Assembly (NCBI GenBank): GCA_024639325.1
Contig: JAHEIO010000005.1
Coordinates: 1 to 64,000, forward strand
Length of the DNA: 64,000 nucleotides
Direction: 5' to 3'
Source of the DNA: Gammaproteobacteria bacterium
Lineage (GTDB): Bacteria; Pseudomonadota; Gammaproteobacteria; Arenicellales; JAANXG01
The notes beneath the pieces are model-generated. The model saw only the letters and a program-made list of their open reading frames with translations. It did not search any database and had not been told where the DNA came from. The translations under genes and the position numbers were made by a program. This document shows, piece after piece, positions 1-64,000 of this stretch (position 1 is its first letter; every line of letters begins with the position of its first letter).

Positions 1-438
1 GACGAGGATCACCGTGCAGGGAGCGAGACTGGAGACCTTGTGCGCTACCGACCCGAGCAAAAGCGATTCGATGTCGCCCCTACCGCGGCTGCCCAGGACA
101 ATTACGTCGCACCTTTGCAGTTTGGCATACTCCACGATCTTGCGCGCCGCCTGTCCCTCTCGGATCACGGTTTTCACATCCTTGATTTCGGCCTTCTTGG
201 CGGTTCGTTTTGCTTCGTCCAGCACCTGTTCGGTCATCGGTGCCACGATGTACGTCGCTTCGCCGAGCAGACTCTCGCGTTCCAGATACTTTTTGGCCTC
301 AGAAGAGATTTTTAAGGGCTTGGTGACAACGATAAATGTCAGGGAGCCGCCGCTCTGGCGCGACATCTCGCATGCCTGAGTTGCAGCGCGCAGCGAGTGT
401 TCAGATCCATCGATGGCGCAGAGGATGTTTTTGTACAT
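1..438 (-). CDS. Universal stress protein (UspA family), truncated by window edge
   Basis: Reverse translation from ATG at 438: MYKNILCAIDGSEHSLRAATQACEMSRQSGGSLTFIVVTKP...CDVIVLGSRGRGDIESLLLGSVAHKVSSLAPCTVILV; UspA-type GSRG motif. Confidence 0.9.
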   Translation of the reverse strand, partial: MYKNILCAIDGSEHSLRAATQACEMSRQSGGSLTFIVVTKPLKISSEAKKYLERESLLGEATYIVAPMTEQVLDEAKRTAKKAEIKDVKTVIREGQAARKIVEYAKLQRCDVIVLGSRGRGDIESLLLGSVAHKVSSLAPCTVILV

Positions 439-662
439 GTAGACGGCTCCGGCTTTGAGTTAACTAGACTCTGAAGAATAAACCATATGTTCGGGTGGTG
501 AAAAGAACCATCCGGTGAGCTTGGGATCGATACGCCGCGGCATACACCTCGCAAATTGTAGGATTTTGATGGCTGCTGACGATCCGCCACTTTAATTTTC
601 GGCAGGGCATCCTATATAAACAGGGTACATCCTACAAACCCCTCATGTTTAGGAAAAGAGTC

Positions 663-857
663 ATGCAGAAAAACATCGGAAAAACCGACAAGATCATACG
701 CATCATCGTCGGGTTGGTCATAATCGCTATCGGGCTATACTTTCAAAGCTGGTGGGGGGCCATTGGCCTGGTGCCGCTAGGCACGGCACTTATCAACTGG
801 TGTCCACCGTACGCTCTGTTCGGGATCAATACCGGTAAGGCAGATAGGGCTCGATAA
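663..857 (+). CDS. DUF2892 (YgaP-like) inner-membrane protein
   Basis: MQKNIGKTDKIIRIIVGLVIIAIGLYFQSWWGAIGLVPLGTALINWCPPYALFGINT typical of DUF2892; ORF 645..857 with likely start at internal ATG 663. Confidence 0.85.
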   Translation: MQKNIGKTDKIIRIIVGLVIIAIGLYFQSWWGAIGLVPLGTALINWCPPYALFGINTGKADRAR

Positions 858-1199
858 ATCCCAGATTAATACCGTCGACGGCGGCGTGCGGAAACACGAC
901 AGCGTGTCCAAGGCTATTACATTTCAAGGTTTTAAACGCCACCGAATTTACAGATGAGTTCAGAGGTGAAAACGGTGCGGCGTTCGGCCAGTAGTTCTTC
1001 GGCAACTCTGAAGCTCAAGCAGGATCGATGGTAGAGCCAAACTATATGACGGATAATTGCTCGAGGGGATCAGTACCCAAGGTACAGCGGTTTTTTACTT
1101 TATCATCCAACCGATTTGCCCGAATCCCGTTCACGTTGAACGAACCTATACGAGTGTTGAAATTTTGTACAATTTCCGCTTTTCCGCTAAGTCATTGAT

Positions 1200-1215
1200 T
1201 GTGATGGAAATCACG
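1200..1215. promoter_or_regulatory. Crp/Fnr-like dyad TGTGATGGAAATCACG
   Basis: GTGAT-GGAA-ATCAC inverted repeat; resembles TGTGA-N6-TCACA. Confidence 0.4.
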
Positions 1216-1347
1216 ACACCAAAGGTTGTCAACGGTGTAGATACGGAGATGAATGGTCTGTATGGGTGTCGGAAAATTTTACGAAACTTAAAGGAAACTA
1301 TTCTTTCTGCGCACTAACTAGTTGAAATAAATAATATTTAAAATTTG

Positions 1348-1363
1348 CGGTACGAATATTGCT
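1348..1363 (+). promoter_or_regulatory. Candidate sigma-54 promoter CGGTACG-AATA-TTGCT
   Basis: GG-N10-GC spacing, 2 mismatches to TGGCACG-N4-TTGCW; upstream of PEP-CTERM gene. Confidence 0.45.
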
Positions 1364-1498
1364 GCGTGTTATCATTGCTCGAACAACGTAGAATGCGGTC
1401 GAAGCCAGGCACCATTTGACCGCGGAATTTCATCGACTCTGAGTAGCAATCGGCGAGGGCAGTATCCGAATGTCCAGGCAGGCGATCAGGTATTACCT

Positions 1499-2578
1499 AT
1501 GTTTTACATGAATAGCTGGGGCGGTCATATTGCCGCGGCCGGCGCGCTGTCGCTTGTCATGCTGAATGCGCAAGCCGCCTTGATGGTGAGTGTAGAGCCT
1601 CGGGGCGGTGATTTTACACCCGGCACCAATAAAGCTTTATCCGTCACGACTTCGAATGGATCTGGCGACGTCGTATTTGCGAATCCTGCATCGCCGTCAT
1701 CCGTATCCTCAACAAACGGATCAGGCGATGTGGTGTTTGCAAATCCTGGATCGCCCTCATCGGTATCCTCGACGAGCAGTTCCATTAATCGTTCATCCAG
1801 CGGGCCGCGGGCAGGATTAGCCGGCGGTGCTTCAATAGCCAATGGCAGGCCGAGGGTGTCGACCGGCACGGTGACAGGAAATAGCGGTGCCGGTAGAGTG
1901 GTGCACGGCTCGAGTATTCGCGGCGGCGGTCACCGGAGCACTGGCGGCAGGTCTGTGCAAGCGATCACTAGCCCGCCAGGGGAGTCAGGCGGAGCGGCGG
2001 ACGCCAAAGCAATCCCAGATTCGGTTGGTCAGGATTCGGGTGGGGGCAGTGGCTCACCGCGCCCATCGCGTGGAAAGTCGGATCCTAATGGCACCAGGCC
2101 CAACGGTTCGAAACAGTCTCCGCTAATGTCACCGCAGCCGCCTCGGTTGCTCGCTGATGATTCGTCACCGCGATCACCGCCGGTAGCGCGCAAACAGCCA
2201 ACCAACGACACCGTTCCTGACAACGACACCCTGCCTGCGACGCCAACGTTGCCAACTGAACTTCCCGGATTATTAGCTGAAGAAAAGCCGGAAATTCAAA
2301 CAAACACATCGAAGAGAATCGATCCTTTGACTGCGTCGATCTCTCCAAGCAACGATTTACTCCTGCAGCCCGCGTTCTTAGCGCCACACGAACCGCTGCT
2401 GGCACTAAACGAAGGGCTGGATGGCGACAGCTTGTCGTCTACCGACGCCCCGACGGCCAAGGTGGCCGGCGCATTCATCGCTGAACCCACGGCGATCCCC
2501 GAACCCGCTACCCTGCTCCTTGTCGGCCTGGGCTTAGCCGGTCTTGGCTTCGCGAGGCGGCGCGGGTTGAAGGCTTAA
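1499..2578 (+). CDS. PEP-CTERM sorting domain protein, low-complexity Ser/Pro/Gly-rich
   Basis: N-terminal signal-like segment; C-terminus AIPEPATLLLVGLGLAGLGFARRRGLKA is a canonical PEP-CTERM signal. Confidence 0.93.
   Translation: MFYMNSWGGHIAAAGALSLVMLNAQAALMVSVEPRGGDFTPGTNKALSVTTSNGSGDVVFANPASPSSVSSTNGSGDVVFANPGSPSSVSSTSSSINRSSSGPRAGLAGGASIANGRPRVSTGTVTGNSGAGRVVHGSSIRGGGHRSTGGRSVQAITSPPGESGGAADAKAIPDSVGQDSGGGSGSPRPSRGKSDPNGTRPNGSKQSPLMSPQPPRLLADDSSPRSPPVARKQPTNDTVPDNDTLPATPTLPTELPGLLAEEKPEIQTNTSKRIDPLTASISPSNDLLLQPAFLAPHEPLLALNEGLDGDSLSSTDAPTAKVAGAFIAEPTAIPEPATLLLVGLGLAGLGFARRRGLKA
1655..1774 (+). repeat. Two tandem 60-bp (20-aa) coding repeats NGSGDVVFANP(A/G)SPSSVSST
   Basis: Direct reading of units 1655-1714 and 1715-1774. 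Confidence 0.9.
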
Positions 2579-2602
2579 CTGACCGAGTACTGCTCACATT
2601 AA

Positions 2603-2625
2603 CCCCGCCTCGGTGCGGGGTTTTT
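2603..2625 (+). terminator. Rho-independent terminator after PEP-CTERM gene
   Basis: CCCCGCCTCGGTGCGGGG followed by TTTTTC. Confidence 0.9.
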
Positions 2626-2982
2626 CTTATTCGAATTTGCCCCATTTCGATGAAGAAATCGCCGGTCGGTGAGGCGGTGGAAGCGGGGCCGATTGATCAA
2701 CTGTTGGGCCACTCGATCACCTCACGCATCGCCGGCGTCCGCGTGGACCTCAAAATAAATCCGAGTGGCGAACAATCACGAAATCCAAGTATGAGTGTCA
2801 ATAAGTTATTGGGTCGATCAGGAACGGTTTCGCCAGAGGATGCACACGGCGCGATCTGGGGTCAAGGCATCTGCTGATATAGGGGGTACACGTGAGTTGC
2901 TGTGCGTGCCCCAACTGTGCCCCAAGGAATAAATCGATTGATTTTTAAGTGAGTGAATATCCGCTGAAAGCATTGTGGGAGT

Positions 2983-3058
2983 TGGCTCCCCGGGACAGAC
3001 TCGAACTGCCGACAGGGTGGTTAACAGCCACCTGCTCTACCAACTGAGCTACCGGGGA
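2983..3058 (-). tRNA. tRNA-Asn(GTT)
   Basis: Reverse strand TCCCCGGTAGCTCAGTTGGTAGAGCAGGTGGCTGTTAACCACC...GTTCGAGTCTGTCCCGGGGAGCCA; anticodon GTT, encoded CCA. Confidence 0.95.
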
Positions 3059-3098
3059 TCAGAAGGAGGGCGCATGCTACTTCGACTCCGCGATTTGG

Positions 3099-3653
3099 TC
3101 AAGGTGCGGGGCAGGTACTGCTTTCCGCCTTGATTTTACTGACGCGGGTCCTTCCGCTGTGATAGACGGTAATCCTGTATTCGTTTCTGGCCTGGTCACA
3201 CAGCGTAAAGGTCCCGTTTCCGGCGCCGCCGTTGGGCCGGAATGTCATACGCCACCAGTGGTTGAACACTACAGACAGCCGTCGAGGCACGGTCCCTCCG
3301 CGCCGCAGGACGGGCTCATCGGGATCCCGGTTTTTGTCTTCGTCCTCGTTTACGAAGGTGATCCAGCCCATGCTCCAGTCGGCTTGGGACTTGCTGCTTG
3401 GGGTGCAGTGGGAGGCGTCCTGGCTGCGGCAGATCACGACCGGCTTATTTCGTTTGATTGCCTCCGATCGTGCGTGAAACAGATCGCCCATCAGCCGTTG
3501 GGTCTGGGTGGCAATTAGGTTTCGCTGGTAAAGATCAATGAAATTGGGCACACCCCAGGTCAGCAGGATGCCAAGCAGAGCCAGGCCGAGCATCAGTTCG
3601 ATCAACGTATAACCAGGGAGCGGACGGACGTCTGCCGGTTGCCGCATGTGCAT
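3099..3653 (-). CDS. GspH/FimT family type IV pilin-like protein
   Basis: MHMRQPADVRPLPGYTLIELMLGLALLGILLTWGVPNFIDLYQRN; prepilin motif plus GspH/FimT-like C-terminus; longer ORF start at 3992 overlaps the aminotransferase and is unlikely. Confidence 0.85.
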   Translation of the reverse strand: MHMRQPADVRPLPGYTLIELMLGLALLGILLTWGVPNFIDLYQRNLIATQTQRLMGDLFHARSEAIKRNKPVVICRSQDASHCTPSSKSQADWSMGWITFVNEDEDKNRDPDEPVLRRGGTVPRRLSVVFNHWWRMTFRPNGGAGNGTFTLCDQARNEYRITVYHSGRTRVSKIKAESSTCPAP

Positions 3654-3750
3654 ATCACTCTCCTTGTGATTCGCGGTGGGGTCTGCCATCCTGGACCCCG
3701 CCAGTTTCCGGCTAACCCAGCCGGTTGATTGCCGTGTGCTTCGCCACAGG

Positions 3751-4947
3751 TTATTTGGTCCCCAGCGCTTTTGCAAGCCGGTCCAGGGCCTTGTCCAGCG
3801 TGTCCATATCCGTGGCAAATGACAACCTGACGTAACCCTCCATCCCGAATGCCGACCCTGGAACGAGCGCGACGCCGGCTTCGGACAACAGCATGGACGC
3901 AAATTCGACGTCATTGCTGATATCGTCACGGGCAGAGATCGCACCGGAGCAGTCGGGGAAGCTGTAGAAGGTGCCGTCGCCTTCCAAGGCATTCACACCC
4001 TTCAACGCGTTCAATCTGCTGACTACGTGATCATGGCGGCGTTTGAATTGAACCACCATGTCTTCGACGCATTGCTGGTCACCGGCGAGTGCCGCTAGAC
4101 TGGCGTACTGTGAAACCGCCGAGGGATTCGACGTGCTTTGCGACTGGATTTTTTTCATCGCCTGGATGATCGACGAGGGGCCCGCCGCGTAGCCAATCCG
4201 CCATCCGGTCATTGCATAGGCCTTGGAAACCCCGTTGACGACAACCGCGCGATCGGACAAATCGGGGCAAACATTTACCAGATTGACAAACGGGCTGCTT
4301 GTCCACAGAACGTGCTCATAGATGTCGTCACTTACGACCCAAACCTGGGGATATTTAAGCAGGATGTCGGCTAGCGCAGCCAGTTCACGTTGTTCATACG
4401 AAACGCCCGTTGGATTGCTTGGGCTGTTCATAATCAGCAACCGGGTGCGGTCGTTTATAGCCGCCTCCAGTTGACCCGGTGTGATCTTGAACCGCTGATC
4501 GACACCGGCATCGATAACCACCGGCTTGCCGCCCGCCAGAGCCACCATGTCAGGATAAGACACCCAATAGGGTGCAGGGATAACGACCTCGTCCCCGTCG
4601 TCGAGCAGGGCAAGAAACATGTTGAACAGGCTGTGTTTTGCTCCTGCTGATACCAGAATCTGATCGGACTCGTAGTCCAGGTTGTTTTCCCGGGAGAATT
4701 TTTCCCGTACCGCCGCCTTGAGCGGCGGAATACCGTCAACTGCGGTATATTTCGCGGCGGCGCCAGATTCGATTGCCTTGATTGCAGCGGCTTTGACATG
4801 TTCGGGTGTATCGAAATCCGGTTCGCCGGCGCCGAGCCCGATGACGTCGTGTCCGGCGGCGCGCAGTTCCTGGGCACGTGTGGACACGGCGATGGTGGGG
4901 GAGGGCTTGATCAGACCTACCCTTTTTGACAGCTTTTCACTATTCAC
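3751..4947 (-). CDS. Class I PLP-dependent aminotransferase (aspartate aminotransferase)
   Basis: GLGAGEPDFDTPEHVK..., NSPSNPTGVSY, VVNGVSKAYAMTGWRIGYAAGP. Confidence 0.93.
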   Translation of the reverse strand: MNSEKLSKRVGLIKPSPTIAVSTRAQELRAAGHDVIGLGAGEPDFDTPEHVKAAAIKAIESGAAAKYTAVDGIPPLKAAVREKFSRENNLDYESDQILVSAGAKHSLFNMFLALLDDGDEVVIPAPYWVSYPDMVALAGGKPVVIDAGVDQRFKITPGQLEAAINDRTRLLIMNSPSNPTGVSYEQRELAALADILLKYPQVWVVSDDIYEHVLWTSSPFVNLVNVCPDLSDRAVVVNGVSKAYAMTGWRIGYAAGPSSIIQAMKKIQSQSTSNPSAVSQYASLAALAGDQQCVEDMVVQFKRRHDHVVSRLNALKGVNALEGDGTFYSFPDCSGAISARDDISNDVEFASMLLSEAGVALVPGSAFGMEGYVRLSFATDMDTLDKALDRLAKALGTK

Positions 4948-5027
4948 TGTGGACCCTTTGGATTGAGGATGAATTTTAAGTGACTTGTATCATTAAACCC
5001 GGCTTTTGACAAAGAGGGGATTGCGAG

Positions 5028-7091
5028 TTGTCGAAAGAATTTAGATTGACCAGCGAATTTGCCCCGGCCGGTGACCAGCCTGAAGCTATAACAGCGCTGA
5101 TCGAGGGGATCGACAACGGAGAGGCGTTCCAGACCCTGCTGGGCGTCACGGGGTCCGGCAAGACGTTCACGATCGCAAACGTCATCCAGGAGACCCAGAG
5201 ACCGACCCTGGTTCTGGCGCCGAATAAGACCCTTGCAGCGCAGCTATACGCGGAGATGCGGGATTTCTTTCCGGGAAATGCCGTGGAGTATTTCGTATCC
5301 TACTACGACTATTACCAGCCTGAAGCTTATGTCCCGAGCAGCGATACCTATATTGAAAAGGACGCGTCGATCAACGACCACATAGATCAGATGCGGCTTT
5401 CGGCGACGAAGGCATTGCTGGAGCGCGAGGATGTCGTAATCGTTGCCACCGTATCCGCGATCTATGGTCTGGGCGATCCCGTTGCGTACCACGGCATGAT
5501 CCTGCATCTGCGGGAAGGCGCCATGATCGACCAGCGGGAGATATTGAGGAAACTGGCCGAGCTTCAATACACGAGGAACGACTATGATCTCAGGCGCGGT
5601 ACGTTTCGTGTGCGAGGGGATGTGATAGACATCTTCCCGGCGGAATCAGAGCGATATGCTGTGCGGTTGGAGCTGTTCGGGGATGAAATCGAAAAGCTGT
5701 CTCGGTTCGATCCGTTGACCGGCGAGTCGGACGGGAGGGTAACGCGGATGACCATTTACCCGAAGAGCCACTACGTTACGCCGCGCGACACGATCCTCAA
5801 CACGCTGGAAGATATCAAACAGGAACTCGTACAGAGGCTCAATCAGCTGCGGGACTCGGACAGGCTGCTGGAGGCCCAGCGGCTGGAGCAGCGGACCCGA
5901 TATGATCTGGAAATGATGCAGGAGCTTGGGTATTGCAACGGCATCGAGAATTATTCGCGGTATCTTTCAGGACGTTCACCCGGACAGCCGCCGCCGACGC
6001 TGATCGACTACCTGCCGGGAAATGCCCTGATGATTCTCGACGAGAGCCATGTTCTCGTGCCGCAGCTTGGCGCGATGTATAAGGGTGACCGGTCACGGAA
6101 GGAAACGCTGGTCGAGTATGGCTTTCGCCTGCCGTCCGCGCTGGACAATCGCCCGCTCAGGTTCGATGAATTCGAAGCCATGATGCCCCAGACCATATTC
6201 GTTTCGGCGACCCCCGGTCCTTACGAACTTGACCGTTCGCCGCAGGTCATCGACCAGGTCGTGCGACCGACCGGGCTGGTCGATCCCGAGCTTGAGGTGC
6301 GCCCCGTGCTCACCCAGGTGGACGATCTGCTGTCGGAAATCAACAAACGTGCAAAATGCCGGGAACGTGTGCTGGTAACCACGCTGACCAAACGCATGGC
6401 AGAAGATCTGACGGACTACCTGACCGAGCACGATATCAAGGTGCGTTACCTCCACTCCGATATCGACACGGTGGAGCGGGTCGAGATCATCCGAGACCTC
6501 AGGGCGGGCAAATTCGATGTACTGGTCGGTATCAACCTGCTCCGTGAGGGGCTGGATATTCCCGAGGTTTCACTGGTTGCAGTGCTGGATGCCGACAAGG
6601 AGGGCTTTCTGCGTTCGACCCGTTCGCTGATCCAAACCATCGGCCGTGCGGCACGAAACTTAAATGGCAGGGCGATTCTGTATGCCGACAGGGTAACCAA
6701 TTCGATGCGTAAAGCCATCGACGAGACCGATCGCCGCCGCAAGAAGCAGCACGAATACAACGTAGCCAACGGCATTACGCCCAAGAGTGTTCAGAAGGCC
6801 ATCAGGGATATCATCGAGGGCGTATCGGACCCCGCGCGGCGGGGCCGGGTCAGCGCCGCGGTGCGTGAAGAACAGCGCTCGCTGGCGGTCGCCGAATTCG
6901 CCGGAGAGTACGCAGCCATGAGTGCCCGGGAACTGGGTCGTGAGATTGCGCGGCTGGAAAAGACCATGCACGAGCACGCCCACAACCTCGAATTCGAGGA
7001 GGCGGCTGCTATCAGGGACAGGATAACGACGATCAGGCAACAGCATTTCGAGCTGGAGCCCGGGGATCAAACCCGTCGAAAAGTCGGCTGA
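5028..7091 (+). CDS. uvrB: Excinuclease ABC subunit B
   Basis: [48 protein letters not shown]-terminal UVR domain. Confidence 0.98.
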
Positions 7092-7170
7092 ACGCAGACG
7101 AGGAGCAGCGCAATATTGGATGAATTGAACGGATCGCAACAGGTATGATATGTTGCAGAGATTCTGTTAT

Positions 7171-7245
7171 AGGCGCGTAGCTCAGTGGTAGAGCACTACC
7201 TTGACATGGTAGTGGTCGGTGGTTCGATCCCACTCGCGCCTACCA
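7171..7245 (+). tRNA. tRNA-Val(GAC)
   Basis: AGGCGCGTAGCTCAGTGGTAGAGCACTACCTTGACATGGTAGTGGTCGGTGGTTCGATCCCACTCGCGCCTACCA; anticodon GAC. Confidence 0.95.
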
Positions 7246-7307
7246 CCCGATTCGACGACTTCCGGCAATAAAAGCCTGCAAAACCAGCGAATTCTGCCAA
7301 TATTCAC

Positions 7308-7336
7308 TTGAGAAACGTGAGTGTGCGCATTAAAAT
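7308..7336 (+). promoter_or_regulatory. Sigma-70 promoter for infC operon: TTGAGA-N17-TAAAAT
   Basis: Hexamers and 17-nt spacer read directly, upstream of infC. Confidence 0.6.
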
Positions 7337-7397
7337 CCGCGCGCTTCGGCAAACTTTAATTGAGGGCGCATGCTGAAAATATTTTGGGAGGAACTGG

Positions 7398-7919
7398 ATT
7401 ATCACGACTGAAAAGCCGCTAAGAGTAAATGAAGAGATCTCCGCACCCACGGTGCGATTGATCAGCACGGAAGGGGAGCAGCTGGGGCTGGTATCGTCGC
7501 AAGAAGCCCTTAAGCTTGCCGAGGGAGAAGGGATGGATCTGGTGGAAATTTCGCCTAATGCCAATCCGCCCGTCTGTCGCATGCTGGACTACGGTAAATA
7601 TCGATATCAGGACAGCAAGCGGAAATCCGTGGCAAGGAAGCGGCAGAAACAAATGCAGGTCAAGGAGGTGAAATTTCGTCCTGGTACGGATATCGGCGAC
7701 TACGGCGTGAAAATCAGGAATCTTAAGAAGTTCCTGGAGAACGGAGACAAGGCAAAGGTCACTCTCCGCTTTCGGGGCAGGGAGATGGCACACCAGGAGC
7801 TGGGCAGGGAATTGCTGATTAGAGTGGAAGAAGATCTCAAGGAGTACGGTGCCGTTGAGCAGTATCCTAAAATGGAAGGTCGCCAGATGGTGATGATTAT
7901 CAGTCCCAAGCGCAAATAG
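7398..7919 (+). CDS. infC: Translation initiation factor IF-3, AUU start
   Basis: Reading from ATT at 7398: (M)[22 protein letters not shown]...GYGKYRYQ-type IF-3; GGAGG upstream with 6-nt spacing; ORF track shows only a truncated version from GTG 7452. Confidence 0.93.
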
Positions 7920-8156
7920 ATACGGAAGCGCAGGATCGAAGGCCAAGACAGATTGCCTCAAAAACATCTGTCAAAAACATAACTGAAACCCGCATCAAAA
8001 TGGCGGATCGACGGCCGAGGCAAGGCACGGGATGTTCGAGCAGTGGAGTTTACACACAGTTAACGAGCACCGCAGAACGGTCCGCAACGCTGCACGGGTC
8101 AGCGAGGCGCATTTTGAGTCAGGTTCTAATCGAAGTGATCAACATCGGGAGGCAGT

Positions 8157-8354
8157 ATGCCTAAAATCAAGACAAACCGGGGTGCAGCGAAACGGTTCAA
8201 GAGAACCGCGAGCGGCGGTTTCAAGCGCTCGTCATCGCATATGAGCCACATCCTGACCAAGAAATCGACTAAACGCAAGCGACACCTGCGTGCGCAGTCC
8301 ATGGTGCACAGCGCCGATGCCGCGCTCGTGCGTCGAATGCTGCCGTACAGTTAG
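8157..8354 (+). CDS. rpmI: 50S ribosomal protein L35
   Basis: [24 protein letters not shown]. Confidence 0.98.
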
Positions 8355-8368
8355 AGGAGTGATGGAAC

Positions 8369-8728
8369 ATGCCGAGGGTTAAAAGAGGCGTTACCGCACG
8401 TGCACGTCATCGCAAGGTTCTGGATCGAGCAAAAGGCTATCGTGGCCGTCGAAAAAACGTGTTTAGGGTTGCGAATCAGGCGGTAAACCGGGCGGAGCAA
8501 TATGCCTACCGCGACAGGCGTCAGAGGAAACGCCAATTCCGCGCGCTGTGGATAATGCGCATCAACGCCGCCGCCAGAATGCATGGCCTGAGCTACAGCC
8601 GCTTCATCAACGGGCTGACTAAGGCAAACATTGGCCTCGACCGAAAAATCCTGGCCGATATTGCCGTCAACGACAGTAAAGCGTTCGAACAGTTGGCCGA
8701 TCAGGCCAAGGCGGCCCTGGCCAGTTGA
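8369..8728 (+). CDS. rplT: 50S ribosomal protein L20
   Basis: [39 protein letters not shown]. Confidence 0.98.
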
Positions 8729-8752
8729 CTGGCAGTCCATCTTGAACTCGAA

Positions 8753-8772
8753 GGGGAGGCAAATGCCTCCCC
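8753..8772 (+). other. Perfect hairpin GGGGAGGC-AAAT-GCCTCCCC in the rplT-pheS gap
   Basis: 8-bp inverted repeat with 4-nt loop, no U-tract. Confidence 0.6.
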
Positions 8773-8775
8773 TGA

Positions 8776-9822
<1,047 letters not shown>

Positions 9823-9832
9823 ACTTCCGACA

Positions 9833-12214
9833 ATGATAATCAGCGAACACTGGCTGCGCGAGTGGATAGATCTTGATGCCGATACGACGGAACTGGTAAG
9901 AATTTTGAATATGGGCGGGCTGGAGGTGGATGCGGTTCACCCGGCGGGTCCGCAGCTTGATAATGTTATTGTCGGTCGCATCGTCTCGGTGGAAAATCAT
10001 CCCGATTCGGACAGGTTGCGCTTGTGCCAGGTCGATACGGGCGGCAATCATTCCGTAGGCATCGTTTGCGGTGCCCCGAATGCCAGGGCTGGACTATTTG
10101 CCCCGCTGGCTCTGCCCGGTGCCGAGCTTCCGGGCGGTCGGTTGGTGGAGCTGGCGACGATTCGAGGGGTCGATTCTTCGGGCATGTTGTGCTCCGCGCG
10201 GGAACTCGACCTGGGTGATGAGGCGGACGGCTTGCTCGAACTGGATGATAATGCCCGGCCGGGCCAATCACTTCATGACTGCCTGTCACTGGGTGATTCG
10301 ATCATTGAAATCGAATTAACCGCGAATCGGGGAGATTGCCTCAGTATGCTGGGCGTCGCACGCGAACTCTCCGTGTTGACGGGATCCGCGCTGAATCACC
10401 CCGCGCTTCCGATCATCGAGCCGGAGAATGACGCCGGCATCCCCATCACGTTGGACAGCCCGGAGCGTTGCCCTCGTTACGTCGGCCGGGTAATCGATGG
10501 AATTGATGCCAAAGTGAGGACACCCAGCTGGATGTCTGAGCGCCTGCGCCGCTGCGGTGTGCGGCCGGTCAGCGCGGTGGTCGACGTGACCAACTACGTG
10601 ATGCTGGAGATCGGGCAGCCCATGCACGCGTTCGACAAGGATCGGCTGAACGAAAGGATCCTGGTGCGTCAGGCAAGAGAAGGCGAGTCGATCGAACTTC
10701 TCGACGGATCGGTCAATACACTGGACGCGAATATCCTGGTCATAGCCGACGCCGGTGGCGCGGTTGCGATCGCCGGCATCATGGGCGGGGAATACTCGGC
10801 CATCTCGGTGGATTCAAAATCGATCGTGCTGGAGGCCGCATTCTTCGCCCCGCAGGCAATATCCGGCCACGCCAGGCGATATGCCCTCCACACCGACGCT
10901 TCGCACCGCTTCGAGCGCGGTGTGGACCCTGAACTCCCTCGCATTGCCGCAAATTATGCTACCGCCCTGCTGCAAAAAATCACCGGGGGCACGCCCGGGC
11001 CGGTGATCGAGGCCGCGGACAGCCGGTTTCTACCTGATCCTAAGCCGGTCGCGGTTCGTCACCAGCGTGTCAATCGCCTGATTGGTGTGGATATCCCCCG
11101 GCAGGATATCGAAGCAATATTGAGCCGGGTGGGTTCGCAGATCACGGACTCGGCAACGGGATGGCACGTCGAGCCGCCTTCCTACCGCTTCGACATCAAA
11201 ATCGAATGTGACCTGATCGAGGAAATCGCACGGGTCAGAGGTTACGACCGGCTGCCGGCAAGCGTGCCCACGATTAGGCTCGATCGCATCGATGCAAGCG
11301 ACACAAACGTTGCTTCGGATCGCGTGAAATCGGTGCTGGTCGATCGTGATTATCGGGAAGTCATCACCTACAGCTTTGTCGACCCGATTTTACAACATCG
11401 ACTGTCGCCCGAAGAGCGGGAAATCGATCTGAAAAATCCGCTTGCTTCGAATCTCTCGGTCATGCGCAGCAGTTTGTGGCCGGGCCTGCTGCAGGTGATG
11501 ATCGACAACATCAACAGGCAGCATCGTCGGATACGCCTGTTCGAAGTCGGCAAGACCTTCCACGGGACAGTGGGTGATATCGTCGAGAAAGAGCGTATCA
11601 GCGGCGTCGTCACGGGTACGGTCTGGCCGGAACAATGGGGATGCCGCGAGCGAGGCATGGATTTTTTCGACGTCAAGTCCGATCTGGAAGCGCTGTTTGC
11701 GCTCACCCAGTTGTCGGACCGATTTAGTTTCCAAAGAACTGAACATCATCCGGGACTGCATCCGGGTCAGGCGGCGGTGATCCGAAAAGATTCCTCCGAG
11801 ATTGGATATCTTGGCCGACTGCACCCCGAACACCAGCGAGCCCTGGAACTGCCGCAGCCGGTTTACCTGTTCGAGATCGAGCTTTCTGCGCTTACCCGTC
11901 AAAAAATGCCGGAATACACCGGAATCTCAAGATTTCCGGCCATTCGGCGTGATCTGGCGGTATGGGTCGATGAAGCCGTTTCAGCCGGTGAACTGCTCGA
12001 TTTGATATCAACTACCTCAGGCGAATACCTGATAAACCTCGAGTTATTTGACGTGTATCGTCGCGAAGATATTGATTCCAAGAGAAAAAGCATGGCGTTT
12101 AGCTTGACCTTACAGGCATCTTCGCGCACTCTTACAGATAGCGATGTCGAATCAATAATCGACCGAACGCTACGTGAGCTGCATGATCATTATGGCGCAG
12201 AACTGAGAACATAG
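9833..12214 (+). CDS. pheT: Phenylalanyl-tRNA synthetase beta subunit
   Basis: MIISEHWLREWIDLDADTTELVRILNMGGLEVD; tRNA-binding domain and FDX-ACB C-terminus; ORF start 9770 overlaps pheS, start set to ATG 9833. Confidence 0.97.
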   Translation: MIISEHWLREWIDLDADTTELVRILNMGGLEVDAVHPAGPQLDNVIVGRIVSVENHPDSDRLRLCQVDTGGNHSVGIVCGAPNARAGLFAPLALPGAELPGGRLVELATIRGVDSSGMLCSARELDLGDEADGLLELDDNARPGQSLHDCLSLGDSIIEIELTANRGDCLSMLGVARELSVLTGSALNHPALPIIEPENDAGIPITLDSPERCPRYVGRVIDGIDAKVRTPSWMSERLRRCGVRPVSAVVDVTNYVMLEIGQPMHAFDKDRLNERILVRQAREGESIELLDGSVNTLDANILVIADAGGAVAIAGIMGGEYSAISVDSKSIVLEAAFFAPQAISGHARRYALHTDASHRFERGVDPELPRIAANYATALLQKITGGTPGPVIEAADSRFLPDPKPVAVRHQRVNRLIGVDIPRQDIEAILSRVGSQITDSATGWHVEPPSYRFDIKIECDLIEEIARVRGYDRLPASVPTIRLDRIDASDTNVASDRVKSVLVDRDYREVITYSFVDPILQHRLSPEEREIDLKNPLASNLSVMRSSLWPGLLQVMIDNINRQHRRIRLFEVGKTFHGTVGDIVEKERISGVVTGTVWPEQWGCRERGMDFFDVKSDLEALFALTQLSDRFSFQRTEHHPGLHPGQAAVIRKDSSEIGYLGRLHPEHQRALELPQPVYLFEIELSALTRQKMPEYTGISRFPAIRRDLAVWVDEAVSAGELLDLISTTSGEYLINLELFDVYRREDIDSKRKSMAFSLTLQASSRTLTDSDVESIIDRTLRELHDHYGAELRT

Positions 12215-12232
12215 AATAACGGGGTACTGGTT

Positions 12233-12556
12233 TTGGCGGTAACTAAGGCAGACCTCGCGACCACACTGTTTAATGAGTTAGGGCTGAACAAGCGCGAGGC
12301 AAAAGAGTTCGTTGAAGCGTTCTTCGAGAAAATCCGGATTGCTCTTGAAACGGGGGAATCAGTCAAGTTGTCCGGTTTCGGCAACTTTGGGGTGCGGGAA
12401 AAAAACCCGCGACCGGGAAGGAATCCTAAAACCGGTGAGGAAATCCCAATAACGGCGAGGCGGGTTGTAACATTCAAAGCGAGCCAGAAATTGAAAGACC
12501 GGGTCGCTGCGAACGCGGACATGCTCAGGAAGAACACGTTAAAACATGAAGAATAA
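12233..12556 (+). CDS. ihfA: Integration host factor alpha subunit
   Basis: [55 protein letters not shown] start. Confidence 0.96.
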
Positions 12557-12582
12557 AGACAGGCATAAAGAGATACTAATAC

Positions 12583-12951
12583 GTGCTAGATCCCGGTGAA
12601 AATATTGACCTGCCACCGATACCCAGCAAACGCTATTTCACTATCGGAGAAGTAAGCGAACTCTGCGCTGTCAAACCGCACGTGTTGAGGTACTGGGAGC
12701 AGGAGTTTCCCCAACTCAAACCGGTCAAGCGGCGTGGTAACAGGCGATACTATCAGCGTCACGAGGTGCAGCTGATCCGGCAGATACGAACGCTTCTTTA
12801 CGTTGACGGTTTCACCATCAGCGGCGCACGAAACAAGCTGGACCACGACAGCGAGGTCGATGGCAAGCCGCTGGTGTCTGATTATCGTACCGAGATCGTT
12901 TCTGACCTGATCCGGGAGATCGATGAGATCGTGTCCATCCTCAAAGACTGA
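12583..12951 (+). CDS. MerR family transcriptional regulator
   Basis: RYFTIGEVSELCAVKPHVLRYWEQEFPQLKPVKRRGNRRYYQRHEV; conserved position after ihfA. Confidence 0.93.
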   Translation: MLDPGENIDLPPIPSKRYFTIGEVSELCAVKPHVLRYWEQEFPQLKPVKRRGNRRYYQRHEVQLIRQIRTLLYVDGFTISGARNKLDHDSEVDGKPLVSDYRTEIVSDLIREIDEIVSILKD

Positions 12952-13031
12952 ATATTACTTTGTTCCAAAGCACATTTGGTACTTCTGTAAATTCAATGCC
13001 GAAAACATAAACCGATAATGATCGCCAACTG

Positions 13032-13223
13032 ATGCGCGGAATTTCTCTTCTGGTTTTGGTGTTGGGCGTCGTTTTCGTGGGTTACCTCAACGTCCGAAGT
13101 GTCGAAGAGCACGTGCCGGTTGACCCACAACGTAAAGGCACCGCGGAGCAGGTCGAGCAGCAAGTCCAGGGCACTTTGCAGCAATACCAGGAGAAACTCG
13201 ATAAACAGGCGGAGAGCCAGTAA
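13032..13223 (+). CDS. Small membrane-anchored hypothetical protein (63 aa)
   Basis: N-terminal TM helix ISLLVLVLGVVFVGYL then Gln-rich coiled-coil tail. Confidence 0.6.
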   Translation: MRGISLLVLVLGVVFVGYLNVRSVEEHVPVDPQRKGTAEQVEQQVQGTLQQYQEKLDKQAESQ

Positions 13224-13369
13224 AACGCGAGCCTGCGCTTTAACCTGCACATTCCAGTCTATTTTGCCCGCTTCGCTGTACGCTGAGACCGGTGTTTTGA
13301 TATGATCTGCGCCACCATGGACTCGATGGAAGAAGCGGTTCTCTTCCGGTTGGCGCGGATACTGTATAT

Positions 13370-13446
<77 letters not shown>

Positions 13447-13855
13447 GAAAAAACAACTGCGAGCGAACGCAAAGCCTCCTTTGGCCGAGCGCACCCTGAA
13501 TTTGTCTCTTATGCGGGTCGGCGCACCACCACTCGTATAACATCCCATTTGCCCGCAAAGGGGCGCCTCGTCTCCAAACCTGCGGTTGCTGCGTAAAATT
13601 AGCCGGCCCGGGCGGCCCGCCCGTCGACTAATTTTTTGCCCTTAGCGGTGGGCTGGGAGCCTATCCGAACATTTCGAAATGCTCAGAAATAGTGGCGCCC
13701 CGCCTAAACCTGGTAGGTCCCGGCAGTCATGACCCAGGGGTCGTGGGAGTGTAGACGGCCCGTCCGTCAACGACCGGGACGTGTTTCAGGTGGTTGACGG
13801 GACCTCGTAAAAAGCGTAGCTTTTAGTTGAATAAATTGCTTTAACACTCGGTTTT

Positions 13856-13875
13856 TACTGTATTTGTTGACAGCA
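13856..13875 (+). promoter_or_regulatory. LexA-like box TACTGTATTTGTTGACAGCA overlapping TTGACA hexamer
   Basis: CTGT-N8-ACAG core, about 43 bp upstream of the ATPase start; 15/20 match to the SOS consensus. Confidence 0.4.
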
Positions 13876-13918
13876 AACCGAAGCCGGTCGAGATTTTCGC
13901 ACAAGCAGGATCTGAGAC

Positions 13919-16768
13919 ATGTACCAGACCTTCTATCACCTGAGTGCCGATCCGTTTAGGCTCACGCCGGACCCCCGTTTCTGTTTTCATCATCATGCTT
14001 ACGCCAGAGCGTGGGCGTACTTGCACTATGCGCTGCAGGTCGGCGAAGGCTTTACCATCGTGACGGGGCAGCCGGGAACCGGCAAGACGACTTTGATCGA
14101 AGCTCTGATCGAAGAGCTCAACCACTTCGAGGACATCAAGTACAGCAAATCCGTGACTTTCATGAGTCACAAGCTGATCGGTACCAAGCTCGACGCCATG
14201 GACCTGCTTCGTTCCGTGGCTTATTCATTCGGCGTCGACTCGGAAACCTCCGACAGATTCACACTCATCCACCGGCTCGAGCAATATCTGATCGGTCAGT
14301 GCCGAAATAACCGCCGAGTGTTACTCCTCATCGATGAAGCGCATGGGATTTCCGACACGGCGCTTGAGGAATTGCGGCTGCTGGCGGACCTGCAATCACA
14401 GAGAAGGCCGCTGCTCCAGATGTTCCTGATCGGCCAGGAAGGTCTGCTACGTATTCTGGACACGCCGGTTCTGGAACAATTTCAGCAGCGGGTTCTATCC
14501 GCGTGCCATCTCGCGAATCTCAGTCCCGAGGAAACCAGAGATTTCATCGAACATCGTCTGCGGTGCGCGAACTGGAAGGGCGATCCAGTAATAAGCGGCG
14601 AGGCGATTTCGTCCATACATTTGCACAGCCGAGGATTACCTAGGCACATCAACAAGATCTGCAGCCGCTTGATGTTACGCGGCGACTCGGAGGAGAAGCA
14701 CGTTCTCGGCCAGGAGGACGTCATGGCTATCGTTGAAGAGCTGGACGATGAGCAGCTCTCGCCCTTGTGTCAAGAGCAGTTTGAAAACGAAGGCCTCGCC
14801 CTAACCGGGACCTCCGCTGCCGGTTGTGTTTCCGACAGGTTTGACGATCTGGCAGTCAAGGCGTCAGCAGAAGAGAAAACCCGCGAACTGCGAACGTCTG
14901 CGGAACCTTGCGCCGGTCGTTCCCGCCACCCGCAGCAACGTGACATGGTGTATGCCCCGGTCTATTCGGATTTCGATGTTCAAGCCAAGTCCCAGTTCAT
15001 GCACGAGTATGTCGAGAGCCCACGGCCTCGGCAGAGACCAAGTCGAACCAGAAGACGTATCAAGGACAGGTTGCGGGTCTTGCGCTTGTTGCGGGTGGCA
15101 TGGTTTTTCGCTGTCAAAAGAGGGGGGCAGCTATGGCAGCGGATAGATCTCGCAGCGTACGCCTCCCGCTTCGGGAAGGGGTTTCGTGAAAGCGTGTCGC
15201 GCGGTGCGAATTTCCTGCGCGATAAACAATGGTCGCAGAAAATGTTCGCGTACGGTGGCGCATTCGTGTCGCGTGGTCGCGGTCTGGTGCGGACGCAGTT
15301 CCTGCAGCTCGAGACCAGGCGTACCGCGCCCACGGTGGCGGCAGCGCTGATCCTTTGCATTGTGGCGCTCTGGTTCGTTGGGACGAAAACCTGGCGAGAT
15401 GCCGCAGATCCTGCCGACACGCTCGTGGGGCAGGAGGAATCGTTGATGGAAGAACTCGAACGACACCCCACTGCGGATGAATCGAATGAACAGAATGGAG
15501 GGGAACTGGCTATCTCAGACCGGCGGAGCAGTTCTGCAACGGAACAACAGCCGGTGGACCAATTGGTAGCGTCGTATCTACAAACAGCAGACTACTCTGG
15601 TGGAGACCCGTTTGCGGCTGCGGTCGCCGCAGCGATGGCTGCGGACGCGGGGGCTGTTATCAGCGCCAAGGTATCGTACGATCTCGATCCGGACGGCGCC
15701 CACGAAACGAGCATCGAAATCGGTATCCCCGATGTCACCGTCGAGTTGCGGGATCTAAGCGGCGAAGCTGTCGCCTCCAGCGTGACGGACAGTGAGGGTA
15801 TCTATCGCTTCGAAGACGTAGCGGAAGGCGACTATGTGAGGGTGGTTACGGATTTCGGCCGTGTCCTTTTCGGGAAAAGCATGATTAAAGGTCTCATGGA
15901 GCAGCCGATCACGGTCTATGAGGCGCCCGATGGGGCTCCCGTGGTGGTATGGAAAGATTTGGCAGCTGACGCGCCGCAGTCGAACCACGATAACGTCGCT
16001 GTAACCGCGAGCCAGGGCGATCGAAACAGAAGTGACGAGGCGGAATCTTCGGGCGCGCGTCGATTCGTGCCCAGCGTGGAGATCAGTTTGGATACGGCAC
16101 TGCCGTGGCAGCAGGGATTTGATGCGCTGACGAGCGTCGACTCCGACAACCGCGCAATGCAATATGTATTGCTGCAACCGAGTGACGAAGTCGCTGCTTT
16201 CGTAGCGACACCGCGGGGCGATGATGCGGGCTCGACGATGTCGGCCATTGATAAGGAATCTGCCCCCGTTACCTTGGCGGAGCCAAACCAGGTATCCAAG
16301 GACACCGGCGGTTCAGCGGAGCCGGTACAGGAGGTAGTTCCAAAACTCTTGTCGGCGGCAGAGTTGGCTCTTGAACAGGATCGCCTGTCGATCCCAGGCG
16401 ACGACAGTGCTTTTTACTATTACAAGAAGATCCTCGAGGTCGACCCCGCCAGCGCAGAGGCGTCGGCGGGGATGGACAGAATCGTGGAGCGCTACATCGA
16501 GTTGGCCGAGAACGCATTCGAACTCGAGTCGGATGAAGAGGCGCGCCGCTACATTGCGCGCGGCCTCAGAGTACAACCGGGTCATCAGGGCCTGTTGGCG
16601 TTACAGGAGCGAGGCGCGGTGGTAGTGCTGGCCGAAGTCACGAGTGAAGTGCCCGAGGTCGCACCCGAGCCGCAGCCGCAAGGATTCATGCAGAAGCTGA
16701 AGACGCATCTGGGCGGAAATGGTAATGAACCCGCGATGCCGGCTACAGGTGATGTGGACGGGCGCTAG
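13919..16768 (+). CDS. Multidomain membrane ATPase: ExeA/PEP-CTERM-locus-type AAA ATPase + TM + SdrD/Cna-B-like domain + TPR-like region
   Basis: MYQTFYHLSADPFRLTPDPRF, Walker A GQPGTGKTT, Walker B RVLLLIDEAH; TM VAAALILCIVALWFVG; VSYDLDPDGAHETSIEIGIPDVTVELRDLSGEAVASSVTDSEGIYRFEDVAEGDYVRV; AFYYYKKILEVDPASAEASAGMDRIVERYIELAENAFELESDEEARRYIARGLRVQPGHQG. Confidence 0.85.
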   Translation: MYQTFYHLSADPFRLTPDPRFCFHHHAYARAWAYLHYALQVGEGFTIVTGQPGTGKTTLIEALIEELNHFEDIKYSKSVTFMSHKLIGTKLDAMDLLRSVAYSFGVDSETSDRFTLIHRLEQYLIGQCRNNRRVLLLIDEAHGISDTALEELRLLADLQSQRRPLLQMFLIGQEGLLRILDTPVLEQFQQRVLSACHLANLSPEETRDFIEHRLRCANWKGDPVISGEAISSIHLHSRGLPRHINKICSRLMLRGDSEEKHVLGQEDVMAIVEELDDEQLSPLCQEQFENEGLALTGTSAAGCVSDRFDDLAVKASAEEKTRELRTSAEPCAGRSRHPQQRDMVYAPVYSDFDVQAKSQFMHEYVESPRPRQRPSRTRRRIKDRLRVLRLLRVAWFFAVKRGGQLWQRIDLAAYASRFGKGFRESVSRGANFLRDKQWSQKMFAYGGAFVSRGRGLVRTQFLQLETRRTAPTVAAALILCIVALWFVGTKTWRDAADPADTLVGQEESLMEELERHPTADESNEQNGGELAISDRRSSSATEQQPVDQLVASYLQTADYSGGDPFAAAVAAAMAADAGAVISAKVSYDLDPDGAHETSIEIGIPDVTVELRDLSGEAVASSVTDSEGIYRFEDVAEGDYVRVVTDFGRVLFGKSMIKGLMEQPITVYEAPDGAPVVVWKDLAADAPQSNHDNVAVTASQGDRNRSDEAESSGARRFVPSVEISLDTALPWQQGFDALTSVDSDNRAMQYVLLQPSDEVAAFVATPRGDDAGSTMSAIDKESAPVTLAEPNQVSKDTGGSAEPVQEVVPKLLSAAELALEQDRLSIPGDDSAFYYYKKILEVDPASAEASAGMDRIVERYIELAENAFELESDEEARRYIARGLRVQPGHQGLLALQERGAVVVLAEVTSEVPEVAPEPQPQGFMQKLKTHLGGNGNEPAMPATGDVDGR

Positions 16769-17169
16769 CCTGATGAGAAATGCTGGCTAGCGCAATTCGC
16801 CTGCGCGCTTAAGGGGAATGTTGAAAATCCGCGCCTGCCGCGGTGAGTAACAGAACACGCAGCGTCATCCTCCTCCAATATGGCGTACTTTTGAGATATT
16901 GGTCTAAATTCCTTGACTCTAAAGTCGCTGAATTTCATAGTTCGCCCCCGTTCGGTGCAGGCTAGGATTCTGTTCGGCAAAATCACCTGAAGTTGCGCCA
17001 GGAGCACAAGCCATGCCAGTCGGAGTCGATTTTAGCTGGTTTTCGGCGCTCCGAATCGGATGCTACGCTTTGCCATGATATAAAGGAATTACATGTTAAA
17101 TAATAAGACGATCGTCTCCGGCCAGGGGGTGAACGTGGCCATGCGCAGCGAGAGCATTCTCGGATAAGC

Positions 17170-17922
17170 ATGCGGTTCCTGTTAAGCAACGATGACGGTT
17201 ATTTGTCGCCGGGTCTGAGCGCGCTGGCGGAGGCCTTGAAAAAGATGGGCGAAGTCACCGTGGTGGCACCTGATAGGGACCGCAGCGGAGCCAGTAATTC
17301 ATTGACGCTCAGTCGACCGTTACGTATCAGGTGCGCCGACAACGGCTATTACTATGTTGACGGCACGCCAACGGATTGCGTTCATCTGGGCATAACCGGA
17401 GTAATGGACAATGAGCCGGATATGGTCATCGCCGGAATAAACAGGGGGCCGAATCTCGGTGATGATATTTTGTATTCCGGCACGGTTGCCGCCGCTATGG
17501 AGGGCCGGTTTCTCGGCTACCCTGCGGTCGCGGTATCGTGTGCAGGTTCCAGGATGAACCACCTGGACACGGCGTCGAATGTGGTGCGGCGTATTATCGG
17601 AGGGATGCTGTCGAATCCGCTGCCCGCTGACACCATTCTAAACGTCAACGTCCCCGATGTTGCTTACGACCAACTCACCGGGTACGGCGCCACGCGACTT
17701 GGATATCGCCACAAATCAGAGCCTGCGGTCAAAAGCCGTGACCCGGTTGGGGAACCCATCTATTGGGTGGGACCGCCGGGCCCGGAGCAGGATGCCGGGC
17801 AGGGAACGGATTTTCATGCGGTGCGAAATCGGACGGTGTCCGTTACCCCCCTGACAGTCGACCTAACGCGCAGAGAAAGTCTGACGGGGATCGGAAACTG
17901 GCTGCGGGAGTTGACGCGGTGA
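17170..17922 (+). CDS. surE: 5'/3'-nucleotidase SurE
   Basis: MRFLLSNDDGYLSPGLSALAEAL...VVAPDRDRSGASNSLTL. Confidence 0.97.
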   Translation: MRFLLSNDDGYLSPGLSALAEALKKMGEVTVVAPDRDRSGASNSLTLSRPLRIRCADNGYYYVDGTPTDCVHLGITGVMDNEPDMVIAGINRGPNLGDDILYSGTVAAAMEGRFLGYPAVAVSCAGSRMNHLDTASNVVRRIIGGMLSNPLPADTILNVNVPDVAYDQLTGYGATRLGYRHKSEPAVKSRDPVGEPIYWVGPPGPEQDAGQGTDFHAVRNRTVSVTPLTVDLTRRESLTGIGNWLRELTR

Positions 17923-18590
17923 AGCGGTTGTCGCGGCGTATAGGCAAGGGCATGGGCATGACCTCGGAACGCACTCGCAAACGACTGATGGAGCGGTTGA
18001 GAGGCGGTGGAATCCACGACGAATCAGTGCTGCTGGCCATGGAATCCGTGCCACGCCATCTTTTTGTCGACGAGGCACTGGCGAGCCGAGCATATGAAGA
18101 CATCGCTTTGCCGATAGGGTACGGTCAAACTATCTCACAGCCCTATGTGGTCGCATTGATGACGCAGGCGATGCTGGAAGAAGGGGTGCCCGAACGGGTG
18201 CTCGAGATCGGGACCGGGTGTGGCTACCAAACCGCGATTCTGGCCTGCCTGGTCGAGCAGGTGTATTCGGTGGAGCGCATACTGGAACTACACCGCCTTT
18301 CACGCAGGCGCACGTTCGATTTCGGGTTGCGAAACGTCAGATTCCGCTATGGCGACGGCTTCGAGGGCTGGTTGGAAAATGCCCCGTATGACGCAATACT
18401 GGCAGCGGCCGCACCCAGGCAGATTCCACAGAAGCTCCTGGATCAATTGGCAATCGGTGGCCGTATCATCCTGCCGGTCGGGGAGAGCGGCGAGCAGAAG
18501 CTGTTCAAAATCATAAGGACACCGGAAGGGTTCAAGAAAAAAGAAATGGATTCGGTCCACTTCGTACCCCTGGTGGCGGGAACCACCTGA
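17919..18590 (+). CDS. pcm: Protein-L-isoaspartate O-methyltransferase
   Basis: GTG start overlapping surE stop; LPIGYGQTISQPYVVALMTQ, VLEIGTGCGYQTAILA. Confidence 0.95.
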   Translation: MKRLSRRIGKGMGMTSERTRKRLMERLRGGGIHDESVLLAMESVPRHLFVDEALASRAYEDIALPIGYGQTISQPYVVALMTQAMLEEGVPERVLEIGTGCGYQTAILACLVEQVYSVERILELHRLSRRRTFDFGLRNVRFRYGDGFEGWLENAPYDAILAAAAPRQIPQKLLDQLAIGGRIILPVGESGEQKLFKIIRTPEGFKKKEMDSVHFVPLVAGTT

Positions 18591-18610
18591 CAACAGCAGG
18601 TTATCTGGAT

Positions 18611-19198
18611 GTGAAGCTTTTTTCTCCACTGTACGAGAAAGTTCTGAGTTGGGCGGCACATCGCCATGCGCCCTGGTATCTGGGAATGCTCAGTTTTGCC
18701 GAATCGTCGTTTTTCCCGATCCCACCGGACGTCATGCTGGCGCCGATGTCACTCAGCAAGCCAGGCAAGGCATGGTATTTTGCTTCGCTCACCACGATTA
18801 CGTCGGTACTCGGGGGAGTATTGGGTTACTTCATCGGGTATTTTCTATTCGACGAACTGGGGCAGCCTTTGATCGAGTTGTACAACGCCCAGGAAAAATT
18901 CGACACCGCAAAAGGCTGGTTTGACGAGTACGGGGTATGGGTGGTGTTTATTGCCGGTTTCTCCCCGATCCCTTACAAGCTCTTTACGGTGACATCGGGT
19001 GTATTATCACTGGCGCTGCTGCCGTTCCTCCTGGCGTCCGCCATCGGACGCGGCGCCAGGTTTTTTCTGGTAGCCGGTTTGATCTACTGGGGTGGAGAGA
19101 GATTTGCGGAATTTTTGAAGCGAAGGATCGACGTGATCGGGTGGCTGACCGTTGCCCTGATCGTGGCGGTGCTGGTGGTCTGGAGCGTCCTCAAGTGA
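18611..19198 (+). CDS. YqaA family membrane protein (SNARE-associated/DedA-like)
   Basis: HAPWYLGMLSFAESSFFPIPPDVMLAPMSLSKPGKAWYFA; conserved pcm-yqaA-nlpD-rpoS order. Confidence 0.9.
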   Translation: MKLFSPLYEKVLSWAAHRHAPWYLGMLSFAESSFFPIPPDVMLAPMSLSKPGKAWYFASLTTITSVLGGVLGYFIGYFLFDELGQPLIELYNAQEKFDTAKGWFDEYGVWVVFIAGFSPIPYKLFTVTSGVLSLALLPFLLASAIGRGARFFLVAGLIYWGGERFAEFLKRRIDVIGWLTVALIVAVLVVWSVLK

Positions 19199-19971
19199 TC
19201 ACACGATTCGTCTGCGCGTTGGCACTCGGCGCACTTGCGGTCGGCTGCGCCGGCAATCCCCGAGTGCCCGTCACCGACCGATCGTCGGTTAGCAAGACGG
19301 ATTTGCCGAACACCAGCTACCGGCGCAATGCGGAAAACAAAAAATCTCACGTCGTGCAATCTGGCGATACGCTATTCAGTATTGCCTGGGATGCCGGGGC
19401 GGACTACCAGGCACTGGCACGATGGAATGACATCGATCCGCCCTATATCATCAGGCCGGGCCAAAGACTGACGTTGATCCCGTCACGGCGGAATTCGAGC
19501 AAAAACGTCTCCCCCGCAAAGCCCAAACCCTCCAACAAATTGAAAACAAATGTTACAGAAGAGGTTTCCGCGGTCGCAGACAAGCCGTTTACCGGAGGCG
19601 CGAACAGTTGGGTATGGCCCGTCAAAGGCCCGATTTTAAAAGGATATTCGGCGAGTGGGAGCAATAAAGGTGTCGATATTGGCGGATCCAGCGGCCATGG
19701 AGTGCGTGCCGCGGCCGCAGGCAAAGTGGTATACGCGGGGAGTGGACTTCGAGGCTATGGTAGGCTTATTATAGTAAAACATGATGATGTTTTTCTAAGT
19801 GCCTATGCGCACAACAGTAAGTTGTTGGTGGAGGACGGGCAAAGCGTAAGCACAGGGCAACAAATTGCCCTGATGGGTGACACCGGAACCGACCGCGTGA
19901 AGCTGCATTTTGAAATTCGCCGACGGGGGAAACCGGTTGATCCACTAAAGTACTTGCCTGCTCGGCCTTGA
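19195..19971 (+). CDS. nlpD: Murein hydrolase activator NlpD (LysM + M23 peptidase lipoprotein)
   Basis: Lipobox LAVGC, LysM HVVQSGDTLFSIAWDAGADYQALARWN, LytM-type C-terminus; GTG start at 19195 overlapping yqaA stop. Confidence 0.92.
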   Translation: MITRFVCALALGALAVGCAGNPRVPVTDRSSVSKTDLPNTSYRRNAENKKSHVVQSGDTLFSIAWDAGADYQALARWNDIDPPYIIRPGQRLTLIPSRRNSSKNVSPAKPKPSNKLKTNVTEEVSAVADKPFTGGANSWVWPVKGPILKGYSASGSNKGVDIGGSSGHGVRAAAAGKVVYAGSGLRGYGRLIIVKHDDVFLSAYAHNSKLLVEDGQSVSTGQQIALMGDTGTDRVKLHFEIRRRGKPVDPLKYLPARP

Positions 19972-20001
19972 TCGACACTAAAATTGCAGGGGGTGTCTGA
20001 A

Positions 20002-20898
20002 ATGCAAGAGCAAACAGTAAAGTCGCGCGGGAAGGGAATTTCGGACGGTCGGTCAAAAGCAGCACAGGCCGACGCAACGCAAATATATTTGCGTGAGATT
20101 GGTTTTTATCCACTTTTGACCGCTGAAGAGGAAGTCTACTACGGTAGGCTCTGCGTCAAGGGCGACGACAGCGCGCGGCGTCGAATGATCGAGAGCAACC
20201 TGCGCCTGGTCGTAAAAATCGCGCGCAGGTATATCAATCGGGGATTGGCGTTTCTGGATCTGATCGAGGAAGGCAATCTGGGTCTGATCCGGGCGGTGGA
20301 AAAATTCGACCCGGAACGTGGTTTCAGATTTTCCACCTACGCGACCTGGTGGATACGACAGACCATCGAAAGGGCGATCATGAACCAAACCCGGACCATT
20401 CGACTGCCCGTCCATATTCTCAAAGAAATCAACGTCTACCACCGCGCTGCGAAGGTGCTCTCGCAGCAGCTCGATCACGAACCGACGGCGGAAGAGATCG
20501 CGGATAAAGTCGATGCCCCGCTACACGATGTAAAGCGCATGCTGGGCCTGGATGAAAGGATCTCCTCGGTGGACGCGCCGATCGATTCTGATCCGGACAG
20601 GACGCTCCTTGAGGCAATACCGGACGGCAAAGCCGCGGATCCCGCCGATATTCTCCAGAACGAAAAAGTCAACCGACACATTGAGGAATGGCTCGAGTGC
20701 CTGCCTGAAAAGCAGCGGGAAGTGGTTGAACGGCGTTTTGGGCTGGCCGGCAGGGACGTTTCGACGCTGGAACAGGTTGGCGTTGACGTCGGTGTGACCC
20801 GGGAACGAGTGCGGCAGATACAGGTAGAAGCGCTCGCAAAGCTCAGGAAACTACTGGAGCACAGGGGATATTCCCTGGACAGCCTGCTGATAAACTGA
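20002..20898 (+). CDS. rpoS: RNA polymerase sigma factor RpoS
   Basis: [84 protein letters not shown]; downstream of nlpD. Confidence 0.95.
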
Positions 20899-20958
20899 CC
20901 TGCCGATAGGCGGATTGGCTTTCTAAAACACCGGTTAATAAAAGACCGGCGGGCACTC

Positions 20959-21375
20959 TCAGACGATTTGGGCAGATGACTCACTGGCCTCAATTATCAG
21001 GCACGCGACCACGTTTCTGCCCTCGTTTGCCAGAATATTGTAGGTTCTGCATGCCGCGGCAGTATCCATGACCTCGAGCCCCACCGAACGTTGTATCAGC
21101 GGCAGGGTAATCGATCCGCTTGGAAATATGATGCGTCCGCCGGTACCCAGAAGAACCACCTCGGGGTTCATTCGCAGCATCAATTCGAAATCTTCCTGCG
21201 AGAGGTCGGTGAGAGTCCGGGGGTGCCAGTCATCGATTAGCTCCCTCGGGCTGATGATGAGGCTGGATCGATAGGTGTCGTTTCCAATCGTTATCTGGTC
21301 CTCGAGATAGCCTCTGATCAGCAGGACCTCATCAGCTTTGTTCAGGTGCAGTTTCAACGGCGTAGTTTCTCGCAA
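20959..21375 (-). CDS. Mth938-like domain (DUF498) protein
   Basis: PEVVLLGTGGRIIFPSGSITLPLIQRSVGLEVMDTAAACRTYNILANEGRNVVACLI. Confidence 0.85.
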   Translation of the reverse strand: MRETTPLKLHLNKADEVLLIRGYLEDQITIGNDTYRSSLIISPRELIDDWHPRTLTDLSQEDFELMLRMNPEVVLLGTGGRIIFPSGSITLPLIQRSVGLEVMDTAAACRTYNILANEGRNVVACLIIEASESSAQIV

Positions 21376-21638
21376 TGTGTGACTTGTTTCGGGCCTGACC
21401 AGGGGCTAAGATTCTTTTAAATACAAATAGTTCCGAATATTTTTTCAGAAAAAACTCTACCCGGCTAGACGACTTTAATCAAATAAAACTTAGAACCAAA
21501 CACGCTATCCGATAACTTCTGATTGTAAATGCGCCCTCCAGTCACAACCCAACCCAGATCATGTTCCTGTCAGCGCAAACGTATCAGGTGTTGGGAAACA
21601 GGCATACCGTCACGCCTGCAAAGAAACGGCTCGGCGCG

Positions 21639-22982
21639 ATGAACAAAAGCAACAGAAGCAATTTGGGCCCGGCGCATATCGGGATACTGGGTCTTGGGAC
21701 GGTCGGATGCGGCACGGTGAACGTATTGACCCGAAATGCGGACGAGATCGCTCGAAGGGCGGGGAGACAGATATCTATTGCAGCGGCTTGTGCACGCAAT
21801 CTGACTCGGCGCAGGGACTGTGATACCAGCCAGTTGAACCTGACTGCGGACGCGGCATCGGTGGTGGAGAACCCCGACATCGATGTGATCGTGGAGTTGA
21901 TAGGCGGCGAATCTCCTGCCAAGGAACTGGTGATGGCGGCGATCAGGAATCGAAAGCACGTCGTTACGGCAAACAAGGCCCTGATTGCCATACACGGCAA
22001 CGAAATTTTTGATTGTGCACAGCAGCATGGAGTCGTGGTGGCATTCGAGGCGGCGGTTGCCGGCGGCATTTCTATCATCAAAACCATACGCGAGGGGCTT
22101 GCCGGCAACCGTATCGAATCTCTGGCAGGGATCATCAACGGCACCGGCAATTACATTCTGAGCAACATGCGTGATCACGGAGACAGCTTCGATCAGGCGT
22201 TGCGACAAGCGCAAAACCTGGGCTATGCGGAGGAAGATACCACATTCGATATCGAAGGAATCGATGCGGCGCACAAACTCACGATACTTGCGGCCATTGC
22301 GTTTGGGATCCCGCTACAATTTGACAAGGTTTATACGGAGGGGATTCGCAACATATCCACCGAAGACATCCGATTTGCCGAAGAGCTTGGGTACAGAATA
22401 AAGCACCTGGGTATTGCGAAAAGAACCACCACCGGGGTGGAGCTGCGCGTGCACCCCACGCTGATTCCGGAGCGTAGACTGATAGCCAGCGTAGAAGGCG
22501 TAATGAACGCGGTGCTTGTCAACGGCGACGCCGTCGGACCGACGCTGCACTATGGCGCCGGCGCGGGCGCCGAACCGACGGCATCCTCCGTGGTCGCTGA
22601 TATCGTGGATGTTGTGAGGGCACTGACGACGGATCCCAACAACCGCGTTCCCCACCTGGCATTTCAGGCCAATGCCATTTCCGATATCCCGGTGGTGTCG
22701 CCCGGTGACTTCGAAACTGCCTATTTTTTGAGTATGGAAGCACTGGACCGCCCGGGAGTGCTTGCTGACGTGACGCGCATATTTGGTGAACTGGATATCA
22801 GCATCGAAGCGATCCTGCAGAGAGAACCGGTCGAGAAAAACACCGCCCAGGTCATTATCCTGACGCAGGAAACGAAAGAGCAGCGGATGATGCAGGCTCT
22901 TGTCCAACTCGAGGAACTCCCTTCGATTATGGATGCGGTGAAACGGATACGCGTCGAACACCTGAGCTATTCGGCGACATAG
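21639..22982 (+). CDS. hom: Homoserine dehydrogenase
   Basis: IGILGLGTVGCGTVNVL, GIINGTGNYILSNM, C-terminal ACT domain; start set at ATG 21639. Confidence 0.95.
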   Translation: MNKSNRSNLGPAHIGILGLGTVGCGTVNVLTRNADEIARRAGRQISIAAACARNLTRRRDCDTSQLNLTADAASVVENPDIDVIVELIGGESPAKELVMAAIRNRKHVVTANKALIAIHGNEIFDCAQQHGVVVAFEAAVAGGISIIKTIREGLAGNRIESLAGIINGTGNYILSNMRDHGDSFDQALRQAQNLGYAEEDTTFDIEGIDAAHKLTILAAIAFGIPLQFDKVYTEGIRNISTEDIRFAEELGYRIKHLGIAKRTTTGVELRVHPTLIPERRLIASVEGVMNAVLVNGDAVGPTLHYGAGAGAEPTASSVVADIVDVVRALTTDPNNRVPHLAFQANAISDIPVVSPGDFETAYFLSMEALDRPGVLADVTRIFGELDISIEAILQREPVEKNTAQVIILTQETKEQRMMQALVQLEELPSIMDAVKRIRVEHLSYSAT

Positions 22983-22983
22983 G

Positions 22984-24138
22984 ATGACACCAAACCAAAA
23001 CCATGGCGTGCGTTACACCGGGCTGATAGACAAGTATCGGGACCGTTTGCCGCTAAGCGCGGACGTTCACGCCGTGAGTCTGGGCGAAGGTGCTACCCCG
23101 CTGATCAAACTGCAAAATGTTTCCCGCTTGCTCGCCGTGGATGTCGAGATCTATGTCAAGTTCGAGGGAGTAAATCCCACCGGATCCTTCAAGGATCGCG
23201 GTATGACCGTGGCGGTCACCAAGGCCGTTGAGCAAGGCAGCCGCGCGGTCATTTGCGCGTCTACGGGGAATACCTCCGCTTCCGCGGCGGCATATGCCGC
23301 GCGAGGTGGACTAAAGGCATTAGTGCTCATACCCGAAGGGAATATAGCACTCGGCAAGCTGGCGCAGGCCATGATGCACGGCGCCAAAGTCATCCAGATT
23401 CAGGGAAACTTCGATCACGGCATGGCGCTGGTCAAGTCACTCGCCGAAAACGCCCCGGTGACTCTGGTGAATTCAGTGAATCCATATCGATTGCAGGGCC
23501 AGAAAACGATCGCTTTCGAAATCGTGGAGGAGCTGGGCAGGGCGCCGGATTACCACTGCCTGCCCGTGGGTAATGCGGGAAACATTACGGCACACTGGAT
23601 AGGTTATACCGAGTGTGCCCGGAACGCCGGGGATGAAACGACCGCGGCGTGTGGTTTCTGCGACGGCCATTGCAGCCTCACCAGGCAACGGACCATACAA
23701 CACAGACCGACGCTGGTGGGTTACCAGGCAGCCGGTGCCGCACCATTCATCGCCAACCAGTTTGTCGATCATCCGGAAACGGTGGCGACGGCGATAAGGA
23801 TTGGGCGCCCGCAATCCTGGGAGTTCGCCTGGACCGCGAGCCGGGAATCGGGCGGATGGTTTTCCAGCGTCACGGACGAACAGATTCTACGGACGCAAAA
23901 ACTGCTTGCCGAGCAAGAAGGCGTTTTTTGTGAACCGGCCTCCGCAGCTTCCATTGCGGGCCTGATCGGAGATCTTGAACAGGGAAAGATCGAGGAGGGG
24001 AGTATAATCGTCTGTACGGTGACGGGGCATGGATTGAAGGATCCGGATACCGCCATCGAATTGAGTGCAAAACCGGTAACCGTACCCGCGCAACAGGATG
24101 CTGTTAGAAAGATAGTCATGGAACACCTAGATGGTTGA
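22984..24138 (+). CDS. thrC: Threonine synthase
   Basis: EGVNPTGSFKDRGMTVAVTKA, CASTGNTSASAAAYAARGG, PVGNAGNITAHWIGY; internal Cys-rich insertion. Confidence 0.94.
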   Translation: MTPNQNHGVRYTGLIDKYRDRLPLSADVHAVSLGEGATPLIKLQNVSRLLAVDVEIYVKFEGVNPTGSFKDRGMTVAVTKAVEQGSRAVICASTGNTSASAAAYAARGGLKALVLIPEGNIALGKLAQAMMHGAKVIQIQGNFDHGMALVKSLAENAPVTLVNSVNPYRLQGQKTIAFEIVEELGRAPDYHCLPVGNAGNITAHWIGYTECARNAGDETTAACGFCDGHCSLTRQRTIQHRPTLVGYQAAGAAPFIANQFVDHPETVATAIRIGRPQSWEFAWTASRESGGWFSSVTDEQILRTQKLLAEQEGVFCEPASAASIAGLIGDLEQGKIEEGSIIVCTVTGHGLKDPDTAIELSAKPVTVPAQQDAVRKIVMEHLDG

Positions 24139-24153
24139 TCCTGGGGAAGCTTT

Positions 24154-25095
24154 ATGAACCCGAATGCCGCGATATTTGTTGCCGGCCACAGGGGCATGGT
24201 TGGGTCCGCGATCGTGCGCCTGCTGAAGAAAGAGGGATTCCACAACATCCTGACCGCGAAGCGGAGCGAATGCGATCTGACACGGCAGCAACAGGTCGAA
24301 GCATGGTTCAACCATCATGGAGTCGACTATGTAATACTTGCGGCGGCCCGGGTCGGTGGGATCCATGCCAACAATACTCGGGGAGCGGAGTTCGTATACC
24401 AGAATCTCGCTATCCAGACCAACGTCATCCACAGCGCCTACCAGAACGGCGTCAAAGGATTGATGTTTCTGGGCAGCTCGTGTATTTACCCGCGGGACTG
24501 CCCGCAACCGATCAAGGAGGAATACCTGCTAACGGGGCCGCTCGAAGCAACGAATGAATCCTATGCAATTGCCAAGATTGCCGGGCTGAAGATGGTGGAG
24601 GCGTACAACAAGCAGTACGGTACCGGCTATCTAACACTGATGCCCACGAACCTTTACGGCCCCAATGACAATTTCGATCCGGATTCGTCGCATGTCCTGG
24701 CCGCGTTGATTCGCAAGCTCTCCGACGCCCGTGATTCGAGTGAGAAGGTCGTCAAGGTTTGGGGAACCGGTATGCCCCGACGTGAATTCCTGCTGTCGGA
24801 TGACCTGGCGGAAGCTTGTCTCTTCTGCATGCGGCGAAACATCGGATACAGCATGGTCAACGTGGGATCCGGGGAGGAGGTGACTATCCGGGAGCTTGCG
24901 GAACTGGTTGCACAGACCGTCGGATTTCGGGGCCAGATCGAATTCGATAGCCGTATGCCGGACGGCACGCCACGCAAACTTCTTGATTCATCGCGCATCA
25001 ATGCCGCGGGCTGGCAGGCACGGACCCCGCTGCGGGAAGGATTGAGGCGGTTGTACGAATGGTATCTCGATCGGAACGGGGGTAAAGCAGCTTGA
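24154..25095 (+). CDS. fcl: GDP-L-fucose synthase
   Basis: IFVAGHRGMVGSAIVRLL, FLGSSCIYPRDCPQPIKEEYLLTGPLEATNESYAIAKIAG, MPTNLYGPNDNFDP. Confidence 0.95.
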   Translation: MNPNAAIFVAGHRGMVGSAIVRLLKKEGFHNILTAKRSECDLTRQQQVEAWFNHHGVDYVILAAARVGGIHANNTRGAEFVYQNLAIQTNVIHSAYQNGVKGLMFLGSSCIYPRDCPQPIKEEYLLTGPLEATNESYAIAKIAGLKMVEAYNKQYGTGYLTLMPTNLYGPNDNFDPDSSHVLAALIRKLSDARDSSEKVVKVWGTGMPRREFLLSDDLAEACLFCMRRNIGYSMVNVGSGEEVTIRELAELVAQTVGFRGQIEFDSRMPDGTPRKLLDSSRINAAGWQARTPLREGLRRLYEWYLDRNGGKAA

Positions 25096-27080
25096 CCTGC
25101 CGCCACGCCATTGCAATGTCGCTGGCGCTGACCGTATTCATTACCGGGCTGCTCCTGCCCACTGCGGAACTGCACGCCCAGACCTCCGATACCTCGGACC
25201 AGACCCAGGCCACCGGGCGTGGCGAACAGATTACGCTGAACTTCCAGTCCGTCGACATCCGGGCGTTGATAAACACCGTGTCGGAGGTGACGGGTAAAAA
25301 CTTTATCGTCGACCCGCGGGTAAAGGGCAAGGTGACGCTGGTTTCCGGAGGGCCTTTGAATGCCGACGAGATCTATAGCGTATTCCTGTCTGTTCTGGAG
25401 GTGCACAACTTTGCGTCGATACCCTCCGGCGACGTGATCAAGATCATACCGACCAATATCGTCAAACAAAGTCCAACACCCACGGAATATACCGAGCCCG
25501 TTGAAGCGACCGATCAGCAACTCACGCAGGTTCTCAGACTCAAATATGCATCGGTTCAGGAGCTGCTGCCGATTTTGCGGCCGCTGCTTCCGCCCACCAG
25601 CCATTTCGCAGCCCACGCACCGACCAATACCCTGGTGTTGACCGACACCGCGTCGAATATTCGCAGGTTGATAGACATCATCGAGCGCATCGATGTACCC
25701 GACCGGCGTTCCAGCGTTCACGTGGTTTACCTCAAATTCGCACAGTCAAGCGTGTTGGCCGGTGTGTTGGCCAATCTGGCGGGCGCGCTGCAGGATGGAG
25801 GAGGAGGGGACGGCCCGAGCAATCAGAGCAAACTGTCCGTACAGGGGGACGATGCGCTCAACGCGCTGATCATCAACGCACCGGACGCCGAGTTTCGCCT
25901 GTTGCAGGCCGTAATAGACCAGCTGGACATCGAGCGACCCATCGAAGGCGACGTGCACGTCCTCTATCTCGAACACGCCAAGGCCACCGAGATGGTTGAA
26001 CTCCTGAACAACGTGAGCCAGGCGAGAAGCCGCGCGGTCGGCGGAGAAAATCAGACAACCCAGGCGCAGGTGGTGCAGGCGGACGAAGCGACCAATGCGC
26101 TGGTCATTCACGCCTCCAATGATGATTTTAGAACCATCCAACGGGTGGTGGAAAAACTCGATGTGCGCAGGGAGCAGGTCTATGTGGAGACCATCATCGC
26201 CGAGGTATCCACCAACAAGGCCGCGGATCTCGGCATCGAATGGCAGTTCAACGACACCGGGACCACCGGCGGCCAGGCCAGCGCGAGCACCCAATTCACA
26301 GAACAAGAGGGCGGGCTGACGCTGGGTTACCTCAACGACCTGATCATCGGTATCACCGGCAACATCGTACCGGATCTGTCCATTGTACTGCGCGCTCTGC
26401 GCAGCGACACCGACACCAATATCCTTTCCACCCCCAATCTGGTGACGCTTGAGAATCAGCCGGCGGAAATCATCGTAGCGCGGGAAGTTCCCTTCATCAC
26501 CGGCGCATTCACCACCAATGTCGGAACCACGACAACGGTGGACGTCGGCGAGGATACCGCGATCAACAGGGTCAATCCGTTCCAGACCATCGAGCGCAAG
26601 GATGTGGGCATCACCCTGAAGATCACGCCCCAGATCAATGCCGGCAATACGGTGCGGCTGGAAATCGAGCATGAAATCTCCAACGTGAGCGATATCAGTC
26701 TCCAGCTCGCGTCGGATATCGTCACCGATAAACGCTCGATTCAGACCACCGTGGAGGTGGACGACGGACAGATCATCGTGCTTGGAGGGCTGATCCGGGA
26801 CGACGTTGTAGGGACGGTTGAATGGGTGCCCATCCTCGGCAAAATTCCCTTGATCGGAGCGTTGTTCAGGCGCAAGTCCAAATCTGCGATTAAAACCAAT
26901 TTGATGATCTTTCTGCAGCCGAAGATCGTGCGAACCACCGAGGACCTGATGGGTCCAACACAGGAGAAGTACGACTTCATTAGAGACAAGCAGATCGGGA
27001 GCCAGGAAAACACCAAGCGAATGATCAAGGGTGGTGAGCCACCGCTGCTTCCGGCTCTTGATCAGCAGACGGATAAGTAA
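25092..27080 (+). CDS. gspD: Type II secretion system secretin GspD
   Basis: N-terminal signal, repeated N-domains, secretin signature VTLENQPAEIIVAREVPFITG...IVLGGLIRDDV...IPLIGALFRRKS. Confidence 0.97.
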   Translation: MTCRHAIAMSLALTVFITGLLLPTAELHAQTSDTSDQTQATGRGEQITLNFQSVDIRALINTVSEVTGKNFIVDPRVKGKVTLVSGGPLNADEIYSVFLSVLEVHNFASIPSGDVIKIIPTNIVKQSPTPTEYTEPVEATDQQLTQVLRLKYASVQELLPILRPLLPPTSHFAAHAPTNTLVLTDTASNIRRLIDIIERIDVPDRRSSVHVVYLKFAQSSVLAGVLANLAGALQDGGGGDGPSNQSKLSVQGDDALNALIINAPDAEFRLLQAVIDQLDIERPIEGDVHVLYLEHAKATEMVELLNNVSQARSRAVGGENQTTQAQVVQADEATNALVIHASNDDFRTIQRVVEKLDVRREQVYVETIIAEVSTNKAADLGIEWQFNDTGTTGGQASASTQFTEQEGGLTLGYLNDLIIGITGNIVPDLSIVLRALRSDTDTNILSTPNLVTLENQPAEIIVAREVPFITGAFTTNVGTTTTVDVGEDTAINRVNPFQTIERKDVGITLKITPQINAGNTVRLEIEHEISNVSDISLQLASDIVTDKRSIQTTVEVDDGQIIVLGGLIRDDVVGTVEWVPILGKIPLIGALFRRKSKSAIKTNLMIFLQPKIVRTTEDLMGPTQEKYDFIRDKQIGSQENTKRMIKGGEPPLLPALDQQTDK

Positions 27081-27084
27081 AGCT

Positions 27085-28635
27085 ATGTCAACGCCATCAC
27101 ATGAGCTGTTCGACAGTCACCAGGAGCCATGGCTCGAACGGGTCGATCCGAATTATGTCAACAGCCTGCCCTACCTGTATGCCAAGAACTACAGCGTTCT
27201 CGCGTTGTTCCGGGATGAGTCTCCGGAAATAGACAGGAACCACGTGCTTTGTTCGGATCGGCCGAATCTGGGCGTTATCAACGAGCTGCGGCGCAAACTG
27301 AAAGGACCCTTGCTGTTCCATCAGACGGATCAGCCCACTTTCGAGCGGATGCTGCGACAGGCTTACGACAAGGGCCAGTCAGAGGCAACCCAGATGGTCG
27401 ATGACCTGGGGGACGAGTTCAACCTGGAGCGACTGGCTCATGAACTGCCGGAATCCACCGATTTGCTCGAAACCGGCGACGAAGCACCAATCATCCGCCT
27501 TATCAATGCACTGCTCACGCAGGCAATTCGGGAAGGCGCATCGGATATACACCTCGAAGCATTCGAGGAGAGGTCCGTGGTTCGCTTTCGGGTGGATGGG
27601 GTTCTGCGGGACGTAGTGGAGCCGCAGCGCGCCTTGCACGGGGCGCTGGCGGCTCGGGTCAAGGTAATGGCCAGTCTTGATATTGCTGAAAAGCGACTGC
27701 CCCAGGATGGACGCATATCGCTCAGGGTGGGCGATCATCCCGTCGATGTCCGCGTTTCGACGCTGCCCACACGGCACGGCGAGCGGATCGTACTGAGGCT
27801 GTTGGACAAGACCGCGGCCAGGCTCGACATCGAGCAGCTGGGGATGGAACGTGAGCTGCGGGCGCAATTCGATGCCATGATTCACAAGCCCCACGGAATT
27901 CTACTCGTAACCGGACCAACGGGGTCGGGTAAAACCACCACACTGTATGCCGGATTGACCCGGCTCGATCGACAAAGCCTCAATATTCTAACCGTCGAGG
28001 ACCCTGTAGAATACGATCTCGACAGCGTTGGTCAGACCCAGGTGAACACCAAGATCGGCCTGACTTTTGCAAGCGGGTTGCGGTCCATATTGCGACAGGA
28101 TCCGGATGTCGTTCTGGTTGGCGAAATTCGTGATTTGGAAACCGCGCAGATTGCGGTACAGTCAAGCTTGACGGGCCACCTCGTGCTGTCCACTTTGCAC
28201 ACGAACACGGCCATTGGTGCGGTTACACGGCTCCTGGATATGGGCATGGAGTCATTTCTGATCTCCTCCAGCATTCTCGGCGTGCTGTCACAGCGGCTGG
28301 TTCGAAAGTTGTGCGCATCGTGTGCGCAACCCTATTCTCCCGGTGACCGGGAGCGGCAGTTGCTGGGTCTGACCGAAAACGACGACGTCGAGATCTATCG
28401 GTCCGTCGGCTGTGCGGTTTGTGAGAATACGGGTTTCAGGGGCCGCACGGGAATCTATGAACTCATACCGGTCGACGATCACCTGCGTACGATGATTCAC
28501 GAACAGGCGAGTGAAGAAGAAATGCTTGACTATGTTCGCCGAACGGTCAAGGGTATCTCTCAAAGCGGCTTTGACAAGGTGCTGGCCGGGGAAACCAACG
28601 TTGACGAAGTATTGCGGGTATCTATTGACAGCTAG
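27085..28635 (+). CDS. gspE: Type II secretion ATPase GspE
   Basis: GPTGSGKTTTLYAGL, EDPVEYDLDSVGQTQVN, CASCAQPY...CAVCENTGFRGRTGIYEL. Confidence 0.97.
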   Translation: MSTPSHELFDSHQEPWLERVDPNYVNSLPYLYAKNYSVLALFRDESPEIDRNHVLCSDRPNLGVINELRRKLKGPLLFHQTDQPTFERMLRQAYDKGQSEATQMVDDLGDEFNLERLAHELPESTDLLETGDEAPIIRLINALLTQAIREGASDIHLEAFEERSVVRFRVDGVLRDVVEPQRALHGALAARVKVMASLDIAEKRLPQDGRISLRVGDHPVDVRVSTLPTRHGERIVLRLLDKTAARLDIEQLGMERELRAQFDAMIHKPHGILLVTGPTGSGKTTTLYAGLTRLDRQSLNILTVEDPVEYDLDSVGQTQVNTKIGLTFASGLRSILRQDPDVVLVGEIRDLETAQIAVQSSLTGHLVLSTLHTNTAIGAVTRLLDMGMESFLISSSILGVLSQRLVRKLCASCAQPYSPGDRERQLLGLTENDDVEIYRSVGCAVCENTGFRGRTGIYELIPVDDHLRTMIHEQASEEEMLDYVRRTVKGISQSGFDKVLAGETNVDEVLRVSIDS

Positions 28636-28662
28636 TGTCCTGTCCCGGTAAGCCTTGAAACA

Positions 28663-29898
28663 ATGGGCGCATATGAATACAAGGCACTAGACTTACGCGG
28701 CCGGACGAAAAAAGGCGTTTCGTCCGGCGATTCCGCACGTCAAATCCGCCAGAAACTGCGCGAACAGGGATTGACTCCGATGAATGTCGTCCCAATCTCG
28801 GAGGAGGTGGCGAGCAGCAGGCGGTCGGCGCGGACAGACGGGTCCGGCCCGGTACGCCGCACCCGGATCAAGATCGGCGAGCTGGCCGTGATTACACGGC
28901 AATTTGCAACGCTGCTCGGCGCCGGACTTACCGTGGAAGAATCACTCTCGGCTCTAATTCAGCAAGCCGAGGGACATCAGGTCAAATCGGTGATGAGCGG
29001 GATTCGGTCGCAGGTCACGGAAGGCCATTCCCTGGCCGACGCCGTCTCCCGGTATCCACGGTCGTTTCCTGAGATTTACATGGCCTCCGTGGCGGCGGGC
29101 GAACAGAGCGGTAATCTGGACGAGGTCCTGGAGCGACTGGCGGATTACATCGAAGCTCGTCAGGGGATCCAGCAGCGAATAGGGATCGCGCTGATTTACC
29201 CCATAATACTGACCGTTGTGGCGGTGCTCATAGTGACCGGGTTGCTGACCTATGTCGTGCCACAGGTCGTCAAGGTCTTCGAGGACACCGGCCAGGACCT
29301 GCCTTTACTGACTGAAATGCTGATAACGGTAAGTCAGCTATTGCTGAAATATGGCGGGTGGCTGATAGGCTTAGTTTTGTTAACCATTTTAGTGGTGTTT
29401 GTGGCACTCAAAAATGAGCGGATCAGGTTTGCGCTGCACGGGACTTTCCTCAAGTTGCCCGGAATTCGCCGGCTGTCACGGGGAGTCAACACGGCGCGCA
29501 TGTCGCGCACCCTGGCGATCATGGCCGGCAGCGGGGTGCCGCTGTTGTCCGCAATGCGATCGAGTGAAGGTGTGATTTCAAATCTTGTACTTCGCAATAA
29601 CCTGAATGAAGCGGCGTCGGAGGTGGCGGAAGGCGTGAGCATCAACCGGGCACTCGCGCGCAGTGGAAATTTTCCCCCGCTGCTCGTTCAGATGGTCGCC
29701 AGCGGTGAAAGGAGCGGCCGCCTTGGGGAGATGCTGGACAAGGCCGCCAACGCGATGGAGAAGGAACTGGAATCCCGGATTGCGGTACTGGTCGGCCTGT
29801 TCGAACCCGCTATGATATTGATTATGGGTGGCGTGGTCCTGGTAATCGTGCTGGCAATTCTGCTTCCAATATTCGATTTGAATCAATTGATAGGTTGA
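28663..29898 (+). CDS. gspF: Type II secretion inner-membrane protein GspF
   Basis: GAYEYKALDLRGRTKKGVSSGDSARQIRQKLREQGLTP; ITRQFATLLGAGLTVEESLSALIQQAE. Confidence 0.97.
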   Translation: MGAYEYKALDLRGRTKKGVSSGDSARQIRQKLREQGLTPMNVVPISEEVASSRRSARTDGSGPVRRTRIKIGELAVITRQFATLLGAGLTVEESLSALIQQAEGHQVKSVMSGIRSQVTEGHSLADAVSRYPRSFPEIYMASVAAGEQSGNLDEVLERLADYIEARQGIQQRIGIALIYPIILTVVAVLIVTGLLTYVVPQVVKVFEDTGQDLPLLTEMLITVSQLLLKYGGWLIGLVLLTILVVFVALKNERIRFALHGTFLKLPGIRRLSRGVNTARMSRTLAIMAGSGVPLLSAMRSSEGVISNLVLRNNLNEAASEVAEGVSINRALARSGNFPPLLVQMVASGERSGRLGEMLDKAANAMEKELESRIAVLVGLFEPAMILIMGGVVLVIVLAILLPIFDLNQLIG

Positions 29899-29904
29899 GG
29901 TGAT

Positions 29905-30339
29905 TTGATGAGACAACGTGGTTTTACGCTTATCGAAATTATGGTGGTTGTGGTAATCATCGGTTTGCTCGCGACCCTGGTGCTGCCGCGGGTGCTCGGC
30001 CGACAGGACCAGGCCATGATCGCGAAAGCCAAGGTCGATATTCAGGCATTGTCGTCCGCATTGAAATTATACAAACTGGACAACTTCAACTACCCGAGCA
30101 CCGAACAGGGGCTGGAGTCCCTGACCAAGCCGCCCGCTGGCGATCCTCCCGCAAAATACTGGAAAAAAGGCGGCTATATCGAACGACTGCCCGCGGACCC
30201 ATGGGGCAATCCGTATCAATACCTTAGCCCCGGTGAAAAAATGGAGTTCGATATTTGGTCATTCGGTGCCGACGGACGCACCGGCGGAGACGGAACCAGC
30301 GCGGAAATCGGAAACTGGAATCTGGATGAACGAAGATAG
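29905..30339 (+). CDS. gspG: Major pseudopilin GspG
   Basis: RGFTLIEIMVVVVIIGLLATLVLPRVLGRQDQA, PADPWGNPYQYLSPG. Confidence 0.97.
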   Translation: MMRQRGFTLIEIMVVVVIIGLLATLVLPRVLGRQDQAMIAKAKVDIQALSSALKLYKLDNFNYPSTEQGLESLTKPPAGDPPAKYWKKGGYIERLPADPWGNPYQYLSPGEKMEFDIWSFGADGRTGGDGTSAEIGNWNLDERR

Positions 30340-30385
30340 TACCAGCCGGTGTACCGGGCCGGGCCGAACCGGTTTCCGGTAACGA

Positions 30386-30922
30386 TTGGAGCCGGGCTTG
30401 GCCGCAATGGGACGCTCATATCAGGGCAAAGTGGTGAACTCGCACCAGGCCGGGTTTACCCTGCTGGAAATCATGGTGGTCGTGGTTCTCATCGCTCTAA
30501 CCGTAACACTCGTCAGCGTCAACCTGGACAGGGACCGGGATCAGATTGCTCGCAACGAGGCATTTAGGTTCGCAAAACTCATTGAACATATTCGAGAGGA
30601 AAGCATACTTACGGGCAAGGTCTACGCAGTCGAAGTCGACGAGCACAATAAGTCGTATCGGTTCATGGAAGCCGGCGAGCAATGGACACCTGTGAGTCAT
30701 GACGATTTGTTGAGGAAACGGCTGTTCCCGGAATATCTGTCCATAAAATTCGACGCGCTGCAGGGTGTTGGCGAGGACGGGCCCGGACTGTTGATCGTTC
30801 AGGGTCTCGGCGACGTTTCGCCGTTCCAGCTGGTGCTGGCCGGAGACGATTACCTGCATGTGGTCAAGCTGGACGACGCACTCAATGTGATCGTCGAGCA
30901 GGTGGCGCGTGATGAATCGTAA
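30386..30922 (+). CDS. gspH: Minor pseudopilin GspH
   Basis: AGFTLLEIMVVVVLIALTVTLVSVNL; position between G and I. Confidence 0.9.
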   Translation: MEPGLAAMGRSYQGKVVNSHQAGFTLLEIMVVVVLIALTVTLVSVNLDRDRDQIARNEAFRFAKLIEHIREESILTGKVYAVEVDEHNKSYRFMEAGEQWTPVSHDDLLRKRLFPEYLSIKFDALQGVGEDGPGLLIVQGLGDVSPFQLVLAGDDYLHVVKLDDALNVIVEQVARDES

Positions 30923-31439
30923 CCAGGGGTTTACGCTGCTGGAGATCCTTGCGGCTCTGACTATTACCGTGGTCGGCATTACCGCGGTGGTCAAGGCCGC
31001 AGGCAGTGCGGTGGATGTGGTGCAGACCTCGGAAGACCGGATCCTTGGATCCTGGATAGCGAGTAACCGGGTGGCTGAATTACGTCTGGGCAGGACCTGG
31101 CCCGGTGCCTCGACCCGAGATCTCTCCGAAAAGCTCGGAGGAGAGGATTGGTATTACAGAGAGACGATCAGCACCACGAGCGATCCTGATCTGATGCGGG
31201 TCGACATTTCGGTATACAAAGATAAGGAGCACCTTGATTTCAGCGCGAAATTGTTCGGCTACTTATCGAAATACTCGCCTCCGAGTGAACTCCCTTTGGC
31301 CTGGGCCGACGAACTCGGTGGGCAGGATCGGGAGGGCGGTTCGAACGAAATTGGTGACCAGGCCGAAACCAATGAACAGGCGGCCCAGGACGGGGTGAAT
31401 GAAAATGACCAGCAAAACCAGCAAGATGGTGATGATTGA
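30909..31439 (+). CDS. gspI: Minor pseudopilin GspI
   Basis: NQGFTLLEILAALTITVVGITAVVKA, WIASNRVAELRL. Confidence 0.93.
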   Translation: MMNRNQGFTLLEILAALTITVVGITAVVKAAGSAVDVVQTSEDRILGSWIASNRVAELRLGRTWPGASTRDLSEKLGGEDWYYRETISTTSDPDLMRVDISVYKDKEHLDFSAKLFGYLSKYSPPSELPLAWADELGGQDREGGSNEIGDQAETNEQAAQDGVNENDQQNQQDGDD

Positions 31440-32115
31440 AATGCCTCCGCCCGCTGAATCATCCGTAAATCTTAAAGTGCCTGAAGAGACGAGGCATTCC
31501 GAAAGGTCGAACCTGTGCGGGGGATTCACGCTGCTTGAAATGGTGGTTGCCATCGGCATATTCGCCATCATCGCGGTCATCAGCTACTCGAGTCTGGTTC
31601 AGTTTATCGACACCAGGGATACGATCGAATCAAGGCACGAGGAACTGGCTGCGCTTCAGATGACGATGACTCTAATCGGACGGGATGCACGCTTTATGAT
31701 CAACCGCCCGGTCAGGGACAGCTACGGGGACGAAGAGGCAATGCTGCTGAGCGGCGAAAGCCTTGCGCTGGCGGAGAGCGAATTTTTCAGGCTGACGACC
31801 AGCCACCCAGATCCCCGCATCGGACTTACGTCGCGATCGCAGCGTGTCGGGTGGCGTTTACAGGATGGTGATCTTCAGCGGGTTAGGTGGGACGTGCTGG
31901 ACAGGGACGAGGACAGCAAGGAATACATACGGACCGTCCTCACCGGCGTTGCGATCGCGGAAGTCCGGTATTACACATTCTCGGAAGACGGTGAACTGGA
32001 GACGATAGACGAGTGGGATATCGCTTCGTCGCTGCCCGCCGGTATCGAATTCCTGCTGACCATGGACAGCGGCAAGGTGTACAGAAGGGTGTTTGCCGTG
32101 GCGGGCAGCAGTTGA
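31399..32115 (+). CDS. gspJ: Minor pseudopilin GspJ
   Basis: GGFTLLEMVVAIGIFAIIAVISYSSL, RDARFMINRPVRD. Confidence 0.92.
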   Translation: MKMTSKTSKMVMIEMPPPAESSVNLKVPEETRHSERSNLCGGFTLLEMVVAIGIFAIIAVISYSSLVQFIDTRDTIESRHEELAALQMTMTLIGRDARFMINRPVRDSYGDEEAMLLSGESLALAESEFFRLTTSHPDPRIGLTSRSQRVGWRLQDGDLQRVRWDVLDRDEDSKEYIRTVLTGVAIAEVRYYTFSEDGELETIDEWDIASSLPAGIEFLLTMDSGKVYRRVFAVAGSS

Positions 32116-33065
32116 TGAAGCGCAGCTTACTGCCACCATGTCTTCAAGTGCAGACAGGCGTTGCGCTGCTTACCGTTCTGCTGATACTGACGCTGATGAC
32201 CTCACTGGTGGTGTATCTCATCGAAGACGAGTATCTGGCGGTGCGCCGAATCTCAAATCACCGGGATTACGAACAGCTCTATCAGATGATGGTCGGTAAC
32301 GAACAGTGGGCGGTGAAGGTGCTGGAAAGGGATCTGAAAACGAACAAAACGGATCACCTCAACGAGGTCTGGAACAACCTGTTACCGGAGACGAAGGTCA
32401 ATGACGGAAGCATGCAGGCGATCGTCGTCGACATGCAGGGCAAGTTCAACCTGAACAATCTGAAGAAAAAAAACGATGCCTGGTATGCGGTTTTTCAGAG
32501 TCTGCTGCGCGTGCTAGAACTTGATGAATCACTTGCCGACGCCGTGGTCGACTGGATCGATGAAGACCAGAACGTAAGCGGCGCCCGAAGCGCGGAAGAT
32601 CCGGAATATCTTCTAAAGAACCCGTCCTATAGATCCGCGAACCGTATGCTGGGCAGCGTGGGTGAATTGATCTGGGTGGAAGGCTTCGATGAAAAATCGA
32701 TCACGCTGTTGGCACCCTATGTATCAGCGCTGCCGGCGAGCGAAATGAAAATCAATATCAACACCGCGGCAAATCCGGTGCTGCGGGCGTTGACCAAGGA
32801 GATACTGAGCGAATCCGCGGCGGAGGTGCTGGTGGCGGGACGCGGTGAAACGGGATACGAAAACATAGATGACTTTCTGGTGATGACCGAACTCGCCGGG
32901 CGCGCGCAGGAAGTCGCCCCGTTGGTAACGGTATCCAGCCTGTTTTTTGAGGTCCAGGGAAGGGCGCGATACGGCAGGCTGACCGGTGCCATATATTCGG
33001 TACTCGCGAAAGATCTGACTACACAGCAGGTCAAAGTAGTGCAAAGACGGCGCGGTTATTCATGA
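32115..33065 (+). CDS. gspK: Minor pseudopilin GspK
   Basis: TGVALLTVLLILTLMTSLVVYL, VVDWIDEDQ, INTA; start at ATG 32115. Confidence 0.94.
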   Translation: MKRSLLPPCLQVQTGVALLTVLLILTLMTSLVVYLIEDEYLAVRRISNHRDYEQLYQMMVGNEQWAVKVLERDLKTNKTDHLNEVWNNLLPETKVNDGSMQAIVVDMQGKFNLNNLKKKNDAWYAVFQSLLRVLELDESLADAVVDWIDEDQNVSGARSAEDPEYLLKNPSYRSANRMLGSVGELIWVEGFDEKSITLLAPYVSALPASEMKININTAANPVLRALTKEILSESAAEVLVAGRGETGYENIDDFLVMTELAGRAQEVAPLVTVSSLFFEVQGRARYGRLTGAIYSVLAKDLTTQQVKVVQRRRGYS

Positions 33066-34243
33066 TACTGTATTTTCACGCCGACCCCCCTCACGCGTGG
33101 GCGCTGGTGGATCGGCGCGGAAGCGTGGTGGAGGATGGGGTCTGCGACACCCTCAGCGAGATTCCAGTCCTCGCCAGGACCACGCAGGCGGTCGTCGTGG
33201 TTGCCGGCGAACTGGTTACCGTGCACGAAGTCCAGATGCCTGCCAGAAGCCGGGGAAAAGCCCTGGTCAGCGCACCGTACGTACTGGAAGAGAGGCTCGC
33301 TACGAATGTGGATGAACTCGCATTCACCCTGCTCGAGTTCGATCCTGGGAAGCACGCCACTATTGCGGTAGTGGAACAGGCTTATATCGAAGAATTACAG
33401 AAAAAGCTGGACGAGATTCCACTTTCCATGGACGCGGTGGTGCCGGAATATTTTATGGTCCCGCTGCATCAACAGGCTCGTCAGACACTGGCCAAAATGC
33501 CCAACGGCAAATACGCTCTCCGTATCGGCGAATTTGGCGGCATGATACTGGATGAAAATACGTTGGAATACTGGTGGCAGTCGCTAGCGGATCTCGACGC
33601 GGCCGTCGCGGTCAATGATTTCAAGGTCGCTCAGCAGTTGATCGAGTGGGGGGGCACCTCGGTCAGCGAGTGGCAAATCGGGGCGGATTTTCCCGATTGG
33701 TTGCGGCATGGGAAAACGGCGCCTGAACGTATCAATGTGATGGGCCCCACGAGCCCGGCCCACCGGTCAGGGGCGTCTTCAACGCTGCTGAAGGTAGCCG
33801 TGATCTTGTTCGGCATCGGTTTACTGGCCAGGATCGGAGTTGATCTATACGAAAACTACGCCCTTTATCGCCAAAATGAAATTCTCGAGCAGGAAATAGT
33901 GAAAGTGTTTCACGAGGCATTTCCGGACGTCAGAAGGATCGTCAATCCAAGATTGCAAATGGAGCAGGGCCTAAAGCAGCTTCGAACGGGTGCGATAGAT
34001 GCCGGGGCGTTTCAAACGATGTTGTCGTCGCTGGCTGCAGCAATACCCGGCGCGGGTGCGACGCTGGACGAAATCACCTTCAGGGATGATTTTCTTCTGG
34101 TGACCTGCACCACTAAAGACTTTGCCGGGCTCGACAGGCTCAAGGCAAAGTTTTCGGAGAACAGGGATGTGCGTGTGGAGCTCATTTCTTCGGGTTCCAG
34201 GGACAATAAAGTCAGTGCCCGGTTCAAACTGCAGCGGGCTTGA
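33062..34243 (+). CDS. gspL: Type II secretion protein GspL
   Basis: ASKHA-like N-half (KALVSAPYVLEERLATNVDELAF), TM, ferredoxin-like C-half. Confidence 0.92.
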   Translation: MILYFHADPPHAWALVDRRGSVVEDGVCDTLSEIPVLARTTQAVVVVAGELVTVHEVQMPARSRGKALVSAPYVLEERLATNVDELAFTLLEFDPGKHATIAVVEQAYIEELQKKLDEIPLSMDAVVPEYFMVPLHQQARQTLAKMPNGKYALRIGEFGGMILDENTLEYWWQSLADLDAAVAVNDFKVAQQLIEWGGTSVSEWQIGADFPDWLRHGKTAPERINVMGPTSPAHRSGASSTLLKVAVILFGIGLLARIGVDLYENYALYRQNEILEQEIVKVFHEAFPDVRRIVNPRLQMEQGLKQLRTGAIDAGAFQTMLSSLAAAIPGAGATLDEITFRDDFLLVTCTTKDFAGLDRLKAKFSENRDVRVELISSGSRDNKVSARFKLQRA

Positions 34244-34323
34244 TCCGATATGTTCATTGTCTGGAAATGTATCTCGACCATGAATTCAAGCTGCCTAAGC
34301 GCGCAGCATTTTCGGGCTGACCC

Positions 34324-34806
34324 ATGACACCGTTTGGAAACAGATTGCAGAGCCTGTCACCGCGGGAGCGTGCGGTGTTTCTGTTCGGAGTCGTCGCCGC
34401 CGTATTGATCGTCCTTTACTCATTCGTATGGCAACCCTGGCAGGAAGAACTCGACCGATTGAGAACCCAGGTACCGATCAAGCGCGAAAACCTAGCATGG
34501 ATGCAGCAACAGGCTCGAACCATTGAGCCACTGGTAAAAAAAGCGGGCGAGAAGAAAAAAGCGGACGACAAACCACTATTGACTCTTGTTGAGCAAAGCG
34601 CCAAGAGTTCAAAAATGGACTCTTATATTCGTCGAATGGCCCCGGGAGAGGGGGAGCAGGTGAAGATCTGGTTGACCGAAGCAGATTTCGACCGGTGGGT
34701 GGTCTGGCTCGAAGCCCTCCGCACGAGCGGAATCGAGGTCGAATCCGCGACAATCAATCGCGCCAAGGACAATAAGGTCACGATAAGAATGACCCTGCAG
34801 AGATAG
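34324..34806 (+). CDS. gspM: Type II secretion protein GspM
   Basis: LSPRERAVFLFGVVAAVLIVLYSFVWQPWQEELDRL. Confidence 0.92.
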   Translation: MTPFGNRLQSLSPRERAVFLFGVVAAVLIVLYSFVWQPWQEELDRLRTQVPIKRENLAWMQQQARTIEPLVKKAGEKKKADDKPLLTLVEQSAKSSKMDSYIRRMAPGEGEQVKIWLTEADFDRWVVWLEALRTSGIEVESATINRAKDNKVTIRMTLQR

Positions 34807-34826
34807 CACCCTATTGACTTTCGGTG

Positions 34827-35999
34827 CTATGCCGAATGTGAAATCTCCTCTATTTCTTTTTTTCCTATACGGTGTTTCTCGAAAAGAAGGACCAGTCCAC
34901 CGACCAGGGAGAGTGCGGTGAACACAATCCGATAAAGTATGGAGAGGGCGATGGCGCGTGTGCTCATCACCAGACCGGCGTTAGGTGTGTCCGTGAGATA
35001 GACGGCGCCGTAATCTCCGAACAACTTGGCGTAGAGAGCTTCTCCTATGCCCCAGCCGTTGGGTGCGATGGGTATCGCCGAAACGATAATGATAATGGGC
35101 ACCAGAACGAAGTATTCGTGAGGCGGCACCCCAACACCAATGGCCATCCCGTACATCACTACCCCCGACACCGACACGATGTGGTTGACGATACCAAGTG
35201 CCAGCCACAAGCCGATGCCCGCTTTGTGGCTGCGGTAATGATATATCGCTTCGTCGATTTCCTTGAGCAGGCTCTGGATCTTCACAGGTAATTTTCGTGC
35301 CAGGTGTTTCAGGCCTATCCCGGACCTCAAGCGGCGGCTGAACAGCAGCGAAAGCCCCAGGCTCCCGGCCAGCAGGAGCGACCAGATCGCGATGGCAAGC
35401 TCCATGAACCGATCCGTGTAGAACAGCACAACAATTGCCGCCAGCAGGGCCAGCGAAGTCAGGCCCAGGATTCTGTCAACAAAAACGGACAGCACCGCCG
35501 GGACCCGGTCGCTGCTGCAGCGTCGTGCAATATAGATTGCCTTGACCAGGTCTCCCCCGGTTTGGCCCGGAATGACGTTGTTGAAAAACAAACCCAGCCA
35601 GGTATAGCGGATGCTGTCGAACAGGGTGACATTGAGATTGTTCGCCCCCAGCAGCCACCACCATCGGACGGCCGAAAAAATTACGCTCAGGACTATGCAA
35701 ACAACACCGATGACGAAATACAGCGGATCGAGGTTGCGGAAATAGGTGAACAGACCGGGGGAAACCTTGGCACGGTCGCTGTCCTGGGCTATTTCAAGGG
35801 TTTGGGAGTCTCCGTTCGGGAGAAACCGAACAACCGTATCGTCCCAATCGCCGACTATCTCACCGATCAGTACCCGTTCGGGCTCGCCGCCAGCGGCAAG
35901 GTAGGTGACGTTGTCGTGCCACTGAATGTTGCTGAGTACGTAGAAGATCAACCCCGCCACGATCAGCAGCTTGACAATATTGGTAATTGTTTTTCGCAC
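34827..35999 (-). CDS. Flippase-like (lysylphosphatidylglycerol synthetase-type TM) protein
   Basis: RYTWLGLFFNNVIPGQTGGDLVKAIYIARR, APNGWGIGEALYAKLFG; start uncertain (ORF reaches 36155; GTG 35999 precedes VRKTITNIVKLLIVAG). Confidence 0.85.
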   Translation of the reverse strand: MRKTITNIVKLLIVAGLIFYVLSNIQWHDNVTYLAAGGEPERVLIGEIVGDWDDTVVRFLPNGDSQTLEIAQDSDRAKVSPGLFTYFRNLDPLYFVIGVVCIVLSVIFSAVRWWWLLGANNLNVTLFDSIRYTWLGLFFNNVIPGQTGGDLVKAIYIARRCSSDRVPAVLSVFVDRILGLTSLALLAAIVVLFYTDRFMELAIAIWSLLLAGSLGLSLLFSRRLRSGIGLKHLARKLPVKIQSLLKEIDEAIYHYRSHKAGIGLWLALGIVNHIVSVSGVVMYGMAIGVGVPPHEYFVLVPIIIIVSAIPIAPNGWGIGEALYAKLFGDYGAVYLTDTPNAGLVMSTRAIALSILYRIVFTALSLVGGLVLLFEKHRIGKKEIEEISHSA

Positions 36000-36092
36000 G
36001 CGGCCCGCCAGCCCGATTGGATTCGTGCAACGATTATAGTCCAAAGGTGTGGTATATAGCGTTATGCACATGCCGATCAACACGGAAAACCA

Positions 36093-37829
36093 ATGAACCG
36101 CTCTATCGAGATCAGACCACGTCCCCCGGGTTCGTTCCTCAGCACTGCTATACACCCACGGCTTTCACAGATCTACGCTGCACGCCATGTAAAATCTGAT
36201 GAAGATATAGATTATCGCCTCGAAAATTTGCTGTCTCCGGAAGATCTTCCCGGCATCGCAGACGCACTGGATATTCTAGAAGACTGCCTGGAGCGGGATG
36301 CCCGGATCGTGTTTGTCGGCGATTTCGATGCCGATGGTGCCACGAGCACCGTCGTGGGCCTCAACGCGCTTGCCGCCATGGGTGCCAGCGAGGTTGACTA
36401 TCTCGTCCCCAACCGCTTTGAGCACGGCTACGGCTTGAGTGCCGAGATAGTCAGGAATGCATCTAAAAAACGTCCTGACCTGCTGATCACCGTCGATAAT
36501 GGGATAGCGAATGTCGAGGGGGTGGAAGTAGCCAAGGACCACGGGATGTCCGTGATCATCACTGATCATCACCTGCCTGGTGATCGATTGCCCCGGGCGG
36601 ATGCCATCGTCAACCCAAACCTCAACGGCAGTCCGTTTGGCAGTAACGCCCTTGCCGGAGTTGGCGTGATTTTCTATCTGATGGTTGCGCTCAGGAGCAG
36701 GCTGCGAGATAGGGGGTGGTTCGGTGAAGATAGACCGCAACCCAATCTGGGAGAACTTCTGGACCTGGTTGCAATTGGCACCGTTGCCGACCTGGTGCCC
36801 CTCGACAGGAATAATCGGATCCTGGTAGCGAAGGGCTTGGACCGGATCAACTCGGGAAGGAGTCGACCCGGTGTTTCCGCGCTGCTTTGTTTCTGCAGCG
36901 GGCGGATCGGAGAAATCAGCACATCGGACCTGGGTTTCGCGGTGGCTCCAAGACTGAATGCCGCCGGCAGGCTGAAAGACATGTCCCTAGGTATTGAATG
37001 TCTCTTGTCCGACGATTCAATGCGGGCGTCCGACATGGCGGGAGAGCTCGATCGATTGAACAAGGAAAGGCGGGAAATCGAATCCAAAATGAAAAAGCAG
37101 GCGATCGAATTAGTCGACGCTATGCATCTGTCCGGTGTCGCCGGGTACGGCCTATGCCTGTACGACGAACGCTGGCACCAGGGCATCGTGGGTCTCGTCG
37201 CCAGTCGTATCAAGGATAGAACGGGTAAACCGGTGATCGCTTTTGCCGATGCCGGAGACGACGAGCTAAAGGGATCGGCGAGGTCCGTGACCGGGCTGCA
37301 CATTCGTGACATCCTCAGCGATATTTGCACGCACCATCCTGGGCTTATCGTGCGTTTCGGGGGTCACGCGGCGGCGGCGGGGCTTTCTCTGAGGAAGAAT
37401 GACCTGAAACGGTTCAGCGACGCGTTCTCGCAGACAGTCGAGTCCCATTCAAGCGATGAGGGTGGCTATGGCATCGTGTATAGCGATGGAAGCCTCGGAG
37501 ACGAGGAACTTACGTTGGATTTTGCCGGATTATTGCGCTGTTCGGGGCCGTGGGGACAGCATTTTCCCGAGCCTATGTTCGACGATGAGTTCAACGTGCT
37601 GGATAGTAAAACTGTGGGGAATGGTCATTTGAAGCTGCGTGTCCGCAAAAAAGGGAGCGCAACTGTCATTGACGCAATCGCGTTCAATCACGATGGCATG
37701 GTCGATAGCAAGAAAATGGAGAATGGCGTGCGAATGGTCTATACGCTCGACATCAACGAGTATCGGGGTGTGAGAAAACCACAACTCATCGTTCGACACC
37801 TTTTACCTGCTCAAGATGAGTCGAAATAG
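36093..37829 (+). CDS. recJ: Single-stranded-DNA-specific exonuclease RecJ
   Basis: IVFVGDFDADGATSTVVG, VDNGIANVEGVEVAKDHGMSVIITDHHLPGDRLPRADAIVNP, FGGHAAAAGLSL. Confidence 0.96.
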   Translation: MNRSIEIRPRPPGSFLSTAIHPRLSQIYAARHVKSDEDIDYRLENLLSPEDLPGIADALDILEDCLERDARIVFVGDFDADGATSTVVGLNALAAMGASEVDYLVPNRFEHGYGLSAEIVRNASKKRPDLLITVDNGIANVEGVEVAKDHGMSVIITDHHLPGDRLPRADAIVNPNLNGSPFGSNALAGVGVIFYLMVALRSRLRDRGWFGEDRPQPNLGELLDLVAIGTVADLVPLDRNNRILVAKGLDRINSGRSRPGVSALLCFCSGRIGEISTSDLGFAVAPRLNAAGRLKDMSLGIECLLSDDSMRASDMAGELDRLNKERREIESKMKKQAIELVDAMHLSGVAGYGLCLYDERWHQGIVGLVASRIKDRTGKPVIAFADAGDDELKGSARSVTGLHIRDILSDICTHHPGLIVRFGGHAAAAGLSLRKNDLKRFSDAFSQTVESHSSDEGGYGIVYSDGSLGDEELTLDFAGLLRCSGPWGQHFPEPMFDDEFNVLDSKTVGNGHLKLRVRKKGSATVIDAIAFNHDGMVDSKKMENGVRMVYTLDINEYRGVRKPQLIVRHLLPAQDESK

Positions 37830-37831
37830 GC

Positions 37832-38614
37832 ATGGCCAACATCCTCGCATTTGATATCGAAACCATTCCGGACGTCGGTGGCGGCCGGAAGCTGTATGGC
37901 CTGGAAGGTCTCGACGACGGCGAGGTTGCACAAGTCATGTTTGCCAAGCAGCGGGAAAGCAGGGACACCGAGTTCTTACCGCTTCATTTGCATCGAGTGC
38001 TCGTAATATCCATCGCCCTTCGCAGCGATACCGGCTTCCGGGTGTGGTCTCTGGGCGACAAAGAACTGAACGAGAAGGAGACTATTACGCGTTTTTTCGA
38101 TGGAATTGAACGCTATTCGCCCGTGCTGGTGTCATGGAACGGGGGCGGATTCGACCTGCCGGTGTTGAACTACCGTTCAATCATTCTGGGCGTTAACGCC
38201 ACGCGCTATTGGGAGGTGGGCGAGGGTGACAGAGAATTCAAATGGAACAACTATATCAACCGCTTCCACTACCGGCATACCGATCTCATGGACGTACTGG
38301 CGGGATATCAACCCAGGGCCAGCGCGCCGCTCGATCAAATCTCCATGTTGTGCGGCTTGCCCGGCAAACTTGGTATGGACGGATCCCGTGTCTGGGACGC
38401 TTATCAACAGGGACACTTCGCGGAGATCCGGGATTACTGTGAGACGGATTCGCTGAACACATACCTGTTGTATTTGCGGTGGGAATTCATGCGAGGCGCC
38501 GTCACGCAGGCGCAGCTCAGTGAGGAATGCGAGATGGTGCGGGAAGAACTCGAAAAACAGGATAAGGAACATTTCGATCGTTTCCTGCAAGCGTGGGAAC
38601 GCAGCTCGGTTTGA
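37832..38614 (+). CDS. Predicted 3'-5' exonuclease (PolB exonuclease-like)
   Basis: ILAFDIETIPDV, LVSWNGGGFDLPVLNYRSI, DYCETDSLNTYLLYLRWE. Confidence 0.9.
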   Translation: MANILAFDIETIPDVGGGRKLYGLEGLDDGEVAQVMFAKQRESRDTEFLPLHLHRVLVISIALRSDTGFRVWSLGDKELNEKETITRFFDGIERYSPVLVSWNGGGFDLPVLNYRSIILGVNATRYWEVGEGDREFKWNNYINRFHYRHTDLMDVLAGYQPRASAPLDQISMLCGLPGKLGMDGSRVWDAYQQGHFAEIRDYCETDSLNTYLLYLRWEFMRGAVTQAQLSEECEMVREELEKQDKEHFDRFLQAWERSSV

Positions 38615-39969
38615 CGCACCAGGTTCTCGAAGCCGATATTGAATCACTAAGCCACGACGGGCGCGGTGTCGCCAGAATCGATGGCAAAGTTTATTTTATC
38701 GAAGATGCCCTCCCCGGTGAACTTGTACGTTTCAGCCGGGGCCGCCGCAGGCGCTCCTATGAGACGGGCAAGACGGTTGAATTACTCCGCCGGTCCCGCG
38801 ACAGAGTTGAGCCACCGTGCGAGTATTTTGGGGTCTGCGGTGGCTGTTCGCTGCAGCACCTTGCGGAACATGCACAAATTGGTTGGAAGCAGCGGCAACT
38901 CGCGGAAAATCTTCAAAAAATAGCCAAGACCAAGCCGGTAGTTTGGCTGGATGCGCTCGCCGGGCCGGTCTGGAACTACAGGCGTAAGGCCCGCCTGGGC
39001 ATACGTTTCGTCCCAAAAAAGGGAGGCGCTCTTGTCGGGTTCCGGGAACGAAACAAGAGTTACATTACCTCCCTTCAGCGGTGCCGCGTGCTGGACCATA
39101 GAATATCTGATCTGCTGCCGGATCTGCACTCCCTCGTTGGCGGGCTGAGTTGCCGCGACAGAATTCCCCAGATCGAAGTAGCGGTGGGGCAGGAGGCGCT
39201 CAGCCTGGTGTTTCGCCACCTCAAGGATTTCTCTGATGCGGATCTGGACGAGTTACGTCATTTTGCCGTCGATCACGATGCCCAGGTCTATCTCCAGCCA
39301 CAGGGGCTGGATTCCATCCACCCACTGTCTCCGACGCTGCCCGAAATGCTGTCCTATACGCTGCCCGCCTACGGTTTGCGGATCAGATTCGGGCCGACCG
39401 ATTTCGTGCAGGTCAACGACGGCATCAACAACATGCTGGTCGATCTTGCAGTGAGTTGTCTGGATCCCGAACCACACGAACGTGTCCTCGATCTGTTTTG
39501 CGGCGTGGGCAATTTCACCTTGCCCATCGCCCGCGCTGCTGAGAGCGTGATAGGCGTCGAAGGGGATCGAGGTCTCGTCGACCGGGCGCGAGGCAACGCT
39601 CGTGAAAACGGTCTAGACAACGTTGAATTCACCGTTGCAGACTTGTACCTTGAAAACCCGGATGGTGACTGGCTGCGGCGCAACTACGACAAGGTATTGC
39701 TGGATCCACCGCGCACCGGCGCGATCGACTTAGTCAAGCACCTAGATCGCCTCGCGCCGCGTCGCGTGGTTTATATTTCATGCAATCCCGCCACTTTGGC
39801 CCGTGATGCCGAGGTCATGGTTCACAAACTGGATTTCACTCTGAGTAAAGCGGGCGTGATCAACATGTTCCCACACACCAACCACGTCGAATCGATCGCC
39901 GTGTTCGACCGTCCTGCGCTTGCAGGCGGGCCCGCATCAACCGCGCCGGGCGGGCAAGACGCATTTTGA
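38593..39969 (+). CDS. rlmD: 23S rRNA (uracil-C5)-methyltransferase RlmD
   Basis: TRAM N-terminus, CEYFGVCGGCSLQHL, VLDLFCGVGNFTLPIA, VYISCNPATLARD. Confidence 0.96.
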   Translation: MGTQLGLTHQVLEADIESLSHDGRGVARIDGKVYFIEDALPGELVRFSRGRRRRSYETGKTVELLRRSRDRVEPPCEYFGVCGGCSLQHLAEHAQIGWKQRQLAENLQKIAKTKPVVWLDALAGPVWNYRRKARLGIRFVPKKGGALVGFRERNKSYITSLQRCRVLDHRISDLLPDLHSLVGGLSCRDRIPQIEVAVGQEALSLVFRHLKDFSDADLDELRHFAVDHDAQVYLQPQGLDSIHPLSPTLPEMLSYTLPAYGLRIRFGPTDFVQVNDGINNMLVDLAVSCLDPEPHERVLDLFCGVGNFTLPIARAAESVIGVEGDRGLVDRARGNARENGLDNVEFTVADLYLENPDGDWLRRNYDKVLLDPPRTGAIDLVKHLDRLAPRRVVYISCNPATLARDAEVMVHKLDFTLSKAGVINMFPHTNHVESIAVFDRPALAGGPASTAPGGQDAF

Positions 39970-39978
39970 GGCGCGCAG

Positions 39979-42252
39979 TCAGCCTGCTTTAACCGAATCC
40001 TCGACCACAGCGGCTGCACCAGGCGATTCAACCTGCTGCTGAGGCACATCCTTTCCCGGCTTGGTGCTTTCCGGTTTTTCGTTTACTGCAGTTTTAGTAT
40101 TGACCGTTTTTTCGGGGTTATCGGTACGGCTATCAGCCGCCTGCTCGCTGCGTTTGGCGGTATCGGCGGTTGCTTCGCCCGCAGGATTCGATTGCCTGCC
40201 TCTCGCGCCGGATGACCTGCCGCGGCTCGACTGGCGGGCCCCGCCTGAGGACGACCTACCGGAGCGGCTGCCGCGATTCTGGCGGTTTGCCGGGGATTGT
40301 TTCGCACGTCCCTGTCCACGCGGTTTCTGGCCATCGGCCTCGCCACCCGTCTGGCCCGAGGTTGACTCTGATTTCTTCGGCTGCTGCCGTTGGGCAGACT
40401 GAGGCCGGTTCGACCTCCTGCTTTGGCCGCCCCGACGTGAACGGTTGCCCCGGCCGCCAGACGAAGGCTGTTTTCGGGTTTGTGCCGAAGGGGATGGTTT
40501 CTCTTTCTCTTCGACTACCGCTTCCTGGTCAGTACCGAAAAGTTTTCCAATAAATGTCTTGAAACGTCCGGGTTCCTCCGTTTTCTTGACTTCAGGCGGA
40601 GCAATGGTTTGCATTTGCTCGAGACCAACCGCGGCAACTTCCTTCAATCTTTCCGGCGTGGAGTAGTCCTGTTCTGGCTCCGGTTCCTGACGTACGATCT
40701 TATAGCTTGGGACCTGCTGTATTTCCGCAACTTCGTCCGCCCTCAGCCGCCTGATCTGGAAATTTGGCGTTTCCAACACCGGGGTCGGGATGATGAAAAT
40801 CCGGGTCCCGAGGCGGTTTTCTACCAGCGAAACCTCGGATCGCTTTTCATTCAACAGATATGTCGCGGTGTCCGTAGGCAGGTGCGCATGTATGGCCTCC
40901 GTATTCTCCTTCAGGGCCTCTTCCTCGATGATTCGCAGAATGTGAAGCGCAGAGGAGGCGATACCGCGGATGTGGCCGGTCCCCGCACACCGAGGACACG
41001 CAATATAGTTGGATTCGCCTAACGACGCACGCAGGCGCTGTCTCGACATTTCAAGCATACCAAAGCGGGAAATACGGCCTACCTGGACCCGGGCCCGGTC
41101 TACTTTGAGGGCTTCCTGGAGCCTGTTCTCTACGGTTCGTTGATTCCGGTTGATCGTCATATCGATAAAATCGATTACGATCAGCCCGCCAAGATCACGT
41201 ATTCTGAGCTGGCGCGCCACTTCATCAGCCGCTTCGAGATTGGTGTGCAGAGCGGTTTCTTCGATGTCAGCGCCTTTCGTCGCCCGAGCGGAGTTGACGT
41301 CGATGGTAACCAGCGCTTCCGTATGGTCGATGATCAGGGCACCGCCGGACGGTAATTTGACTTCCCTGGAAAAAGCAGATTCGATCTGGTGTTCGATCTG
41401 AAACCGAGAGAAAAGGGGTATGGTGTCTTTATAGTGTCTAAGTTTCGAACTGTGGTGCGGCATTACCTGTTCCATGAAACGCATGGCCCTATCGAAAATC
41501 TCCTTGTCATCGATGATGATTTCGCTGGTGTCGTTCCTCAGATAGTCGCGAATTGCCCGGACGACGATATTTGTTTCCTGGTATACCAGAAATGGCCCCG
41601 GCCTCTCGTCCGCTGCGCTGCGTATGGCTTCCCATAACTGAAGCAAAAAGTCCAGATCCCACTGAAGCTCTTCGACGGACTTACCAATACCCGCGGTGCG
41701 GGCGATCAATGCGTGTTCCGTCGGCAGTTTCAGCTGATTCATGGCATCACGCAGTTCAGAGCGGTTATCTCCCTCGATGCGCCTGGATATCCCCCCGCCC
41801 TTTGGATTGCACGGCATGAGGACGAGAAATCTTCCGGCGAGACTGATGAACGTGGTGAGTGCGGCACCTTTGTTGCCGCGTTCGTCTTTTTCGACCTGGA
41901 CGAGCAGTTCCTGGCCCTCTTTGATCACATCCTGGATGCGGACCTGGGCCATGGGTGTTTTGACCGAGTAATCCTGGAAATAGCTCCTGGAAATTTCCTT
42001 GAGCGGGAGAAATCCCTGGCGCTCCGAACCGTAGTCCACAAAGGCCGCTTCCAGGCTGGGTTCGACTCGCGTGATACGACCCTTGTAGATGTTTCCCTTC
42101 TTTTGATGGTGGGTAGATGACTCGATATCCAGATCGAGCAATTTTTGTCCATCGACGATGGCGACCCGCAACTCCTCCGGGTGAGTTGCGTTGAACAACA
42201 TTCGTTTCATTTGCTGCGTTTCCCTGGTTTCCATCCGGCAACCCCAGTGCAT
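39979..42252 (-). CDS. rne: Ribonuclease E
   Basis: MLFNATHPEELRVAIVDGQKLLDLDIE, S1 domain, CPRCAGTGHIR Zn-link, long disordered basic C-terminus. Confidence 0.96.
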   Translation of the reverse strand: MHWGCRMETRETQQMKRMLFNATHPEELRVAIVDGQKLLDLDIESSTHHQKKGNIYKGRITRVEPSLEAAFVDYGSERQGFLPLKEISRSYFQDYSVKTPMAQVRIQDVIKEGQELLVQVEKDERGNKGAALTTFISLAGRFLVLMPCNPKGGGISRRIEGDNRSELRDAMNQLKLPTEHALIARTAGIGKSVEELQWDLDFLLQLWEAIRSAADERPGPFLVYQETNIVVRAIRDYLRNDTSEIIIDDKEIFDRAMRFMEQVMPHHSSKLRHYKDTIPLFSRFQIEHQIESAFSREVKLPSGGALIIDHTEALVTIDVNSARATKGADIEETALHTNLEAADEVARQLRIRDLGGLIVIDFIDMTINRNQRTVENRLQEALKVDRARVQVGRISRFGMLEMSRQRLRASLGESNYIACPRCAGTGHIRGIASSALHILRIIEEEALKENTEAIHAHLPTDTATYLLNEKRSEVSLVENRLGTRIFIIPTPVLETPNFQIRRLRADEVAEIQQVPSYKIVRQEPEPEQDYSTPERLKEVAAVGLEQMQTIAPPEVKKTEEPGRFKTFIGKLFGTDQEAVVEEKEKPSPSAQTRKQPSSGGRGNRSRRGGQSRRSNRPQSAQRQQPKKSESTSGQTGGEADGQKPRGQGRAKQSPANRQNRGSRSGRSSSGGARQSSRGRSSGARGRQSNPAGEATADTAKRSEQAADSRTDNPEKTVNTKTAVNEKPESTKPGKDVPQQQVESPGAAAVVEDSVKAG

Positions 42253-42635
42253 ACCACCGTTGTCAGGTCGTACAACCCAATCCGGTGCACCTTGCTGGCG
42301 CGAAATGGAACCGATATTCGTTTGTGCCTCTGCAGTTCAGGCAGGGGAGAGGCGCGTTAACCCTAATGCGTCGCGTTCAAACGGCCGAGCCGGAACATTG
42401 GCGACCACTGCGCTCCCGCGGATATCATCCGCCGGGATCTGCAATAAACCTTTTCAAAACCGATTTCTGTAAAGCAAGACAGTGTGGGGCCCCGCTACAC
42501 GTTGTCGTCGTAGACTGGCGGTGATCGTTTTCCAACCCGTCGGGTTGTCTCATTCTGTCCGCCTGATCCCAGCTATCCCCCCTAAATATAGCAAGCCCGC
42601 ATGTTCGCATCAATTTGTTATGATTTGCGCCTGTT

Positions 42636-43613
42636 ATGGCCCAGACCAAGCCCAAAGTCAGCTACATTACCGTCGAGGACGAATTCTGCGGACAAAGGCT
42701 GGATAATTTTCTGCTGCGTGAGCTCAAGGGCGTGCCGCGAAGTCTGATATACAGGATCGTTCGCCGGGGCGAAGTCAGGGTCAATGAAGGCCGGACCAAG
42801 GCGGGTACGCGACTGCGCAGCGGCGACCGGGTAAGAATCCCACCGCTGCGAACTTCGAACCGGTCGCAACCGCCTCCCGGTGAGGGTCTCGCCGTCGAAG
42901 TCGAAACCTTGTATGAGGATGACTACCTGATTGTCGTCAACAAGCCCGCGGGCCTGGCTGTACACGCGGGCAGCGGGATCAAGGCCGGGCTGATTGAGAT
43001 GTTGCGGCATCAACGCCCGAATGACAGGTTTTTGGACCTGGTGCACCGCCTGGATCGCGACACCTCGGGCTGCCTCGTCCTTGCCAGGCGCCGCAGCGCC
43101 CTGCGCCGTCTCCACGAAGACCTGCGGCTCGGTACGAGTGGTCGGGACCATTTCAAGAAAACGTATCTGGCGCTCGTTCTGGGGGTCTGGGACACCCACG
43201 TCAGCGTCGTTGAGATCCCTTTGCGAAAAAACGCGCAACGGGGAGGGGAAAGGATGGTGATCCCTGATGAAGCAGGCAGGTACGCGAAATCCAGGTTCAC
43301 TGCGCTTGACCTTTTCGAGCAATGTACGTTGATGGAGGTCACTTTGGTGACCGGTCGAACCCATCAAGTTCGCGTGCACGCGGCGGCCCGGGGCCATCCG
43401 GTTCTTGGAGACGACAAATACGGTGACAGGGAAGCCAACTCCCGGTTCCGCAATCTCGGCCTGAGAAGGCTGTTTCTGCACGCTTCGGAACTGGGGTTCG
43501 TTCACCCGGTCACCCGGGAGCGGGTGGAAGTGGAATGCGCCTTGCCGCCGGATCTCGAGGGTGTCATACGCAAACTGGAAGACGGCCGCGCAGATGTGGA
43601 TAATTCGGATTGA
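42636..43613 (+). CDS. rluC: Ribosomal large subunit pseudouridine synthase C
   Basis: S4 domain, LDLVHRLDRDTSGCLVLARR, TGRTHQVRVHAAARGHPVLGDDKYGD. Confidence 0.96.
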   Translation: MAQTKPKVSYITVEDEFCGQRLDNFLLRELKGVPRSLIYRIVRRGEVRVNEGRTKAGTRLRSGDRVRIPPLRTSNRSQPPPGEGLAVEVETLYEDDYLIVVNKPAGLAVHAGSGIKAGLIEMLRHQRPNDRFLDLVHRLDRDTSGCLVLARRRSALRRLHEDLRLGTSGRDHFKKTYLALVLGVWDTHVSVVEIPLRKNAQRGGERMVIPDEAGRYAKSRFTALDLFEQCTLMEVTLVTGRTHQVRVHAAARGHPVLGDDKYGDREANSRFRNLGLRRLFLHASELGFVHPVTRERVEVECALPPDLEGVIRKLEDGRADVDNSD

Positions 43614-43984
43614 TGGGCTGCGAGATATGCCCCACCGGCGCGCTGGTCGACGGCGGTGACGGCGTTGAGTTCGAAGTTTTGAAAAATGACGAGGTACTCC
43701 CCGCATTCGCGATACGGTACCGGGGCGTCGTCTATGCTTATGTCAACCGATGCAGCCATATGGACCTCAGATTGAATTTTTTGCACAGTTACTTCTACGA
43801 CCTGGAAAAGAACTCCCTGATCTGCTCCACACACGGTGCCCTCTATGACCCCGAAACCGGTCAATGCAGAAGCGGGCCGTGCAACGGCCTGGGTTTGCTG
43901 CCAATCAACGTCAGGGAGACGGCGGGCAAAGTGAATCTGGCGGAGCAAGGCGCCGTAGTGTTACGAAACGAGGAGCAGCAATGA
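43613..43984 (+). CDS. Rieske [2Fe-2S] protein
   Basis: NRCSHMDLRL...LICSTHGALYDPETGQC; TGATG overlap with rluC. Confidence 0.92.
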   Translation: MGCEICPTGALVDGGDGVEFEVLKNDEVLPAFAIRYRGVVYAYVNRCSHMDLRLNFLHSYFYDLEKNSLICSTHGALYDPETGQCRSGPCNGLGLLPINVRETAGKVNLAEQGAVVLRNEEQQ

Positions 43985-44949
43985 CAGATTCCGTGGGCCC
44001 GCCATCGAGCGGCGTAACCCGTACACCAGATGCCGAGAATGACCTGCTCAAGGAGTTGATCTGGGAAAATCTAAAGGAGAAAAAAAGGACGCGGCGATGG
44101 AACATCGCTTTCAAGCTGTTTATCGCGGCTTATTTATTATTCTTTGTGTTCGTATATTTCGATACCAACGTCCCAAGCAGCAACGGTAAGCACACAGCGC
44201 TCTTGGAAATAGACGGTGTCATCGCCGCCAACGGGGATGTCACCGCCGATGACGTCGCCGCCGGGCTTCGTGCCGCTTTCGAGGCGGACGGCGTCAAAGG
44301 CGTTATCGTTAGGATCAACAGCCCGGGCGGCAGCCCCGTGCAGGCGGGTTATATCAATGCCGAAATCACGCGTCTACGCAGGGAACATCCCGATATACCG
44401 CTGCATGCCGTGATTTCCGACATATGCGCATCCGGCGGTTACTATATCGCAGCCGCCGCGGAGAAAATCTACGCCGACAAGGCCAGCATTGTTGGATCAA
44501 TCGGTGTGCTCATGGACGGCTTTGGATTCGTCGACGCCATGGATAAACTGGGGGTCGAAAGGCGATTGATGACTGCAGGAAAATACAAAGGCCTGCTGGA
44601 CCCGTTTTCGCCGCTGGACGACAAGAGCAGGGAACACGCCGATGAAATCCTTGGCGAGGTCCATCAACAGTTTATCGATATCGTCAAACAGGGCCGCAGC
44701 GGTCGATTGAGCGCTCACCCTGATCTGTTCAGCGGGCTGTTCTGGACCGGCGAAACAGCCAGGAAACTGGGACTGATCGATGAGTTCGGCAGCGCCGGTT
44801 TTGTTGCCCGGGAAGTGTTTGAAGCGGAAAAAATAATCGACTACACCCACCAGGAGAACCTGCTCGACAGACTGGCCAAGCAGATGGGCGTCGGCGTCGC
44901 GCAAACGCTGCGTATGTATACGAGCTACCGCTTACCTGAACTGAAATAG
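43981..44949 (+). CDS. sppA: Signal peptide peptidase SppA (S49)
   Basis: VIVRINSPGGSPVQAGYI, SDICASGGYYIAAAAEKIYADKASIVGSIGVL; start at ATG 43981. Confidence 0.95.
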   Translation: MTDSVGPPSSGVTRTPDAENDLLKELIWENLKEKKRTRRWNIAFKLFIAAYLLFFVFVYFDTNVPSSNGKHTALLEIDGVIAANGDVTADDVAAGLRAAFEADGVKGVIVRINSPGGSPVQAGYINAEITRLRREHPDIPLHAVISDICASGGYYIAAAAEKIYADKASIVGSIGVLMDGFGFVDAMDKLGVERRLMTAGKYKGLLDPFSPLDDKSREHADEILGEVHQQFIDIVKQGRSGRLSAHPDLFSGLFWTGETARKLGLIDEFGSAGFVAREVFEAEKIIDYTHQENLLDRLAKQMGVGVAQTLRMYTSYRLPELK

Positions 44950-44991
44950 CCCCATTATTGCACCAGTGCGGTGGTGATTATTCTATAGCTT

Positions 44992-45579
44992 TCAGACAGG
45001 GGACATCCCTTCATTTTGCAGCATCGCCACCAGCCTTATCAGCGGCAGACCGATGAGTGCGGTGGGGTCGTCCCCGATGAATTTCTGAAGCAGGGCGATG
45101 CCCAATCCGTCGGCCCGGAGGCTGCCGCTGCAGCCATAGGGTTTTTCCTTGTCGAGATAGCTGTCGATTTCCCGATCGGTGATTGTCTTGAACTGTACGG
45201 TATAGCGGACAACGTCCTTTTGAACCAGGCCGCTGTCGCTATTGATCAATGCAATGCCGGTAAACAGAGTGACCGTCTTTCCGGATGATGCTGCAAGCTG
45301 CCGCACCGCATCGGCGTGATCACCGGGCTTGCCGACGATCTTGTTGTCCTCCTGTACCGCGACCTGGTCGCTGCCGATGATCAGGGCACCCGCCGCCGTC
45401 TTCGCTACGGCCTCGGCCTTTTCGACTGAAAGTCGCAGCACCAGATCAGCGGCCTGCTCGCCGGACCGGGGCGTTTCGTCTATATCCGGAGAGACGACGT
45501 CAAACGGTATCATAAGCCTTTCAAGCAGCTCACGACGAAAAGGGGAGGAAGATGCAAGAATCAGTTGTTGCGCTGCCAT
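44992..45579 (-). CDS. Maf family nucleotide pyrophosphatase
   Basis: QLILASSSPFRRELLERLMIPFDVVSPDIDET; GSDQVA; KPYGCSGSLRADGLGIALL. Confidence 0.95.
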   Translation of the reverse strand: MAAQQLILASSSPFRRELLERLMIPFDVVSPDIDETPRSGEQAADLVLRLSVEKAEAVAKTAAGALIIGSDQVAVQEDNKIVGKPGDHADAVRQLAASSGKTVTLFTGIALINSDSGLVQKDVVRYTVQFKTITDREIDSYLDKEKPYGCSGSLRADGLGIALLQKFIGDDPTALIGLPLIRLVAMLQNEGMSPV

Positions 45580-45674
45580 ACGATTACCGTTGAAAGAAAA
45601 GTTGCTAGTGTACCCCGTTCATGAAACAGGGGACGATGCTTGGCGCGGTAATGGGACTGGGATTTCCTCCATGT

Positions 45675-45802
45675 CTAGCCCGCATATCTCACCAGGCGCC
45701 TTTGACTTCTGGCTAAGGACTTACAAATGCTAGGTTATTTAGTTTTGACTGAAAACCTGTCCTGCGCCATCGCTCGGGATCCTGGTGAGATATGCGGGCT
45801 AG
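45675..45802. mobile_element. MITE-like element, perfect 22-bp terminal inverted repeats CTAGCCCGCATATCTCACCAGG
   Basis: Left 45675-45696 and right 45781-45802 are exact reverse complements; non-coding interior. Confidence 0.6.
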
Positions 45803-45972
45803 GCGGCCCGCTCAGGTACCTGGATTCCCGGGCATGTTCTTCGATTCGAGCTCGTTTGGAGCGGTGTTGGAAGCATTCCAAGGCGAGCGTTTCTCTCCCG
45901 CCTGTGTGATTATGCAGAACAAAAAGTTTTATACTTAGCACCCCGTAAACATCAAACCGCGCGGAGTAGGCA

Positions 45973-46329
45973 ATGACGATACTGTTTGTGCTCATATATG
46001 TGGCTGTTTCCGTCTATGTGATCTGGTGGGCGTTGAGGGGAGCAAAAAAACTGGATGTCGGCCACGGCGATCATGTTCATGAGGTTCACCACGACGGCAC
46101 GGCACCGAAAACTCCGCACGAGTCAGATGATCTGACGCAGATCAGGGGTATTGGCGCGGTAATATCAGCCAAACTGCGCACACTGGGCATCACCAGCTAT
46201 GAACAGATAGCCGGGTTGGATCAAACCGACATCGAGAGGATCAACGAGGGGCTCAACTTCAAGGGCCGAATCGAGAAGGAGCAGTGGATCCAGCAGGCAC
46301 AGGAAATCCTGGTGAGAAATGCGGGTTAG
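45973..46329 (+). CDS. Membrane-anchored helix-hairpin-helix protein (DUF4332-like)
   Basis: N-terminal TM then DDLTQIRGIGAVISAKLRTLGITSYEQIAGLDQTDIERI. Confidence 0.8.
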   Translation: MTILFVLIYVAVSVYVIWWALRGAKKLDVGHGDHVHEVHHDGTAPKTPHESDDLTQIRGIGAVISAKLRTLGITSYEQIAGLDQTDIERINEGLNFKGRIEKEQWIQQAQEILVRNAG

Positions 46330-47984
46330 CCCGCAGTTTGCCGGTCGCCCGCTCTTTTCAAGAACGGATACTCGATGAGGTTGTAGGTGAAGCTCGCCAC
46401 CAACCAGGTGACCAGCGTCGCCGCCAAGAACAGCGGGAACCCGGTGGCATCCACTCCCAGATAAAACGATGACAATCGCCTGAGTACATCGATCAACAGG
46501 GGGTGCACCAGGTAAGCGCTGTAGCCGATGATTCCGAATGAGCGCAGCGGCCGGTTGCGAAGAATTGCCCCGTAAATCGAATTACGGGCGTACACCGCCG
46601 AGAACACGAGAAACCCGGCTGCAATACCGAACCAGGGGCGCTGCTCAAAAGCCGGGAACACGCTGTACCCCAGCCAACCGCTGAGGATCGTCGCGCTTCC
46701 CGTAACGAACACGGCGGCGAGAACCAGGGAAGCAATCCAGCCCAGCGTTTTTTCAACTTTATCCCGATAGCGGTTGATCACGTTGGCCGATCCTTCGTTA
46801 TTGAGGACGTAGCTGACGAATATGCCCACCAGGAACCAGCCGAGCATGAGCGGCCTCACATTGGGCCGGCTGTTCATCTTGATCGGAATGGCTGAGGTGT
46901 ACCATAGCAACCAGAGTGCAAGCCCGGCCAGAACCAGCAGAGCAAGGGCGAATCGCAGGCGCAGCAGCAATGCCATTCCGACCATGATGAACGGCAGCAG
47001 CAGGTAGAAAAACATCTCCTGCGGGATGGTCCAGAAATGACCGTCGCCCTGCAGAAAAAGAAAATGGGGCAGGGCCCATTGCACGCTGCCGGACGCAAGG
47101 AAATAAATAAAAATGATGGTGTAGTACATGGGAACGATGCGCGCCAGGCGGCGGAAAAAGTAGTTTTGCAGCCTGGGCCCGTCGAATATCAATTCTGGAC
47201 CGCGCACGAAGGGAATAGCCAGTAGATAGCCACTCAGTGCAAAAAATATCCACACGCCAACCAGCCCCGATCCGCTGAATATCCCCCAGGAGTGGTCGGC
47301 GACCACGCTCAACGCCGCAAGCCCGCGAAGACCGTCCAGCTCCAGGGTATGCGGTTTGATACCGGCGTCGTCAACCGGGTCGAGCTGCGCAAGCGACGGT
47401 ATGCGACCGGCGTTGAGACCCTGCACTAGAAAAAACACCAGGACTCCGACGACGCCGGGAATGCCGAATCGAAGATATGGATTTTGAACCTCGATTTTAC
47501 GGCTGCTGACAATCGCGGATGCGCCTTCCGTGGCATGAACTTTCAAGCCTTCCTTGGTTACTTCTATGCGGGTACGACTATTCCCGGACTCGAAGTAGTC
47601 CCTTAACGCTTGCCCCTGTAGCCGAAACGAGGCAGCGTAGTGGCTGTGAACCATGATCTCGCGCAAGAGCAGCGCTCGGCCACCGGTCTCGAACTCGATT
47701 TTGAACAATACGGCAAGCCGATCGTCGAGTTTGGTGAGCACGCGCTCATTCTCGTCCAGCACGGTTGAATTTTGAACCAGGCGGCCGGCGTCAAAGGTAC
47801 GGCTGGCGGGAGGGCGCTGGAAGTAGATTCGGATGTCGGCGGGACCTTCACCGGTCAGCAGCAGTTCGACACGATCCACACGCGACAGAATGTCATAGTC
47901 GATGAAACGCTCGCTGCCGGCGAAAGCCAGCAGGGCCAGGACAAGGGCAACGATCTTTCGGGTAGGGGAGACGTTAACCTGCAC
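46326..47984 (-). CDS. Acyltransferase family 3 (OafA/YrhL-like) with N-terminal extension
   Basis: ELDGLRGLAALSVVADHSWGIFSGSGLVGVWIFFALSGYLLAIPF; multiple TM helices. Confidence 0.92.
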   Translation of the reverse strand: MQVNVSPTRKIVALVLALLAFAGSERFIDYDILSRVDRVELLLTGEGPADIRIYFQRPPASRTFDAGRLVQNSTVLDENERVLTKLDDRLAVLFKIEFETGGRALLLREIMVHSHYAASFRLQGQALRDYFESGNSRTRIEVTKEGLKVHATEGASAIVSSRKIEVQNPYLRFGIPGVVGVLVFFLVQGLNAGRIPSLAQLDPVDDAGIKPHTLELDGLRGLAALSVVADHSWGIFSGSGLVGVWIFFALSGYLLAIPFVRGPELIFDGPRLQNYFFRRLARIVPMYYTIIFIYFLASGSVQWALPHFLFLQGDGHFWTIPQEMFFYLLLPFIMVGMALLLRLRFALALLVLAGLALWLLWYTSAIPIKMNSRPNVRPLMLGWFLVGIFVSYVLNNEGSANVINRYRDKVEKTLGWIASLVLAAVFVTGSATILSGWLGYSVFPAFEQRPWFGIAAGFLVFSAVYARNSIYGAILRNRPLRSFGIIGYSAYLVHPLLIDVLRRLSSFYLGVDATGFPLFLAATLVTWLVASFTYNLIEYPFLKRAGDRQTAG

Positions 47985-48120
47985 AAGTCTGATAATGGTT
48001 CATAATATTAAAGTAAAACATTAAAAAAAATACATAAAATATTGAAAAACAATAATAAAAAAATTCAAAGTGGTTTTCAGTCGAATTCCGTTTTTGTTAT
48101 TGCCTTAATCGGGGTTAATA

Positions 48121-48140
48121 TACTGGTTATAAAAACAGTA
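48121..48140 (+). promoter_or_regulatory. SOS/LexA box TACTGGTTATAAAAACAGTA
   Basis: TACTG-N10-CAGTA upstream of imuA. Confidence 0.85.
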
Positions 48141-48155
48141 TTCGTATAACCAGTC

Positions 48156-48767
48156 ATGAAATCCGACCTGCGCGGACGGTTAAGTAAACATCACCTGGTG
48201 TGGCAAGGCAACACGGTGGACGGCAAGGGAAACGGCGTGAGCACCGGTTTTGCCGAACTGGACCAGGCATTGCCTACCCGTGGCTGGCCGGAAGCCGCCC
48301 TGACCGAGATAGCCGTTCCCTACTGGGGGCTGGGAGAGCTGCGCCTGCTGCTCCCGGCTATGGTGCATCTGAACCGGCAAAAGCGCCGAATCGTGTGGAT
48401 TGCACCGCCTTACCTACCCTATGCCCCGGCGCTGGCCCGGGCCGGTTTGGATTTGCAGTACGTCATGGTCGTTGACACCCAGTCCGGTAACGTTTCCTGG
48501 GCCATGGAGAGGCTGTCGTCCACCAGATCCTGTGGCATGGTTCTGGCGTGGCCGACGCGCCTGTCGGAGGTGGAGGCTCGCCGCCTGCAACTGGCCGCAG
48601 AAATCGGCGGGGGCATCGGGGTCGTTCTGCGTGCGGAGGATACGAGGTGGCGGGCACCTTCGGCAGCGCTGCGCCTGAAAATAGAGTCGCTCGACGGGGA
48701 GATCGCGATCAATATACTGAAAGCCCGCGGCGGCAGCCATCGAACCCGGGTTGCGGTGCCCCTTTAG
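48156..48767 (+). CDS. imuA: Translesion synthesis-associated protein ImuA (SulA/RecA-like)
   Basis: VSTGFAELDQALPTRGWPEAALTEIAVPYWGLGELRLLLPA; adjacent to imuB; SOS box. Confidence 0.92.
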   Translation: MKSDLRGRLSKHHLVWQGNTVDGKGNGVSTGFAELDQALPTRGWPEAALTEIAVPYWGLGELRLLLPAMVHLNRQKRRIVWIAPPYLPYAPALARAGLDLQYVMVVDTQSGNVSWAMERLSSTRSCGMVLAWPTRLSEVEARRLQLAAEIGGGIGVVLRAEDTRWRAPSAALRLKIESLDGEIAINILKARGGSHRTRVAVPL

Positions 48768-48775
48768 CCCGCCTG

Positions 48776-50281
48776 ATGCAGCACGCGGCGCAACATGCTG
48801 TTTCGCTGGACAGGGGGACAGCCTCGGGCGTCGCCCGCGCACCGTCTTCGCTCCTGTGGGCCGCCGTTGATTTGCCCTCTCTGGCCCTGGAGGCGCTGCA
48901 CATCGGCGTAAACGAGTATGCCGTTGTCACCGAGCCCTCGCGCCGAGGCGAAATCGTCCATCAGGCCTCTGAAAATGCCCGTTCGGTTGGCATCAAGCCT
49001 GGAATGAATGTCAATGCGGCCCTGGCGATATGGGCCAGTCTGCAGGTCTGCCCTCGCGATCCTGATGCGGAACATCGTCATTTGCATGAATTTCATCACT
49101 GGGCCGGCCGCTTCACACCAACCGTCAGTACGGAGCCGCCAACCACACTGCTTTTCGAAGTCGCGGCCAGTCTGAAGCTGTTCGACGGAATCGAGGCCTT
49201 ATACGACAGGTTGCGCCGGGAACTGGATCAGACCGGGCATCGCTGTTATCTGGCGCTGACGCCAACGCCCGGCGCGAGTTCGATGCTGGCGGCAGCCGGA
49301 CGGGAAACGCTGATCACTGATAGGGCTGACCTCAGGATGTCAATGCAGGCATTGCCCATACATTCGCTGGGGTTGGCAGGAGAGACGCTTCGCAGGCTCC
49401 GGGCCGCGGGAGTTTCATCCCTCGAAGAACTGTGGCGCCTGCCACGGCACGACCTGGCCCGCCGGTTCGGACCGGATGTGGTGCGCAAACTGGACCAGGC
49501 ACTGGGCATGCGTCCCGATCCGCGCCGGATCGACGCCATACCTGACTGCTTCGAGCGTCATTGTGAACTGGAAGCGGAAACCGTTGAGGCGTGTTTCATC
49601 CTGCAGGCCGCGCGTTTTTTGCTGAAGCAATTCTCCGATTTCCTGACTGCCAGAAGCGCTGTTGCCAGTGACGTTCGGGTTTGGCTGAAACACGCGGGCA
49701 AACCCGCCACCCGGATCGATGTGGGAACTCGTCTGCCAATGCGTGATGCCGCACAGTGGGAGAGGCTGCTGAGGGAACACATTCAGCGCCGTGAACTGCG
49801 TGCGCCGGTGCGGGGTATCCGTCTGTCAGGTTCCGGTTTACGGAGCGTCAACCCGGCCAGCGGTGATCTGTTTGAAACCCCGGACGCAGTCGGAGACTGG
49901 GCACGTGCCCTGGATGAACTGGAAGCCCGCTTGGGTAAAAAAAACCTGTGGACGCCGAGCGTGTTGGCCGACCATCGCCCCGAGCACGCCTGGAAGCGGT
50001 CCCCGCCGGCAGTGGATCAAGCCGATGTCTCGTGTCCACCACACCGTCCGCTGTGGCTGCTCGATGAACCCCGGCGTCTGAATTGTCAGGCAGATGATGG
50101 CTCAGGCTCGGTTTCGTTCAATATCATCGATGGTCCGGAGCGGATTGAATCAGGGTGGTGGGATGACAATGAATATTGCCGGGACTACTATACGGCGGTC
50201 TGCCCGCAAGGCCGCCGCCTATGGGTTTTTCAGGATCTGAAGAAAAGATCCGAATGGTATCTTCATGGGTTGTTTGGTTGA
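48776..50281 (+). CDS. imuB: Y-family polymerase-like ImuB
   Basis: LWAAVDLPSLALEAL, TTLLFEVAASLKLFDGIEAL, LRRLRAAGVSSLEELWRLPRHDLARRFGPDVVRKLDQALG; start at ATG 48776. Confidence 0.93.
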   Translation: MQHAAQHAVSLDRGTASGVARAPSSLLWAAVDLPSLALEALHIGVNEYAVVTEPSRRGEIVHQASENARSVGIKPGMNVNAALAIWASLQVCPRDPDAEHRHLHEFHHWAGRFTPTVSTEPPTTLLFEVAASLKLFDGIEALYDRLRRELDQTGHRCYLALTPTPGASSMLAAAGRETLITDRADLRMSMQALPIHSLGLAGETLRRLRAAGVSSLEELWRLPRHDLARRFGPDVVRKLDQALGMRPDPRRIDAIPDCFERHCELEAETVEACFILQAARFLLKQFSDFLTARSAVASDVRVWLKHAGKPATRIDVGTRLPMRDAAQWERLLREHIQRRELRAPVRGIRLSGSGLRSVNPASGDLFETPDAVGDWARALDELEARLGKKNLWTPSVLADHRPEHAWKRSPPAVDQADVSCPPHRPLWLLDEPRRLNCQADDGSGSVSFNIIDGPERIESGWWDDNEYCRDYYTAVCPQGRRLWVFQDLKKRSEWYLHGLFG

Positions 50282-50303
50282 AACAGAATCAGATATCTAA
50301 GGA

Positions 50304-50409
50304 GTTGAATCCGGCTTGTCTTTGCGAGACACGCCGTAAATACCTCCCTGTAGGCTCTGCGCCAGCATCCCTGCTGGCGAAGGTCTATCAAAGACAAGCC
50401 CGATTCAAC
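50304..50409. mobile_element. MITE/REP-like element, 21-bp inverted repeats (1 mismatch) with internal hairpin
   Basis: GTTGAATCCGGCTTGTCTTTG / CAAAGACAAGCCCGATTCAAC; internal CGCCAGCA-TCCC-TGCTGGCG. Confidence 0.6.
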
Positions 50410-50442
50410 CCCAAGACGCAGTGTGACTGAAATAGGAAAAAC

Positions 50443-51690
50443 ATGCCGACTGAAAAAATAGCCGTCATCGGCGCCGGGATTATCGGCGTCACCTGTGCAT
50501 ACGAGCTTCGGCACAACGGGTTCGATGTTGTCCTCATCGATCCTCAGGACAATGAGGCGGCGCCTTCGCTAAAAAACGCCGGCGCCCTGGCCTATTCCGA
50601 GATCCTGCCGATCGCCAGCGGAAGCGTGCTATACAAGGTCCCCAAATGGCTCGCCGATCCCCGGGGGCCCTTGTCCATCAGGGCAGGATATTTGCACAAA
50701 ATCATCCCCTGGCTGACGCGCTTCGTGTTGGCTAGCAACGAAAAACAAGTGCAGGCGACGGCCAAAGCTCTGGCCGCCCTCAATCTACTCTCCAGGGAAC
50801 TGTGCGGTTCGCTATACGAGGCCGCCGATATATCGGACGCGATAAAACGGGCCGGAGCCCTGCATCTGTACGAGAGCGAGCGGGAACGTTCGGTTGCGAT
50901 GCCGGGCTGGCGCATACGGGAACGCAACGGAATCCGGTTCGAGCACATCGATCAGTCGGAACTCAGGGTGCGGGAGCCAGCCCTGGCTGCCGTGTTTTAC
51001 GGCGCCACGTTGATCGAAGACTGGCACCTCGTGTCCGACCCCAAAGATGTGCTCGATGCGCTGTTCTGCCTGGGGAGAGAGTCAGGCGTTGAGTTTATCC
51101 GTGAGTCGGTGTTGGATGTAAACCCTTCCGAAGAAGGCGTGTGTCTGTCGTTCGAGGGCGGGGCGCCTGCCATACGTGTAGGCAAGGCGTTGATCACGGC
51201 GGGCGCCTGGTCGAGAATCCTGGTGGACCGGCTCGGCGACAATATCCCCGTCGAAGCGGAACGAGGCTACAATACCACCATTGTCGAGCCCAATGTCCGG
51301 ATCAATTCGGAGCTGATATTCGGCGAACACGGATTCGTGGCAACCCAGTTGGATAGCGGCCTACGAATCGGTGGAGCGGCCGAGTTTGCAGGACTGCTTG
51401 GCGCGCCCCGCTATGACCGGGCCGACGCCATGTTGCACAAGGCAATGCGGTTCCTGCCTGGATTGCGAACAGAACATTCAACCCGATGGATGGGATGCCG
51501 GCCGAGCATGCCGGACAGCCGCCCCGTTATTGGGCCTTGCGCAAAAACACCGAATGTCCTGTATGCTTTCGGGCACGGTCATACTGGTCTGACGCAGGCG
51601 CCCGGGACAGCGCGACTGATTACCGACATGCTGCTGGGCCGTCAATCGATGATCGATGCGCAACCGTTCTCACCACAAAGATTCAACTAG
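50443..51690 (+). CDS. FAD-dependent D-amino acid oxidase/dehydrogenase family protein (candidate D-hydroxyproline dehydrogenase)
   Basis: IAVIGAGIIGVTCAYELRHNGFDVVLIDPQ; DAO fold; RWMGCRPSMPDSRPVIGPC; beside hydroxyproline epimerase. Confidence 0.85.
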   Translation: MPTEKIAVIGAGIIGVTCAYELRHNGFDVVLIDPQDNEAAPSLKNAGALAYSEILPIASGSVLYKVPKWLADPRGPLSIRAGYLHKIIPWLTRFVLASNEKQVQATAKALAALNLLSRELCGSLYEAADISDAIKRAGALHLYESERERSVAMPGWRIRERNGIRFEHIDQSELRVREPALAAVFYGATLIEDWHLVSDPKDVLDALFCLGRESGVEFIRESVLDVNPSEEGVCLSFEGGAPAIRVGKALITAGAWSRILVDRLGDNIPVEAERGYNTTIVEPNVRINSELIFGEHGFVATQLDSGLRIGGAAEFAGLLGAPRYDRADAMLHKAMRFLPGLRTEHSTRWMGCRPSMPDSRPVIGPCAKTPNVLYAFGHGHTGLTQAPGTARLITDMLLGRQSMIDAQPFSPQRFN

Positions 51691-51710
51691 CCCGGATATA
51701 CGGAGCAGTT

Positions 51711-52005
51711 ATGGACAGCACCGGAGATATGCTCAGGATCGAACAGCTGGTAACCAGCCGTGGCGCTGTACCGGCATTTTATTCAGGGCAACTATGACGG
51801 CGCGCTCGAATTGTGGCACCGAACGCGGTTGTCCAACATGTTCTTCTGGTCTCATGCCTTCAATCCATCGGTCAAGGCTGTTTGTAACATGATGGGCCAC
51901 GACGTGGGGCAGTGTCGGCTGCCCGTCGTGCCGCTGGAAGGGGCGGCGTTGGACGAGTCGTCCGAGTCGTTGGAGCCGCTTCGAAATAAGCCCGCATTTC
52001 AATAA
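51711..52005 (+). pseudogene. C-terminal remnant of a DapA-family lyase (candidate hydroxyproline-pathway deaminase)
   Basis: Fragment VALYRHFIQGNYDGALELWHRTRLSNMFFWSHAFNPSVKAVCNMMGHDVGQCRLPVVPLEGAAL matches the DHDPS-family C-terminal pattern (NPxVKAxxNxxG...RLPxxPL); N-terminal barrel missing. Confidence 0.6.
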
Positions 52006-52009
52006 AACG

Positions 52010-53008
52010 ATGGCAGATCACGTCTTTCACTGTATCGATGGGCACACCGCCGGTATGCCCGTCAGGCTGGTCACGGACGGCGTGCCACTTCTGCGAGGAG
52101 ATACCCAGAGCGAGCGACGTCAGCACTTCCTGCGGGAATACGACTGGATAAGGAAATCACTCATGCTGGAGCCCCGTGGCCACGATGCTATGTCGGGCGC
52201 ACTGCTGTATCCGGCCGCCCGCGATGAATTCGATATGGGGCTCGTATTCATCGAGACCTCGGGTTCTTTGCCGATGTGCGGCCACGGCACCATCGGTTCC
52301 GTCACCTTCGCACTGGAACGAGGCCTCGTCGAACCCGCCCGGCCGGGCGTCGTCAGGGTCGAGACGCCCGCGGGTCTGGTGGTGGCGGAATACGATAAAG
52401 TGGGAAACAAGGTGCGTTCCGTGAGGCTGAACAACGTCCCTTCCTTTCTGCTGATCGAAGACCTGGTTGTCGAATTCAAACCGCTCGGTAGACTGACCAT
52501 GGATATTGCCTACGGAGGCAACTTCTACGCCATTGTCGAACCCCAGCAAAATTATTCCGACGCGTCGGATTTTTCTGTATCGGAGCTGCGCCGGATGGGC
52601 TGGGAGTTGCAGTGCCTGATCAACGACACCAACGATATCGTGCATCCGCTGGATGAGAGCATCCGCGGAGTGAAGCACTGCATGTGGACGGGCAGGCCCT
52701 CCCGGCCAGGTTCGGACGGACGCAGCGTGGTGATCGCCGGTGAAAGCCTGGTTGACCGCTCACCCTGCGGCACCGGAACCAGCGCACGCATAGCGCAACG
52801 CGTCGCACGCGGCCTTCTCGAAGTGGATCAATCGTTTGTCCACGAGAGCGTGATCGGCAGTCAGTTCACCGGACGGGCCGTGAACGAAGTCCCGGTGGGC
52901 GATCTGAATGCCGTTGTTCCGACCGTCGAAGGCAGCGCGTGGATCACCGGCCTGAACACGATCTTCGTCAACGATGACGATCCGTTTCCCGAGGGATTTC
53001 GCGTGTGA
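52010..53008 (+). CDS. 4-hydroxyproline epimerase (proline racemase family)
   Basis: CIDGHTAGMPVRLV, MCGHGTIGSVTFAL, DRSPCGTGTSARIA: both catalytic Cys contexts. Confidence 0.92.
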   Translation: MADHVFHCIDGHTAGMPVRLVTDGVPLLRGDTQSERRQHFLREYDWIRKSLMLEPRGHDAMSGALLYPAARDEFDMGLVFIETSGSLPMCGHGTIGSVTFALERGLVEPARPGVVRVETPAGLVVAEYDKVGNKVRSVRLNNVPSFLLIEDLVVEFKPLGRLTMDIAYGGNFYAIVEPQQNYSDASDFSVSELRRMGWELQCLINDTNDIVHPLDESIRGVKHCMWTGRPSRPGSDGRSVVIAGESLVDRSPCGTGTSARIAQRVARGLLEVDQSFVHESVIGSQFTGRAVNEVPVGDLNAVVPTVEGSAWITGLNTIFVNDDDPFPEGFRV

Positions 53009-53040
53009 CGAAGTTACTGAAATTGGCCGTGCGAGGTATT

Positions 53041-53985
53041 CTAAAACTCTCCGCTCAAGGTAATTGCCGCGAACGGAGAGCTGTCATAATCGCCGGAGGA
53101 CAGTTTCTCGCCGGCGGAGTTTTTGAGCTCCAGTTTTCCGTCTAACGTTGCCCCGATATAGAGATCCAGATCCAGACCGCTTTTTCCTGATCGATGCAAT
53201 CGAGCGAAGGTCAATATTCCTTCGTTACTGCCGATGCCGTTAGGGGCCAGGCCCTCATCATCCAATCTGAAGCGGAACTTGCGGTAAACACCGCCGGCAC
53301 CCAGGTACCAGTTTTCGTTGATCGTATAGCTCAGTTCGAGGCCCGCCGGACCCAGCACGTCTGCTTCGAAAGGATTCGCTACGCGCCACTTTTCGTTGAA
53401 TCGCCAGTCGACCGCGAGAAAGGGAAATACTTTCCACTCGTCCTCGACATTCCTGAACGCTGCCGCGCCCAGTCCCAGCCGCTTTTCCCGTGAAAAACTC
53501 CTGAATGCCATCAGAGGTGTTCCGAAGGTCATCGAATCGCTGCTGTCGGCACCGTATTCCTGCAGCCAATCGACGGACGGCGACAGCCCCACCGTCCAGG
53601 CTGACCCGAAGCGGATGAAGATCGGGATACCCAGGCCGAATCGTCTGACGTCGTTCCAGGGTTCCACTCCGCCGAATTCCGTCAGACCCTTGAAATCGTA
53701 GTCATCGACATCGTACTTGACGCTCAACCCGACAATGGTGGTCGGAGAAATCGCTTTGGTTGCCTTGAATCGGAAGAAAGCGCTCGACAGGCTGAATTCT
53801 CCGCCACCATCAATATCGCTTTTCGGTTGGTGGAATGCCGTGAAAGAGGCTGAAAAATCGACGTTCGAGCGGTCTGCAGACGCCGATTCTGCTGCCTCAG
53901 CGGGAATGGTTGGCATCAGCGAAAAAGCGGAGATCACCAGTGCCAATAGGCGCTGCCCCCCACGTGATGAATGTTTGGACTTCAA
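53041..53985 (-). CDS. Outer-membrane beta-barrel-like protein (DUF6268-like)
   Basis: Signal peptide, alternating strands, terminal aromatic ITLSGEF. Confidence 0.7.
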   Translation of the reverse strand: MKSKHSSRGGQRLLALVISAFSLMPTIPAEAAESASADRSNVDFSASFTAFHQPKSDIDGGGEFSLSSAFFRFKATKAISPTTIVGLSVKYDVDDYDFKGLTEFGGVEPWNDVRRFGLGIPIFIRFGSAWTVGLSPSVDWLQEYGADSSDSMTFGTPLMAFRSFSREKRLGLGAAAFRNVEDEWKVFPFLAVDWRFNEKWRVANPFEADVLGPAGLELSYTINENWYLGAGGVYRKFRFRLDDEGLAPNGIGSNEGILTFARLHRSGKSGLDLDLYIGATLDGKLELKNSAGEKLSSGDYDSSPFAAITLSGEF

Positions 53986-54197
53986 AATATCGGATACAGG
54001 TTTCTGTTATGGATTATGGGGTTATTATCTAATACCAACCATGTTATAGAAGTGGTTTATTGAATTATTTTTGGTTCGTTTTACTGATGCGCCTACTATC
54101 AATGTAGCAGGCCTGCCCGTGTTTCTCAGCCCACGTGTCGCGCCCACCCGCGCCCTGGCGCAATGGCCGGGCAGGGTCATGGCACTATCATGCCACA

Positions 54198-54217
54198 TAC
54201 TGTATAAATATACAGCA
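54198..54217 (+). promoter_or_regulatory. SOS/LexA box TACTGTATAAATATACAGCA overlapping dnaE2 start codon
   Basis: CTGT-N8-ACAG, 18/20 to consensus. Confidence 0.92.
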
Positions 54218-57200
54218 TGTCGCCGAAATATGCTGAACTCCACTGTTTGACCAATTTTAGTTTCCTTCGCGGGGCATCTCACCCGGAAGAGCTGGTCGAA
54301 CGCGCCTGGCAACTGCAATACTCGGCACTGGCGATTACCGATGAATGTTCGATATCCGGCGTAGTCCGGGCACACCTCCGGAGCAGGGAATTGCATCCTG
54401 GAAACAGCGAACGAAAACCCGCGGCCGGAGCTCTAAAGCTGATCATCGGCAGTGAGTTCGTGTTGACCGAGGGGGTGAAGGTCGTCTTGCTGGCCACGAG
54501 TCGCAACGGCTACGGCCAGTTGTGCGAGCTGATCACCACGGCCCGACGGGCGGCGGAGAAAGGCGGCTATCGCCTGGACCGGGAAATGTTGCTGGATCAT
54601 TGCCTCGATGAGTGTATTTGCCTGTGGTGCCCGGTTCCGCAAATCGACGACTTTGTTCATTTGGAACGAGGCCGCTGGCTGAAGCACTATTTTCCGGACC
54701 GGCTCTGGATTTCCGTGGAGTTGTTGATGCGGCAAGATGACCGCCGGTGGCTGCAGAGATCCGGTGCGCTTGGCTCACGGCTGAAGTTGCCTCTGTGTGC
54801 CAGCGGCGATGTGCACATGCACAGACGTTACCGGCGATCCCTGCAGGATACCCTGACCGCGATCCGCCTGAAACGGCCCTTGAGTCGGGTCGGCCTCGAT
54901 CTGTTCCCGAATGGAGAACGCCACTTGAGGCCGCTTCATCGCCTGAGCCGGATCTACCCGCGGGGGTTGCTGGCGGCAACCTGCGAGATCGCGTCCCGGT
55001 GCCACTTTTCCCTGGATGAGCTGCGCTACGAATACCCCAGGGAACTGGTCCGGGACGGCTATACGCCAATTGGGTGGCTCACCCACTTGACGAAGCAGGG
55101 CATGCGGCGCCGGTGGCCCGATAAAGTGCCGGACAAGGTGAAAAAGCTGGTCAGGCACGAACTCGCGCTCATTCGGGAGCTGCGCTATGAGTCCTATTTT
55201 CTTACGGTTTACGACATCGTCTGTTTTGCCCGCGAGCAGGGCATTTTGTGTCAGGGCCGGGGATCCGCGGCCAACTCGGCCATTTGTTACTGCCTGGGGA
55301 TTACCGAGGTCGATCCCGCCCGCATGGACCTGCTGTTCGAGCGCTTTATCTCGCGTGAACGCAATGAACCCCCGGATATCGACGTCGATTTCGAGCATGA
55401 GCGGCGGGAAGAGGTCATTCAGTACATCTATGACAAATACGGCAGGGAGCGTGCGGCGTTGGCCGCTACGGTCATCACCTACCGGCCCCGAAGTGCCATT
55501 CGTGATGTCGGCAAGGCACTGGGACTGGACCTCAATCAGTTGGATCGGCTGGCCAAATCAATACAGTGGTGGGACCGGGATGTGCTGCGGTCGGAAGCGT
55601 TGCGGGGACTGGGTTTCGATCCCGACAGCCCGCGGTTGAAGCTGCTCGCCGCACTGGTCGGCGAATTGATCGGGTTCCCACGGCACCTGTCACAGCACGT
55701 CGGCGGGTTCATCATCGCTGAAAGCAGGGTGTCGCGGCTCGTGCCCATCGAAAACGCAGCCATGCCCGAACGCACGGTAATCCAGTGGGAAAAAGGTGAT
55801 CTCGAGGCGCTGGGGCTGCTCAAGGTCGATGTCCTGGGCCTGGGTATGCTCACTGCTATTCGCAAGGCACTGTCCTATCTGTCAAAGCAAACGGGCCGCC
55901 GCTGGTCCATGGCGGATGTGCCCGCGGAGGATCCGGAGGTCTACCGCATGCTGCAGAAAGCCGACACTATCGGTGTATTCCAGATCGAGTCGCGCGCCCA
56001 GATGTCGATGCTGCCCAGGCTGAGGCCCCGCTCTTACTATGATCTGGTCATCGAGATCGCCATTGTCCGGCCCGGGCCTATACAGGGCGAAATGGTCCAT
56101 CCGTATCTGCGGCGCCGGAACGGCACGGAGCCGGTGACGTACCCCAGCCCCGAGGTCAGGAGTGTACTGGAGCGTACTCTGGGCGTGCCCATATTCCAGG
56201 AGCAGGTCATGCAACTGTCCATTGTCGCCGCTGGTTTCACCCCGGGGGAAGCGGATCAGCTGCGGCGGAGTATGGCGGCCTGGAAACGGCGGGGCGGGCT
56301 GCAGAAGTTTCAGGAGAAGCTAAAGCAGGGCATGCGTGAACGCGGCTATGGCAGCCAGTTTGCCGACCAGATATGTCAACAGATACAGGGATTCGGTGAG
56401 TACGGTTTTCCCGAGTCCCACTCGGCGAGTTTTGCCCTGCTGGCCTACGTATCGGCATGGCTCAAACGGCACCACCCGGCCATATTCACCTGCGCTTTGC
56501 TTAACAGCCTGCCGATGGGTTTTTACGCGCCGGCCCAACTGGTGGCGGACGCAGTCCGGCACGGCGTCGATGTGCTACCCGTCGATGTTCAGTACAGTAT
56601 CGCGGATTCCACCGTGGAAGGCGCATCGACCCTCCGACTGGGCCTGAGACGCGTCAAAGGCCTTTCGGAGTCAGGCATGGCGCGCATTGTCCGTGCCCGC
56701 GAATACCAACCCTTCATCGACGTTCAAGATCTCGGTGACCGTGCCGAACTGAATCGACACGACCTGGAGTGTCTGGCTTCGGCGGACGCGCTGATCGGCC
56801 TGAGCGGGCACAGGCACCGGGCTTTCTGGTCGGTCAGTGGAGTCGAAAGATCCATGCCTGTGCTGCCATCGCCTCGATTTGCCGAAGCAGACCCTCTTCT
56901 GAGGCATCCCACCGAAGGCGAGAACATTGTTGCCGACTATGCCCATGTCGGCCTCAGTCTCCGGCGCCATCCTGTCGCCTTGCTGCGGGCGCGCCTGGAC
57001 CGGGAGAGCATATGCCCTGCACAGCACCTGTGGGCGTTGCGTGACGGCTCGACGGCGACTGCCGCAGGGCTGGTCATCAACCGTCAACGCCCCGGCTCGG
57101 CGTCCGGGGTGATTTTCATGACCCTGGAGGACGAGACCGGATACGTCAATGTCGTGGTCTGGCCCGGCATCGCCGAAACCCAGCGTCAGGCTCTGCTGTG

Positions 57201-57330
57201 TTCGAGACTGCTCGCCGTGACCGGACGGGTGCAAAAAGAAGACGACGTATTGCACCTGGTAGCCGGGAAGCTGTGGGATCTGAGCAACTGGCTGGGCGAG
57301 CTGACCGCGCGTTCGCGTGATTTTTGCTAG
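54217..57330 (+). CDS. dnaE2: Error-prone DNA polymerase DnaE2 (ImuC)
   Basis: YAELHCLTNFSFLRGASHPEELVERA, GRGSAANSAICYCLGITEVDP, EPPDIDVDFEHERREEVIQYIY. Confidence 0.97.
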   Translation: MSPKYAELHCLTNFSFLRGASHPEELVERAWQLQYSALAITDECSISGVVRAHLRSRELHPGNSERKPAAGALKLIIGSEFVLTEGVKVVLLATSRNGYGQLCELITTARRAAEKGGYRLDREMLLDHCLDECICLWCPVPQIDDFVHLERGRWLKHYFPDRLWISVELLMRQDDRRWLQRSGALGSRLKLPLCASGDVHMHRRYRRSLQDTLTAIRLKRPLSRVGLDLFPNGERHLRPLHRLSRIYPRGLLAATCEIASRCHFSLDELRYEYPRELVRDGYTPIGWLTHLTKQGMRRRWPDKVPDKVKKLVRHELALIRELRYESYFLTVYDIVCFAREQGILCQGRGSAANSAICYCLGITEVDPARMDLLFERFISRERNEPPDIDVDFEHERREEVIQYIYDKYGRERAALAATVITYRPRSAIRDVGKALGLDLNQLDRLAKSIQWWDRDVLRSEALRGLGFDPDSPRLKLLAALVGELIGFPRHLSQHVGGFIIAESRVSRLVPIENAAMPERTVIQWEKGDLEALGLLKVDVLGLGMLTAIRKALSYLSKQTGRRWSMADVPAEDPEVYRMLQKADTIGVFQIESRAQMSMLPRLRPRSYYDLVIEIAIVRPGPIQGEMVHPYLRRRNGTEPVTYPSPEVRSVLERTLGVPIFQEQVMQLSIVAAGFTPGEADQLRRSMAAWKRRGGLQKFQEKLKQGMRERGYGSQFADQICQQIQGFGEYGFPESHSASFALLAYVSAWLKRHHPAIFTCALLNSLPMGFYAPAQLVADAVRHGVDVLPVDVQYSIADSTVEGASTLRLGLRRVKGLSESGMARIVRAREYQPFIDVQDLGDRAELNRHDLECLASADALIGLSGHRHRAFWSVSGVERSMPVLPSPRFAEADPLLRHPTEGENIVADYAHVGLSLRRHPVALLRARLDRESICPAQHLWALRDGSTATAAGLVINRQRPGSASGVIFMTLEDETGYVNVVVWPGIAETQRQALLCSRLLAVTGRVQKEDDVLHLVAGKLWDLSNWLGELTARSRDFC

Positions 57331-57333
57331 GTT

Positions 57334-57362
57334 TTGACAGGTCCACCGGCCATCTATATGAT
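57334..57362 (+). promoter_or_regulatory. Strong sigma-70 promoter TTGACA-N17-TATGAT for rpmF-plsX-fab operon
   Basis: Consensus -35, 17-nt spacer, 5/6 -10, directly after dnaE2 stop. Confidence 0.8.
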
Positions 57363-57443
57363 GCGCCGACCATACACGATGTAACGCGGGCCCGATTGCG
57401 TTATGTCATTGTTTTGATTAATCATTTGTAAGCAAGGACCAAC

Positions 57444-57632
57444 ATGGCCGTACAACAGAACCGAAAAACACCGTCCAAGCGGGGTATGCGGCGCTCCCAC
57501 GACGCCCTGGGTAAACCCACGTTATCCACCGACCCGGTAACCGGGGAGCTGCACCGCCGGCATCACACCACTCCCACGGGGTACTACCGGGGCAAGCAGG
57601 TGGTACGAATCAAGTCCGAGGACGACGAATAG
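57444..57632 (+). CDS. rpmF: 50S ribosomal protein L32
   Basis: [22 protein letters not shown]...[20 protein letters not shown]. Confidence 0.97.
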
Positions 57633-57674
57633 CCTTTTGACGTATAGTCGTTAGGTGGAAAATCCAGGCTTATC

Positions 57675-58691
57675 GTGAGCATCACCATTGCCGTTGATGC
57701 AATGGGTGGAGACCATGGCCCGAAAGTAACGGTCCCGGGGTCACTGGCGGCACTCGCGCACGAAAATGATCTGAACCTGATCCTGGTCGGAAAACCGGAC
57801 CATATCGAAGCGCAACTCAGCAAGTCGGGCCCAGGGACGAGCAGTATCCAGGTTCAACCTGCTTCGGAGACCGTGGAGATGAACGAAGACCCGGCGCGGG
57901 CCCTGCGCCGTAAAAAGGATTCTTCCATGCGGGTCGCAATCAATCTGGTAAAATCCGGTGAGGCGGATGCCTGTCTGAGCGCGGGGAATACGGGTGCCCT
58001 GATGGCGACTTCGCGTTTCGTTCTCAAAACGCTGCCAGGCATCGATAGGCCTGCAATCGTTGCGGCACTGCCATCGCTCCGGGGACATGTCCACGTGCTC
58101 GATCTCGGCGCAAATGTCGACAGTCCGCCGGAGCTGCTGCTCCAATTCGCGATCATGGGTTCGGTGCTGGTAAAACGGGTCGAGCACAAGCCCAAGCCAA
58201 GCATAGGCTTGCTGAATATCGGCGTCGAGGACATAAAGGGTAATGGTATTGTCAAGCGGGCAGCTGAACTGATTCAGCAGAGCGGGTTGAACTATTGCGG
58301 ATACGTGGAGGGCGACGCCATCTATACCGGTGACGTCGACGTGATCGTGTGCGACGGTTTCGACGGCAATGTTGCGCTAAAGGCCAGCGAGGGCCTGGCC
58401 ACGATGATTTCCAGCATAATGAGGGAAGAATTCAGCAGGAGCGCGTTCAGAAAATTTGCCGGTATGTTTGCATTGCCCATCGTCAATGCCTTCAGAAAAA
58501 AAATCGACCACCGAAGGTACAACGGCGCTACCCTGGTCGGCCTGAACGGGATCGTGATCAAGAGCCATGGCGGCGCGGATGCCCTGGCTTTCAGGCAGTC
58601 GCTGCTGGTGGCCGCTACAGCAGTCAGGGAAAAGGTCATTGGCCATCTGTCGGATGAGCTTTCCCGGACCCTGCAGGCAGTACCTCATTGA
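57675..58691 (+). CDS. plsX: Phosphate acyltransferase PlsX
   Basis: [35 protein letters not shown]. Confidence 0.97.
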
Positions 58692-59659
58692 GCTTCGCAC
58701 GAGTCATCGGCACCGGCGGCTATTTGCCGGAGAAAGTGCTCACCAGCGCGGAACTGGAAAAGATGGTGGACACGACCGAGCAGTGGATCATCTCGCGCAC
58801 CGGAGTCCGTGAACGGCGAATCGCCGCCGACCATGAGCGCACCAGCGATCTGGCCGAGCGCGCATCCCGGGCAGCACTAGACGAAGCCGGGATATCTCCG
58901 CAGGAACTCGACCTGATCATCGTCGCCACCACGACACCGGATCACGTCTTTCCCAGTGTGGCCTGTCTCCTTCAGGACCGCCTGGGAATACATAATGGCG
59001 GACCCGCATTCGACATTCAGGCGGTTTGTACCGGTTTTGTATACGCTCTGGACGTGGTGAACCGTTTTTTTCTGACCGGCGCCTCGAAGAAGGCCCTGGT
59101 GGTGGGTGCGGAAACCTTCAGCCGCATCATCGACTGGACGGACCGAAACACCTGCATTCTGTTTGGAGATGGCGCCGGCGCCGTCGTGTTGGAGGCGGCG
59201 GATGAACCCGGCATCGTGTCGACGCATCTGCACGCGGATGGCAAATACCACGAACTTCTGAGCGTTCCCATGGGCGTATCGGCGAATTACGAACAGGTGC
59301 TGAAGGGCGAAGCCTACACCCAGATGCGCGGCAGTGAAGTGTTCAAATGGGCGGTAAAGGCACTGGGCGACATCGTCGATGAAACTCTGCTGGCGAACTC
59401 GCTTGAAAAATCCGACATAGATTGGCTCATACCCCACCAGGCCAATATACGAATCATCAACGCGACCGCGAAAAAGCTGGATATGAATATGAATCGGGTG
59501 ATCGTTACCGTTGATCGCCATGGAAATACCTCCGCCGCGTCGATACCGCTCGCTTTCAACGAAGCCGTTCGCGACGGTCGAATCCAACGCGGCCAGAAAG
59601 TCATCATGGAAGGGTTCGGTGGTGGTTTTACCTGGGGCTCCATCCTCCTCGTCTATTAG
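58688..59659 (+). CDS. fabH: Beta-ketoacyl-ACP synthase III
   Basis: [65 protein letters not shown]. Confidence 0.97.
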
Positions 59660-59672
59660 CAGTCGGCAAAAA

Positions 59673-60425
59673 ATGCAGGTTAAGCTCGACAATGAAGTCT
59701 GCCTCGTTACCGGGGCCACTCGGGGCATCGGGAAAGCCATAGCGACGGCACTGGCCCGAGCCGGGGGTGTCGTCATCGGCACCGCGACCTCCGATAGGGG
59801 AGCTTCGATAATCGACGGCTATTTCAGCGAGCGTGGTCTCTCCGGCAGCGGCGCCGTGCTGAACGTTGTCGATTCCGCAGCGGTTACCGAACTTGTGGAC
59901 AAGGTTCGCCGAGAGCGGGGTGCACCCACGGTGCTTATCAACAATGCGGGCATCACCCGCGACAATCTGCTGCTTAGGATGAGCGAGGATGAGTGGGATG
60001 ACGTGCTCGATACCGATCTGAAATCCGTTTACCGTGTCAGCAAGGCTTGCCTGCGCGGTATGACCAAAGCCAGACACGGAAGGATTGTCAACGTTACCTC
60101 CGTAGTCGGCGCGTCCGGCAACCCGGGCCAGAGCAACTACGCCGCGGCCAAGGCGGGCATGGTCGGATTCACCAAATCCCTGGCCGCGGAGGTTGCCACC
60201 CGGGGTGTAACGGTTAATGCGGTTGCCCCGGGGTTCATCGACACCGAAATGACGCGCGCACTATCGGAATCGCAGCGGGAACAGCTGCTTCGACGGATTC
60301 CCGTGGGGCGCCTTGGAACGCCGGAAGATGTCGCTCAGGCCGTTGTATTTCTGGCGTCGGGCGCCGCCTGTTACATTACCGGCGTAACCCTGCATGTCAA
60401 CGGTGGCATGTATATGACGTATTGA
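59673..60425 (+). CDS. fabG: 3-oxoacyl-ACP reductase
   Basis: VCLVTGATRGIGKAIATAL, NNAGITRDNLLLRMSEDEWDDVLDTDLKSVYRVSKACLRGM; start at ATG 59673. Confidence 0.97.
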   Translation: MQVKLDNEVCLVTGATRGIGKAIATALARAGGVVIGTATSDRGASIIDGYFSERGLSGSGAVLNVVDSAAVTELVDKVRRERGAPTVLINNAGITRDNLLLRMSEDEWDDVLDTDLKSVYRVSKACLRGMTKARHGRIVNVTSVVGASGNPGQSNYAAAKAGMVGFTKSLAAEVATRGVTVNAVAPGFIDTEMTRALSESQREQLLRRIPVGRLGTPEDVAQAVVFLASGAACYITGVTLHVNGGMYMTY

Positions 60426-60481
60426 TTTTTAGGTGATTGGAATTCTGAATTTTGCGGGATTCAAACCAAAGCCGTGTATCA

Positions 60482-60504
60482 TCCAATGTTGCGTCAACAT
60501 TGGA
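60482..60504. promoter_or_regulatory. Perfect palindrome TCCAATGTTG-CGT-CAACATTGGA overlapping a candidate acpP -35
   Basis: 10-bp arms with 3-nt spacer; candidate TTGGAC (60500-60505) and TTAACT/TAACTA (60524-60530). Confidence 0.6.
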
Positions 60505-60572
60505 CTTGCTACCCGGATTGTTGTTAACTATGCGGCCTGAACAGGCTGGATTTACTGGAGGATATTTTACTC

Positions 60573-60806
60573 ATGAGCAGTGTTGAAGAACGCGTCAAGA
60601 AGATTGTCGTCGAACAGCTGGGTGTAGGGGAGGATCAGGTTACGGCCGAGGCATCGTTTGTGGATGATCTGGGCGCAGACTCGCTCGATACGGTCGAGCT
60701 GGTAATGGCTCTTGAGGAAGAGTTCGAAACGGAGATACCGGACGAGGAAGCGGAAAAGATCACTACGGTTCAGCAGGCTATCGATTACATCAACCAGAAG
60801 ACCTGA
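60573..60806 (+). CDS. acpP: Acyl carrier protein
   Basis: [35 protein letters not shown]. Confidence 0.98.
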
Positions 60807-60972
60807 ACGGGATCCGGTGTGGTGCGGGGCCGCTGCCGGTCAAGCAAATCGGTCTCGTGGTTTCCAATAGTCTGTCGTGACGTCATCATCCGGGATCGTG
60901 GCAGGGCCGCTGACCAGGGAAGCGCCGCCGCGCATTTCGTAATCCAGGGATTCACATCGGTAAGTTTGTCAT

Positions 60973-62214
60973 ATGCGTGATCGCCGCGTTGTCGTTACAG
61001 GACTGGGTATTATTTCTCCCCTCGGTGTCGGCATCGATGACAACTGGCGGCGCATCGTCGACGGAAACAGCGGAATCGGACCCATCGATCGTTTCGATGC
61101 CGCGGGCATCGCCAGCACCATCGCGGGTCAGGCGGACGAGTTCCACGCAGAAAATTATTTCTCGCCCAAAGACACCCGTAAAATGGACCGATTCATCCAG
61201 CTCGGTATGGCTACGGGAATGGATGCGTTTGCCGATTCCGGTCTGGAGATCGACGAACGCAATGCAAATCGCGCTGGCGTATACATTGGCTCCGGCATTG
61301 GCGGTGTGGAGACAATCGAAAAAATGGCGCTTACCTATGAACAAAAAGGACCCCGGCGCATATCCCCATTCTACGTTCCCATGTCGATCATCAATATGAT
61401 ATCCGGCAACCTTTCGATCATGTATGGACTGAAGGGCCCGAACCTATCGATGGTAACCGCTTGTACCACGGGGACCCATGCCATAGGTGAGGCCGGGCGG
61501 CTCATCGAATATGGTGACGCGGATGTCATGATCGCGGGCGGCGCCGAAGCGGCCATTACGCCCACCGCCATGGCCGGATTCTCCAACGCCAAGGCGCTCA
61601 GTACGCGGAACGATGCCCCGGAGGCCGCAAGCAGACCCTGGGACAGGGGTCGGGACGGATTCGTGATGGGGGAAGGTGCGGGCGTGATGGTGCTCGAGGA
61701 GTTGGAACACGCTCGGGCGCGCGGCGCGCGGATCTACGCGGAGCTGGCCGGGTTTGGCATGAGCGCCGACGCGTACCACATGACCAGCCCGTCTCCCGGT
61801 GGCGAAGGTGCGGCGCAGTGCATGAACAACTGCATGAGAAATGCCGGAATCAACCCGGATGAGGTGGGCTACATCAATGCCCACGGGACGTCCACCCCGC
61901 AAGGAGACATCGCCGAAACAATGGCTGTCAAATCCAGCTTCGACGATCATGCGTTTGAACTGGCGGTCAGTTCCACCAAATCCATGATTGGCCATTTGTT
62001 GGGTGCGGCCGGTGGGGTGGAGGCGGTCTATACCGCGCTCGCTCTTCATCATCAGATATTGCCCCCGACAATCAATCTGCACGATCCTGACCCGGAGTGC
62101 GATCTGGACTTCGTCGCCAACGCCGCGCGGGATGTTGAATTCGATGTTGCGCTGAGTAATTCCTTCGGCTTCGGTGGGACCAACGGCACGATTGCACTTA
62201 GACGCTTGACTTGA
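60973..62214 (+). CDS. fabF: Beta-ketoacyl-ACP synthase II
   Basis: RRVVVTGLGIISPLG, VTACTTGTHAIGEAGRLI, NAHGTSTPQGDIAE, SNSFGFGGTNGTIALRR. Confidence 0.97.
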   Translation: MRDRRVVVTGLGIISPLGVGIDDNWRRIVDGNSGIGPIDRFDAAGIASTIAGQADEFHAENYFSPKDTRKMDRFIQLGMATGMDAFADSGLEIDERNANRAGVYIGSGIGGVETIEKMALTYEQKGPRRISPFYVPMSIINMISGNLSIMYGLKGPNLSMVTACTTGTHAIGEAGRLIEYGDADVMIAGGAEAAITPTAMAGFSNAKALSTRNDAPEAASRPWDRGRDGFVMGEGAGVMVLEELEHARARGARIYAELAGFGMSADAYHMTSPSPGGEGAAQCMNNCMRNAGINPDEVGYINAHGTSTPQGDIAETMAVKSSFDDHAFELAVSSTKSMIGHLLGAAGGVEAVYTALALHHQILPPTINLHDPDPECDLDFVANAARDVEFDVALSNSFGFGGTNGTIALRRLT

Positions 62215-62239
62215 CCTGCAGGCTACACTCCCTAGAACC

Positions 62240-63256
62240 GTGGTTCGGGCAATCGGAATCTTTTTCACCATCCTGGTTTCGGCACTTGTGATCGCGGCAG
62301 GTTACCTGCAATGGAGCAGCAACCAACCAGTTAACGGCAGCGCGCGATTCACCATCAGCCCCGGGGAAGGGGTATCGACCGTGGCGCGGAATCTGGTCGA
62401 TACCGGCCTGCTGTCCGAACCATACGCTTTCATCCTGTGGAGTTATCGACGGGGAGACACCGGATCGCTGAAAGCTGGCGAATATCAAATAGATGAGGGC
62501 ACGTCCCTGGGCCGGCTGCTGGACAAGTTCGTCGATGGGGACGTCGTAACCTATTCCATCACCCTCATCGAAGGGTGGACTTTCGAACAGTTCCTGTCCG
62601 TGCTCGGAGCCCATCCCGTTCTAAAAAACCGCGTCGCACCGAGATCGGTTTCCGAGATCATGTTCGAACTGGGACACGAGGGACTGCATCCGGAGGGTCG
62701 ATTCTTCCCGGATACCTATGTTTTCGACGCGGGCACATCCGTTATCGATATTCTGCATCAGGCCTTCGAGCGGATGGTTGAAGTTGTGGATCGGGAATGG
62801 GAAGCGCGACTGCCCGGTACGTTACTGAAAAACAAGGACGAGGCGTTGGTCCTCGCCTCTATAATTGAAAAAGAAACCGGAAAACCCGAGGAAAGAGCAA
62901 TCATATCCGCCGTGTTCAATAATCGCTTACGGAGGAAAATGCGGCTGCAGACGGATCCCACCGTGATCTACGGACTGGGTGACGGTTTTGACGGAAACCT
63001 GAAGCGTTCACACCTCAGTCAGGACACGCCCTACAACACGTATGTGCGTTTCGGGCTCCCGCCCACGCCGATAGCCAACCCCGGGGCAGATGCAATCAGG
63101 GCCGCGCTACGTCCCGCGGACACTCGGGCACTGTATTTCGTATCCCGCGGTGATGGTTCGCACCAATTTTCCGAAACACTCCCGGAACACAATGAGGCCG
63201 TTGCCCGGTATCAGTTGGGTGGCGACAGAAATAAAATCTCTGCATCCGGCGACTGA
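62240..63256 (+). CDS. mltG: Endolytic transglycosylase MltG (YceG)
   Basis: LASIIEKETGKPEERAIISAVFNNRLRRKMRLQTDPTVIYGLG, YNTYVRFGLPPTPIANPG. Confidence 0.96.
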   Translation: MVRAIGIFFTILVSALVIAAGYLQWSSNQPVNGSARFTISPGEGVSTVARNLVDTGLLSEPYAFILWSYRRGDTGSLKAGEYQIDEGTSLGRLLDKFVDGDVVTYSITLIEGWTFEQFLSVLGAHPVLKNRVAPRSVSEIMFELGHEGLHPEGRFFPDTYVFDAGTSVIDILHQAFERMVEVVDREWEARLPGTLLKNKDEALVLASIIEKETGKPEERAIISAVFNNRLRRKMRLQTDPTVIYGLGDGFDGNLKRSHLSQDTPYNTYVRFGLPPTPIANPGADAIRAALRPADTRALYFVSRGDGSHQFSETLPEHNEAVARYQLGGDRNKISASGD

Positions 63257-63262
63257 CGGTTT

Positions 63263-63913
63263 ATGCAAACCAGGGGCAAATTCATTACTGTGGAAGGGCA
63301 GGATGGCGCGGGCAAGACGACCAGCATGGTATTTGTCGAGCGCCTGCTCGGGGAAAGAGAAATCGATGCGGTAGTGACTCGCGAGCCCGGAGGCACGCAA
63401 CTCGGCGAGAAACTGCGATGCCTTATCCTCGAAGGGCATGAACTCCATATCGACTCGCTGGCGGAATTGCTGATGATTTTTGCGGCGCGTGCCCAGCACC
63501 TAACCGAAACGATCGAACCGGCGCTGTCAAAAGGTATCTGGGTACTGTGCGACCGTTTCACCGACGCCACGTTCGCCTATCAGAGCGCGGGCCGAGGCTT
63601 ACCCTGGTCTGACGTCGAAATCCTTGAAAACATGGTGCAGGGAAGCCTGAGGCCAGATCTGACGCTGCTGATCGACGTCGACCCGGAAATCGGCCGGATA
63701 CGGGCCAGTCAGCGTCGCCAGACGGCACCGGACCGTTTTGAAACGGAGGAAAAGGAGTTCAAATCCAACGTACGGCGAGCTTATCTGGACCTGGCGCGAA
63801 TGCATCCCGAACGGATCAGGATTGTCGATGGTACATTGTCCTTGAATGAAGTGGAGAAACAGGTAATCGATATAGTTGGACGCTACCTCGAGGAATCGGT
63901 AATCGAACGATGA
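63263..63913 (+). CDS. tmk: Thymidylate kinase
   Basis: FITVEGQDGAGKTTSMVFVERLL, TREPGGTQLGEKLR, DRFTDATFAYQSAGRGL. Confidence 0.97.
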   Translation: MQTRGKFITVEGQDGAGKTTSMVFVERLLGEREIDAVVTREPGGTQLGEKLRCLILEGHELHIDSLAELLMIFAARAQHLTETIEPALSKGIWVLCDRFTDATFAYQSAGRGLPWSDVEILENMVQGSLRPDLTLLIDVDPEIGRIRASQRRQTAPDRFETEEKEFKSNVRRAYLDLARMHPERIRIVDGTLSLNEVEKQVIDIVGRYLEESVIER

Positions 63914-64000
63914 TAGCTCCCTGGAACGAGGGCATCTTGCGGAAAATCACCGCAGACCGGGACAGGAGGCCGCATTCCTGGTTGTTTTGCGGCCCCCAGG
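63910..64000 (+). CDS. holB: DNA polymerase III delta' subunit, N-terminal fragment cut by window edge
   Basis: ATGA overlap with tmk; MIAPWNEGILRKITADRDRRPHSWLFCGPQ; conserved position. Confidence 0.8.
   Translation, partial: MIAPWNEGILRKITADRDRRPHSWLFCGPQ

Follow-up and report, generated by a model that had tools for sequence, protein, structure and literature searches.

ExeA combines a cytoplasmic AAA ATPase, a single transmembrane (TM) helix and a periplasmic peptidoglycan-binding domain, and assembly of the ExeD secretin requires ExeA together with ExeB (PMC4098917). The arrangement of an ATPase, a TM helix and a periplasmic tail is the known ground plan of ExeA/GspA, and the tails are exchangeable. 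A second related group is formed by the XrtA/PEP-CTERM ATPases (TIGR03015). PrsK, PrsR and PrsT have been linked to the XrtA/PEP-CTERM system (Haft et al. 2006, PMC1569441). Here we describe a gene from the window, which is the whole 64-kb stretch of DNA that was analysed. Its product belongs to a known class of ATPases for envelope assembly, of which it represents a rare variant: the chassis is already known, and the arm composed of SdrD_B and TPR is rare.

Modules of the fusion protein

The coordinates of the gene and of its surroundings are collected in Table 1. The original prediction described a fusion of an ATPase, a TM helix, an SdrD/CnaB domain and a TPR-like end. All of these modules are encoded in a single uninterrupted ORF, and the ATPase, SdrD_B and TPR modules are kept in full-length homologues from the sister species of the same genus (G001), where the gene occupies the same genomic site, and from another genus (G010), where it lies in a different genomic place. 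The gene start had to be corrected, as position 13856 belongs to the promoter box. The fusion is real. A misassembled tail on a short stand-alone ATPase was rejected on account of the full-length homologues in three genomes and at two genomic sites, and a pseudogene was rejected on account of the open frame and the overall dN/dS of 0.35.

Table 1. Features of the fusion gene and its locus (window positions; G000 is the genome that contains the window)
Feature	Position	Strand	Evidence
tRNA-Pro(GGG), left border of inserted segment	13370..13446	+	ARAGORN and Rfam
Inserted segment, tRNA-Pro to surE, in G000 and G001 only	13447..17169	+	Intact junction in relatives
LexA-like box TACTGTATTTGTTGACAGCA, overlapping TTGACA (13867-13872), 43 bp before ATG	13856..13875	+	PWM 18.0 bits
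Fusion gene, 949 aa (AAA ATPase, basic linker, TM, SdrD_B, TPR-like tail)	13919..16768	+	Full-length orthologues G001 92%, G010 42% identical
ExeA/XrtA-type AAA ATPase domain, aa 1-278	13919..14752	+	TIGR03015 269.3 bits (cutoff 324.5), AAA_22 79.5 bits
Walker A GQPGTGKTT, aa 50-58	14066..14092	+	Translation; GxPGTGK kept in P0003-P0006
Long basic cytoplasmic linker (predicted), aa 284-466, fast-evolving	14768..15316	+	25% identity to G010; 19 K/R vs 5 D/E in aa 380-466
Single TM helix, aa 470-488	15326..15382	+	Hydropathy peak 2.3, sole strong peak
SdrD_B domain with DLDPDG loop, aa 584-640	15668..15838	+	PF17210 above cutoff; PDB profile match; Foldseek
TPR-like C-terminal domain, aa 806-900	16334..16618	+	G010 67% identical; dN/dS; helices; phmmer to consensus TPR chains

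The N-terminal domain matches TIGR03015 from end to end (E 3.4e-80). The scores of the three fusion proteins (269.3, 261.7 and 285.8 bits) do not reach the curated cutoff; short relatives score 372-384 bits. The window protein differs from the TIGR03015 ATPases also by its 670-aa extension, its position outside an exosortase locus and a genome in which no exosortase was detected. The ATPases of the PEP-CTERM type, described in the original prediction as usually short and stand-alone, are not always so: a close relative is present in 90 of the 369 sampled genomes of the class, and many open frames span 450-1240 aa, several of them with a TM helix and an OmpA-like or TPR tail.

A single strong hydropathy peak marks the expected TM helix. 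The positive charges prevail on its N-terminal side (19 K/R against 5 D/E) and the negative ones on its C-terminal side (5 against 18). According to the charge rule, this asymmetry implies that the N-terminus should be cytoplasmic and the tail periplasmic.

The SdrD_B domain was recognised by PF17210 with 38.4-40.5 bits in the window protein and with 39.3 bits in the G010 homologue, against a gathering score of 29.7. A profile search of the PDB with this domain led to the solved SdrD structure 10ps (E 1.7e-11). The AlphaFold2 model of the domain is modest (pLDDT 54), and Foldseek aligned it with UafA, SdrD and CnaB2 (probability 1.00, E 1e-4 to 5e-4), in agreement with the Cna-B-type beta fold that had been claimed. 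The DLDPDG loop suggests that the domain may bind calcium. No SdrD_B match was found in the viral contigs searched.

The TPR-like end lies below the Pfam cutoffs (TPR_19, 13.5 bits against 25). It is similar by phmmer to solved consensus TPR chains in the PDB and is helical in the structure model, with pLDDT 65-81 in the best blocks, and its assignment as TPR-like could be upheld. The model of the whole tail, built from three sequences, was uninformative outside the TPR part (pLDDT 35). Pfam detected no peptidoglycan-binding domain in the tail, only SdrD_B and weak related beta and TPR matches. The anchoring step of the OmpA-tailed and ExeA proteins would consequently be missing or replaced. 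A Ser/Thr kinase of the family-mate G004 (L187:921-2426) ends in the same TPR tail, alignable with that of the window protein, and a kinase encoded in the window's own genome matched it less strongly. That at least one Ser/Thr kinase shares this tail agrees with a docking module of general use.

The original prediction regarded the tail as an outside adhesion or scaffold domain wired to a cytoplasmic ATPase. The SdrD_B domain is indeed an adhesin repeat, and in the B domains of the Gram-positive adhesins SdrD and UafA the same single Cna-B-like beta domain occurs. In addition, a giant frame of 6324 codons in the same genome (L190; G000:C290:45000-61570) encodes SdrD-like repeats 41-48% identical to the SdrD_B domain of the window protein; it is a possible source of this domain. 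However, the domain forms a cell-wall stalk in the adhesins and just one unit of a presumably periplasmic arm in the window protein. There is one inner-membrane TM helix and no signal peptide before the ATPase, and neither a sortase motif (LPXTG) nor a PEP-CTERM end was found in the fusion protein. The signal peptide, ligand-binding A domain and LPXTG anchor that characterise MSCRAMMs are lacking, and Pfam and NCBIfam returned no such domains. As the tail should be periplasmic and these surface signals are missing, an outside adhesin is unsupported, and we regard it as highly improbable.

Relatives of the protein and probable origin of its arm

The dN/dS values relative to the sister species are 0.24 for the ATPase, 0.29 for SdrD_B and 0.20 for the TPR domain. 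The larger linkers range from 0.30 to 0.64, and two of them (0.47 and 0.64) lie above the values of the domains. Compared with G010, the dN/dS of the TPR domain is 0.09; identity amounts to 66-67% in the ATPase and TPR domains, against 17-25% in the linkers. Judged by these rates, constraint acts on the modules and not on the linkers.

Close homologues of the ATPase were found in 6 of the 109 genomes of the order, and only three of these six carry the fusion. Among 84,980 species genomes, full-length matches were obtained only in G001 and G010, in a scan that started from two peptides of the N-terminus and was therefore blind to relatives with a diverged start. A tree of the ATPase domain was calculated with 66 rows under LG+C20. 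In this tree, the three fusion proteins and three gammaproteobacterial ATPase-TM-TPR proteins without SdrD_B form one clade (99/92), which is nested in a group of 36 rows (100/97) that also contains OmpA-tailed proteins and proteins with shorter tails. The window's genome encodes a GspA-like ATPase as well, which belongs to a different part of the tree.

The ATPase-TM-TPR proteins from other Gammaproteobacteria (L141, L144 and L145) share with the window protein the ATPase clade, the TM helix and a C-terminal TPR with the alignable motif RL..P..(D/N)(N/D)(S/N)A(F/Y)xY. They differ from it in their length of 659-800 aa and in having no SdrD_B according to Pfam. Since the fusion proteins group with TPR-tailed proteins devoid of SdrD_B, an older ATPase-TM-TPR protein probably acquired this domain: on the simplest interpretation, the TPR tail came first, and SdrD_B was inserted in the arm later. 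Alternatively, SdrD_B may have been lost in the other branch.

The OmpA-tailed XrtA-type ATPases encoded beside PrsK/PrsR in G004, G009 and G011 come from the same organism family. Their ATPase domains are 49-51% identical to that of the window protein, and they likewise have one periplasmic arm. Unlike that of the window protein, this arm terminates in a peptidoglycan-binding domain of the OmpA-like type. Relatives adjoin PrsK, PrsR or an exosortase-associated acyltransferase in G004 and G009 (OmpA-tailed) as well as in Nitrococcus and Neptunomonas. In Neptunomonas (L062-L064), two divergent XrtA-type ATPases adjoin each other, and PrsK and PrsR are close by in N. japonica.

The position in the ATPase tree and the relatives in PrsK/PrsR loci could mean that the protein is a relocated member of the XrtA/PEP-CTERM system, still serving PEP-CTERM sorting or polysaccharide export. 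At 11 kb upstream of the fusion gene, the window encodes a PEP-CTERM protein of 359 aa that looks intact (1499-2578; 31.4 bits, cutoff 20.7), in line with this explanation. Against it, the TIGR03015 score remains at 269 against the cutoff of 324.5, and the window's genome, which is 95.6% complete, contains no exosortase by TIGR02602 or PF09721 and no PrsK over cutoff. With the same two models, exosortases were detected in G010, G008 and G004. PrsR-type sigma-54 sites were discarded as a candidate, as the matches occur at chance level and none lies near the fusion gene. The gene is found outside a PrsK/PrsR/EPS locus and is flanked by tRNA-Pro and the surE-pcm-nlpD-rpoS block. The sequence comparison establishes kinship with the XrtA ATPases. 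Since the gene lies away from these loci and neither model detected an exosortase in its genome, the comparison establishes kinship only and not membership in a working PEP-CTERM system, and we consider such membership unlikely.

Genomic site and LexA-like box

In G003, G004, G006, G010 and G011, the genes merR, tRNA-Pro, surE and pcm are contiguous, and about 30-290 nt separate tRNA-Pro from surE; the comparison left out G002, in which the block was not found beside surE. In G000 and G001, tRNA-Pro and surE are at least 3.7 kb apart, and the interval holds the fusion gene alone. No partner gene adjoins it in the window, its neighbours being the tRNA gene and the surE block. The G010 fusion gene lies about 730 bp past the 3′ half of a tRNA gene that is truncated by the end of the contig (28.5 bits with the Rfam tRNA model, against a cutoff of 29; anticodon read by eye as CAT), and the stretch that follows it is weakly similar to Y2 transposases (20.7 against a cutoff of 20.9). 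The two tRNA-proximal sites, noticed post hoc, are suggestive of a mobile islet that carries the fusion gene. Integration of the tRNA type with an att repeat was rejected, as no repeat of the tRNA end was found downstream and no integrase was seen. In GC content (54-60%), the segment does not stand out from its surroundings, and Rfam reported only tRNA-Pro at the locus. Directly 3′ of the ATPase stop codon, the sister species has a short element (L031:9986-10273) that is bounded by 31-bp inverted ends of 97% similarity and is masked as N in part.

The predicted CTGT-N8-ACAG box and the TTGACA hexamer are both present upstream of the gene. The box was scored with a matrix built from 16 SOS boxes of E. 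coli, and the ranking covered the CTGT-N8-ACAG sites of the genome and the retrieved loci. The 4.69-Mb genome contains 28 copies of the core, of which four lie in the window, and the box ranks ninth among the 28 sites. In the 64-kb window it is third, behind the boxes of dnaE2 (29.7 bits) and of the imuB region (26.1 bits), and stands above the local noise. Under an order-3 Markov null, 2.7 sites of at least 18.0 bits are expected per 4.69 Mb. At such a frequency, a box of this strength directly before any one gene would seem unlikely to arise by chance, although this box was chosen after the fact and scored against E. coli sites. The original prediction had cautioned that the bare 8-base core could arise by chance; the box proved stronger than such a core, yet it is degraded in comparison with real SOS boxes (23.6-29.7 bits). 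The strong boxes of the window precede an imuB-like region (IMS domain; 48121-50281) and the error-prone DNA polymerase gene dnaE2 (54198-57330), which together make up a mutasome of the LexA type distributed over 6 kb.

The strength of the box, its overlap with TTGACA shortly before the start codon and the LexA encoded in the genome, with a 23.6-bit box at the lexA promoter, would fit an SOS-induced envelope ATPase, which LexA represses through this box and by which DNA damage triggers remodelling of the envelope or matrix. Conservation speaks against it. The sister box TACTGTATTTGTTGTCAGCA reads TCAG instead of ACAG at its end and scores 14.7 bits, for which the Markov null predicts about 19 sites per genome, and its TTGACA is also broken. 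For the G010 homologue, 775 bp of upstream sequence were available, and no LexA-like box was found in them. A sigma-70 promoter scan called no promoter at the window box. SOS control is possible at the genus level, but as an account of the protein it appears doubtful. That a small mobile gene beside tRNA genes links the signalling of DNA damage to an envelope complex driven by ATP, via an exchangeable periplasmic arm, is a speculative combination to which we give little credence.

Proposed role in the cell envelope

We consider it fairly probable that the protein is a membrane-anchored ExeA/GspA-like AAA ATPase of the TPR-tailed XrtA-type branch, the periplasmic SdrD_B-TPR arm of which holds or repositions an envelope complex. 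Of the proteins related to it in layout, ExeA has been studied best. The window protein resembles ExeA/GspA in the cytoplasmic AAA domain, the single TM helix and the periplasmic domain, its topology being taken from the charge rule alone. It differs from them by the peptidoglycan-binding domain, which was not detected and would be missing or replaced, by the lack of an adjoining ExeB/GspB gene and by its different branch in the ATPase tree.

Beyond the domain assignment, we infer every step of the mechanism by analogy. The N-terminal ATPase would oligomerise and hydrolyse ATP in the cytoplasm, and the single TM helix would carry the signal and transmit force across the inner membrane. SdrD_B may act as a stiff, perhaps calcium-stabilised, spacer in the periplasmic arm, and the TPR end as a docking site. 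By analogy with ExeA, ATP would be used to assemble, position or gate the envelope complex held or repositioned by the arm. The client would most likely be an exopolysaccharide or protein export complex. This role is supported by the computed domain matches, the modules conserved in three genomes and the constraint on them, the branch in the ATPase tree, the OmpA-tailed relatives in PrsK/PrsR loci and the layout of ExeA. The absence of an adjoining partner gene, of a peptidoglycan-binding domain and of an exosortase or PrsK over cutoff, together with the pLDDT of 35 for the tail model, argues against it.

The type II secretion genes that begin 8 kb downstream (window 25092-34806; gspD at 25092 and gspF at 28663 were identified, with further small ORFs in the same order) could be taken as the client. 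The ExeA-like layout and the presence of gspD and gspF in the same window would agree with an assembly factor for this secretion system. However, a separate GspA-like ATPase gene, followed by a GspB-like ORF (by eye), is present on contig C97 of the same genome, and the C97 ATPase, not the window protein, groups with other GspA-like proteins. Housekeeping genes intervene between the fusion gene and the secretion genes, and relatives lack the segment at this position. The ATPase tree and the second GspA-like protein led us to reject this function, which we regard as improbable.

The XrtA/ExeA-type ATPases constitute a modular chassis in Gammaproteobacteria, in which the motor is kept and the arm is exchanged (OmpA-like, TPR, or SdrD_B with TPR). 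Arms with recognisable binding domains make the search for partners directly testable.
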